37,575 bases of DNA, from assembly GCA_903860745.1 (NCBI GenBank), contig CAIORQ010000019.1:1-37575 (forward strand). The letters run 5' to 3'. The position numbers were made by a program, and so were the translations under genes. Below, piece after piece: positions 1-37,575 of this stretch. The DNA comes from an uncultured Actinomycetes bacterium. Its GTDB lineage: Bacteria > Actinomycetota > Acidimicrobiia > Acidimicrobiales > RAAP-2. How positions within the stretch are numbered: position 1 is the stretch's first letter; each line of letters opens with the position of its first letter. The notes under the pieces are model-generated. The model had not been told where the DNA came from. It saw nothing but the letters and a program-made list of their open reading frames with translations, and searched no databases.

Positions 1-393
1 GACCTCTTGGCGACCTTGGCCGAGCTCACGGTTCGCACCGTCGCCGACGCGGTGAACGATCAGGGCGTCCGTGAGCTCTTCGTGTCGGGCGGGGGCACGC
101 GCAACCCGGTGGTCATGGACGGACTGCGCCGTCGCCTGGGCTCGTCGGTCGCCGTGTCGCTGATCGACGACCTCGGAGTTCCCGAAGCCGCCAAGGAGGC
201 CCTGTTGTTCGCGTTGATCGGCCACCTGAGCGTGCTCGGACTCGAGTCCTCCATCGCGTCGTGCACCGGCGCGCGTCACGCCGCGGTGCTGGGGGCGATC
301 ACCCCGGGCCGACAACCCATGGTGTCGCTGGACCCCTCGGCGGCGCCCACCGCACTGGTCGTCACCTCGTCGTTGGCGGGAGGTGCCCGGTGA
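1..393 (+). CDS. anmK: Anhydro-N-acetylmuramic acid kinase, C-terminal part (5' truncated by window)
   Basis: The reading frame is open from base 1 and ends at TGA 391-393, so only about the last 130 residues are here (the family is about 370 residues). The segment LFVSGGGTRNPVVMDGL, the run GVPEAAKEALLFALIGHL and the closing TGARHAAVLGAITPG are characteristic of the C-terminal lobe of AnmK. The known family reaction cleaves and phosphorylates 1,6-anhydro-MurNAc to MurNAc-6-phosphate in peptidoglycan recycling, in the cytoplasm. The stop overlaps the GTG of the next gene (GTGA at 390-393), so the gene is translationally coupled to an oligopeptide-type ABC ATPase. That neighbour suggests joint handling of wall sugars and wall peptides, which is inference. 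Confidence 0.85.
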   Translation, partial: DLLATLAELTVRTVADAVNDQGVRELFVSGGGTRNPVVMDGLRRRLGSSVAVSLIDDLGVPEAAKEALLFALIGHLSVLGLESSIASCTGARHAAVLGAITPGRQPMVSLDPSAAPTALVVTSSLAGGAR

Positions 394-1367
394 GCGAGGT
401 CCTGCTCGAAATCCGTGACCTGCACATCGGGATCGCCCGTCGTCACGGGGCCGACGAGATCGTGCGCGGGGTGAACATCAGCGTCGCGCCGGGGGAGAAG
501 CTCGGCATCGTGGGCGAGAGCGGGTCGGGCAAGACCCTCACCATGCTCGCGGTGCTGCGTCTGCTGGCCTCGCCACCGCTGAGCGTGCTGAAGGGGGAGA
601 TCCTCCTCGATGGGGAGGACCTGGCCCACGTCGACGAGAGACGTCTGCGCCAGGTCCGGGGCGGGGAGATCGCCTTCGTCTACCAGGACCCGATGAGCTC
701 GCTCAACCCCCTCCTGCTCGTGGGGCGTCAGATCGAAGAGACCCTGAAGGCCCACGGCGTCACGGGGGCCGCCGCGGCGCAGCGTACGGGCGAAGTACTG
801 ACCCAAGTGGGACTCGCCGACCCCGATCGGGTCCGTCGCTCCTACCCCCACCAGTTGTCGGGCGGCATGATCCAGCGCGTCATGATCGCCATGGCCCTCG
901 CGACATCGCCGCGACTCCTGATCGCCGACGAGCCGACGACGGCACTGGACGTGACCATCCAGCGCCAGATCCTCGAACTGGTCACCTCGTTGCAGGAGGA
1001 GACCGGGATGGCCGTGTTGTGGGTCACCCACGACCTCGGCGTCGTGGCCAGCCTGGTCGATCGCGTGGCGGTGATGTACGCGGGCCGCATCGTGGAGTCC
1101 GCCACGACCGAGCAGCTCTTCGCGCGACCCACCCACCCCTACACGTCGGCGCTGTTGCAGTCCCTGCCGGGCACGGGGAGCTCGCACCGCTCCCCCCTGC
1201 ACCAGATCGGTGGCACGCCACCCGATCCGACCCGCCTCGGCGCCGGCTGTCCCTTTCGGGTGCGCTGCCCCTTCGCCGAGGAGAGGTGCGCGCAGGCCGA
1301 GCCGGACCTGATCGACCGCGGCCAGGGAAGTCTCGCCGCCTGCTGGAAGGACCCGTCGCAATGGTAG
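390..1367 (+). CDS. Oligopeptide/dipeptide ABC transporter ATP-binding subunit (OppD/DppD type)
   Basis: A 325-residue ATPase of a peptide importer, acting on the inner face of the membrane. Visible are Walker A GESGSGKT (42-49), Q-loop [11 protein letters not shown], signature LSGGMIQR, Walker [14 protein letters not shown]-loop VTHD, and the C-terminal OppD/F domain with spaced cysteines (CPFRVRCPF...C...C). The GTG start at 390 is chosen because it overlaps the anmK stop and the protein then begins directly at the strand before the nucleotide-binding domain; an upstream ATG at 261 would add 43 residues of out-of-frame anmK sequence. The next ATPase gene starts inside its end (ATG 1361). 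The matching permeases and binding protein are not in the window and probably lie upstream. Confidence 0.92.
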
Positions 1368-2329
1368 AGGTGGCGCTCAGTGCACGCAGTCTGACCAAGG
1401 TCTACGGCGGTCGTCGCGGTCAGGCGCAGGTCAACGCGCTCAACGACGTCTCCCTCGACCTCGAGCGTGGCCGGACGCTGGGAATCGTGGGCGAGAGCGG
1501 CTGCGGCAAGTCGACGCTGGCTCGGCTGCTCGTCGGACTCGAGGCACCGACCTCGGGATCCCTGGCGATCGACGGCCAAGCCGTGGCCATGAACGAGCGG
1601 GGAGCCCGCGGTTCGCTGGCGCGCAAGATCCAACTGGTCTTCCAGGACCCCTTCTCCTCGCTCGACCCGCGTATGACGGTGGAGAAGGCTCTCGGCGAGG
1701 TGTTGCGCGTGCACGACCTGCACACCGACGCCACCGACACGCGCATCGGGGAACTCCTGGCGATGGTGGGGCTCACCGCACGCTTCGCCGCGCGCTACCC
1801 CCACGAGCTCTCGGGCGGGCAGGCCCAGCGGGTGGCCGTCGCCCGAGCCCTGGCGGTGGAGCCCGAGATCCTCGTGCTCGACGAACCGACCTCGGCGCTC
1901 GACGTCTCGGTGCGCGCCGAGATCATCAACCTCCTCGTGCGGATCCAAGACGAGTTGGGACTCTCCTACCTCTTCATCAGCCACGACCTTTCGATGGTGC
2001 GTCACATCAGCGACGACATCGCGGTGATGTACCTCGGTCGGGTGGTCGAGTCGGGGCGCTTCGACCAGGTCTTCGTCACGCCGCTGCACCCCTACACGTC
2101 GGCGCTCGCCGACGCCATCCCGGTGCCCGACCCGGAGCACGAGCGCTCGCGCAAGGCCGCGGGGGTGTCCACCGTGGTCGTCCAGGGAGTGGCGGTCAGC
2201 GCGGGCTGTCCCTACGCTCCGCGCTGCGCCCTGGTCCAGGATCGCTGTCGTCAGACCTTGCCGGTCCTGGAGGAGAAGGCCGACGGTCACCGGGTCGCGT
2301 GCTTCGTGGCGCTCGAGGCCGAGGGCTGA
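1361..2329 (+). CDS. Oligopeptide/dipeptide ABC transporter ATP-binding subunit (OppF/DppF type)
   Basis: The second ATPase of the same importer, 322 residues. It shows Walker A GESGCGKST, Q-loop VFQDPFSSLDP, signature LSGGQAQR, Walker [14 protein letters not shown]-loop ISHD, and the OppF-type C-terminal region with cysteines in CPYAPRC and later C residues. ATG 1361 overlaps the last seven bases of the upstream gene, typical of the D-F pair. OppD and OppF form a heterodimer that powers import. Substrate is not readable from the ATPases; coupling to anmK suggests muropeptides. Confidence 0.92.
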   Translation: MVEVALSARSLTKVYGGRRGQAQVNALNDVSLDLERGRTLGIVGESGCGKSTLARLLVGLEAPTSGSLAIDGQAVAMNERGARGSLARKIQLVFQDPFSSLDPRMTVEKALGEVLRVHDLHTDATDTRIGELLAMVGLTARFAARYPHELSGGQAQRVAVARALAVEPEILVLDEPTSALDVSVRAEIINLLVRIQDELGLSYLFISHDLSMVRHISDDIAVMYLGRVVESGRFDQVFVTPLHPYTSALADAIPVPDPEHERSRKAAGVSTVVVQGVAVSAGCPYAPRCALVQDRCRQTLPVLEEKADGHRVACFVALEAEG

Positions 2330-2384
2330 GGCGTCGACCCGTGACGCGCGGGCCTGGTGACCGCCCAGGGGGGTTCGCGCGAGC

Positions 2385-3005
2385 GTGAGTTTCTCCGAGG
2401 TCTCCTTCGCCGTGGGGTGGGTGGCGGTCGCGCTCGGCACCACGGCGGCCTACCTGCAGTTCCGGCGAGTCGGTCGCCACGGCGCGCACGGGGTCTCGTT
2501 GTCGACCTGGACGCTTTTCGTGCTCCTCGCGATCTTTTGGATGCTCTACGGCCTCTCGGTGCGTTCGTGGCCGCTCCTGGTCGGTACGGTCCTCGCCCTC
2601 CCGTGGCAGTTGTCGATCCTGGTGAGGCTGCGTCCGTGGCAGCGCTGGGACGTCGTCGCGCGCGCGCTCGCGCTGGTGCTGGTCTGTAGTCTCGCGCCGG
2701 CGTTGTGGTGGGGTTGGACCGGTGCGGTGTTGGGCGCCGGGAGCGCCGGTACCTTCACGCGGGTGCCGCAACTGGCCGCCGTGCTGCGCTCGTCGGCGGT
2801 CTCGGGGGTGTCGTCGGGATCGTGGTTGCTCGGGGTCGCGGTGAGCTCCTTGTGGGTGGTCTACTACCTGGGCGCGCGACTCTGGGCGGTGCTGGTGGTC
2901 ACGGCTCTCGCGGGGACGATGAGCCTGGGCATCGCCGTGCTCTCGCGACGGCGCCAGCGAGAGGCTGGCGTGGGCCTCCCCTCGGCGGCGCCCCTGGGAC
3001 CCTGA
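2385..3005 (+). CDS. PQ-loop repeat (SWEET/MtN3-like) membrane protein
   Basis: A 206-residue hydrophobic protein with about seven membrane segments. Two copies of the PQ-loop pattern are visible: ALGTTAAYLQFRRVGRHG (Leu-Gln in place of Pro-Gln, about residues 16-33) and AGTFTRVPQLAAVLRSS (canonical Pro-Gln, second half), each followed by a GVS-x-x-[ST]W segment as in SWEET proteins. Bacterial SemiSWEETs have one three-helix repeat; here both repeats are in one chain. Sugar transport is plausible for the family but unproven. GTG 2385 is the first start consistent with the first helix; no strong ribosome site is seen. It follows the ABC genes by 55 bases and could be cotranscribed. Confidence 0.75.
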   Translation: MSFSEVSFAVGWVAVALGTTAAYLQFRRVGRHGAHGVSLSTWTLFVLLAIFWMLYGLSVRSWPLLVGTVLALPWQLSILVRLRPWQRWDVVARALALVLVCSLAPALWWGWTGAVLGAGSAGTFTRVPQLAAVLRSSAVSGVSSGSWLLGVAVSSLWVVYYLGARLWAVLVVTALAGTMSLGIAVLSRRRQREAGVGLPSAAPLGP

Positions 3006-3006
3006 C

Positions 3007-3012
3007 TAGCGT
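3007..3012 (+). promoter_or_regulatory. Candidate -10 box of a leaderless promoter
   Basis: TAGCGT fits the actinobacterial TANNNT -10 pattern and ends six bases before the ATG at 3019, placing the predicted transcript start at or next to the ATG. The GAGGGG before the ATG directly abuts it and is too close to act as a ribosome site, which supports a leaderless reading. Confidence 0.4.
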
Positions 3013-3018
3013 GAGGGG

Positions 3019-3423
3019 ATGCAGATCGACCTGTTCACGGTGGTCGTCCCCGACTACGACGAGGCCATCGCTTTCTTCGTCGAAGTGCTCGGAATGGACC
3101 TGATCGAAGACAGCGCCTCGACGACCAACGACGGACGGTCCAAGCGATGGGTCGTCGTGCGACCGCCCCACGCCCAGACCGGCATCCTCCTGGCCCAGGC
3201 GGACGGCCCAGAACAGGTCGCCGCGATCGGTAATCAGACGGGCGGTCGGGTCGGCTTCTTCCTGCGGGTCGACGACTTCGACGCCACGACCTCGCGACTG
3301 CGTGCGGCGGGCGCCGAACTGCTCGGGGAACCCCGCGACGAGCCCTACGGACGGGTGGTGGTCTTTCGAGACCTGGCCGGGAACCGCTGGGACCTCCTGG
3401 GTCCGCGCCCCACGACGCACTGA
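3019..3423 (+). CDS. VOC (glyoxalase/bleomycin-resistance) superfamily protein
   Basis: A 134-residue single VOC unit: opening beta strand IDLFTVVVPDYDEAIAFFVEVLGMDL, middle FFLRVDDFDATTSRLRAAGAELL, and closing VVVFRDLAGNRWDLLGPRP. These are the two beta-alpha-beta-beta-beta modules of the fold. Family members are dioxygenases, glyoxalases or binding proteins; which applies here cannot be told. The close of the protein has N-R-W-D-L where many metal enzymes have a glutamate, so metal dependence is uncertain. It appears to be its own transcription unit. Confidence 0.85.
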   Translation: MQIDLFTVVVPDYDEAIAFFVEVLGMDLIEDSASTTNDGRSKRWVVVRPPHAQTGILLAQADGPEQVAAIGNQTGGRVGFFLRVDDFDATTSRLRAAGAELLGEPRDEPYGRVVVFRDLAGNRWDLLGPRPTTH

Positions 3424-3518
3424 GCCTGTTCCCCCTGGAAAGCCCTGATCAACAGGGGAGTCGTCGATCTCCTAGGCGTACCCTCCTGGTCGGCCAGCAA
3501 GAAATTCTGAAGTTATCC

Positions 3519-3549
3519 TTGACATCTGAACACTAACGATATATCGTTA
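3519..3549 (+). promoter_or_regulatory. padR-type promoter with a 16-bp perfect palindromic operator
   Basis: TTGACA (3519-3524) is a consensus -35. Seventeen bases downstream lies TATCGT at 3542-3547, which is inside the perfect palindrome TAACGATATATCGTTA (3534-3549). An operator covering the -10 box is the arrangement expected for an autorepressing PadR protein, whose gene begins at 3602. Between them, GTACT-acagg-AGTAC (3565-3579 region) is a second smaller inverted repeat. A good ribosome site GGAGG sits at 3591-3595. Confidence 0.7.
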
Positions 3550-3601
3550 TAGTACCAAGTAAGTACTACAGGAGTACTGACGAGAACTTTGGAGGAACCA
3601 A

Positions 3602-4189
3602 ATGTTTAACGAAGACAGTTTTGAGAGGGATGCGAGAACCGATCGCGGTCCCGGCCGACGCCGTCGCGGGCCCGGCCACATGCACGGAGCTCACGACGGA
3701 CCCTTCCGCGGTCCGATGCGCCGCGACATGCGCCGCCAGCGACGCGGCGACGTCCGCGCCGCCGTACTGGTGCTTCTCGACGAGAAGCCCAGCAACGGGT
3801 ACCAGCTCATCCAGGAGCTCACCGATCGCTCCAACGAGACCTGGCGTCCCAGCCCCGGCTCGATCTACCCCGTCCTGCAGCAGCTCGAGGACGAGGGCCT
3901 GGTCGAGGTCAGCACCTCGGGCACCGGGCGAACCTACGCGCTCACCGACGCGGGCCGACAGCTGGTCGCCGATCAGCGAGAGCAGTTGGGACGACCCTGG
4001 GAGAACACCGAGGGAGGGGCCAACGCATCGGCGCGTGAGCTGATGTTCACGGGCCGCCAAGTGGTGATGGCCGCCCGCCAGGTGCTCATGGCCGGCTCCG
4101 AGGTTCAGGTGGCCAAGGCGACCTCGATCCTCGCCGACGCCCGTCGAGCCCTCTACGGCCTCCTGGCCGAGGGTGACCAGTCCGAGTGA
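3602..4189 (+). CDS. PadR-family transcriptional regulator
   Basis: A 195-residue protein. The winged helix-turn-helix spans about residues 50-125, with the PadR hallmark GYQLIQEL, the recognition segment PSPGSIYPVLQQLEDEGL (84-101) and the wing GTGRTYALTDAGR. The first 48 residues are unusual: a basic Arg/Gly/His/Met-rich tail (HMHGAHDG at 26-33) that may bind metal or DNA nonspecifically. The C-terminal part is helical and would dimerise. ATG 3602 follows GGAGG by about six bases. It has its own promoter with a palindrome over the -10 box and a strong terminator after it, so it is monocistronic and likely autoregulated. No obvious target gene is adjacent. Confidence 0.92.
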   Translation: MFNEDSFERDARTDRGPGRRRRGPGHMHGAHDGPFRGPMRRDMRRQRRGDVRAAVLVLLDEKPSNGYQLIQELTDRSNETWRPSPGSIYPVLQQLEDEGLVEVSTSGTGRTYALTDAGRQLVADQREQLGRPWENTEGGANASARELMFTGRQVVMAARQVLMAGSEVQVAKATSILADARRALYGLLAEGDQSE

Positions 4190-4233
4190 CCGGTCGCAGC
4201 GCGCCGGCGTGCCGGTGACGAAGCTCAGCCTCT

Positions 4234-4267
4234 AACGGTCGCGCCGGCTCCAGCCGGCGCGACCGTT
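4234..4267 (+). terminator. Strong intrinsic terminator-like hairpin after padR
   Basis: Perfect 15-base-pair stem AACGGTCGCGCCGGC / GCCGGCGCGACCGTT with a four-base TCCA loop, followed by TCTTTGG. It lies 45 bases after the padR stop. The trailing T-run is short, as is common in GC-rich actinobacteria. Confidence 0.75.
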
Positions 4268-4408
4268 TCTTTGGCCTCGTGGCCGTGACGATGGCGGACA
4301 TCGGTCGGTCGACCAAGGAGCAACCGGTTGGCGTGCGCGAGCCCTGGCCTTCGTGCCGCCACGGAGGCGCAGCGCAAGTAGAGCCTTTCCTCGGTCGGCT
4401 CACGACAC

Positions 4409-4414
4409 TACAGT
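4409..4414 (+). promoter_or_regulatory. Candidate -10 box of a leaderless promoter
   Basis: TACAGT (TANNNT pattern) ends six bases before ATG 4421. No ribosome-binding sequence precedes this ATG, so translation from a leaderless transcript is the simplest reading. Confidence 0.45.
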
Positions 4415-4420
4415 TCGCCT

Positions 4421-4777
4421 ATGGCGCTCCTAGGGCTTCGCTCACTCATCTACCCCGTCGACGACCTGGTCGCGGCCACTCGATGGTGGAGTGACTTCCT
4501 GGGTCGCGAGCCCTACTTCAACGAGCCCTTCTACGTGGGCTTCGACGTCGACGGCTACGAGATCGGGCTCAACCCGGGCGCGGCGTTGGCGGCGGGACCG
4601 GTGACCTACCTCGGTGTCGATGACCTGGACGCCACCGTTCACGAGGCGTTGGCGGCGGGGGCGGTGCTGGAGTCGCCCGCCGAGGCGGTGGGCGACGGCA
4701 TCGTGGTCGCAACCGTGGTGTCGGCCACGGGCCAGCGATTCGGGCTGATCCACAACCCTCACTTCAGGGTTCACTAG
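4421..4777 (+). CDS. VOC superfamily protein
   Basis: A 118-residue VOC protein: LRSLIYPVDDLVAATRWW, then the short middle strand VGFDVDGYEIGLNPG, LGVDDLDATVHEALAAGA and the final strand TGQRFGLIHNPHF. It is shorter than typical glyoxalase I. The catalytic role is unknown. It lacks a ribosome site and has a TANNNT box at the correct distance for a leaderless start. Seventy bases separate it from glpK; cotranscription is possible but nothing links the functions. Confidence 0.82.
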   Translation: MALLGLRSLIYPVDDLVAATRWWSDFLGREPYFNEPFYVGFDVDGYEIGLNPGAALAAGPVTYLGVDDLDATVHEALAAGAVLESPAEAVGDGIVVATVVSATGQRFGLIHNPHFRVH

Positions 4778-4847
4778 TGGTCATCGTTGACCGCGACGAT
4801 GGTGCCGCGCCACCGGGCCGCCGAGCTCCGAAGGTAGTGGCGGGGAA

Positions 4848-6341
4848 GTGACCGCTCGCTACGTGGTGGCCATCGACCAGGGGACCACCAGCACCAAGGT
4901 GCTCGTGGTCGATGACGAGGGTGGCGTCCGCGCCGAGTGGAGCGTGGCCTTCCCCCAGGTCTTCCCCCAACCCGGCTGGGTCGAACACGACCCCGAGGCC
5001 ATTTGGACCAGCGTCCTCGAAGCGCTGCACGGGGCGATCGCGCGAGCGGGGATCGACGTTCGCGAGGTGGCCACCATCGGCGTGACCAACCAGCGCGAGA
5101 CGGTCGTGGCCTGGGACCGGCGCAGCGGGGACCCGGTGGCCAACGCGATCGTGTGGCAGGATCGACGCACCACCGCGGTGTGCGAGTCCCTGGAGCTCGA
5201 CGGTGCCGCGGGGTGGGTTCGGGCCCGCACCGGACTGCGCATCGACCCCTACTTCTCGGCCACCAAGATCGCGTGGCTGCTCGACCACGTGCCGGGACTG
5301 CGCGAACGAGCCGAACGCGGTGAGATCGCGTGTGGCACGGTCGACTCGTGGTTGCTCTGGAGACTCTCGGGTGGCCGCGTGCACGCCACCGACGTGACCA
5401 ACGCCTCGCGGACCCTGCTGATGGACCTCGAGACGGCGTCGTGGGACCAGGAGTTGCTCACCCTCTTCGAGATCCCCCGCCCGATGCTGGCGACCATCGA
5501 ACGCAGCGCGCACCTCTACGCGGAGACCGACCGGTCCCTGCTCGGTCACCCGGTGGTGGTGGCGTCGCTGGTCGGCGACCAGCAGGCGGCCCTGCTCGGA
5601 CAGGGCTGCACGCGCGAGGGCCAGACCAAGAACACCTACGGCACGGGCTCCTTCGTCTTGCAGCACACGGGGACTCGGGCCCACGCGGGGACCGCGTCGC
5701 TCGTGTCGACCGCCGCGTGCTCCTTCGAGGCGTCGTCACCGGGCTACGCGCTGGAGGGCTCGATCTTCTCCACCGGGGCCGCGGTCCAGTGGCTGCGCGA
5801 CGGCCTGGGCGTCCTGGAGAGCGCCGCGCAGTCCGAGGAGCTGGCGGCGTCGCTCGAGGACAATGGTGACGTGTGGTTCGTGCCGGCGCTGAGCGGCCTC
5901 GGCGCCCCCCAGTGGGACCCGCGCGCCCGCGGCACCTTGATCGGCGTCACCCGGGGAACCTCGCGCGCGCATCTCGCCCGCGCGGTGCTCGAGAGCATCG
6001 CGTACCGGACTCGAGACGTCATCACCGCCATGGATGAGCAGTCCGGGCGTCGTCTGGCGGAGTTGCGGGTCGACGGTGGCGCGACGAGGAATCGGTGGTT
6101 GATGCAGTTCCAGGCCGACGTGCTCGGGGTGCCGGTGGTCGTCTCCGCTCACGCCGAGACCACGGCGATGGGCGCGGCCTACGCCGCGGGGGTGGCCGTG
6201 GGTCTGTGGACGGATCTCGACGACGTGGCGGAGCGGGTTACGACGGGCGAGCGCTTCGAACCACGGATGAGCGCCGACCAGCGCGACGGGCTCTATCGAC
6301 GTTGGGGGCAGGCGCTCGAGCGGGCCAGGGATTGGGCGTAG
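4848..6341 (+). CDS. glpK: Glycerol kinase
   Basis: A 497-residue FGGY-family kinase of full length for GlpK. The phosphate-binding loop AIDQGTTSTK opens the protein; GVTNQRETVVAWDR, NAIVWQDRRT, NTYGTGSFVLQHTG, SGLGAPQWDPRARG and VDGGATRNRWLMQFQADVLG are GlpK diagnostic blocks. It converts glycerol and ATP to glycerol-3-phosphate in the cytoplasm. GTG 4848 is used because it sits just before the first strand and follows GGGGAAG closely. No glpF or glpD is in the window, so glycerol entry and G3P oxidation must be encoded elsewhere. Confidence 0.95.
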   Translation: MTARYVVAIDQGTTSTKVLVVDDEGGVRAEWSVAFPQVFPQPGWVEHDPEAIWTSVLEALHGAIARAGIDVREVATIGVTNQRETVVAWDRRSGDPVANAIVWQDRRTTAVCESLELDGAAGWVRARTGLRIDPYFSATKIAWLLDHVPGLRERAERGEIACGTVDSWLLWRLSGGRVHATDVTNASRTLLMDLETASWDQELLTLFEIPRPMLATIERSAHLYAETDRSLLGHPVVVASLVGDQQAALLGQGCTREGQTKNTYGTGSFVLQHTGTRAHAGTASLVSTAACSFEASSPGYALEGSIFSTGAAVQWLRDGLGVLESAAQSEELAASLEDNGDVWFVPALSGLGAPQWDPRARGTLIGVTRGTSRAHLARAVLESIAYRTRDVITAMDEQSGRRLAELRVDGGATRNRWLMQFQADVLGVPVVVSAHAETTAMGAAYAAGVAVGLWTDLDDVAERVTTGERFEPRMSADQRDGLYRRWGQALERARDWA

Positions 6342-6347
6342 GCGCGC

Positions 6348-6364
6348 CGGCGGGTCGCCCGCCG
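6348..6364 (+). terminator. Possible hairpin terminator after glpK
   Basis: CGGCGGG-TCG-CCCGCCG is a perfect seven-base-pair stem seven bases after the glpK stop. There is no T-run, so termination is only suggested by position. Confidence 0.35.
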
Positions 6365-6584
6365 CGTCGTGGTCGACGTGGACGACCGGTCAGCGACGTG
6401 AGGTCCGCGGCCGTCGCGAGGTCCCGTGTGAACCTCGGGTGAGGTGACGTCATCGTTGAGTGATGGAACCCGACGACAAGATTTACGTTGCCCGACACAC
6501 GAGAATTGCTCTTTCGTCACCGAGTGGTTTCACCGCACCGCGCACCCTCTGCCTTCCCGTCACATTGCGGAAAGGTCCAATTCG

Positions 6585-6590
6585 TAAGTT
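6585..6590 (+). promoter_or_regulatory. Candidate -10 box of a leaderless promoter
   Basis: TAAGTT fits TANNNT and ends six bases before GTG 6597. The TAA inside it is also the in-frame stop that bounds the coding frame upstream, so the start must lie after 6587. Confidence 0.4.
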
Positions 6591-6596
6591 TCAGGG

Positions 6597-8153
6597 GTGC
6601 ACTGTCGATGGCGTCGTTGGCTCGAAACCGTGGCCGCCCTCGCCCTATCGATCAGCGCATTCGTCGCGGTGAGCGCCCCGGCGGGGGCGGCCGGTTTCTC
6701 CTACGGTGGCGGCGCCACGGGGGGCACGAACGTGCCGATCTCCAGCCTCAAGATTCTGATCGCGCTCCCCCTGTCGTCCAAGGCCGTCAACCTGACCATC
6801 AAGGCGCCCGCGAAACCCACGGCGAGCAATCCCGCTCGAGTGGTCATCAAGGTCCACGTCCCCAAGGGGACCTTCTCCAAGGGCTACACCCTGGTCCTCG
6901 CCGCGCCACCCGCTTCCTTGCCGGCGCTCTACTACCTCGACGGCGCGACCACCTTCTCATCGACGAGAGGGCCCTCACGAGCGCACGTCTCACCCGTGTC
7001 ACCGGGGATCGAGGCCGCCGCCTTGTCGGTCCACAACCTGGCGTCGGTGTACGTGGGTGTGTACTTCAAGAAGAAGGAGCGCACGAAGAAGTTCGTGCAT
7101 CCGGTGACCGTGACCTTCTCGTCGCCCAGCATCTCCAAGAAGGACTCGCTCTTCGAGACCAAGGGCTTCCGATGGTCGAGCGCCCAAGGGGCCAAGGTCG
7201 CCAAGGGCTACGCATCGATCAACTTGACGACGAACCACGCCCTCGCGCTGGTGCAGGTGTTGAAGAACCTCGACACGGTGTCCTTCGAGGACAACGGCGG
7301 GACCGGTGTCGTCAAATCGGTCACCGTGTCGTCGGGCAGTCGCCTCAAGCTGCCCGTCACGGGTGTCACGCGCGCGGGTTACCAGTTGGCCGGGTGGAGC
7401 CTGACCGGCCAGCCCCCCGTGGTGAAGAGTCCCTACCAGGTGAAGCGGAACCTCGTCCTCAAGGCGGTCTGGTCGGTGGTCGTGGCCAACAGGGTGACCA
7501 TCAGCTTCGCCGACAACGGTGGGGTGGGTACGGTGACGCCGATGTCGGTGGTCGTCGGAAGACCCGTCGACCTCCCGGGCGGGAACCGACTCGTCCGACG
7601 CGGCTACCACTTCGTCGGATGGAGCGTCTCGGCACACTCGCCGGTGATCCCCATGGTCTATCGCGCGACGAGGTCGATCACGCTCGTGGCGAAGTGGGCT
7701 CCGGGCAACCCCGTCACCGAGACCTTGACCTACCTGACCAATGGCGGCGTGGGAGCGGTCGGGAGCCAACAGGTGCTCGAAGGGAGCGCCGTGGTCTTGC
7801 CGGCCAAGGGGGTCTCGCGCGTGGGGTACCGATTCGTCGGGTGGAGCGCGGATGGCCGCGAGCCAGTCATCGCGAGCCCCTACCTCGTCACCCAGTCGGT
7901 GATCCTGCTGGCCGTGTGGGCCAGGGAATCGTCGGCGACCTACTCGGTGCAGTTCCTCGTGAACGGGGGCCAGGGGGCGGTGCAGAACGCCAGCGGAACC
8001 ATCGGGACGCTGGTGACCCTGCCGACGGGTGCCGGTCTTAGCCGCTCCGGCTTCACCTTCATGGGCTGGAGCGTCACCGGAAGCGGCGCCGCCCTGCCGT
8101 CCACCATCGTCATCAAGGGCGATCTGGTACTGAAAGCCATATGGAGGGCGTAG
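6597..8153 (+). CDS. Secreted protein with four InlB B-repeat-like (Flg_new) domains
   Basis: A 518-residue exported protein. The N-terminus is a signal peptide: basic CRWRRW, hydrophobic core TVAALALSISAFVAVSA, cleavage after APAGAA near residue 32. Residues 33-225 form a beta-rich region I do not recognise. Residues about 227-293, 300-368, 376-442 and 449-518 are four tandem copies of a roughly 70-residue beta-grasp repeat with conserved NGG-x-G, GY/F-x-x-x-GWS and a closing W, as in Listeria InlB B repeats. There is no LPxTG motif and no C-terminal membrane helix, so release or non-covalent wall attachment is likely. Such repeats serve in adhesion or surface display; the ligand is unknown. 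GTG 6597 is the only reasonable start after the upstream stop. Next gene follows in the same direction. Confidence 0.82.
   Translation: MHCRWRRWLETVAALALSISAFVAVSAPAGAAGFSYGGGATGGTNVPISSLKILIALPLSSKAVNLTIKAPAKPTASNPARVVIKVHVPKGTFSKGYTLVLAAPPASLPALYYLDGATTFSSTRGPSRAHVSPVSPGIEAAALSVHNLASVYVGVYFKKKERTKKFVHPVTVTFSSPSISKKDSLFETKGFRWSSAQGAKVAKGYASINLTTNHALALVQVLKNLDTVSFEDNGGTGVVKSVTVSSGSRLKLPVTGVTRAGYQLAGWSLTGQPPVVKSPYQVKRNLVLKAVWSVVVANRVTISFADNGGVGTVTPMSVVVGRPVDLPGGNRLVRRGYHFVGWSVSAHSPVIPMVYRATRSITLVAKWAPGNPVTETLTYLTNGGVGAVGSQQVLEGSAVVLPAKGVSRVGYRFVGWSADGREPVIASPYLVTQSVILLAVWARESSATYSVQFLVNGGQGAVQNASGTIGTLVTLPTGAGLSRSGFTFMGWSVTGSGAALPSTIVIKGDLVLKAIWRA
7275..8150 (+). repeat. Four tandem ~70-residue coding repeats
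   Basis: Four diverged copies of a beta-grasp repeat encoded head to tail in the secreted protein gene, starting near 7275, 7494, 7722 and 7941. Each copy has an NGG-type turn near its start, GY/GF followed by GWS in the middle and a terminal tryptophan. Divergence at the DNA level is high, so expansion is old. Confidence 0.75.
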
Positions 8154-8246
8154 TCGAACTTCCATGGTCCCTCCACGTCCCTGCGCACCCCGTCGCTCCG
8201 TCATCGTCTCACCCACACCCGTAGTCACTCCAGAAAGGTCCCTACC

Positions 8247-9134
8247 GTGAAGTACCTCGTTCGTCACAAGAAGCTCGTCCTGGGCGTCGTCGTCATCCTC
8301 GTCATCGCCGCCGCGGGTCTCGTCGTCGCCACCAAGAAGTCGAATTCCGCCATCTCGGCCAAGCCGACGTCCATCACCGCGGCCCCCTCGGGCCTGATCG
8401 GGGCCTCCGCACCCAACGCGAACGGACAGATCTGGCTGCTGGTGAACTCCAACGGCCACGCCAACGTGCAACTCCAAACGGTCAACAGTCCCAAGCCGGT
8501 CCTGGCGTTCCCGGTGTCCAACACGGCGACCTCCGTCGCGTCGCGCTTCGGTGCGAACGTGGCGGTCGGTGTGGGCACTGAGACGACCGGCGCGGTCGTG
8601 TTCTACTCGACGGTGAGCCTGCGCGAGTTGGCGACGACCCCCGTGTCGGGACCGGTGGTGGCGGTGGTCACCGGAGGCGCGTCGGACTACTACGCCCTGG
8701 TGCGTTCGGGCAAGGTGGCGAGCGTGGACGTGATCGACGCCGCCCACCGCGTCGTGTCCACGATCCCCCTGCCGTCGGGCACCCTGTCGATCGCGGTGAG
8801 CGCCGATGGCAACACCATCTACGGCCTGCAGGACGACGGGACGGTCTCGGTCGTGGACGTCCCCTCGTCGCACCTGACCCAGTCCTTCGCCACCTCGAGC
8901 GGGGCGACGCAGATCGCGCTCAGCCCCGACGGCACGACGCTCTACGAGCTCAAGGGAACCAGCGTGAGCGAGAACGTCGGCGTCATCGACCTGGCGACCA
9001 AGGCCCAGGAATACGTGTTGCCCGCGCCGGCGTCGTGCGTGGCGCTGCAGGTGTCGCCGAGCGGGAGTTCCCTGTTCGACGTGGTCGGCAATCCGCAGTA
9101 CGGGAACATCCAGGTGTTCTCGACCGCCAAATAG
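8247..9134 (+). CDS. Membrane-anchored beta-propeller (YVTN-like) protein
   Basis: A 295-residue protein with an N-terminal anchor: basic VRHKK, then LVLGVVVILVIAAAGLVVA (residues about 10-28). The rest is outside the membrane and made of short beta-rich repeats such as LSIAVSADGNTIYGLQDDGTVSVVDV and ATQIALSPDGTTLYELKG, the S-x-D-G-x-x-[IL]Y pattern of YVTN/Lactonase-type propellers. No catalytic residues can be assigned. GTG 8247 follows AGAAAGG at a normal ribosome-site distance. It lies between a secreted repeat protein and a membrane glycosyltransferase-like protein; a joint envelope role is inferred from position only. Confidence 0.75.
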   Translation: MKYLVRHKKLVLGVVVILVIAAAGLVVATKKSNSAISAKPTSITAAPSGLIGASAPNANGQIWLLVNSNGHANVQLQTVNSPKPVLAFPVSNTATSVASRFGANVAVGVGTETTGAVVFYSTVSLRELATTPVSGPVVAVVTGGASDYYALVRSGKVASVDVIDAAHRVVSTIPLPSGTLSIAVSADGNTIYGLQDDGTVSVVDVPSSHLTQSFATSSGATQIALSPDGTTLYELKGTSVSENVGVIDLATKAQEYVLPAPASCVALQVSPSGSSLFDVVGNPQYGNIQVFSTAK

Positions 9135-9145
9135 TCGAGGTGCAG

Positions 9146-11170
9146 GTGGAGGGCGTCGCGACCAGCTACGCCAACCGGGCGGGATCGATCCTCGTTGGCG
9201 GGGTGATCATCGCCTGGGCCTTCCTGCTCTTCGGCTTCAACGACTCCTATCCCTGGATGTCGTTGGTCGAGGTGGGCCTGGGCCTGGGCGGCATCGTCGT
9301 CGTCGTCGTCGCGCTCTCGCACGCCGACGACGACGTGTCGACGCGACTGGGCGTCTTCGCCCTGGTCCTGAGTTGCGTGGCCTTCTTCCTCTGGTGCTGG
9401 ATCCAGATCCGCGTCGCCCCGTCCTACGGCACGGACGAATCGGCCTTCGACCAGTACGCGGCGTACCTCTTCACGCACGGGCACAACCCCTACACCTCGT
9501 CCATGGCCCCCGCCTTCCCGATGTTCCACGTCTCGCCGGACGGCTACACCTTCCGCCTCAACGGCACGGCGGTGACCCAGTTGAGCTATCCGGCGCTGAG
9601 CTTCCTGATCTACGTCCCGCTCCTGTTGATGGGCTTCGCCACCCAGACGGCGATCATCGTCAACGTCGCGGCCTGGGGGGCCACGATCGTGCTGAGCTAC
9701 GTCTACCTGCCCCGAAGCCTCAAGCCCCTGGCCATCGTCCTGGGCTCCTACTCCATCTACACCGGTTTCGCCGTGGGGGGCGTCACCGACGCCCTCTACG
9801 TCCCGCTCCTCATCGTCGCGGTGCACGGCTGGGACCGGTGGCCGAGCTCACGGGGCTGGGCTCGTTGGGTGTCGCCCACGATGATGGGGCTCGCCATGTG
9901 CATCAAGCAGACCCCCTGGTTCGTCCTGCCCTTCCTCCTGGTGGGCTTCTACCTCGAGTCCGGGTCCGAGGGATCGACGCGACGACACCGCGTCGCCCAG
10001 GCGGCGGGCTACCTCGCGCGGTTGGGCGCCGTCTTCGCGGTGGTGAACGGCTACTTCATCATCATCGATCCCCGAGCCTGGATCAGCGGCGTCCTCACCC
10101 CCTTCGTGGACCACCTCGTGCCGGCGGGCGAGGGACTGGTGGCGATCTCGGACTTCATGAGCGTGGGTGGCGGGTCCCTCACCGCGTACTCCCTCCTCGT
10201 GTTCGCGATGTTCGTGGCCTCTTTGATGGTGTTCGTGATCGGCTACCCACGCTCCAAGGCGCTGATGGTCTTCTTCCCGACGGTCATCTTGTTCTTCGCG
10301 TCGCGCTCCTACTCCAACTACCTGGTGATGTTGCTCGCGCCGGCGTTGGTCGCCGCGAGCTCCCTCAAGCCCCTGACGACCACGGGTCCCGTGGTGGACC
10401 TGCGACGGCTCTCACGGGCGACCAAGGTCTCGCTCGCCGCCTCGGTGGTGCTCGTGGGAGTGGCGATCGGAGCGGTCGTGGCCATCCCGCAGCCCGCGAG
10501 CGTCACGATCCGCTCGGTGACGACGACGGGTCAACTGGCCACGGTCATCGACGCCCAGATCGTGGTGACGAACCGCACCTCGCATTCCTTCGCCCCCGTC
10601 TTCAGCGCCCAGACCGGTGGCGCCCTGACGGTCCCCTGGAACGTCATCAGCGGGCCCGCAACGCTCAGTGCTCACCAGACCGCCAACTACGACCTGCAGG
10701 CGCCGAACTTCTTCGCCCAACCCTCCTTGACGGGGGGTTTCCAGATCGTGGTGTTGACCACGACACCTGAGGCGATGAGTGTGTCGGCCCCCTTCACCCC
10801 CACGGTGTGGCACCTGAGCGTCGACCCGGCGGCGGTGAACTCGCCGGTGCCGACGGGACAGACGGTGACCATCCATGCCGCGGTGCTGGGCCCCTCCGAC
10901 AACCCCATCCAGGTGGCCGGTATCCCCGTCTATCTGGGGCAGGTCAGTTACACGCAACAGGGCCTGGTCTTCTCCGAGGCCGTGATCAACGATGGAGCAG
11001 AGGGGGCGACACCCGTCGAAGCGCAGACCGACAACCAGGGGATCGCGACCTTCCACGTCTCGAGTTCGATCGCCTCGATCGACCCGGTCTACTTCGAGGC
11101 GAACCTCGTGAACGGTTCGTCGCAGTATCCCTACGGCTACTCCAACATCGTGCCGATCCGCTTCAGTTGA
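9146..11170 (+). CDS. Polytopic GT-C-like membrane protein with exported C-terminal beta domain
   Basis: About 674 residues. Roughly twelve membrane helices occupy the first 450 residues (for example ILVGGVIIAWAFLLFGF and VSLAASVVLVGVAIGAVVAI). After the third helix comes DESAFDQYAAYLFTHGHNPY, then LSYPALSFLIYVPLLL, the layout of GT-C/GT87-type glycosyltransferases that use polyprenyl-linked donors, with the acidic residues in the first outside loop. The last roughly 220 residues are beta-rich, with Ig-like features (VPTGQTVTIHAAVLGPSDNPI...DNQGIATFHVSS), and should lie outside. Start is uncertain: GTG 9146 has GAGG five bases upstream; GTG 9140 is possible. The upstream gene stops only 11 bases before. 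Glycosyltransferase activity is inference. Confidence 0.65.
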   Translation: MEGVATSYANRAGSILVGGVIIAWAFLLFGFNDSYPWMSLVEVGLGLGGIVVVVVALSHADDDVSTRLGVFALVLSCVAFFLWCWIQIRVAPSYGTDESAFDQYAAYLFTHGHNPYTSSMAPAFPMFHVSPDGYTFRLNGTAVTQLSYPALSFLIYVPLLLMGFATQTAIIVNVAAWGATIVLSYVYLPRSLKPLAIVLGSYSIYTGFAVGGVTDALYVPLLIVAVHGWDRWPSSRGWARWVSPTMMGLAMCIKQTPWFVLPFLLVGFYLESGSEGSTRRHRVAQAAGYLARLGAVFAVVNGYFIIIDPRAWISGVLTPFVDHLVPAGEGLVAISDFMSVGGGSLTAYSLLVFAMFVASLMVFVIGYPRSKALMVFFPTVILFFASRSYSNYLVMLLAPALVAASSLKPLTTTGPVVDLRRLSRATKVSLAASVVLVGVAIGAVVAIPQPASVTIRSVTTTGQLATVIDAQIVVTNRTSHSFAPVFSAQTGGALTVPWNVISGPATLSAHQTANYDLQAPNFFAQPSLTGGFQIVVLTTTPEAMSVSAPFTPTVWHLSVDPAAVNSPVPTGQTVTIHAAVLGPSDNPIQVAGIPVYLGQVSYTQQGLVFSEAVINDGAEGATPVEAQTDNQGIATFHVSSSIASIDPVYFEANLVNGSSQYPYGYSNIVPIRFS

Positions 11171-11210
11171 CCGCGGGGCCGGTGGCCCTCCGGTCGGCGC
11201 GACCGCGTGG

Positions 11211-12644
11211 TCACAGGGAGGAGCTGACCGCCGACGTCGTGCCGTTGCCCAAGGTCATCTTCTGGATGGCCGCGAAGGCGATGGCTTGGAGGCTCTTGGG
11301 CATCGCGACCAAGCCCAGTGAGGTCGCGAGGTTCTGCCCGAAGCTGACGGCCGCCGACTTGCCCGGGCTGGACTGGGTCAGGTACTCCAGGAACTTCGCG
11401 ATGGCCACGGCGGTCGCGTTGTCGCTCGGGCTCCGCTGGGTGATGGCGTAGCTGAAGCCGGCGATCGGGTAGGCTCCCGGGGCACCGCCGGCGTCGTTGA
11501 GGGAGAAGCATTCGGTGTCCACGCTGGCCGCGGCGTAGCTCGAAGGGCCCGCGAGACTGAAGCCGTTGCTGCAGTGACCGTCGGCCTTGATGACCGCGAG
11601 GCCCGCGGTCGCCTCGAGCGTCACGGACTTCGACGTCAGGGCCGCGACTCGGCCCGCCGCGTTCTTGAGGCGCAGGGTGGCGAGAGAGTTCTCGAGGGCG
11701 TAGCTCGAGTCCACGTAGCCAATCGAACCGCCCTGGGCGGATACGACGGCCGCCATGTCGCTGGCGCTGGCCTCTTCGGCCGTCGCGGCGGTGAACTGGT
11801 CGGCGGAGGGCGTCGGAAAGTCTGCGGGATCGACCTTGCTCAGGTAGTCGCGGAACATGAACGTCGGTCCCACGTCCGATGACAGGTCGTAGATGGAGAT
11901 GCTCGGCGTCGACACCAGTGCGCTGGTCAAGCAACTGACGCTCTTGAGCTTGTCCTTCTGGGCGGTGGCGCGCCGATGGGAGGACGCGCTCTTCGCGGCG
12001 CTCACCGGTGTCTCGACCTTGACCACGAGTTTGGGATTCTGGGCGACGATCGTGGGGTCGGTCCACTGAGTGATGATGCCCGCGAAGACCTGGGCCAAGG
12101 TGGCGCCGTCGAGGGCGATGTGGTGGGCCGCCACCAATTGCGCGCAGGTCCGTTTGCCCGCACCCGTGGGGTTGGCGGTGGTGGCGGATCCGAAGGAGTT
12201 CACGACGGTGTCGCTGGTGTTGAAGCTCACGTGGTAGATCACGGCCACGCTGCTGAGAGCGACCGGGACCTGGACGTAGGAGGTGAGGGAGGTGGTGTCC
12301 TCGCCGGCGACGTTCAGCGGAACGTCGGAGAATCCGATGCCGTCGGAGCCCGCGACCACGCCGGCTCGCCCGGCCCCCGACCCGCCCGCGCCGTAGGCGG
12401 CGAAGGAGTTGGCGTTGTTCGCACCGAGGGCCCGATACCTGCTCAACGCGGCACTGACGAAGGGGGCGTCGAAGCTCCAGCCCGCAGTGGCGATGGGGGA
12501 GGGCGGGACGGACTTGATGTGCAAGGCGTTGGTCAGGTCGGAGTCGATGCTGGACGTCTTGGCGTTGGCGGGGCTGACCCCCACCGAGAGCACCACCGCC
12601 ACCACGGTCACGAAGAGTCCTGCGGAGCGAAGTGTTGTCTTCAA
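11211..12644 (-). CDS. PstS-like phosphate-binding protein (divergent, long)
   Basis: A 477-residue exported protein with a signal peptide ending near ANA (residue 28) and no lipobox cysteine. Family features are the early YGAGGSGAGRAGVVAGSDGI block followed by GFSDVPL (phosphate-binding region of PstS), VALSSVAVIYHV, LAQVFAGIITQWTDP, and the late QGGSIGYVDSSYAL motif. It is about 100 residues longer than usual PstS. Start is TTG 12644, preceded by GGAGGAGAGG. It stands alone and converges with the membrane protein gene; no pstCAB is adjacent. A PHO-box-like repeat and -10 box lie upstream. Phosphate binding is likely but the scattered substitutions could mean another ligand or a signalling role. 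Confidence 0.8.
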   Translation of the reverse strand: MKTTLRSAGLFVTVVAVVLSVGVSPANAKTSSIDSDLTNALHIKSVPPSPIATAGWSFDAPFVSAALSRYRALGANNANSFAAYGAGGSGAGRAGVVAGSDGIGFSDVPLNVAGEDTTSLTSYVQVPVALSSVAVIYHVSFNTSDTVVNSFGSATTANPTGAGKRTCAQLVAAHHIALDGATLAQVFAGIITQWTDPTIVAQNPKLVVKVETPVSAAKSASSHRRATAQKDKLKSVSCLTSALVSTPSISIYDLSSDVGPTFMFRDYLSKVDPADFPTPSADQFTAATAEEASASDMAAVVSAQGGSIGYVDSSYALENSLATLRLKNAAGRVAALTSKSVTLEATAGLAVIKADGHCSNGFSLAGPSSYAAASVDTECFSLNDAGGAPGAYPIAGFSYAITQRSPSDNATAVAIAKFLEYLTQSSPGKSAAVSFGQNLATSLGLVAMPKSLQAIAFAAIQKMTLGNGTTSAVSSSL

Positions 12645-12715
12645 CCTCTCCTCCTCAATGGAACTCGATTCGCCGAGAGAAGGTGTCGTCGGGGCGTTGG
12701 GAACCTCGGTTCAGG

Positions 12716-12748
12716 AGTGTACGCATCGCAGGTGAATGGAAGGTGAGG
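12716..12748 (-). promoter_or_regulatory. Possible PHO box and -10 upstream of the PstS-like gene
   Basis: On the minus strand CCTCACC (12748-12742) and ATTCACC (12737-12731) repeat with an 11-base period, close to the actinobacterial PhoP consensus GTTCACC-N4-GTTCACC. Nine bases further, TACACT (12721-12716) is a good -10 box, putting the repeats over the -35 position, as at PhoP-activated promoters. The start codon is about 70 bases downstream. Confidence 0.45.
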
Positions 12749-12827
12749 GTTCCGGGGTGGAAGTGAAAAAGTTCGCCAGGCGTCGCCCCGGGCGGGCTGG
12801 TCCCTCGCGTCACGGGACCGCAAATTA

Positions 12828-12843
12828 GTTATACAATCATAAC
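12828..12843 (+). promoter_or_regulatory. MarR-type operator over the exporter promoter
   Basis: GTTAT-acaatc-ATAAC is a 5-6-5 inverted repeat in an AT-rich stretch that stands out from the GC-rich surroundings. It contains TACAAT (12832-12837), a TANNNT -10 candidate ten bases before ATG 12848. The size and placement fit autorepression by the MarR protein encoded downstream. Confidence 0.6.
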
Positions 12844-12847
12844 CATT

Positions 12848-14320
12848 ATGGCCTCCGTCGCGTTCCCCCCAGTGCCGACGGGCACCCTGAGCCGACGTCG
12901 GCGGGTCGGGATCCTCCTCATCTGCTCGATGAGCCTGTTGATCGTCAGTCTCGACGTGACGATCGTCAACGTGGCCCTCCCGTCCATCGGGCAGCAGTTC
13001 CACTCGCGACTCTCGGGCCTGCAGTGGACGGTCGACGCCTACACCCTGGTGCTGGCGAGCCTGCTCATGCTCTCGGGATCCACGGCGGATCGCCTTGGAC
13101 GCCGCCGCACCTTCGTCATCGGGCTCTCGGTGTTCACGGTGGGCTCGCTGCTCTGCAGTCTGGCTCCGGACCTCTCGACGCTGGTGGTCTTCCGGATGGT
13201 CCAAGCGGTGGGGGGGTCGATGCTCAACCCCGTGGCCATGTCCATCATCACCAACACCTTCCACGACGCGCGCGAACGCGCCCAGGCGGTGGGCGTATGG
13301 GCTGCGGTGGTCGGACTCTCGATGGCCCTGGGACCGGTCATCGGCGGGGTGCTGGTGTCGGCGGTGGGCTGGCCCTCGATCTTCTGGATCAACGTCCCCA
13401 TCGGTGTGAGCGCGATCGTGCTGGCGCTGCGCTACGTCCCGGAGTCTCGTGCCGCGGTCGCGCGCAAGGTCGACGGACCCGGCCAGGCTCTGGTCATCGT
13501 GGTCATGGCGTCCCTCACCTACGGCATCATCGAGGCGCCCGATCGCGGCTGGACGTCGCCGACCATCGTCGCCGCTTTGAGCGTGGCGGGCGCGGCTCTG
13601 GCGTGCTTCGCGCTGTGGGAGCGACGAGTCCACGAACCGCTCGTGGACCTGCGCTTCTTCCGTTCGGTGCCCTTCGCGGCGGCCACCGTGACGGCGGTCG
13701 CCGCATTCGCGACGCTCGGCGGCTTCCTCTTCCTCAACACCCTCTATCTCCAAGACGTGCGGGGCCTCTCGGCCCTGCGCGCGGGCGTCGACACCTTGCC
13801 GATGGCGGCGTTGACGATGATCATCCCACCGATCTCCGGGCGCATCGTCGGGCACCGCGGGAGCCGCGGTCCACTGCTGGTCGCGGGCGCGGCCATCGCC
13901 GTCGGCTGCCTGCTCTTGACCCGACTGACATCGACGACGCCCTTCGGCCTCCTGTTCTGCGCCTACGCGGTCTTCGGCTTCGGCTTCGGCTTCGTGAACG
14001 CGCCCATCACCCACGCGGCGGTCTCGGGGATGCCCCGGGCCCAGGCCGGCGTCGCCGCCGCCATCGCCTCGACGTCACGTCAGGTCGGTTCCACCTTGGG
14101 GGTGGCCGTGGTCGGCGTCCTGGTGTCGTCGTCGCTCAACGCCCGCTCCGGTGCGGGCTTCGCGACGGCGAGCCGGGCGGGCTGGTGGGTCTTGACGGGC
14201 TGTGGTGTCGTCATCCTCGCCCTGGGGGTGGTGTCCACGACCGCGCGGGCCCACGCGAGTGCCCGTCGCACCGCCGAACTGCTCAACCCCGAGTTCCTCG
14301 AAGGATTGACGGTGCGATGA
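12848..14320 (+). CDS. MFS drug exporter, DHA2 (EmrB/QacA) family
   Basis: A 490-residue, about 14-helix drug:proton antiporter. Helix 1 has LDVTIVNVALPSIG, the loop after helix 2 carries motif A (GSTADRLGRRRTF), and helix 5 has the antiporter motif C form MALGPVIGGVLVSAVGW. These define the DHA2 family, which exports lipophilic or cationic toxic compounds from the cytoplasm. ATG 12848 has no ribosome site and only a very short leader, consistent with a leaderless or near-leaderless transcript from the AT-rich promoter. It overlaps the MarR gene (ATGA at 14317-14320), a classic exporter plus repressor pair. Substrates are unknown. Confidence 0.93.
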   Translation: MASVAFPPVPTGTLSRRRRVGILLICSMSLLIVSLDVTIVNVALPSIGQQFHSRLSGLQWTVDAYTLVLASLLMLSGSTADRLGRRRTFVIGLSVFTVGSLLCSLAPDLSTLVVFRMVQAVGGSMLNPVAMSIITNTFHDARERAQAVGVWAAVVGLSMALGPVIGGVLVSAVGWPSIFWINVPIGVSAIVLALRYVPESRAAVARKVDGPGQALVIVVMASLTYGIIEAPDRGWTSPTIVAALSVAGAALACFALWERRVHEPLVDLRFFRSVPFAAATVTAVAAFATLGGFLFLNTLYLQDVRGLSALRAGVDTLPMAALTMIIPPISGRIVGHRGSRGPLLVAGAAIAVGCLLLTRLTSTTPFGLLFCAYAVFGFGFGFVNAPITHAAVSGMPRAQAGVAAAIASTSRQVGSTLGVAVVGVLVSSSLNARSGAGFATASRAGWWVLTGCGVVILALGVVSTTARAHASARRTAELLNPEFLEGLTVR

Positions 14321-14730
14321 CGAGCGCGTCGCGTGATGCGCTGGCGCGCGAGGTGTGGCGAGCCATGGCGAAGCTCTTCGTCGACGGCGAGAGGCGTCGC
14401 GAAGTGGTCGAACGGACCGGCCTGAGCTTCGCGAAGACCCGCCTCCTGCGCCGCCTCCTCGACGGTCCCCTGGCGATGGGCGAGCTCGCCCACCGTCTCA
14501 ACGTCGATCGGCCGAATCTGACGACGCTCGTGGACAGTCTCGAGAGCGACCAACTGGTTCGTCGCCTCCCCCACCCCGGCGACCGCCGGATCACGATGGT
14601 GGAGGCCACGGCGTCGGGGCTGGCGGCGGCCCGCACCGCCGCCGAAGTGCTCGATCGCCCCCCGGCCGAACTCACGAGTCTGTCGCGGACCGACCTCGAA
14701 ATGCTGCGCCGTATTCTCACCGGACCCTGA
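14317..14730 (+). CDS. MarR-family transcriptional regulator
   Basis: A 137-residue winged-helix protein. The DNA-binding part is about residues 48-97: GPLAMGELAHRLNVDRPNLTTLVDSLESDQLV and the wing RLPHPGDRRITMVEATASG, the MarR pattern with the D-x-R at the wing tip. Helices on both sides form the dimer interface. It overlaps the exporter gene by four bases and so is cotranscribed; it most likely represses the operon through the inverted repeat at 12828-12843 and is released by an exporter substrate. Confidence 0.9.
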   Translation: MTSASRDALAREVWRAMAKLFVDGERRREVVERTGLSFAKTRLLRRLLDGPLAMGELAHRLNVDRPNLTTLVDSLESDQLVRRLPHPGDRRITMVEATASGLAAARTAAEVLDRPPAELTSLSRTDLEMLRRILTGP

Positions 14731-14804
14731 GGATCGGTGCGATCCAGGCGTCGACCGCGAACGGGACTTGGTGACGATGTTTCCGTCTATATTTGGTCTT
14801 AGTG

Positions 14805-14819
14805 TTTCATTCAGCGAAA
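14805..14819 (+). promoter_or_regulatory. IclR-type operator at the regulator's own start
   Basis: TTTCATTCAGCGAAA matches 13 of 15 bases of the perfect palindrome TTTCGTTCAACGAAA found upstream of the catabolic operon (15865-15879). TATATT at 14788-14793 could be the -10 box; the operator lies just after the implied transcript start and touches the ATG at 14819. This placement fits autorepression. Confidence 0.6.
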
Positions 14820-15709
14820 TGGTCGTGATGTCACCAAGTAAACCCTCGGGTTCGTCACCACAGTCGCCAACCCTCGCCGGCAATGCTGCTGTTGCCGAGA
14901 CCGAGGAATCCAAACTGCCGCGATCCTCGTCGGTCGATCTTCTGGTGTTGCTTGAGGAGTTGGCCAAGTTTGACCGTGTTGGGGTCACGCGTTTGAGTCG
15001 ACACCTAAGGATTCCTGTGGCCAACGCCTATCGCTCGCTACGGATATTGGAACGCACCGGCTTCGTCGAACAGCTCGCCGACACCAAGGAGTATCGACTG
15101 ACTCTTAAGTTGTTCGAACTCGGTAGCCAAGTGGCCAGTCGAACCACCATGCGCGACGTCGCGGCGGTCGAGATTGAGCGGCTGGCCCAACGTGCGGGAA
15201 CATCGGTCAACCTGGGCGTTCTAATCGACGCCTCGGTTCTCTACGTGGCCAAGGTCGAGACCGATGACCTGATCTCGATGAACATTCGTCCCGGGAGTCG
15301 CGCCCCGGCGACTTGTACGGGGATGGGCAAGGCGATGTTGGCCGCCGAATCTCGACCACTCGTGGAGATCGTCGGCGAAGGGCCCTACGTGGCGATGACC
15401 AAGTACTCAATCACGACTTTGAGCGAACTCGAGAAGGAGATTGCCATCGTGCGACGCCAAGGATACGCGACGGACCGTCAGGAGCTGCACCTGGGCCACT
15501 GGTGCGTCGCGGTGGCGATCCCGGGCACCCGTCAAGCTCAGAACGGCGCGCTCTCCATCGCTCTCTACGGGGACGAGCCGAACCACGAGACTTACGAGTA
15601 CTTCGCACGTATGGCCATGGAATCCGCAGGACGCATCGCCCGTCGCATCGGCGGCCTCGATGAGCTTCCCTCGTGGGAATCGCGACGCGCGAGTTACCCC
15701 ATGGCCTAG
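14819..15709 (+). CDS. IclR-family transcriptional regulator
   Basis: About 296 residues. The winged helix-turn-helix is near residues 38-95 (VDLLVLLEELAKFDRVGVTRLSRHL...NAYRSLRILERTGFV), followed by the IclR effector domain with SVLYVAKVETDD, RAPATCTGMGKAMLA, and the late QGYATDRQELHLGHWCVAVAIPG block. The first 37 residues are a low-complexity tail. Start is uncertain: the frame is open from TTG 14768, but a likely promoter and an operator lie between 14788 and 14819, so ATG 14819 or ATG 14828 is favoured. The opening part of the gene and its flanks are less GC-rich than neighbours. It should control the operon starting at 15895, responding to a pathway acid. Confidence 0.88.
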   Translation: MVVMSPSKPSGSSPQSPTLAGNAAVAETEESKLPRSSSVDLLVLLEELAKFDRVGVTRLSRHLRIPVANAYRSLRILERTGFVEQLADTKEYRLTLKLFELGSQVASRTTMRDVAAVEIERLAQRAGTSVNLGVLIDASVLYVAKVETDDLISMNIRPGSRAPATCTGMGKAMLAAESRPLVEIVGEGPYVAMTKYSITTLSELEKEIAIVRRQGYATDRQELHLGHWCVAVAIPGTRQAQNGALSIALYGDEPNHETYEYFARMAMESAGRIARRIGGLDELPSWESRRASYPMA

Positions 15710-15725
15710 CTGGTAATCCGCGGCG

Positions 15726-15764
15726 ACCCGTCGGCCCAGAGGCTTCGCCGACGAGCCGATGGGT
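15726..15764 (+). terminator. Possible terminator after the IclR gene
   Basis: ACCCGTCGGC (15726-15735) pairs with GCCGATGGGT (15755-15764) over ten positions including one G-T pair, with a 19-base loop. It lies 16 bases after the stop. No T-run follows. Confidence 0.35.
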
Positions 15765-15795
15765 TGTGCGAGAGGTGAAAACACGGGCGATACTC

Positions 15796-15879
15796 TTGCG
15801 ACGACTCTCCTTGAATGCTATGGTTCTCTTTAATGAAATTCTATTTTGCTTAACAAAACAGAATTTTCGTTCAACGAAA
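15796..15879 (+). promoter_or_regulatory. Catabolic operon promoter with two tandem palindromic operators
   Basis: TTGCGA (15796-15801), 17 bases, TATGGT (15819-15824) form a plausible promoter. Downstream lie two palindromes: a 31-base near-palindrome at 15836-15866 (13 of 15 pairs match, arms AAATTCT/AGAATTT and TTTTG/CAAAA) and a perfect one, TTTCGTTCAACGAAA, at 15865-15879. They overlap by two bases. The perfect one matches the site at the IclR gene start. Position after the transcript start suggests repression by blocking elongation or promoter clearance. The stretch is strikingly AT-rich. Confidence 0.65.
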
Positions 15880-15894
15880 TCTAAGAGGGGAATA

Positions 15895-15975
15895 ATGAGT
15901 GGAATTGTGGCTGATGCGTCGGCTGTGGTCGTCGCGGCGAACAATCCCTCGTTCCCTTTCGGGCGAGTACGATGA
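15895..15975 (+). CDS. Candidate 26-residue leader ORF
   Basis: ATG 15895 is preceded by AGAGGGG at ideal spacing, the best ribosome site in this operon. The ORF encodes 26 residues beginning MSGIVADASAVVVAANN and ending with FGRVR, and its TGA overlaps the ATG of the hydratase gene (ATGA 15972-15975). The hydratase itself has no ribosome site apart from this coupling. The peptide resembles nothing I know and lacks an obvious attenuator codon run. It may serve only to load ribosomes onto the operon, or be a small protein. Translation is inferred. Confidence 0.5.
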   Translation: MSGIVADASAVVVAANNPSFPFGRVR

Positions 15976-16907
15976 CGGCCCCTTCGCCAAAGGCCGAACG
16001 CGTGCGCCAGAATATTCTTGCGAAGCCGCGCGAGACATCGCCCGATCTAGGAATTCGCGGCCGTTTCCTTTACGGCGAGACGCCGCCGTCGGGGGCGACG
16101 CCGTGCGTCCGTACGACGCCCCTGTCGACTACCGAGATAGACGAGGTCGTCGCATTAATCGCTGAAGGACGTCGCAATCGGCACGCCGTCGAGCTCCCTG
16201 AGGAGCTTCGCACGCGGGACTGGGCGTCGGTCGAAGCGGTGGTTCTGCATCTGGACGAGATCCTGGGACGTCCAGGTGCGGGATGGAAGATCGGCGCCGC
16301 TAGCGAGGAGATCCGACGAGCGGAGGGATTGCCGAGCCCGTCGCCCGGCCGCATCTATCGCGACACCATCTTCACCTCGGGCGCGCAATTGGGGCCCGAG
16401 TTCTTCATCAACTTCCGCAATGTGGAGTGCGAGTTCGCCTTCCGTCTCAATATGAGCTACCCCGTTCGCGACGAGGCCTACAGCTACGGTGACGTGGATG
16501 CGGGCGTCGACGTGATGTTTCCCGCCCTCGAGATCGGTGACACTGTGTTCCTCGACTGGTACGGGGCGAGCGGCTATTTCGGCTCCTGTCTCGACAACGG
16601 TGGCGGCGCCGCCTTCGTCTACGGCGAGGAGCGTCGCGACTGGAGGTCCTTGGACCTTGTCGAAGCCGCGATGGACCTCTATCTGAACGAGTTCTACATC
16701 AAGTCAGGTCAGGGGAGGGCGGCGATGGGGCATCCCGTGACCAGTCTCACGTGGATGGTCAACTGGGCGCGCAGTCACGGGCGTCCGGTGGAGGCGGGCG
16801 AGGTCATCAGCACGGGGACCTGTACCGGCCATCTCTTCGCCCAGTCGGGCGACGTGGTCAGCGCCGACTTCGCGTCGCTCGGTGTGGTGCAGGTCGAATT
16901 CACGTGA
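15972..16907 (+). CDS. 2-oxopent-4-enoate hydratase-type enzyme (MhpD-like, FAH superfamily)
   Basis: A 311-residue enzyme. Residues from about 50 onward match the MhpD/4-oxalocrotonate decarboxylase branch: helical segment with EGRRNRHAVELPEELR, then GWKIGAASEEIRRAEGL (104-120), GRIYRDTIF, the metal-binding ECEFAFRL (152-159), GVDVMFPALEIGD, and STGTCTGHLF near the end. Family members add water to, or decarboxylate, 2-oxo-enoic acids using Mg or Mn. The roughly 45 N-terminal residues are extra. Here it heads a sugar-acid operon and not an aromatic one, so a 2-oxo-3-deoxy acid substrate is conceivable. Start ATG 15972 overlaps the leader ORF stop. Confidence 0.85.
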   Translation: MTAPSPKAERVRQNILAKPRETSPDLGIRGRFLYGETPPSGATPCVRTTPLSTTEIDEVVALIAEGRRNRHAVELPEELRTRDWASVEAVVLHLDEILGRPGAGWKIGAASEEIRRAEGLPSPSPGRIYRDTIFTSGAQLGPEFFINFRNVECEFAFRLNMSYPVRDEAYSYGDVDAGVDVMFPALEIGDTVFLDWYGASGYFGSCLDNGGGAAFVYGEERRDWRSLDLVEAAMDLYLNEFYIKSGQGRAAMGHPVTSLTWMVNWARSHGRPVEAGEVISTGTCTGHLFAQSGDVVSADFASLGVVQVEFT

Positions 16908-16918
16908 TCGGAGGGGTT

Positions 16919-17725
16919 ATGGAGAACACATTGATGAAGGGTGGCGTCACGGTGGTGGCGGGCGGGGGTTCGGGCATCGGACGAGCCGCCGTCGAAGTCT
17001 TCGCCGAGAGCGGTTCAGCGGTCGAGTTCTGCTCGGTCGACGCCGCGGCGAACGATGCGCTCGAGACCCAGATGACCGAACGGGGCTTCGATGTCAAGGG
17101 TACGACGCTCGACGCTTCTTCCTCCGCGGCCGTCGAGGCCTACTTGGCGGAGGTGGGCCACCGTCGCGGCCGCGTGAGCGCGCTGGTGAACTCCATCGGG
17201 ATCCAGCGCTACGGGACCTCCGAGACCACCGATGACGCCACGTGGGACGAGGTGCTCGACGTCAACTTGAAGAGCATGTTCTTGATGGTGAAGTTCACGG
17301 TGCCGCTCATCCGGGCCAACGGCGGCGGGGCGATCGTCAACGTCTCCTCGGGACAGGCCCTGGCCAGCCAACGCAACGTGGTGGCCTACACGGCGTCTAA
17401 GGGCGCCATCGTGGCGATGACCCGCGCGATGGCGGTGGACTACGCACCCGAGGGCATTCGCGTCAACTCGGTCTGTCCGGGGTCGATCGACACGCCCATG
17501 TTGCGTACCAGCGCCCGGGCCCTGAATCCCGACGACCCTGACGCGGTCATCGCCGAATGGGGCCGCGCTCACCCCATCGGGCGCGTCGGCCGGCCGCGCG
17601 AGGTCGCCAACGCCATCCTCTTCCTCGCCAGCGAACTCTCCTCCTTCGTGACCGGGACGGATCTGCGCGTGGACGGCGGTGCGTTGTCGGCCCAGCCCAT
17701 GGCGGCACCCGAGGACAAGGGTTAG
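16919..17725 (+). CDS. Short-chain dehydrogenase/reductase
   Basis: A 268-residue classical SDR. Cofactor loop AGGGSGIG (14-21), NSIG (91-94, usual NNAG), catalytic Ser144 in NVSSG, Tyr157 and Lys161 in YTASK, then SVCPGSIDTPM and the closing FVTGTDLRVDGG. The acidic residue following the second strand is not clear, so NAD versus NADP is open. GGAGGGG precedes ATG 16919 at normal spacing, and the gene follows the hydratase by 11 bases. In hexuronate pathways an SDR can act as fructuronate reductase next to mannonate dehydratase; in others it oxidises a 2-keto-3-deoxy acid to a diketo acid. Both fit this context. Confidence 0.9.
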   Translation: MENTLMKGGVTVVAGGGSGIGRAAVEVFAESGSAVEFCSVDAAANDALETQMTERGFDVKGTTLDASSSAAVEAYLAEVGHRRGRVSALVNSIGIQRYGTSETTDDATWDEVLDVNLKSMFLMVKFTVPLIRANGGGAIVNVSSGQALASQRNVVAYTASKGAIVAMTRAMAVDYAPEGIRVNSVCPGSIDTPMLRTSARALNPDDPDAVIAEWGRAHPIGRVGRPREVANAILFLASELSSFVTGTDLRVDGGALSAQPMAAPEDKG

Positions 17726-17791
17726 GACCGGAACTCCCGGCGGCGTGGCAGCGGCGGGGCTTGCGACGAGATCGAGAAAGAAAGGTGTGAA

Positions 17792-18787
17792 GTGGACATG
17801 ACGAACAACAAGGAGACCTTCCTGGTGACCGGGGCGGCGGGCTGTATCGGCGCCTGGGTAATCCGCCTCTTGCTGGACCAGGGCGTGTCGGTGGTGGCGA
17901 CCGACCTCAGTGATGATCTGAAACGCCTCCGTCTCATCTCGATCGGACGAGATGACGACAAGCTCGACTTCGCGACGCTCGACGTCACCTCGACTGCCGA
18001 CGTCGTGCGCGTCATCAACGAGCGCGAGATCACGCACGTGGTGCATCTGGCGGGTCTCCAGATGCCCTTCTGCGCCGCCAACCCTCCGCTGGGCGCCATG
18101 GTCAACGTGGTCGGCACGGTGAACATCTTCGAGGGCATCCGTCAGGCTGGTCGTCGCATCGGTCTGGCCTACGCGAGTAGCGCGGCCGTCTTCGGCGCGA
18201 GCTCGTACTATACGAGCGGCGTCGTGGGCGACGCTTCAGAGGCCTTCGCCGACACCTTCTACGGCGTCTACAAGGTGGCCAACGAGGGCACTGCGCGGAT
18301 CTATTCGATGTCGCACGGGATCGGCTCGGTCGGGTTGCGCCCTTTCATCATCTACGGCCCCGGACGTGACCAGGGCAAGACCTCGGACCCGACCAAGGCG
18401 GTCCTGGCGGCGGTGCGCGGTGAGGACTTCGAAATCAAGTTCGGCGGCAACTTGCTGCTGACCTACGCGCCGGACTGCGCCGACGGCTTCATCCGCGCGG
18501 CGCGCGCCGCGGCCGGCTCGGGTGACGCCGTCGTCCTCAACGTGCCCGGTCGCCGCGTGGGCGTGGCGGAGTTCGTGGCGCTGCTCGACGAGCTCCTCCC
18601 GGACTCGGCGGGCAAGGTCACCTACGTGCCGACCCCCCTCGCCGTTCCGGCGCTCCTGTCGGACTCGGCCCTCGGCGCGGTGATCGGCGAGGTGGCCAAC
18701 CGTCCCTTGCGTGATGGCCTCGCCGAGACGATCGCCATCTTTCGCGAGGCCCTCGACGCCGGACTGCTCGCCCCCTCGGACTCATGA
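17792..18787 (+). CDS. NAD-dependent epimerase/dehydratase-family (extended SDR) protein
   Basis: A 331-residue extended SDR. Nucleotide loop TGAAGCIG (13-20), then THVVHLAGLQMPF, YASSAAVFG with the catalytic Ser at 129-130, Tyr157 and Lys161 in YGVYK, and RPFIIYGPGRDQG. Relatives include sugar epimerases, uronate dehydrogenase and D-erythronate dehydrogenase; sequence alone does not choose. In this operon a dehydrogenase acting on a sugar or sugar acid is most likely. GTG 17792 has AAAGGTG at good spacing; ATG 17798 is possible. A 128-base gap to the next gene holds no feature I recognise. Confidence 0.85.
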   Translation: MDMTNNKETFLVTGAAGCIGAWVIRLLLDQGVSVVATDLSDDLKRLRLISIGRDDDKLDFATLDVTSTADVVRVINEREITHVVHLAGLQMPFCAANPPLGAMVNVVGTVNIFEGIRQAGRRIGLAYASSAAVFGASSYYTSGVVGDASEAFADTFYGVYKVANEGTARIYSMSHGIGSVGLRPFIIYGPGRDQGKTSDPTKAVLAAVRGEDFEIKFGGNLLLTYAPDCADGFIRAARAAAGSGDAVVLNVPGRRVGVAEFVALLDELLPDSAGKVTYVPTPLAVPALLSDSALGAVIGEVANRPLRDGLAETIAIFREALDAGLLAPSDS

Positions 18788-18915
18788 GCGGTCGAGGACC
18801 CTCCCATAGCGGCGAACTCTAGGCTGTTCATGGTTCGAAGTTACCCAAGCTGTCCGCGCAGTACCCGCAGTGTCGTCAGGCCGCCGGCGGTCCCGGCGTC
18901 AGAAAGAAGGTCAAT

Positions 18916-19959
18916 ATGCTGAGCATTGCCGAACTCCTCCAACCGACCCCCTCGCCCCTGTGGAAGTTGGTCAAGCAGGCCGGGGTCAACGAGGTCGTCA
19001 CGCTCCTCGACGGGGCGGAGCAGAACTGGCGTTGGCCCACCGGCGAGGGCACCCAGGACTACGTCCCGGTCCCCTACGTGGCGGCCCCCAAGGGTGAGCG
19101 ACCCTGGGAGTACACGGCGCTCAAGCACCTCCAGGAGCAGTACCGCGAGTACGGTCTCGAACTCGCGGTGATCGAGGACACCGCGCCCATGGACGCCATC
19201 CGCCTGGGTACCGCCGGCCGCGACGAGGCCATCGAATGGGTGGCCGACCAGATCCGCGCGATGGGCCAACTGGGCATCCGCACCCTGTGCTACAACTGGG
19301 TCGCCATCGCCAGCTGGGCGCGTACCAACAACGACATCCTCTTACGCGGCGGTGCCGTCACCTCTGGCTACGACGACGAGATCATGCAGCACGCCAAGCC
19401 CTTGATTGAGCCTGGCAGCGTCACCCACGACCAACTGTGGAAGGCCTTCGAGTACTGGCTCGACGCCATCGTGCCCGTGGCCGAGGAGTCGGGCGTGCGC
19501 ATCGCGCTGCACCCCGACGACCCGCCCATCCCCTTCGTTCGCGGCGTGCCGCGCATCATGGGTTCCCCCGAGGCCTTCGAGCGCGTCCTGGCCACGTCGT
19601 CCAGCCGCAACAGCGGCATCACCTTCTGTCAGGGCAACTTCGCCCTGATGACCGACGACGTGCCGGGGCTCATCCGCCAGCTGGGTCGCGACGGACGGAT
19701 CTTCTTCTCGCACTTCCGCGACGTGAAGGGCACGGCGTACAAGTTCTACGAGACCTTCCACGACGAGGGCCCCACGGACATGCTCGAGTGCATGCGCGCA
19801 TATCAAGACATCGGCTTCGAGGGCGTCATGCGTCCCGACCACGTGCCGGCGCTCGAGGGCGATTCCAACTCATCCTTCGGCTACTCCTCGATGGGTCGCC
19901 TCTACGCCATCGGATACATGACGGGTCTGCGCGAGGCCGTCTACGGAGAAGCCGCGTGA
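18916..19959 (+). CDS. uxuA: Mannonate dehydratase (UxuA family)
   Basis: A 347-residue TIM-barrel enzyme of normal family length. The metal ligands of the family are visible as His199 (ALHPDDPP), Cys238 (TFCQGNF), His266 (FSHFRDVKG) and Asp308 (MRPDHVP), along with FHDEGPTDM. The known reaction converts D-mannonate to 2-keto-3-deoxy-D-gluconate with Mn or Fe. ATG 18916 follows AGAAGG. The stop overlaps the next gene (GTGA). No hexuronate isomerase (UxaC) and no PfkB-type KDG kinase lie in the window, so if mannonate is the substrate the product must be handled by other kinases or by oxidation. Confidence 0.88.
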   Translation: MLSIAELLQPTPSPLWKLVKQAGVNEVVTLLDGAEQNWRWPTGEGTQDYVPVPYVAAPKGERPWEYTALKHLQEQYREYGLELAVIEDTAPMDAIRLGTAGRDEAIEWVADQIRAMGQLGIRTLCYNWVAIASWARTNNDILLRGGAVTSGYDDEIMQHAKPLIEPGSVTHDQLWKAFEYWLDAIVPVAEESGVRIALHPDDPPIPFVRGVPRIMGSPEAFERVLATSSSRNSGITFCQGNFALMTDDVPGLIRQLGRDGRIFFSHFRDVKGTAYKFYETFHDEGPTDMLECMRAYQDIGFEGVMRPDHVPALEGDSNSSFGYSSMGRLYAIGYMTGLREAVYGEAA

Positions 19960-20987
19960 CCGACTCAGCTGGTCCGCTCGAGCCGGAGACGCCCGGCGCC
20001 CGACACCTGGGCGCCGGCGTCTACCAGCTCGCCACCGACTACCCCGAAGTGTGCAACGCGCCCCTGTGGACCTACCTGATCCGTGACGCGGACAGCTTCG
20101 CCCTGATCGATCCGGGAGTCAAGAGCACCCCGGGGGCCACGCTCTTCTCAGCGGTGCGCGAGCTCGGCCTGGGGCTTGATGGAGCTCAGTCCCTCTTGGC
20201 CACCCACGGACACCCTGACCACAGTGGCGGGCTCACCGAATGGAAGGCTGCCGCACCGGGCGCGTCCATCGCGGCACCGCTGGGCGACGCGCCCTGGGTG
20301 GAGTCCTTCGAGAAGCAGTGGGTCCAGTTCTGGGACGACTATCCTGGCACGTTGGACCTCAGCGGGGAGCGTCGAGACTACGAGGAACTCTGTGTCCCCG
20401 AGCCGCGAGTGGACGAGTTACTGCGCGACGGCGACCTCGTCGCCGTCGGCAGCCGCCAGTTGCGGGTCGTGGAGACGCGGGGTCACACCTGGGGACACTG
20501 CGCCTACTTCGAGGAGGCGACCGGTTTCCTCTTCACCGGCGACGCCGTGCAGGGTCGCGGGGTGCGCAGCTCCGACGGCGACACGATGTTCTGTCCGATG
20601 TACCTGAACGCGGTCGAGATGCGCGCCGGGCTTCGTCGTCTGCGCGACCTACCCTTCACCATGCTCTGCCCCGCCCATGCCGAACCTAAGGGCCGAGAGG
20701 ATGGGCTGGCACTGCTGGATGCGAGTCTCGCCTTCATCGACGACGTCGACGCGCTGACGCGTGGCTTCGTCGATGAGTGCGGCGACGACCCCGTCATCAC
20801 CGGCGAGCTCTGTGCGCGTATCGCGGCCCTGGTGGGGGCCAAGAACCCGTTGGCCCCCCAGGTCGTCACGACGGCCCGGGCGCACCTCTACTTGCTCGCG
20901 CGCGAGGGCCGCCTCGACGCCGCGTGGCTCTCGCGCGACGTCGCGATCACGGTCCCGGCGCACCACGGTGCGCATCACGTTCACTGA
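19956..20987 (+). CDS. Metallo-beta-lactamase-fold hydrolase
   Basis: A 343-residue MBL-fold protein. Metal motif THGHPDHSGG gives His84, His86, Asp88 and His89; further ligands are in GHTWGHC, FTGDAVQG and CPAHAEP. The first strand LWTYLIRDADSFALIDPG is also typical. The last 110 residues are helical, as in the lactonase and thioesterase branches. It is translationally coupled to the mannonate dehydratase gene through the GTGA overlap, so a step near that enzyme, such as lactone or thioester hydrolysis, is the natural guess. The exact substrate cannot be read. Confidence 0.88.
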   Translation: MTDSAGPLEPETPGARHLGAGVYQLATDYPEVCNAPLWTYLIRDADSFALIDPGVKSTPGATLFSAVRELGLGLDGAQSLLATHGHPDHSGGLTEWKAAAPGASIAAPLGDAPWVESFEKQWVQFWDDYPGTLDLSGERRDYEELCVPEPRVDELLRDGDLVAVGSRQLRVVETRGHTWGHCAYFEEATGFLFTGDAVQGRGVRSSDGDTMFCPMYLNAVEMRAGLRRLRDLPFTMLCPAHAEPKGREDGLALLDASLAFIDDVDALTRGFVDECGDDPVITGELCARIAALVGAKNPLAPQVVTTARAHLYLLAREGRLDAAWLSRDVAITVPAHHGAHHVH

Positions 20988-21004
20988 AGAAGGAGTAGTT
21001 AACC

Positions 21005-21877
21005 ATGAAGTTGGCAGCGTTATATACCGGCGAGGGCGAGCGTACGAGCCTGCACCTACTGGTCGGCGAGAAGTACGTGGCGGTTGACCGCCTGGTGGAC
21101 GAGGGCTCGCATCTGCGCGGACTGGCTGACGTGGGGGCCCTCTTCGCCCTTGGCGACGAGGCCCTCGAGGAGTTGCGATTGCTCGAAGCCGCGGCCGCCG
21201 AAGTCGACGGCGCGACCGAGGTGCGTCTGGCGCCCCCGGTCACTCGGCCGTCCAAGATCGTCTGCGTCGGACTGAACTACTTGGCCCACATCGAAGAGAC
21301 GAACAACGTCAAGCCCGAGCGCATCGTGCTCTTCTCGAAGTACCCCTCGAGTCTGGTGGGCGACGGCGCCGAGGTGCGGCGCCCCGCCATCACCTCCAAA
21401 CTCGACTACGAAGGTGAGTTGGCGGTGGTCATCGGTCGACGAACCCGCGCCGTGAGCGTCGCCGACGCCTTGTCGGCAATCGGCGGCTTCACCATCATCA
21501 ACGACGTCTCGGCCCGCGACCTCCAATCCGCCGAGGGTCAGTGGGTCCGGGGCAAGGCGCTCGACACCTTCGCACCGCTGGGACCCGTGGTTCTGGACGC
21601 GGCCTCGGTACCCGAGATCGGTGACCTGCGGATCGTGACGCACGTCAATGGCGAGGTGCGCCAGAACGACCTCTGCTCGCTGATGATCACGCCCGTGGCC
21701 GAGCTCATCTCCTACATCTCGGCGTACATCACCCTCGAACCCGGCGACATCATCGCCACCGGAACGCCCCAGGGCGTCGCGAGCGGCATGGACACTCCGG
21801 TTTACCTCGAGCCGGGCGACGAGATGTCCGTCACCATCGAGGAGATCGGCGTCCTGCACAGCCGCGTGACGGGTTGA
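21005..21877 (+). CDS. Fumarylacetoacetate hydrolase-family protein (acylpyruvase/diketo-acid hydrolase type)
   Basis: A 290-residue FAH-family enzyme: an N-terminal domain to about residue 75, then KIVCVGLNYLAHIEE, LFSKYPSSLVGDG, the metal ligands Glu136 and Glu138 in DYEGELAVVIG and Asp167 in NDVSARDLQ, GQWVRGKALDTFAPLGP, and IATGTPQGVASGM. Members cleave or hydrate 2,4-diketo and related acids, for example 2,4-diketo-3-deoxy-L-fuconate to pyruvate plus lactate. With an SDR in the same operon, oxidation of a 2-keto-3-deoxy acid followed by cleavage here is a reasonable hypothesis. GAAGGAG precedes ATG 21005. It is only distantly related to the MhpD-type protein at 15972. Confidence 0.9.
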   Translation: MKLAALYTGEGERTSLHLLVGEKYVAVDRLVDEGSHLRGLADVGALFALGDEALEELRLLEAAAAEVDGATEVRLAPPVTRPSKIVCVGLNYLAHIEETNNVKPERIVLFSKYPSSLVGDGAEVRRPAITSKLDYEGELAVVIGRRTRAVSVADALSAIGGFTIINDVSARDLQSAEGQWVRGKALDTFAPLGPVVLDAASVPEIGDLRIVTHVNGEVRQNDLCSLMITPVAELISYISAYITLEPGDIIATGTPQGVASGMDTPVYLEPGDEMSVTIEEIGVLHSRVTG

Positions 21878-21955
21878 GGACCCGTCAGGCAGATGGCGCG
21901 GCGTCGTGCTCGACAGACACTGCCGTGAACTACATCGTGGGACGAAGGAGGTCTG

Positions 21956-23410
21956 ATGCCGGTGCGAGATGAGGCCGAGGTCCTCGCCGGGCTCCCCCCG
22001 GTACCGACGGTCCCCGTCGAGCAGGTGCGCCAGGCTCTCGCTCGTCAAGGCCGGGTGGTCGTGGTCCTCGACGACGACCCCACCGGCACCCAGACGGTCG
22101 CCGACGTCCCGGTGCTGACCACGTGGTCGGTGCCCGACATCCGGTGGGCCATGCGTCAGGACGCGACGGTCTTCTACGTCCTGACGAATTCGCGCAGCCT
22201 GGACCCCACCGATGCGCTGCGTCGCACGCGCGAGGTCATGGACAACGTCTGCGCCGCCTCGCGGCTCGAGGGGGTCGACTTCGTCGTCACCTCGAGGAGC
22301 GACTCGACCTTGCGCGGTCATTTCCCCCTGGAGCCTGACGCCATCGCCGAGTGCCTGGAACGAGAGTTGGGGACCATCGTCGACGGCGTGGTGCTGGTGC
22401 CGGCCTATGTCGAGGCGGGTCGGCTCACCATCGAGTCGCAGCACTACGCGCGCACCAGCGAGGGCCTGACGCCCGTGGGCGAGAGTGAGTTCGCCCGAGA
22501 CGCCACCTTCGGCTTCGTCTCGAGCGACCTGCGCGACTACGTGGAGGAGAAGACCGCGGGGCGCTGGCGGGCCGAGAACGTGGCCCGCATCACCCTGGAG
22601 GACCTTCGCGAGGGCGGGCGCGAGCGCGTGGCGGCAATCCTCGAGAAGTTGCGCGCACGCTGCCCTGTCGTCGTCGACGCGGTGTGCGACGACGATCTGC
22701 GCCTGCTCGCCCTCGGGCTGCTCGCCGCCGAAGAGGCTGGTCGGCACTTCGTCTATCGCACCGGCCCCTCCTTCGTGCGGGCGAGGGCCGGGCTCGAGGC
22801 CAAGGCCCCACTCAGCTCCGAGCAGATTCGCGCCATCCGCGACCGAACGGCGATACCCGGAGCGGCGGGCACGACCCACGGTCTGGTCGCGGTCGGCTCG
22901 CACGTGTCGATGTCGACCCGGCAACTTAGGGCGCTCCTGGACGTCGACGGGGTGAACGCCCTCGACGTCGACGTGCCCTCTCTGTTGCGCGTGGGCGGTC
23001 GCGAGGAGACCATCGCGGCCGTCGTGCGCGCGGCGCTCGTAGGCCTTGCCACGTCCGACGTCGTCGTGGGCACGAGTCGGGAGGTCACGCGAGGTGCTGA
23101 CGCCGAGGAGAGCCTAGCCATCGCCCGAGCGGTGTCCTCGGCGATCTCGGAGATCGTCCGTCGCGTGGTCGACGCCTGCCCACCGGCCTGGATCGTTGCC
23201 AAGGGGGGGATCACTTCCAGCGACGTAGCGACCGAGGGGCTGGGGATCCGGCGGGCCTGGGCCCGCGGCACTCTGCTGCCCGGCATCATCTCACTGTGGG
23301 AGCCGGTTTTCGAGTCCGCCCCGGCGACGCCCTACGTGGTCTTCGCCGGCAACGTGGGCGACGAGCGAGCCCTGGTCAAGGTGGTCGAGACACTGCGGGG
23401 GAGCGTCTGA
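21956..23410 (+). CDS. Four-carbon acid sugar kinase family protein (DUF1537; OtnK/DtnK/YgbK-like)
   Basis: A 484-residue kinase. The N-terminal domain carries LDDDPTGTQT (38-47), FYVLTNSRSL and TSRSDSTLRGHFP; the C-terminal nucleotide-binding domain carries AKGGITSSD, ARGTLLPGI and FAGNVGD. Characterised members phosphorylate 2-oxo-tetronates or tetronates. It has the strong ribosome site AAGGAGGT and its stop overlaps the aldolase ATG (TGATG), so kinase and aldolase are made together. The usual partners OtnI and OtnC are absent, which separates this locus from the known L-threonate and D-erythronate routes. Confidence 0.9.
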   Translation: MPVRDEAEVLAGLPPVPTVPVEQVRQALARQGRVVVVLDDDPTGTQTVADVPVLTTWSVPDIRWAMRQDATVFYVLTNSRSLDPTDALRRTREVMDNVCAASRLEGVDFVVTSRSDSTLRGHFPLEPDAIAECLERELGTIVDGVVLVPAYVEAGRLTIESQHYARTSEGLTPVGESEFARDATFGFVSSDLRDYVEEKTAGRWRAENVARITLEDLREGGRERVAAILEKLRARCPVVVDAVCDDDLRLLALGLLAAEEAGRHFVYRTGPSFVRARAGLEAKAPLSSEQIRAIRDRTAIPGAAGTTHGLVAVGSHVSMSTRQLRALLDVDGVNALDVDVPSLLRVGGREETIAAVVRAALVGLATSDVVVGTSREVTRGADAEESLAIARAVSSAISEIVRRVVDACPPAWIVAKGGITSSDVATEGLGIRRAWARGTLLPGIISLWEPVFESAPATPYVVFAGNVGDERALVKVVETLRGSV

Positions 23411-24246
23411 TGCTCCTGCGTGGCAGCTCCTTCTTGTCCGAGGCGCGCGAACAGAGCCGAGCGGTGCCCGCCTTCGTCGCCTACAACTTGGAGATGGTCC
23501 AGGGGATCGTCGCGGCGGCCGAGGCGACCGAAAAGCCGGTACTGATCATCGCCGGTTCGAGCGCCTTCGCCTTGGCCGGTCTCCAGCCCCTGGCGAGCAT
23601 TGCGCTCGCCGCCGCGCAAGAGTCCACCGTCGCGATCGGCGTGCACCTCGACCACTGCCGCCGTGTCGACGAGATCGAGACCTGCCTGGCGCTGGGCTAC
23701 TCCTCGGTGATGTTCGACGGCGCGCAGCTGTCGTACGTGGAGAACCTCACGCAGACCTCGAGCGTGGTGGGCGCCGCCCACGGCGTGGGTGCGTGGGTGG
23801 AGGCAGAGTTGGTCGGCATCGCCGGCGACGAGGACAGGTCGAGCGACGCCCTGGCCACGGAAATGACCGATCCCGGACAGGCCGCCGATTTTGTGTCCCG
23901 CACGGGGGTTGACGCCTTGGCCGTGGCGGTTGGCAACGTGCACGGCTTCACGAGCCGTCCTCCCCAGATCGACCTCGCCCGCCTCGAGGAGATCGCGCGG
24001 CGGGTAACGGTGCCCCTCGTGCTGCACGGTGCTAGCGGGCTCAGCGACGAGGTGCTCGCGGGCTGTGTCGCTCGGGGAGTTGCCAAGGTCAACGTCAACG
24101 CGGAACTGCGGCGCGCCTACCTGGCGGCGATGACGTCGAGCACCGCCGCCGCCGCGGGCGACTTGGTGACGAGCTTGGGCGCAGCCCGAGACGCGGTGGC
24201 CGCGACGGCGACGAGGATCATCCGCGTCTTGGACCCGACTGGCTGA
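23410..24246 (+). CDS. Class II (zinc) aldolase, fructose-bisphosphate/tagatose-bisphosphate type
   Basis: A 278-residue metal-dependent TIM-barrel aldolase. Asp81 and His82 in GVHLDHC (catalytic Asp and zinc His), SVMFDGAQL, VEAELVGIAGDED, zinc ligands in GNVHGF and LVLHGASGL, then VNVNAELRRAY. The family cleaves ketose-1-phosphates or bisphosphates to DHAP plus an aldehyde. It is shorter than class IIA FBA and resembles GatY/KbaY-like enzymes. One-base overlap with the acid-sugar kinase gene suggests it cleaves that kinase's phosphorylated product. Confidence 0.9.
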   Translation: MLLRGSSFLSEAREQSRAVPAFVAYNLEMVQGIVAAAEATEKPVLIIAGSSAFALAGLQPLASIALAAAQESTVAIGVHLDHCRRVDEIETCLALGYSSVMFDGAQLSYVENLTQTSSVVGAAHGVGAWVEAELVGIAGDEDRSSDALATEMTDPGQAADFVSRTGVDALAVAVGNVHGFTSRPPQIDLARLEEIARRVTVPLVLHGASGLSDEVLAGCVARGVAKVNVNAELRRAYLAAMTSSTAAAAGDLVTSLGAARDAVAATATRIIRVLDPTG

Positions 24247-24298
24247 GGCGTGTGGCTGTCAACGACCCGGTCTCGACCGGAACGAGGAATGAGGAGCT

Positions 24299-25219
24299 AT
24301 GAGTTCAGCGGTGCACAGGGAGTCGGGTGGGTTCGGTGAGCAGATGGTGGTGGCGGTCATCGGACTGGGCGCGATGGGCGCGCCCATGGCCACTCGTCTA
24401 GCGGGGATCTTCGAGGTCCGCGGCTGTGATCCCGTCGCGGACAACGCCGTGCGCGCCCGCGAGGGTGGCGTCCTCGTCACGGCGACCCCGCGGGAGGCGG
24501 CCACGGGGGCCGACGTGGTGCTGCTGGCCGTGCGAACCCTCGAACAGGTCGTGGCCGCGCTCTTCGACGACGACGGAGCGGTGACGGGTCTGGTGCCCGG
24601 CGCGGTGGTGATCCTTACCAGCACGGTCGGCGCGCCCGGCGCCCGCGCGATCGCCGAGCGGCTCGCGCCCTACGGGATTGCCTTGGTGGACGTGCCGGTG
24701 AGTGGGGGACCGCTGCGCGCCGGACGGGGTGACCTCCTCGTGATGGTGAGCGGTGCAGCCTCGGCGGTCGCGACGGTTCGCCCGGTGCTCGAACGGATGG
24801 CCTCATCGATCGCCGAAGTGGGCGAGAGGGCTGGTGACGGCCAGGCGATGAAGACGGTCAACCAGTTGCTGTGCGGCGTGCACATCGCAGCCGCCGCCGA
24901 GGCCCTGGCCCTGGCCAAGGGACTGGGGATCGACCCCCAGGCGGCGCTCGACGCGCTTGGGGCGGGCGCTGCGGCGTCGTTCATGCTGTCCAATCGCGGT
25001 CCGCGGATCGTCCAGGCCCTAGCCGGCGAGGACCCCGAAGTCCTCTCGAGGGAGGACATCTTCGTCAAGGACATGGGGATCGTGACCGACGCGGGCCGCG
25101 GCGCGCACGTAGCGCTACCCGTGGCGGCGGCGGCCGAACAGCTCTACCAGCTGGGGGCCGCGGCCGGGTTGGCGTCACGCGATGATTCGACGATCGCGAC
25201 CGTCCTTCTGCGACCCTAG
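24299..25219 (+). CDS. Beta-hydroxyacid dehydrogenase (3-hydroxyisobutyrate/L-threonate dehydrogenase type)
   Basis: A 306-residue NAD-dependent enzyme. Rossmann loop IGLGAMGAPMA (21-31), substrate segment DVPVSGGPLRAGRGDLLVMVSG (131-152), catalytic Lys185 in KTVNQLLCG, and FVKDMGIVTDAG. The closest known context is LtnD beside a DUF1537 kinase in four-carbon acid operons, where it oxidises the C2 hydroxyl. GAGGAG precedes ATG 24299. About fifteen residues precede the Rossmann strand, so a start at the internal ATG (MVVAVIGLG) is possible. It is the last gene of the plus-strand operon and converges on the minus-strand one after 22 bases. Confidence 0.9.
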   Translation: MSSAVHRESGGFGEQMVVAVIGLGAMGAPMATRLAGIFEVRGCDPVADNAVRAREGGVLVTATPREAATGADVVLLAVRTLEQVVAALFDDDGAVTGLVPGAVVILTSTVGAPGARAIAERLAPYGIALVDVPVSGGPLRAGRGDLLVMVSGAASAVATVRPVLERMASSIAEVGERAGDGQAMKTVNQLLCGVHIAAAAEALALAKGLGIDPQAALDALGAGAAASFMLSNRGPRIVQALAGEDPEVLSREDIFVKDMGIVTDAGRGAHVALPVAAAAEQLYQLGAAAGLASRDDSTIATVLLRP

Positions 25220-25241
25220 GATCGTCGTTTCGCTCGATGGT

Positions 25242-26267
25242 TCACGTGAAGCGAGGGGACCCGTCTGGATTCATCCCCTGGACGAGTCGGGTGTCGTGGA
25301 ACAGCGACGTCTCAATGACGATCTCCCGACATTGCCGCGCGGCGAAAGTGACGCCGGGCTGTCGCGTCGCGCGCGCGTGGCTCATGCCGTGCCCGGGGAC
25401 GGTGGTGGCGGGTTCGACGGCGAGGGCGTAGGCCCGCTTGAACCAGGGCCAGCCCTCTCCGCAGTGCACCTCCTGCCAGAGCCAGGCCTTGTCGAAGACC
25501 TCCCCTGACCAGCGAAAACTAACTCCGAGTCCCCGGTGGGGGTTGGTGATGGCGAAGAAGGGCTCGTCGGGGTCGGTCAGGTACGCGAGCAGGGCGCGTG
25601 GTCGGTCGGGACCCGGTATGACGCGTAGGTCCAACTCCGTCCCGTCGATGGTGCGCACGACGGGCCACGCGTGGCGCGAGTCGGCTGCCAGCAGGGTGCC
25701 CGGGCTGAGGTCGTCAGCCACGACGGCGCGGAACCCGGTGGCGAGTAGGCACCCCTCCTCCAGGAAGGGCGCGCCGAACGCCGGATGATGCGACCACATG
25801 ACTTCGAGATCCTCGTCGGAGTCGTTGGTCACGAGTTCGTGCAACGTGAAGGTTGATCCGCTCAGCTCGATCTCGCGACGCACCCGCAGGGGGACGGAGA
25901 ACAGGCTGGTCTCGAGGACCGCGTGGCACGGACTGTGTTCGAGGACTTCCCACGCCAGTAGCGCGGCTTCGCCGTGGTAGCCCCACGACGTGCCGTTTTC
26001 GACGCACTCGTCGCCACCGTTGGGCAAGAGGACCTGCCAGCCTCCCGGATAGGCCTCCATCCAGCGTTGCATCGACGTGGCGGCGCGTAGCCAGGGACCG
26101 GGCTCGCGGACGCCCCACGGGGCCTTGAGCAGAACGTCGACGCCGGAAGCTCGGTCGATCATCTCGTAGATGTCCGCCCCCTTGTCGGGCAGGAGCGTGA
26201 CGGTCATCTCTTCGCTGCTCAGGGTGAGGAGTCGCGACGCGGCGGGACGCGGGACGCGGGCGTTCAC
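25242..26267 (-). CDS. Aldose 1-epimerase (galactose mutarotase-like) protein
   Basis: A 341-residue beta-sandwich protein. LLPDKGADIYEMIDRASGVDVLLK opens the fold, GGWQVLLPNGGDECVENG follows, and WSHHPAFGAPFLEEG carries the His pair expected of mutarotases, with the later FFAITNPHRGLGVSFRW. The family interconverts sugar anomers. GTG 26267 overlaps the stop of the KDPG-aldolase-type gene (GTGA), so it is the last gene in that operon. Preferred sugar is unknown. Confidence 0.82.
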   Translation of the reverse strand: MNARVPRPAASRLLTLSSEEMTVTLLPDKGADIYEMIDRASGVDVLLKAPWGVREPGPWLRAATSMQRWMEAYPGGWQVLLPNGGDECVENGTSWGYHGEAALLAWEVLEHSPCHAVLETSLFSVPLRVRREIELSGSTFTLHELVTNDSDEDLEVMWSHHPAFGAPFLEEGCLLATGFRAVVADDLSPGTLLAADSRHAWPVVRTIDGTELDLRVIPGPDRPRALLAYLTDPDEPFFAITNPHRGLGVSFRWSGEVFDKAWLWQEVHCGEGWPWFKRAYALAVEPATTVPGHGMSHARATRQPGVTFAARQCREIVIETSLFHDTRLVQGMNPDGSPRFT

Positions 26268-26911
26268 GGCTGGCCCCCGGCCGGTGCGGCGCGGGCGGCG
26301 ACGATGTCCTCGTAGCGCTGACGCAGGGCCGCCGCGTGCTGGGTCTGTCGGGCCAGGTCCCCGTCGGCGAGCGCGTCCTTGTCGAGGAGTTCCGATCCCA
26401 CGCAGATGCCCTCGGCCCCGGCATCGAGATAGTTGCCGAAGTCGGCGATGTGCACGCCGCCGGAGACCACCGAACGCAGTTGGGGGAACGGTCCGCGCAA
26501 GGTGCGGAGGTAGTCGGCCCCGCCCATCACGTCGATGGGGAAGATTTTGATCACGCGCACCCCGATGCGCAGGGCGGCGTGGACCTCCCCGGGCGTCGCG
26601 GCCCCGCCAACGTAGTCGAGTCCCGCCTCGCGGGCGACGGCGAGGACGTCCGCGTCGGTCACCGGCGAGACCAGGAAGGTGGCGCCGGCGTCGAGTGCCG
26701 CCGCCGCCTGCGAGACGTCGAGAACCGTGCCGGCCCCCACACGGGCGCCCGTCGCCGAGCACTCTTCGATGATGTCCAGCGCACCCGGGGTCGTCATGGT
26801 GATCTCGATGAGGTCGATGCCGGCGTCGACGAAGGAGCGCGCGACCAACCCGGCGAGTCGTCTGGTTGGTTGACGAATCACGGCGACGAGACCGTTGACG
26901 TCGCGGGTCAT
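26264..26911 (-). CDS. eda: 2-dehydro-3-deoxyphosphogluconate (KDPG) aldolase family
   Basis: A 215-residue class I aldolase. Arg13 in AVIR, Glu36 in IEITMTTP, GAGTVLD, and the Schiff-base Lys122 in IKIFPIDVMGG match the Eda family. Known chemistry is cleavage of KDPG or 2-keto-3-deoxy-6-phosphogalactonate to pyruvate and glyceraldehyde-3-phosphate. ATG 26911 has GGAGG ten bases upstream; GTG 26920 would give a GTGA overlap with the kinase gene and cannot be excluded. It could act on 2-keto-3-deoxygluconate made by the mannonate dehydratase at 18916 once phosphorylated. Confidence 0.9.
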   Translation of the reverse strand: MTRDVNGLVAVIRQPTRRLAGLVARSFVDAGIDLIEITMTTPGALDIIEECSATGARVGAGTVLDVSQAAAALDAGATFLVSPVTDADVLAVAREAGLDYVGGAATPGEVHAALRIGVRVIKIFPIDVMGGADYLRTLRGPFPQLRSVVSGGVHIADFGNYLDAGAEGICVGSELLDKDALADGDLARQTQHAAALRQRYEDIVAARAAPAGGQP

Positions 26912-26916
26912 AGTGC

Positions 26917-28389
26917 TCACTCCTCCTCGTGGCGCTGTTGCCACTCTAGTGAGGCGGCGCTGGCGTCTTTGTAGAGACGTAGGAGACGCCGCGACTCCTC
27001 GACCTGCTCCGCGCGGGGTTCGCGCAATCGGCTCTCGTCGGCCAGGAGTCGGCTCAGCGTCGCCAAGTCCCCTCCGGCGGCCGCGGCCGCCAACATGGCC
27101 GCGCCGCGCGCGGACATTTCCTGGTCGTGGTGCAGTTGCAGCGCAAGCCCCGTACCGCGCAGGGCCATGTCCTCCCAGAGCGGGTCGCCCACGCCCCTCC
27201 CCACGGTCTCCACCAGCCGAAGCGGATCGCCACAGGCGTTCTCCACCAGTTCCAAGATGTGACGGGCGCACAAGAGCACGGACAGCACCACCGACAAAGC
27301 GATTTCCGCGGGCCCGTGGGTCTCGTTGAGGTTGGCGAAGAGAGCGCGTACCGAGGTGTTCCACAGAGGAGCCCGTTCGCCCGATAGGTAGGGCACGAAG
27401 ACGGGGATGGAACCACTCGCCTGCGACGCCAGCGCCGAGAGATCCTCCACACGGCACCCGAGCAGACGCGCCACCCAGGCGAGCGACGCTCCCCCCGACT
27501 GCGTGGGTCCGTAGAGGAGAGGTTTCGGCGAGCAGCTATGGGGAACGTTGAAGAGGCCCGGGGACCGGGCTCCGTCGTCGTTGACAGCGGCGCCGACGAT
27601 GCTGGACGTGCCAGTGAAGAGGAAGGCGCTGGTGTTCGCGAAGCAGCCAGACGCCAGGATCTCGGCCAGGGCGTCGCTCCAGCCCACACTCACGGGCGTG
27701 CCCGCGGCGAGTCCGGTGGCCGCCGCCGCTGCGGGGGTGACGACACCGAGCGGGTCCCAGGCGTTGCGCAGGTCGGGGCAGTGTTCGCCGTCCCAGCCGC
27801 AGGCGGCGAGAACCGTCGAGGCGGGCGCGACGGTGGCCACGTTGCACAGACCCTTGGAGGACCAGGGATCAGACGCCATCGCATCGGTCAGGTAGCAGCC
27901 CACGTAGTCCTTGGCCTGCAGGACGGTCCGAGTGCGCCGGCGCGTCTCGCCCTCGTGGCGAGCGACCCACGAGAGCCGGGCGGGGATGTTTGACGCCGAC
28001 CACGCCAGGTTCGTGCCGAAGAGGGGTTCGGGAGGACCCAGGCTGCGCGACAGCTCGGCGGCCTCGCGGGAGGCTCTGGTGTCCTGCCACGTGATGGCCG
28101 GACGAACCGGGAGTCCGTCCTCGTCGACGAAGACGATGGTGGGAGTTTGGCCGCACAGGCCCACCGCGTCGGGCGGTGAGGCGAGGTCCATGGCCGCGAT
28201 CGCCCGAGCCAGCGCGCTCACCCACTCGGCCGGGTCCTGTTCCGCCTCGCCCGCGCTACCTCGCCGGGTTGGGTAGGGGACCGACGCCGTGGCCCGGACG
28301 ACCCCTAGCTCGTCGAGGAGCACGGTGCGCAGGGAACCGGTGCCGACGTCCACACCTAGGAAGCGTGCGGGAGCGCTCCGCGTGCTCAT
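26917..28389 (-). CDS. FGGY-family carbohydrate kinase (xylulokinase-like)
   Basis: A 490-residue kinase. FLGVDVGTGSLRTVLLD is the first phosphate loop, followed by VGLCGQTPTIVFVDEDG, ITWQDTRA, AKDYVGCYLT, GWSDALAEILASG, FTGTSSIVG, and VPYLSGERAPLWN (FGGY signature region). Substrate is a sugar or polyol; xylulokinases are the nearest by layout, but that does not fix the substrate. ATG 28389 is preceded by GGGAG; a GTG at 28425 would overlap the ROK gene and add 12 residues. It is about 28 bases from the ROK gene. Confidence 0.88.
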   Translation of the reverse strand: MSTRSAPARFLGVDVGTGSLRTVLLDELGVVRATASVPYPTRRGSAGEAEQDPAEWVSALARAIAAMDLASPPDAVGLCGQTPTIVFVDEDGLPVRPAITWQDTRASREAAELSRSLGPPEPLFGTNLAWSASNIPARLSWVARHEGETRRRTRTVLQAKDYVGCYLTDAMASDPWSSKGLCNVATVAPASTVLAACGWDGEHCPDLRNAWDPLGVVTPAAAAATGLAAGTPVSVGWSDALAEILASGCFANTSAFLFTGTSSIVGAAVNDDGARSPGLFNVPHSCSPKPLLYGPTQSGGASLAWVARLLGCRVEDLSALASQASGSIPVFVPYLSGERAPLWNTSVRALFANLNETHGPAEIALSVVLSVLLCARHILELVENACGDPLRLVETVGRGVGDPLWEDMALRGTGLALQLHHDQEMSARGAAMLAAAAAGGDLATLSRLLADESRLREPRAEQVEESRRLLRLYKDASAASLEWQQRHEEE

Positions 28390-28417
28390 GGCCACAACTC
28401 CCGATCGAGAATGGTCG

Positions 28418-29431
28418 TCATTCACCGAGCACCGCGTGACTGAGCTGACGGGGGATCGTCGCGAAGGACTCGCCGATCAGGGAAACCGCCAGCGCGGAGT
28501 AGTCGCTGATCAGCTCCGAGAGCTGAGCGGCGACGACGCGGCAGCTCGCCGCGGACGCGCGGAGGGCCTCGCGCGACAACGCCGCCTCCATTGAGAGTCT
28601 GAGCAACGCCTCTTGGCGCGTGAAGATGCCGCCGATGACGATCACCTCGGGGTTGAGCAGGTCGACGAGCTGGGCCAGCGTCGAACCCAGCCGTTCGCCC
28701 ACGTCGGCCCAGAGTTCGAGCGCTATCGGGTCACCGGCCCGGGCGGCGTCCGCGGCATCGCGTGCGGTGAGGGTTGCGAGGTCCTCCTCGCTGCGGGCGA
28801 GAAGCGTGTCGCGTCCGGCCGCCCAGGCGTCGCGGGCGCGCTGCGCCGCCCAACACGCGATGCCGCCGCCACTACAGAAACCCTCGAAGGAGCCGTACTT
28901 GCCGTAGCCCCAGGGTCCCTCGTCGGCCAGGCGCCAATGCCCCACCTCGCCCGCGAGTCCGAGGGCGCCACCGTGAAGTTGGCCGCCCAGGATGAGTCCC
29001 GCCCCCATACCGGTGCCCATGGTCAAAAAGACCGACGTCCGGCTCCCCCGGGCCGCCCCCCACGACCATTCGGCCAGCGCTCCCGCACTGGCGTCGTTCA
29101 TCAGCCGCGCGCGCACCCCCCAGCGTTTCACGAAGGGGGTGACGACGTCGAAGTCATCCCAACCAGGGAGGTTGGGCGGCGAGAGGACGAGACCGCGGCC
29201 CTCGTCGAGCGGTCCGCCGCAGACGATGCCGATCCTCGCTAAGGTCGCGTCGGGGAGATCAGAAAGCAGGTCGGCGAGCATCGCCGAGAGGCTCTGCACC
29301 ATCTCCGTCGCGGAGCCACGCGTCGGCACCTCGCCTCGGCCGTGCCACCGCACGTACTCATTCTCGCAGGTGGCGACCGCCACTGAGCACTTGGTGCCGC
29401 CGATGGCCACGCACGCGAAGGCTCGCGTCAT
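28418..29431 (-). CDS. ROK-family sugar kinase lacking the zinc cysteines
   Basis: A 337-residue ROK protein without an N-terminal DNA-binding domain, so a kinase and not a repressor. AIGGTK (9-14, usual DIGGTK), catalytic Asp113 in LMNDASAGALAEW, GTGMGAGLILGGQLHGG, and GEVGHWRL are clear. The usual zinc motif C-x-C-G-x-x-G-C is replaced by W-G-Y-G-K-Y-G-S at 174-181, so all three cysteines are missing although His165 stays. The start ATG 29431 overlaps the SIS gene stop (ATGA). It probably phosphorylates a hexose or amino sugar; the sugar is unknown. Confidence 0.87.
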   Translation of the reverse strand: MTRAFACVAIGGTKCSVAVATCENEYVRWHGRGEVPTRGSATEMVQSLSAMLADLLSDLPDATLARIGIVCGGPLDEGRGLVLSPPNLPGWDDFDVVTPFVKRWGVRARLMNDASAGALAEWSWGAARGSRTSVFLTMGTGMGAGLILGGQLHGGALGLAGEVGHWRLADEGPWGYGKYGSFEGFCSGGGIACWAAQRARDAWAAGRDTLLARSEEDLATLTARDAADAARAGDPIALELWADVGERLGSTLAQLVDLLNPEVIVIGGIFTRQEALLRLSMEAALSREALRASAASCRVVAAQLSELISDYSALAVSLIGESFATIPRQLSHAVLGE

Positions 29432-30078
29432 CCGAAGAAGGCTGCTTCGATGGCGAGACACAGCGAGTGGTAGACAATCTGGTGGTTGTGCTGGATGTGG
29501 GGCGTGTCGGCGCCGGGAACGGCGATGACGACGTCGGCGAGGTCCGTGACCGATCCTCGTCCTGGCCCGGTCAACGCGATGCTCACCAGTCCCCGCGCTT
29601 TCGCCGTGCGAAGGGCGTGCACGACGTTGCGTGAATTGCCCGACGTGCTCAGCGCCCACAGCACGTCACCGGGGCGACCGTAGGCCATCACCTGCTGGGC
29701 GAAGATGAGGTCCCCCCCCTGGTCGTTGGCGATGGCGGTCAGCAGCGCCGATTGGCTCACCAAGGGCCAGACCGGCAGGCCGCGCGCCAGGGCGTCTCCG
29801 AGGTATCCGTCGTCACCCGCGTGGAGCAGCGACTGCTTCTCCACGTCGTCGAGCGGTCGAGGAATCGCGCAGGGCTTGGCGAGTTCCCCGGCGATGTGCT
29901 CGGCGTCGGACGCACTACCGCCGTTGCCGCAGACAAGGACCTGACGCCCGTCTCGCAAAGCGCTCTCGAGCCTCGCGTAGGCCTCCTCGATCGAGGCGCG
30001 AGCCGATGTCAGCGAAGGATTCTCGGAGTACAACTCGTGCCAGAGGTGAGAAACCACGTCGTGATGGGAGGTCGTCAT
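29428..30078 (-). CDS. SIS-domain phosphosugar isomerase (GmhA/DiaA-like)
   Basis: A 216-residue single SIS domain. CGNGGSASDAEHIAGEL is the phosphosugar-binding hallmark of GmhA, with LLTAIANDQG, STSGNSRNVVHAL and the late HIQHNHQIVYHSLC whose His matches the GmhA active-site region. GmhA isomerises sedoheptulose-7-phosphate; other members only bind phosphosugars. ATG 30078 lacks a ribosome site but lies eight bases after TACGAT, fitting a leaderless first gene; a GTG at 30120 is less likely. It heads the minus-strand operon and is coupled to the ROK kinase. Confidence 0.86.
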   Translation of the reverse strand: MTTSHHDVVSHLWHELYSENPSLTSARASIEEAYARLESALRDGRQVLVCGNGGSASDAEHIAGELAKPCAIPRPLDDVEKQSLLHAGDDGYLGDALARGLPVWPLVSQSALLTAIANDQGGDLIFAQQVMAYGRPGDVLWALSTSGNSRNVVHALRTAKARGLVSIALTGPGRGSVTDLADVVIAVPGADTPHIQHNHQIVYHSLCLAIEAAFFG

Positions 30079-30086
30079 CGGCGACG

Positions 30087-30092
30087 ATCGTA
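30087..30092 (-). promoter_or_regulatory. Candidate -10 box of the minus-strand sugar operon
   Basis: TACGAT (minus strand, 30092-30087) fits TANNNT and ends eight bases before ATG 30078. The implied transcript starts at or next to the ATG. A clear -35 is not visible. Confidence 0.4.
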
Positions 30093-30192
30093 CCGCACTT
30101 CGGCGGGGATCGTTGTCCACGTGGGGGCCGCGCAGGCAGTAAAGCCCAGGAATTTCAAGGAAAAATGCACCTCGACAAATTTCAACAGGTAG

Positions 30193-30221
30193 TTGAAGAA
30201 CTCAACATTCAGTGTTAAGGT
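30193..30221 (+). promoter_or_regulatory. Promoter of the amino-acid transporter operon
   Basis: TTGAAG (30193-30198), 17 bases, TAAGGT (30216-30221), with TG one base before the -10 (extended -10). The predicted transcript starts near 30228, about 70 bases before the ATG at 30300. The region 30140-30220 is AT-rich compared with its surroundings. Confidence 0.6.
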
Positions 30222-30299
30222 CGCCCAGAGTGGGAATGACATCCCAGCTCTTGAGGTGACGGTCAGAGTGGCGGGTCACTGGAATTGAAGGGGGAACAT

Positions 30300-31274
30300 A
30301 TGTTCAAAGCGAAGATGCGCAAGGTGGGCTTGCCCGTCTTGGTGGCGGGACTCGTTGGTCTGGGAATGGCACCGCTCGCCGGTGCATCTGCGGGGGCAGT
30401 GAACAACCCGGGTCAGGCCAACAAGATCTCCAACGGCTACGTCGCCAAGGTCAAGGAGAACGTCGCACTGCACAAGATGCTGCCGACCTACATCCAGAAG
30501 AAGGGCTACATCCTCATTGGGGCCCAGATGGAGAACGCGCCGGACGACTTCTTCTCCGGCACCTCCCAGGTCGCCGTCGGCTTCGAGGTCAACCTCGCGC
30601 ACGCGATCGGCAAGGTGCTGGGTGTGAACGTCAAGTACTTGCAGTTGCCGGTCTGGAGCTCGATCGTCCCCGCGGTCCAAGACGGCCGTGTCGACATGTC
30701 GATGACCGCGATGAACGACCGAGTGGCGCGTGAGGCGCTGATCAACTTCGTCGACTATCTCGTCGACGGCATCGGTATTCTCGTTAAGGGCGGCAACCCT
30801 GAGAACATCACTGGACCGTCGAGCCTCTGTGGCAAGAACGTGGCGGATTCGGCGGGCACGACCCAGGAGTCCTACCTACAGTCGCTCAACGCGGCGGGCG
30901 GACTCTGCGCGTCGAACCCCATCACCGAGGTTCTGGCGGCAAGTACGGCTCAAGAGCTGGCTGACCTGGCGACCAACCGCGCGGACGCGGTCTTGAACGA
31001 CAACATCACTGACGCCTTCGACGCGCAGACCATGGGTGGCGCCGTCGCGGCGGTCGACTACCCCGCGATTGAGAGCGGTCCCTACGGCATCGGTGTCCCG
31101 AAGAACGACGTCCACCTCTTGAAGGCGGTCTACGGCGCCCTGGGGCTGCTGATGAAGGGTGGTGCGAACAGCACGTACAAGGAGATCCTCAACGCCTGGA
31201 ACGTCGGATCAGTGGCCATTCCGGCCCCAGTCATCAACGGATGCGCCAAGCCGACCTACGCGCAGTTCTGCTAG
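30300..31274 (+). CDS. Polar amino-acid ABC transporter substrate-binding protein
   Basis: A 324-residue family 3 binding protein. Signal peptide: KAKMRK, core VGLPVLVAGLVGLGMAPLA, cleavage after GASA. There is no lipobox cysteine, unusual for an actinobacterial binding protein, so how it is retained is unclear. The mature part has YILIGAQMENAPDDFFSG, VGFEVNLAHAIGKVLGV, PAVQDGRVDMSMTAMNDRVAREALINFVDYL and ATNRADAVLNDN, all family 3 blocks. ATG 30300 has AGGGGG at ideal spacing; a TTG at 30285 is less likely. The ligand is probably an amino acid or related amine. Confidence 0.9.
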   Translation: MFKAKMRKVGLPVLVAGLVGLGMAPLAGASAGAVNNPGQANKISNGYVAKVKENVALHKMLPTYIQKKGYILIGAQMENAPDDFFSGTSQVAVGFEVNLAHAIGKVLGVNVKYLQLPVWSSIVPAVQDGRVDMSMTAMNDRVAREALINFVDYLVDGIGILVKGGNPENITGPSSLCGKNVADSAGTTQESYLQSLNAAGGLCASNPITEVLAASTAQELADLATNRADAVLNDNITDAFDAQTMGGAVAAVDYPAIESGPYGIGVPKNDVHLLKAVYGALGLLMKGGANSTYKEILNAWNVGSVAIPAPVINGCAKPTYAQFC

Positions 31275-31332
31275 CACTTCACCCGGGTCCATCCACCGTC
31301 GAAGAGAAAGTTAGAAGATCTTGGAAGAGTTG

Positions 31333-32247
31333 ATGGATTCGTCGAAGTTCAGTGGCGAGATACCCATCGTCCCTCTGCGAAAGTGGGGACGATGGGTATC
31401 CGCCATCATCATCGTGCTGTTGTTCATCGCGCTGATCGTGAGCCTGCGTCATGCCCAGATCGTGTGGGGCGACGTACCGAAGTTCTTCACGTACCGCACG
31501 ATGATCCAGGGCCTCTATATGACGGTTTTGTTGACGCTTGCGTGCATGGCCACCGGCATCGTCCTCGGGGTCATCGTCGCGATCATGCGCCGCTCCACAA
31601 ACCCCGTAATGTCGTGGATGGCGTGGCTGTACATCTACGTCTTCCGCGGTCTGCCGGCCCTGTTGCAGCTCTTCATCTGGTACAACCTGGCCCTCGCCTT
31701 CAAGACGATTGGCATCCCGGGTCTCTTCAGCGTCTCGACCAATGCCGTTATGACGTCTTTCGTGGTCGGTGTTCTGGGACTGGGCCTCAACGAGAGCGCG
31801 TATTACGCCGAGATCGTCCGCGCCGGCTTCAACAGCGTGGACCACGGCCAGGTCGAGGCCGCCGCCTCTATTGGGATGAGGCCCTCGCAGTCAATGCGCC
31901 GCGTTATCCTCCCTCAGGCGATGAGGGTAATCATCCCCCCCACGGGCAACGACTTCATCAACATGATCAAGGGAACCTCCCTGGCGTCGACCATCGGGGT
32001 CCATGAGTTGCTGCTGTCGGCCCAGAACATCTATTCGGCCAATTTCCGGATCATGGAAGCACTGATGTCCGCGGCCCTGTGGTACATGGTGCTGGTTTCG
32101 GTGGCCAGCATCGGCCAGTACTTCATCGAGAAGAAGTTCGCCGCGGATCGATCCAACCCCGCGTCGATGAAGAAGGTCATGGCCACGTCGCTCAATCCCA
32201 ACGGTTTCTTCCGTCGTTTCGTGGGGCGCAGCGAGGTGCCGGCATGA
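31333..32247 (+). CDS. Polar amino-acid ABC transporter permease
   Basis: About 304 residues with five or more membrane helices. A first helix [16 protein letters not shown] precedes the transport domain; [15 protein letters not shown] and the EAA loop [23 protein letters not shown], which docks the ATPase, are diagnostic of the HisMQ/GlnP type. A single permease gene implies a homodimer. Start is uncertain between ATG 31333, TTG 31330 and TTG 31321; GGAAGAG lies close before. A long hairpin covers codons 9-23. The stop overlaps the ATPase gene (ATGA). Confidence 0.9.
31359..31400 (+). repeat. Perfect 15-bp inverted repeat inside the permease gene start
   Basis: GATACCCATCGTCCC (31359-31373) and GGGACGATGGGTATC (31386-31400) are exact reverse complements with a 12-base loop. 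In mRNA this makes a very stable hairpin about 25 bases after the permease start. It has no T-run, so it is not a typical terminator. Confidence 0.85.
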
Positions 32248-33017
32248 GCGAGATCGACACTCCTCTTGTCCGGGCGGTCAACGTCCACAAGAGTTTCGGT
32301 CGGCTCGAGGTCCTCAAGGGGATCAACCTCGACGTGACGACCGGCCAGGTGGTCTGTTTGCTTGGACCGTCGGGTGGCGGCAAGAGCACCTTCTTGCGCT
32401 GCCTCAATCACTTGGAGAAGATCGACCGCGGATCGGTGTGGGTCGACGGCAAGCCGGTCGGCTATCGCCTGAGCCAGAACCGCTTCTACGAGATTCGCGA
32501 GCGTGAAGTGGCGTTGCAGCGCGCCCAGATCGGGATGGTCTTTCAGCGATTCAACCTCTTCTCCAACCGAACCGCCCTGGAGAACGTGACCGAAGGCCCG
32601 ATCCAGGTCCTGAAGGTCAACCCCAAGGAGGCGCACGAGACGGCCGTCCGGCTCCTCGAGCGCGTAGGAATGATGGATTGGGCGAACCGATATCCGGCCC
32701 AGTTGTCGGGCGGCCAGCAACAGCGAGTGGCGATTGCCCGCTCCCTGGCGATGAACCCGAAGCTGATGCTCTTCGACGAGCCGACCAGCGCACTCGACCC
32801 CGAACTCGTGGGCGAGGTGCTGACCGTGATGAGGGGCCTGGCCGCCGACGGCATGACCATGATCGTGGTCACCCACGAGGTCGGGTTCGCCCGAGAGGTC
32901 GCGGACAAGGCGGTCTTCATGTTCGACGGCATTATCGCCGAGGAGGGCATTCCCGTGGACGTCTTCTCGAACCCCCGGCACGAGCGGACCCAGCAGTTTC
33001 TGTCCAAGGTGCTCTGA
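32244..33017 (+). CDS. Polar amino-acid ABC transporter ATP-binding protein
   Basis: A 257-residue GlnQ/HisP-type ATPase. Walker [11 protein letters not shown]-loop VFQRFNLF, signature [15 protein letters not shown], Walker [14 protein letters not shown] and H-loop VTHE are complete. A small insert ([13 protein letters not shown]) after the first strands is typical of some actinobacterial members. It is coupled to the permease (ATGA overlap) and followed after three bases by the PLP enzyme. Confidence 0.94.
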
Positions 33018-33020
33018 GCC

Positions 33021-34151
33021 GTGGGGTCGATCTCTCTGGAGGACTATCGAGAGCACTTCTCGGGGTCGTCGGGTTATCTGGACTTCGCCCGTTACGGTCC
33101 ACCCTCGGACGTGGTCAGCGCCGCCAGCGCCGCCTCGCTCGCCACGGCGTCGCACGGTGTCGCGGACATCGACGCGTTGAAGGAGCACGAGAACGCCGCG
33201 CTCGAGACCGTCGCCCGCATGACGGGGCGGCCCAGTGCAGAGTCCGTCACCTTTGCGTCGTCGACCAGTGCCGCCATCACCCTGGTGGCCATGGCCCTTC
33301 AGGGCGATGCTCGCTCACGGGTCCTCGTCTCGCCGCGGGAGTTCCCGGCCAACGTCTACCCCTGGGTACGGGCCGAGGGCTTCGGAGGACCAAAGGTGGC
33401 CTGGTTGGACACACCCGAGGGCAAGGTCACGCCGGACGTCGTGGCCAGAGCGCTCACCCCCTCGACGGTGGCCCTCGCGGTCAGTGCGGTGGATTTCCGT
33501 ACGGGATACCGCATCGACCTGCCTGGCCTGCGGGAGGTGCTGGGCGAGCGACTGCTGCTCGTCGACGCCATCCAGGGATTCGGGGTCTGCGACCTCGAAT
33601 GGTCCCTGGCGGACGCTGTGATGGTCGGCGGGCAGAAGTGGCTGCGGGCCAGTTGGGGCACCGGGTTCATCTCCCTCTCGTCACGGGCCGAGGAGCGTCT
33701 CGGCGAGGGCCTTGCCGGTTGGACGACGGTCAAGGATCCCTATCGATACGACGGACTCATCCACGAGACTGTCGACTCGGCGAAGCGATTCTCTCTGACC
33801 AACGGCGACCTGGTGGCGGCGTCACGGCTTCGCGCGGCCCTCCAGCTCCTCGAGGACGTGTCAGTATCGACGGTGGAGGAGGCCGTCCTCGGCGTCGTCC
33901 ACCGGCTGCGAGAGGTGCTGTCGCGCCACGGTGGCACGACCATCGTAGAACTGGGGGACGACGAACTGTCGGGCATCGTCTCGTTCCGCCTTCGCGAGTC
34001 CCCGCCCGAGCAGGCGCACGCGCACTTGCAGGCAAGAGGGATCGTGGTCACCAAGCACGACGGCTATCTCCGTGCCTCCGTTCACGCAACGACTACGGTC
34101 GAGGAGGTCGACGCGGTCGACGCCGCCCTGTCGGGGCTGGTCACGCGATGA
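33021..34151 (+). CDS. Class V aminotransferase-fold PLP enzyme
   Basis: A 376-residue fold-type I PLP enzyme of the cysteine desulfurase/kynureninase group. Schiff-base Lys206 in [12 protein letters not shown]-pairing Asp182 in [14 protein letters not shown], cofactor segment [12 protein letters not shown] (79-90), and the late [15 protein letters not shown]. Possible activities are amino transfer, beta-elimination or desulfuration; sequence does not decide. GTG 33021 lies three bases after the ATPase stop. Being in the operon of an amino-acid importer, it likely acts on the imported compound. Confidence 0.88.
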
Positions 34152-34207
34152 CGTCGACGGTCGCGGGACGTGTGGGAAGTCCCGGTCTGGAAGCAGGAGG
34201 ATTGCGC

Positions 34208-35074
34208 GTGGCGGAGAAGGCGAAGACGTCGCCCAAGAGGAAGACGGCTGCGGACGCCCCTCAGAGGGCCACTGTCGATGCGCGGCGGTCGAAGCGCCAG
34301 CACGCTGACGCGGCGGGTCTCCAAGTGATGACGAGCACGGTGAACGCCCTGCACAACCTGCGGGGAATCGTGCCCTTGTTGGCCCAAGTCGTCGGACCCA
34401 ACTGTGAGATCGTGCTGCACGACTTCTCCCGGCTCCCCAATTCCATCGTGGCCATCGGTGGGGATCTCACACATCGGGCGGTCGGCGACACCATCAATCC
34501 CTTCGCGCTCGAGCGGATCCGCGAAGGGGCCGACCGGGACTTGATCAACTACCAGGTGGAGTTGGAAGATGGCCGCGTGCTGCGCTCCTCGACCATCTTC
34601 GTGCGCGACGACGCCGGCGTCGCGCTCGGCTGCCTGTGCGTCAACCTCGACGTGAGCGACCTGCTCAAGATGCGATCGGTGATCGATGCGCTGACCACGT
34701 CGGTGGGTATGGTCTCGAATCCGGTGGTCGACCCCCCGGCATTGGTCACGATTCACGAGACCTTCCCCAAGACCGTGGAGGATGTGATGGCCGAGACCGT
34801 CTCCGAGGCGATCGCCAACGTGGCGGTGGAGCCGAATCTGATGCACAAGCGACACAAGTTGGAGGTGGTGCGACTCCTCGAGGAGCGCGGGCTCTTCCTC
34901 GTGCGCGACGCCGTCGACTACGTCGCCCGAGAGCTCAAAGTGACCCGGTTCACCATCTACAACTACCTCAACGAGCTCAAGGAGAAGGAGGGCGCCTCCG
35001 GAGCGAGTTCGCGCAAGCCGGCCTCGCGCGGACGAGGCGCGACCGCGCCGATGAAGAAGCCGAAGAGCGCCTAG
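34208..35074 (+). CDS. YheO/DauR/DguR-like PAS plus helix-turn-helix regulator
   Basis: About 288 residues. After a basic tail, residues 50-160 form the YheO-type PAS domain (PNCEIVLHDFSRLPNSIVAI, then VALGCLCVNLDVSDL), and residues 215-258 form the helix-turn-helix (FLVRDAVDYVARELKVTRFTIYNYLNEL). Characterised relatives sense D-amino acids or related compounds and control catabolic genes. GTG 34208 is chosen for AGGAGG seven bases upstream; ATG 34148 would give an ATGA overlap and 20 more residues. The C-terminal tail is Lys/Arg-rich. It probably regulates the operon it belongs to. Confidence 0.87.
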   Translation: MAEKAKTSPKRKTAADAPQRATVDARRSKRQHADAAGLQVMTSTVNALHNLRGIVPLLAQVVGPNCEIVLHDFSRLPNSIVAIGGDLTHRAVGDTINPFALERIREGADRDLINYQVELEDGRVLRSSTIFVRDDAGVALGCLCVNLDVSDLLKMRSVIDALTTSVGMVSNPVVDPPALVTIHETFPKTVEDVMAETVSEAIANVAVEPNLMHKRHKLEVVRLLEERGLFLVRDAVDYVARELKVTRFTIYNYLNELKEKEGASGASSRKPASRGRGATAPMKKPKSA

Positions 35075-35106
35075 CTCCTCGGTCACGCAGCATGAGAGGA
35101 CACGAC

Positions 35107-35493
35107 ATGGAACACCAGATGACACCGCCAAGCGCTCCGCCGTATTCGTCGGCGGTCCGGGTCGATGCGGGTGAGTCCCTGCTCTTCGTCTCGGGACAAT
35201 TGCCCGTCAACCCCGAGACGGGGGAGATTGACACCACTGACGTGGCGCAGCAGACGACGGTGGCCATGCGCAACGCGCTGCGAGTGGTCGACGACAACGG
35301 CTCGTCGGCCGCCGACGTGGTCAAAGTGGGCATCTTCACCACTCGTCTCGGACAGATCGCCGAGATCAATGCGAGCTACCTGGGCCAGTTGGGCGATCAT
35401 CGCCCTGCGCGCAGCCTGGTGGAGGTGAGCGCGCTGCCCCGTCAGGCGCTCGTCGAGATCGAGATGGTGGCCCGGGTCCGCGACAGTCGTTGA
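35107..35493 (+). CDS. RidA (YjgF/YER057c) family enamine/imine deaminase
   Basis: A 128-residue RidA protein of normal length. LLFVSGQLPVNPETGEI, the conserved Arg102 in RPARSLVEV and Glu119 in VEIEMVA are the known catalytic-site residues of deaminating members. Such proteins hydrolyse reactive 2-aminoacrylate or imines released by PLP or flavin enzymes. The partner here would be the PLP enzyme at 33021. ATG 35107 has AGAGGA at correct spacing; ATG 35092 in the same frame is weaker. Confidence 0.92.
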   Translation: MEHQMTPPSAPPYSSAVRVDAGESLLFVSGQLPVNPETGEIDTTDVAQQTTVAMRNALRVVDDNGSSAADVVKVGIFTTRLGQIAEINASYLGQLGDHRPARSLVEVSALPRQALVEIEMVARVRDSR

Positions 35494-35828
35494 TCTCGTT
35501 CGTCTCTCGGGTCTCGAGGTGACGTTCGAGACGCGAAGTCTTCCGGCGACGACATCGAGGGTGGCTCTTGGCCACCCGGCTGCTGCGCGGTATCGAGCGG
35601 GGTTGTAATCTTCGAGACAGATGGGGAGTGACGTCCACGACGGCGGTGGCCAGGGCCTCGGCAAAGTTCTGTGAGGGACTGGCGCATTCTGATCAACGAT
35701 GTTGCTTCTTCATCTCGAGAGTTGACGGTTGGCGGCCGAGACACCGACGCGTCACCATGTGTGACGCCCAAGGGTCGACGGCGCTCGCTGTGGGAGTGGA
35801 GTATTCGGCGGTAACGAGGAGGGAACTC
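35494..35828 (+). other. Intergenic stretch without a convincing gene
   Basis: 335 bases. It holds a short perfect hairpin, GGGTGGC-TCTTG-GCCACCC (35559-35577), possibly the end of the ridA transcript, and an extended -10-like TGTAATCT (35604-35611) without a matched -35. Frames open here have no start with a ribosome site. The ribosome site GAGGAGGGA belongs to the gene at 35829. Confidence 0.5.
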
Positions 35829-36110
35829 ATGGCACTGGTTGACAAGATGAAGGCGCAAGCCGCCCAACTGGCCCAGAAGGCGCAAGAAGCGGGCAAGGCG
35901 GGGCAGTCGAAGTTGGAGGAAGTCCAGGCCAAGCGACGCGCCGACGGCTTGCTGCGACAGCTCGGCCAGGCGGTCTATTCCCTTCACGGGGGCGCGACCA
36001 ATTCCGAGACCGAGGCGCGCATCGCTAGTCTGGTCGAGGAGCTCCAGGCTTACGAGGCGCAGTACGGACCCCTGGAAGCGTCTGAGGAAGAGCCCGGCGG
36101 CGACGCCTAG
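35829..36110 (+). CDS. Small helical coiled-coil protein of unknown function
   Basis: A 93-residue charged protein. Residues 1-50 are one long amphipathic helix rich in Ala, Lys, Gln and Glu (VDKMKAQAAQLAQKAQEAG), residues 60-85 another, and the end is acidic. No signal peptide, membrane helix or catalytic motif. Similar small proteins are common in actinobacteria and often uncharacterised. ATG 35829 follows GAGGAGGGA at good spacing. It stands alone between ridA and the IS element. Confidence 0.72.
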   Translation: MALVDKMKAQAAQLAQKAQEAGKAGQSKLEEVQAKRRADGLLRQLGQAVYSLHGGATNSETEARIASLVEELQAYEAQYGPLEASEEEPGGDA

Positions 36111-36281
36111 TCTTTTCCCTCGCGGACCCGTCATAGGTTCTGACCGCGGCGCGGCGCGGTGCGGTGTCGCGTCAGTCGGCTCGGTGAGCGGCGACGGGCC
36201 GGCTCGAGGCATCGACCGCCCGGTTAGTGTCGGACCGTGCGTGCTGACGAATGGCGCGTCGTCAAGACGAAGGGGAGACTC

Positions 36282-36350
36282 GTGCCGACGTTGACTCCGA
36301 ATATCTTGTTTAATCACGAGGCACTCGAGGCCGCCGAGTTCTACGTGTAA
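36282..36350 (+). pseudogene. PhnB-like VOC gene, cut off after 22 codons by the IS element
   Basis: GTG 36282, preceded by AGGGGAG, encodes a peptide beginning with PTLTPNILFNHEALEAAEFY and then TAA formed by the IS end. The pattern TPxLxFxxxxEEAAxFY is the first strand and helix of PhnB-like VOC proteins. The break falls exactly at the TGT that begins the IS21 end (36346). The rest of the gene should lie beyond the right end of the element. Confidence 0.65.
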
Positions 36351-36408
36351 ACGCGCATCGAAAGTAGCCACACTTCGCCTCTGAAACGCGCATCGAAAAC
36401 AGCCACAC
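36349..36408 (+). repeat. Two 25-bp direct repeats at the IS21 left end
   Basis: Copies at 36349-36373 and 36384-36408 share AAACGCGCATCGAAA and AGCCACAC and differ at only two bases between them (23 of 25 identical). Start-to-start spacing is 35 bases. IS21 elements carry such multiple terminal repeats as IstA binding sites. Confidence 0.85.
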
Positions 36409-36480
36409 CCAACAGCCCCGGCTGACAAGTTGGTTCCCTAAGGAATCAACCAGCGAAACGGGAGAAGGGTGCACAGCAAC

Positions 36481-37575
36481 ATGCAAGTTTGGACGGAGAT
36501 CCGCCGAAAGGTAATAGTCGAGAAGGTGTCGGTGCGCCAGATCTGTCGCGACTATGGCCTCAGCCACCACACGGTCGCCAAGATGCTCGAGAACGTCGAG
36601 CCACCGGGTTACCAGCAAGGTGAGGTCGAACGGCCCCGACCCAAGTTGGGGCCGGTCCTCGGAGTGATCGATCAGATCCTCGAAGATGACCAGATGGCCC
36701 CGAAGAAGCAGCGCCACACCGCCAAGCGCATCTTCGAGCGATTGCGTGACGAGCACGGCTACCAGGGTTCTGAGAGTCAGGTCCGGCGCTACTTGGCCGA
36801 GAACGACCACCGACACCGTGAAGTATTCGTGCCGCTCGCCCAACCACCGGGCGAGGCCCAGTTCGACTTCGGTGAGGCGCTCGTCGTGGTCGCCGGGGTG
36901 CGCATGAAGGCGGCCCTGGCGGTGATGAGCCTGCCCTACAGCGACGCGTTTCACGTCACCGCCTATCCGCGTGAGTGCACCGAGACATTCCAGGCGGCGC
37001 ACGACACCTCGTTCGAGTTCTTCGGTGGTGTCCCCACCAAGATCGCTTACGACAACACGACGGTCGCGGTGAAGAAAGTACTGGAGGGACCGAACCGCGA
37101 GTTGACATCAGAGTTCTTGCGACTCGAGAGTCACTTCCTCTTCACGCACCGGTTCTGCCGGGTGGCGCGGGGCAACGAGAAGGGCCACGTCGAATCACTG
37201 GTCGGATATCACCGACGAAACTTCCTCGTGCCGGTGCCGAGCTTTGACAGCTTCGCTGAGCTCAACGCCTACCTGACGCGACGTTGCGAGATGGAACTCG
37301 ACCGGACGCTACGCGGACACTCAGAGACGAAGCGTGAACGACTCGAGACCGACCGCGCGGCGATGTTGGGGTTCCCGAAGACCGTCTTCGAGTCACGCAA
37401 GGTCGTCTACGCCAAGGCCAACTCGCTTTCCCTGGTGCGTTTTGACCGCAACGACTACTCGGTCCCCACCGCCTACGCGCACCAGAGCGTCACCGTCATT
37501 GGCGGGCCCGAAACTCTGAAGATCGTGGCCCAGGGACACCTGGCCGCGACGCATCGACGCAGCTGGGACAAGGCC
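36481..37575 (+). CDS. istA: IS21-family transposase IstA (3' truncated by window)
   Basis: 365 residues are present and the frame is open to the last base. The helix-turn-helix is at about residues 15-40 (VSVRQICRDYGLSHHTVAKML). The DDE core shows Asp129 in EAQFDFGE, Asp191 in IAYDNTT and the glutamate in NEKGHVES (233-238); RNFLVPVP follows. After about residue 320 the IstA C-terminal beta domain begins (YAKANSLSLVRFDRNDYSVP). No frameshift or stop is seen, so this part is intact. ATG 36481 is used; GTG 36469, four codons upstream and just after GGAGAAG, is an alternative. Confidence 0.93.
   Translation, partial: MQVWTEIRRKVIVEKVSVRQICRDYGLSHHTVAKMLENVEPPGYQQGEVERPRPKLGPVLGVIDQILEDDQMAPKKQRHTAKRIFERLRDEHGYQGSESQVRRYLAENDHRHREVFVPLAQPPGEAQFDFGEALVVVAGVRMKAALAVMSLPYSDAFHVTAYPRECTETFQAAHDTSFEFFGGVPTKIAYDNTTVAVKKVLEGPNRELTSEFLRLESHFLFTHRFCRVARGNEKGHVESLVGYHRRNFLVPVPSFDSFAELNAYLTRRCEMELDRTLRGHSETKRERLETDRAAMLGFPKTVFESRKVVYAKANSLSLVRFDRNDYSVPTAYAHQSVTVIGGPETLKIVAQGHLAATHRRSWDKA

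Follow-up and report, generated by a model that had tools for sequence, protein, structure and literature searches.

A composite two-kinase operon converging on an acid-sugar operon in an uncultured actinomycete, with an FGGY-family candidate for 2-keto-3-deoxygluconate kinase

We analysed a stretch of 37,575 nucleotides (the window, contig C19) from an uncultured actinomycete and found that its five-gene minus-strand operon (30078-25242) is a composite of two modules: module A, comprising an FGGY-family kinase, an Eda-type aldolase and a DUF4432 protein, and module B, comprising a ROK-family kinase and a SIS-domain isomerase. The pathway of the facing acid-sugar operon is where FGGY, the putative mutarotase and an Eda belong, and a link between the two operons that goes beyond proximity is supported. 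The arrangement is interesting; the constituent enzymes are familiar. The features are listed below, where C1 is a second contig of the same genome and G078 a congener.
14768..15709, plus strand: IclR-type regulator of the facing operon (PF01614, 103.9 bits; 58.6% paralog in C1)
15972..16907, plus strand: FAH1, 2-keto-4-pentenoate-hydratase-like (HpaH, 90.3 of a cut-off of 351.5; no Pfam match at 1e-6; 72% C1 paralog)
16919..17725, plus strand: SDR dehydrogenase, putatively an aldose 1-dehydrogenase or 2-keto-3-deoxy-acid 4-dehydrogenase (second-best match PRK06398 aldose dehydrogenase, 233.9 bits of a cut-off of 341; 72% C1 paralog)
17798..18787, plus strand: extended SDR/epimerase-type dehydrogenase (PF01370, 96.2; D-erythronate dehydrogenase, 73 bits of a cut-off of 325; 67% C1 paralog)
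18916..19959, plus strand: UxuA-type mannonate dehydratase (PRK03906, 207.3 bits, over its cut-off of 191; TIGR00695, 149.6, under its cut-off of 199.55; 77% copies in C1 and G078)
20007..20987 (start uncertain), plus strand: MBL-fold hydrolase, proposed lactonase (PF00753, 75.7; 64% C1 paralog)
21005..21877, plus strand: FAH2, proposed 2,4-diketo-3-deoxy-acid hydrolase (best NCBIfam match 2,4-didehydro-3-deoxy-L-rhamnonate hydrolase, 199.5 of a cut-off of 500; His95/Glu98 spacing)
25242..26267, minus strand: DUF4432 protein, proposed aldose mutarotase (PF14486)
26264..26911, minus strand: Eda-type KDPG/KHG aldolase (TIGR01182, PF01081)
26917..28389 (alternative GTG start at 28425), minus strand: FGGY-family kinase, proposed 2-keto-3-deoxy-aldonate kinase (PF00370/PF02782)
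28418..29431, minus strand: ROK-family sugar kinase (PF00480)
29428..30078, minus strand: SIS-domain sugar-phosphate isomerase, GmhA-like (PF13580 and PF01380 over cut-off)
30192..30206, unstranded: GTTGA-N5-TCAAC inverted repeat, candidate operator in the divergent SIS/importer region

The His95/Glu98 spacing of FAH2 is that of the hydrolase in the part of PMC6336799 available, and 8gsr is among its solved relatives (seventh of 24). The facing operon also encodes a class II, fructose-bisphosphate-type aldolase, which could instead serve a ketose phosphate.

Transcribed in the order SIS, ROK, FGGY, Eda and DUF4432, the five genes meet the plus-strand operon stop to stop with 22 nt (25220-25241) in between, so the coordinates bear out the original prediction of a five-gene operon converging on an acid-sugar operon. 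The predicted tight packing is likewise present, with the ATGA/GTGA overlaps confined to two of the four junctions: ATGA is common to SIS and ROK and GTGA to Eda and DUF4432, a 5-nt gap lies between FGGY and Eda, and FGGY either follows ROK after 28 nt (ATG start, 28389) or overlaps its end by 8 nt (GTG start, 28425). Pfam domains over cut-off confirm that ROK and FGGY kinases, a GmhA-like isomerase and an Eda-type aldolase share one operon. ROK matched PF00480 at 175.6 bits (cut-off 22.9; scanned with 50 extra upstream residues) and stayed under the cut-off of each NCBIfam model matched at 1e-3, ROK glucokinase TIGR00744 included (142.3 bits, cut-off 260.35). FGGY, too, lies under the cut-off of each NCBIfam model matched at 1e-3, and both its domains score above theirs (PF00370, 117.7 bits, cut-off 28.8; PF02782, 71.4 bits, cut-off 27). 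For SIS, PF13580 (SIS_2) gave 70.8 bits (cut-off 27) and the GmhA sedoheptulose 7-phosphate isomerase equivalog TIGR00441 gave 134.2 bits (cut-off 209.45). Compared with 2xbl, SIS carries a 24-residue insert after residue 75; these columns hold 19-27 residues in 73 of 76 aligned SIS proteins and 1 in both Deinococcus copies and the Azospirillum copy, in a sample biased in that most proteins were found with peptides of the window SIS. Eda exceeded the TIGR01182 cut-off (160.7 bits, cut-off 156.05) and matched PF01081 at 138.5 bits; its VIKIFP lysine, which we take to be the Schiff-base lysine, aligns with a lysine in two alignments, in each case to a designed protein derived from a KDPG aldolase. 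DUF4432 exceeded the PF14486 cut-off (60.2 bits, cut-off 32.5) and matched no NCBIfam model at 1e-3. It matched one solved structure, 3ty1, a hypothetical aldose 1-epimerase (E 3.2e-4), and 5 of the 14 plasmid relatives among the matches listed are annotated as aldose 1-epimerase; we propose that it is a mutarotase on the strength of its context and the weak similarity to 3ty1.

The association of module A with the facing operon recurs. A paralogous super-locus lies at C1:3343-27426 in the same genome and has an ortholog in one congener (G078:C27); both contain IclR, mutarotase, MBL, Eda, FGGY, FAH2, UxuA, extended SDR, SDR and FAH1 genes, with FGGY copies 55-56% and DUF4432 copies 56% identical to those of the window. 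At E<=1e-80, FGGY and UxuA occur in the same two of 99 genus genomes (chance 2e-4 for two random pairs), and DUF4432 in the same two. FGGY converges on the UxuA operon in all three loci (window, C1 and G078); since the C1 and G078 loci look orthologous, the independent loci number two. A TAG within the C1 FGGY match does not mark a broken gene, as it is the gene's own stop and the match extends beyond it. FGGY adjoins Eda in the window only, one of the three loci; the C1 Eda lies 5.6 kb from the C1 FGGY and is 36-38% identical to the window Eda. FGGY is not annotated at three plasmid loci of UxuA relatives (two haloarchaeal and one from Martelella, of 562 records matched), and genome G590, which has a UxuA relative, yielded no relative of the window FGGY. 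On two Embleya plasmids, closely related and thus one independent case, the gene after a 43% relative of DUF4432 is a KDG-kinase-like PfkB gene, which holds the position that FGGY has in the window operon; an SDR gene and an SMP-30-like gene (read by eye) precede that relative, an ABC importer is encoded upstream, and the opposite strand carries a UxuA-like gene.

Module B follows a distribution of its own. SIS-ROK is present in 4 of 99 genus genomes, with ROK adjoining SIS in all four; the pair neighbours the same sugar- or amino-acid-type importer in three of these genomes and an alpha-mannosidase in the remaining one. At E<=1e-80 the three SIS-ROK genomes besides this one lack the window FGGY subfamily, and the stretches examined there hold SIS-ROK without FGGY, Eda or DUF4432; a single pathway of all five genes is not supported. 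Beyond the genus, a Spirochaete contig places ROK-SIS next to a KDG-kinase-like PfkB gene and an Eda gene. A presumed beta-mannosidase near SIS-ROK in another locus (L086) was discarded, since the NCBIfam models that its GH2 matches are of the beta-galactosidase and beta-glucuronidase kind and every score is far under cut-off; a protein of locus L058 that by eye resembles type I mannose-6-phosphate isomerase gave no Pfam match at 1e-6. The sugar handled by ROK and SIS may be mannose or a manno-heptose.

The reading we prefer, at slightly less than an even chance, is that module A belongs to the facing oxidative pathway with FGGY as its KDG kinase, and that module B acts on a manno-configured aldose. 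DUF4432 would interconvert aldose anomers and so open the oxidative pathway; SDR or the extended SDR would convert the aldose to a lactone, the MBL enzyme would open the lactone and UxuA would dehydrate the aldonate to a 2-keto-3-deoxy acid. Two exits from this acid are conceivable: (i) oxidation at C4 followed by FAH2 hydrolysis, and (ii) phosphorylation by FGGY, doing the job usual for a PfkB KDG kinase, followed by Eda cleavage to pyruvate and glyceraldehyde 3-phosphate. In module B, ROK would phosphorylate the manno-configured aldose (mannose or manno-heptose) and SIS would yield the ketose phosphate. The sugars of the two modules may be related.

FGGY, rather than ROK, is the candidate KDG kinase as judged from gene context. 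ROK is not the first choice because it adjoins SIS in the genus and because no relative of the window ROK was found in the UxuA-cassette stretches of C1 and G078. In this genome (96.6% complete) none of three Edd matches is over cut-off as the classical Entner-Doudoroff route would have it, so that Eda should need a KDG kinase; with an FGGY gluconokinase score of 99.5 bits (TIGR01314, cut-off 648.55) and again no Edd over cut-off, FGGY as a gluconokinase feeding Edd and Eda is rejected. The original proposal that Eda finishes the mannonate branch through a kinase of the operon thus survives in part: the UxuA cassette is repeatedly accompanied by FGGY, mutarotase and an Eda, and no Edd is over cut-off, but SIS-ROK stands apart. 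The window has no PfkB gene, as originally noted (nine matches in the genome, none on C19). Of the case that was to count against the proposal, a dedicated KDG kinase elsewhere with independent induction, half is in evidence: one KDG-kinase-like PfkB gene directly precedes an Eda gene on contig C17 (225.1 bits of a cut-off of 440), and a second is part of the C1 super-locus (210.8 bits of a cut-off of 400), where it is roughly 5.4 kb past the FAH1 gene of the cassette and about 18 kb from the C1 Eda. FGGY therefore need not be the KDG kinase. These genes on C1 and C17 lend weight to a realistic, if lesser, possibility, namely that FGGY is an ordinary kinase for a ketose (xylulose, ribulose or a 6-deoxyketose) supplied by a dehydrogenase or by uptake, with Eda served by the PfkB proteins. 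The top family scores of FGGY are those of xylulokinases and its best solved relative is xylulose kinase 2itm, but its XylB score is well under cut-off (TIGR01312, 223.3 bits, cut-off 380.25). Where 2itm has GQMHG and GDNAAG, FGGY aligns GQTPT and SDALAE, and these loops, presumably sugar-contacting, are kept in all three copies (window, C1 and G078) except for SDALSE in G078. The class II aldolase of the facing operon could cleave a ketose phosphate, yet it is missing from the C1 and G078 stretches although FGGY is there, and none of the other four operon genes matches a free-sugar isomerase family. A search of titles and abstract openings in open-licence literature found no description of an FGGY KDG kinase.

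It is unlikely that the five genes form one catabolic unit dedicated to one sugar, such as mannose used by two routes at once, with ROK and SIS leading to fructose 6-phosphate and oxidation via mannonate leading to KDPG. Such a unit would suit the single tightly packed operon, the UxuA score over the mannonate dehydratase subfamily cut-off and the Spirochaete contig; a GH38 alpha-mannosidase gene, moreover, adjoins SIS-ROK in three loci (congener G033 and two Deinococcus plasmids), two mannose-6-phosphate isomerase families searched in the genome gave no match, and an oxidative mannose route has been proposed in Thermoplasma (PMC6901390, as far as its available part goes). The modules are nevertheless found apart within the genus: in G034 and G011, SIS-ROK lies with the importer, and the sole FGGY proteins are distant ones (28-29% identity) encoded on different contigs. 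Quite improbable is a combined version, in which the FGGY subfamily would be a 2-keto-3-deoxyaldonate kinase replacing PfkB in a duplicated sugar-oxidation locus and SIS and ROK would form a second, phosphorylating route for the same manno-configured sugar, placing both fates in one operon. For SIS-ROK with alpha-mannosidase as a pathway, titles and abstract openings in open-licence literature gave no description.

The genomic surroundings of SIS relatives bear on a further reading that we also judge improbable, heptose salvage, in which ROK would form manno-heptose 7-phosphate and SIS would convert it to sedoheptulose 7-phosphate for transketolase. Genes for NTP transferase, HAD and GHMP kinase proteins form the gene set of GDP-heptose synthesis. 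Among 98 neighbour proteins of 39 SIS loci we counted 15 that match NTP transferase, 14 HAD, 13 GHMP kinase and 5 ROK families; that GmhA-type SIS relatives often lie near the first three points to heptose, not mannose. In one relative the ROK-SIS pair adjoins an RfaE-like kinase gene (130 of a cut-off of 345), and the G033 cluster holds split transketolase genes. Against this, the GH38 context points to mannosides, and no transketolase gene is among the annotated window genes (14768-35493). An assembly or binning artefact at the junction of the modules is very improbable: the genome is split over 110 contigs and is the one genome among the 99 of the genus that combines SIS with the window FGGY subfamily, but the gap between ROK and FGGY is 28 nt at most, and all five genes are even in GC (0.66-0.71) as well as in third-position GC (0.82-0.88).

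Common induction of both operons gets no support from the sequence, since their upstream palindromic sites differ. The arms of GTTGA-N5-TCAAC are identical in the window, G034 and G011, with a varying spacer; the window holds one exact match and three more with one mismatch, and exact matches also occur at three unrelated loci (L075, L108 and L128).

Should FGGY phosphorylate 2-keto-3-deoxy acids, activity on sugar acids would be added to the functions of a large kinase family, and 'xylulokinase' genes adjoining acid-sugar operons would need re-examination. The locus shows a possible duplication and rewiring of a sugar pathway through a kinase-family swap, in a small enzyme set open to direct assay.

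The semi-phosphorylative Entner-Doudoroff-type pathway combines a PfkB KDG kinase with Eda. The two facing operons encode candidates for its mutarotase, dehydrogenase, lactonase, UxuA-type dehydratase, kinase and Eda aldolase; the window differs in that the candidate kinase is FGGY and not PfkB. The GmhA family shares the SIS_2 domain, and 13 of the 16 solved relatives listed are named phosphoheptose isomerase, whereas the window SIS has the insert, a sub-cut-off score and a ROK partner. In line with the FGGY family as treated in the available part of PMC3245297, the window protein has both FGGY domains and scores best with xylulokinases; 2-keto-3-deoxy-acid kinase is not among the nine functions of Table 1 there. 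Non-phosphorylative Route III of pentoses and 6-deoxyhexoses, to the extent covered by the available part of PMC6336799, likewise uses an SDR and an FAH-family hydrolase with the same His/Glu spacing, whereas the window dehydratase is UxuA-type and the FGGY/Eda branch is extra. In Thermoplasma, for which mannose metabolism by oxidation has been proposed (PMC6901390, available part), an aldohexose dehydrogenase and a mannonate dehydratase lead to KDG, as they may in the window, but that route ends in a KDG aldolase without phosphorylation.

Five minus-strand genes form one operon in which two junctions are ATGA/GTGA overlaps, one is a 5-nt gap, and at the ROK/FGGY junction the choice of FGGY start decides between a 28-nt gap and an 8-nt overlap. 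This operon and the plus-strand acid-sugar operon are convergent with 22 nt between their stops, which bears out the original prediction of a packed operon converging on acid-sugar genes. The window comprises all of contig C19 of a 2.13 Mb genome (110 contigs, 96.6% complete) and contains the following features:

30078 to 25242, minus strand: SIS isomerase, ROK kinase, FGGY kinase, Eda-type aldolase and DUF4432 protein, in this order
Facing operon, plus strand: IclR, FAH1, SDR, extended SDR, UxuA, MBL, FAH2, DUF1537 kinase, class II aldolase and LtnD-like dehydrogenase
21956-25219, end of the facing operon: DUF1537 kinase, class II aldolase and threonate-dehydrogenase-like gene
30300-35493: amino-acid-type ABC importer, class V aminotransferase, YheO-type regulator and RidA in a single run
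30192-30206, divergent SIS/importer region: GTTGA-N5-TCAAC inverted repeat
15839-15863, upstream of the facing operon: AT-rich palindrome, different from the inverted repeat

We searched 99 genomes of the genus for FGGY at E ≤ 1e-80 and found three copies: that of the window, another elsewhere in its genome, on contig C1, and one in genome G078, the latter two 55–56% identical to the first; eight further genomes gave weaker matches only (6e-31 to 1e-37, 28–32% identity). UxuA at the same threshold occurs in the identical set of two genomes and three loci, a coincidence that two random pairs among 99 genomes would reach with a probability of 2e-4 if relatedness is ignored. DUF4432 at E ≤ 1e-80 is likewise limited to these two genomes within the genus, with distant matches in G008 (1.6e-19) and G104 (1.2e-15) and a second G078 copy (44%) adjoining ABC importer genes. 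Among the matches listed for 395 class genomes (E ≤ 1e-80) and 396 phylum genomes (E ≤ 1e-60), with at most three candidates scored per genome and G078 evidently outside both samples, FGGY was found in the window's genome only.

The C1 and G078 loci resemble the window in IclR (58–59% identity), DUF4432 (56%), MBL (63–64%), FGGY, FAH2 (63–64%), UxuA (77–78%), extended SDR (67%), SDR (71–72%) and FAH1 (71–72%), and their Eda is 37–38% identical to that of the window. The DUF1537 kinase, class II aldolase and threonate-dehydrogenase-like gene have no counterpart at 1e-15 in the C1 and G078 stretches compared. In both loci FGGY and the UxuA cassette are on opposite strands, FGGY converging on the cassette end; the window FGGY converges on the facing operon, which is longer, and is separated from it by Eda and DUF4432. 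The facing arrangement is thus kept in three of three loci, and since the C1 and G078 loci look orthologous, two independent arrangements remain. Both paralogous loci also hold an enolase gene adjoining an APH-fold kinase (L126:8336-10617 in C1, L128:7736-10026 in G078); the enolase, scanned in C1, scores 434 bits (cut-off 300), and the pair could convert glycerate to PEP if the kinase product is 2-phosphoglycerate.

The SIS and ROK genes form a separate module. At E ≤ 1e-20, four of the 99 genomes of the genus have SIS (that of the window, G034, G033 and G011), and ROK adjoins it in each of them. FGGY, Eda and DUF4432 relatives are absent from the compared stretches of the other three, the G034 contig stopping about 0.8 kb past ROK. 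In G034 and G011, just as in the window, SIS-ROK is divergent from an amino-acid-type ABC importer and a class V aminotransferase; the G033 cluster around SIS-ROK includes a GH38 alpha-mannosidase, ABC genes of sugar type and a split transketolase. ROK adjoins SIS in 7 of 78 loci of a wider set (L037-L114), several of them cut by contig ends. On a Spirochaete contig (L047:2734-6651), the neighbours of ROK-SIS are a KDG-kinase-like PfkB and an opposite-strand Eda, the window's combination but with PfkB.

Three of the compared loci contain GH38 (one in G033, two on Deinococcus plasmids), and each of them has ROK-SIS; the plasmid loci had been chosen for side-by-side SIS and ROK matches. This neighbourhood suggests mannose as the sugar served. 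Among 98 neighbour proteins of 39 SIS loci, family matches include NTP transferase (15), HAD (14) and GHMP kinase (13), and an RfaE-like kinase adjoins one ROK-SIS pair, which makes manno-heptose as possible as mannose. A search of the own genome for two mannose-6-phosphate isomerase families (PF20511, PF10432) gave no match.

Eda-type aldolases cleave KDPG or KHG. As none of three Edd matches in the own genome exceeds the curated cut-off, KDPG should arise from KDG via a kinase, a role for which the window FGGY may be a candidate by its gene position. The main reason is that it occupies the place of PfkB in a compact gene set on two Embleya plasmids (L156:8310-17034, L157:10488-20036), which are 90–96% alike in these genes and count as one case. 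There, a DUF4432 relative (43% identity) is preceded by an SMP-30-like gene and an SDR and followed by PfkB, with ABC importer genes upstream and a UxuA-like gene on the opposite strand. The PfkB, scanned in one plasmid, matches KDG kinases best (156.1, cut-off 440), the SDR aldose dehydrogenase (247.9 of 341); the SMP-30-like gene, without NCBIfam match at 1e-15, was assigned from sequence by eye. The set apparently reads as an oxidative, semi-phosphorylative sugar pathway.

Several observations count against this role: (i) a KDG-kinase-like PfkB (210.8 of 400) lies in the C1 super-locus, where it is about 5.4 kb past FAH1 and some 18 kb away from the Eda, and its 39% identity to the Embleya PfkB means that this locus holds both kinases; (ii) another on contig C17 (225.1 of 440) directly precedes an Eda; and (iii) FGGY adjoins Eda in the window alone among its loci. 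The window FGGY falls under the cut-off of each NCBIfam model matched at 1e-3, and the GQMHG and GDNAAG of xylulose kinase 2itm are replaced by GQTPT and SDAL(A/S)E in all three copies. An FGGY family review names nine functions, with gluconate as sole acid substrate (PMC3245297). The proposed link between the facing operons is half right: it holds for FGGY and an Eda, which go with the UxuA pathway, but not for ROK and SIS, and KDG-kinase candidates occur elsewhere in the genome.

The inverted repeat is kept in three species with varying spacer (also L032:6998, L034:7296), embedded in a longer conserved stretch between the SIS and importer genes; it has a single exact match in the window and one in each of three unrelated loci compared. 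The AT-rich palindrome is a possible IclR operator, and C1 and G078 show, by eye, TTTC/GAAA-type repeats at the matching place. Between 25100 and 30400 we found no match to a sigma-70-type promoter and three terminator-like sites, no excess over shuffles (mean 2.1). Together with the different upstream palindromes, this means that the sequence offers no support for control of the two operons by a single regulator.

The 2-keto-3-deoxy acid could have two exits, (i) oxidation then hydrolysis and (ii) phosphorylation then cleavage, because the best NCBIfam match of FAH2 is 2,4-didehydro-3-deoxy-L-rhamnonate hydrolase (199.5 of 500) and because its His95 and Glu98 are spaced like the His83 and Glu86 reported for the Route III hydrolase (PMC6336799).
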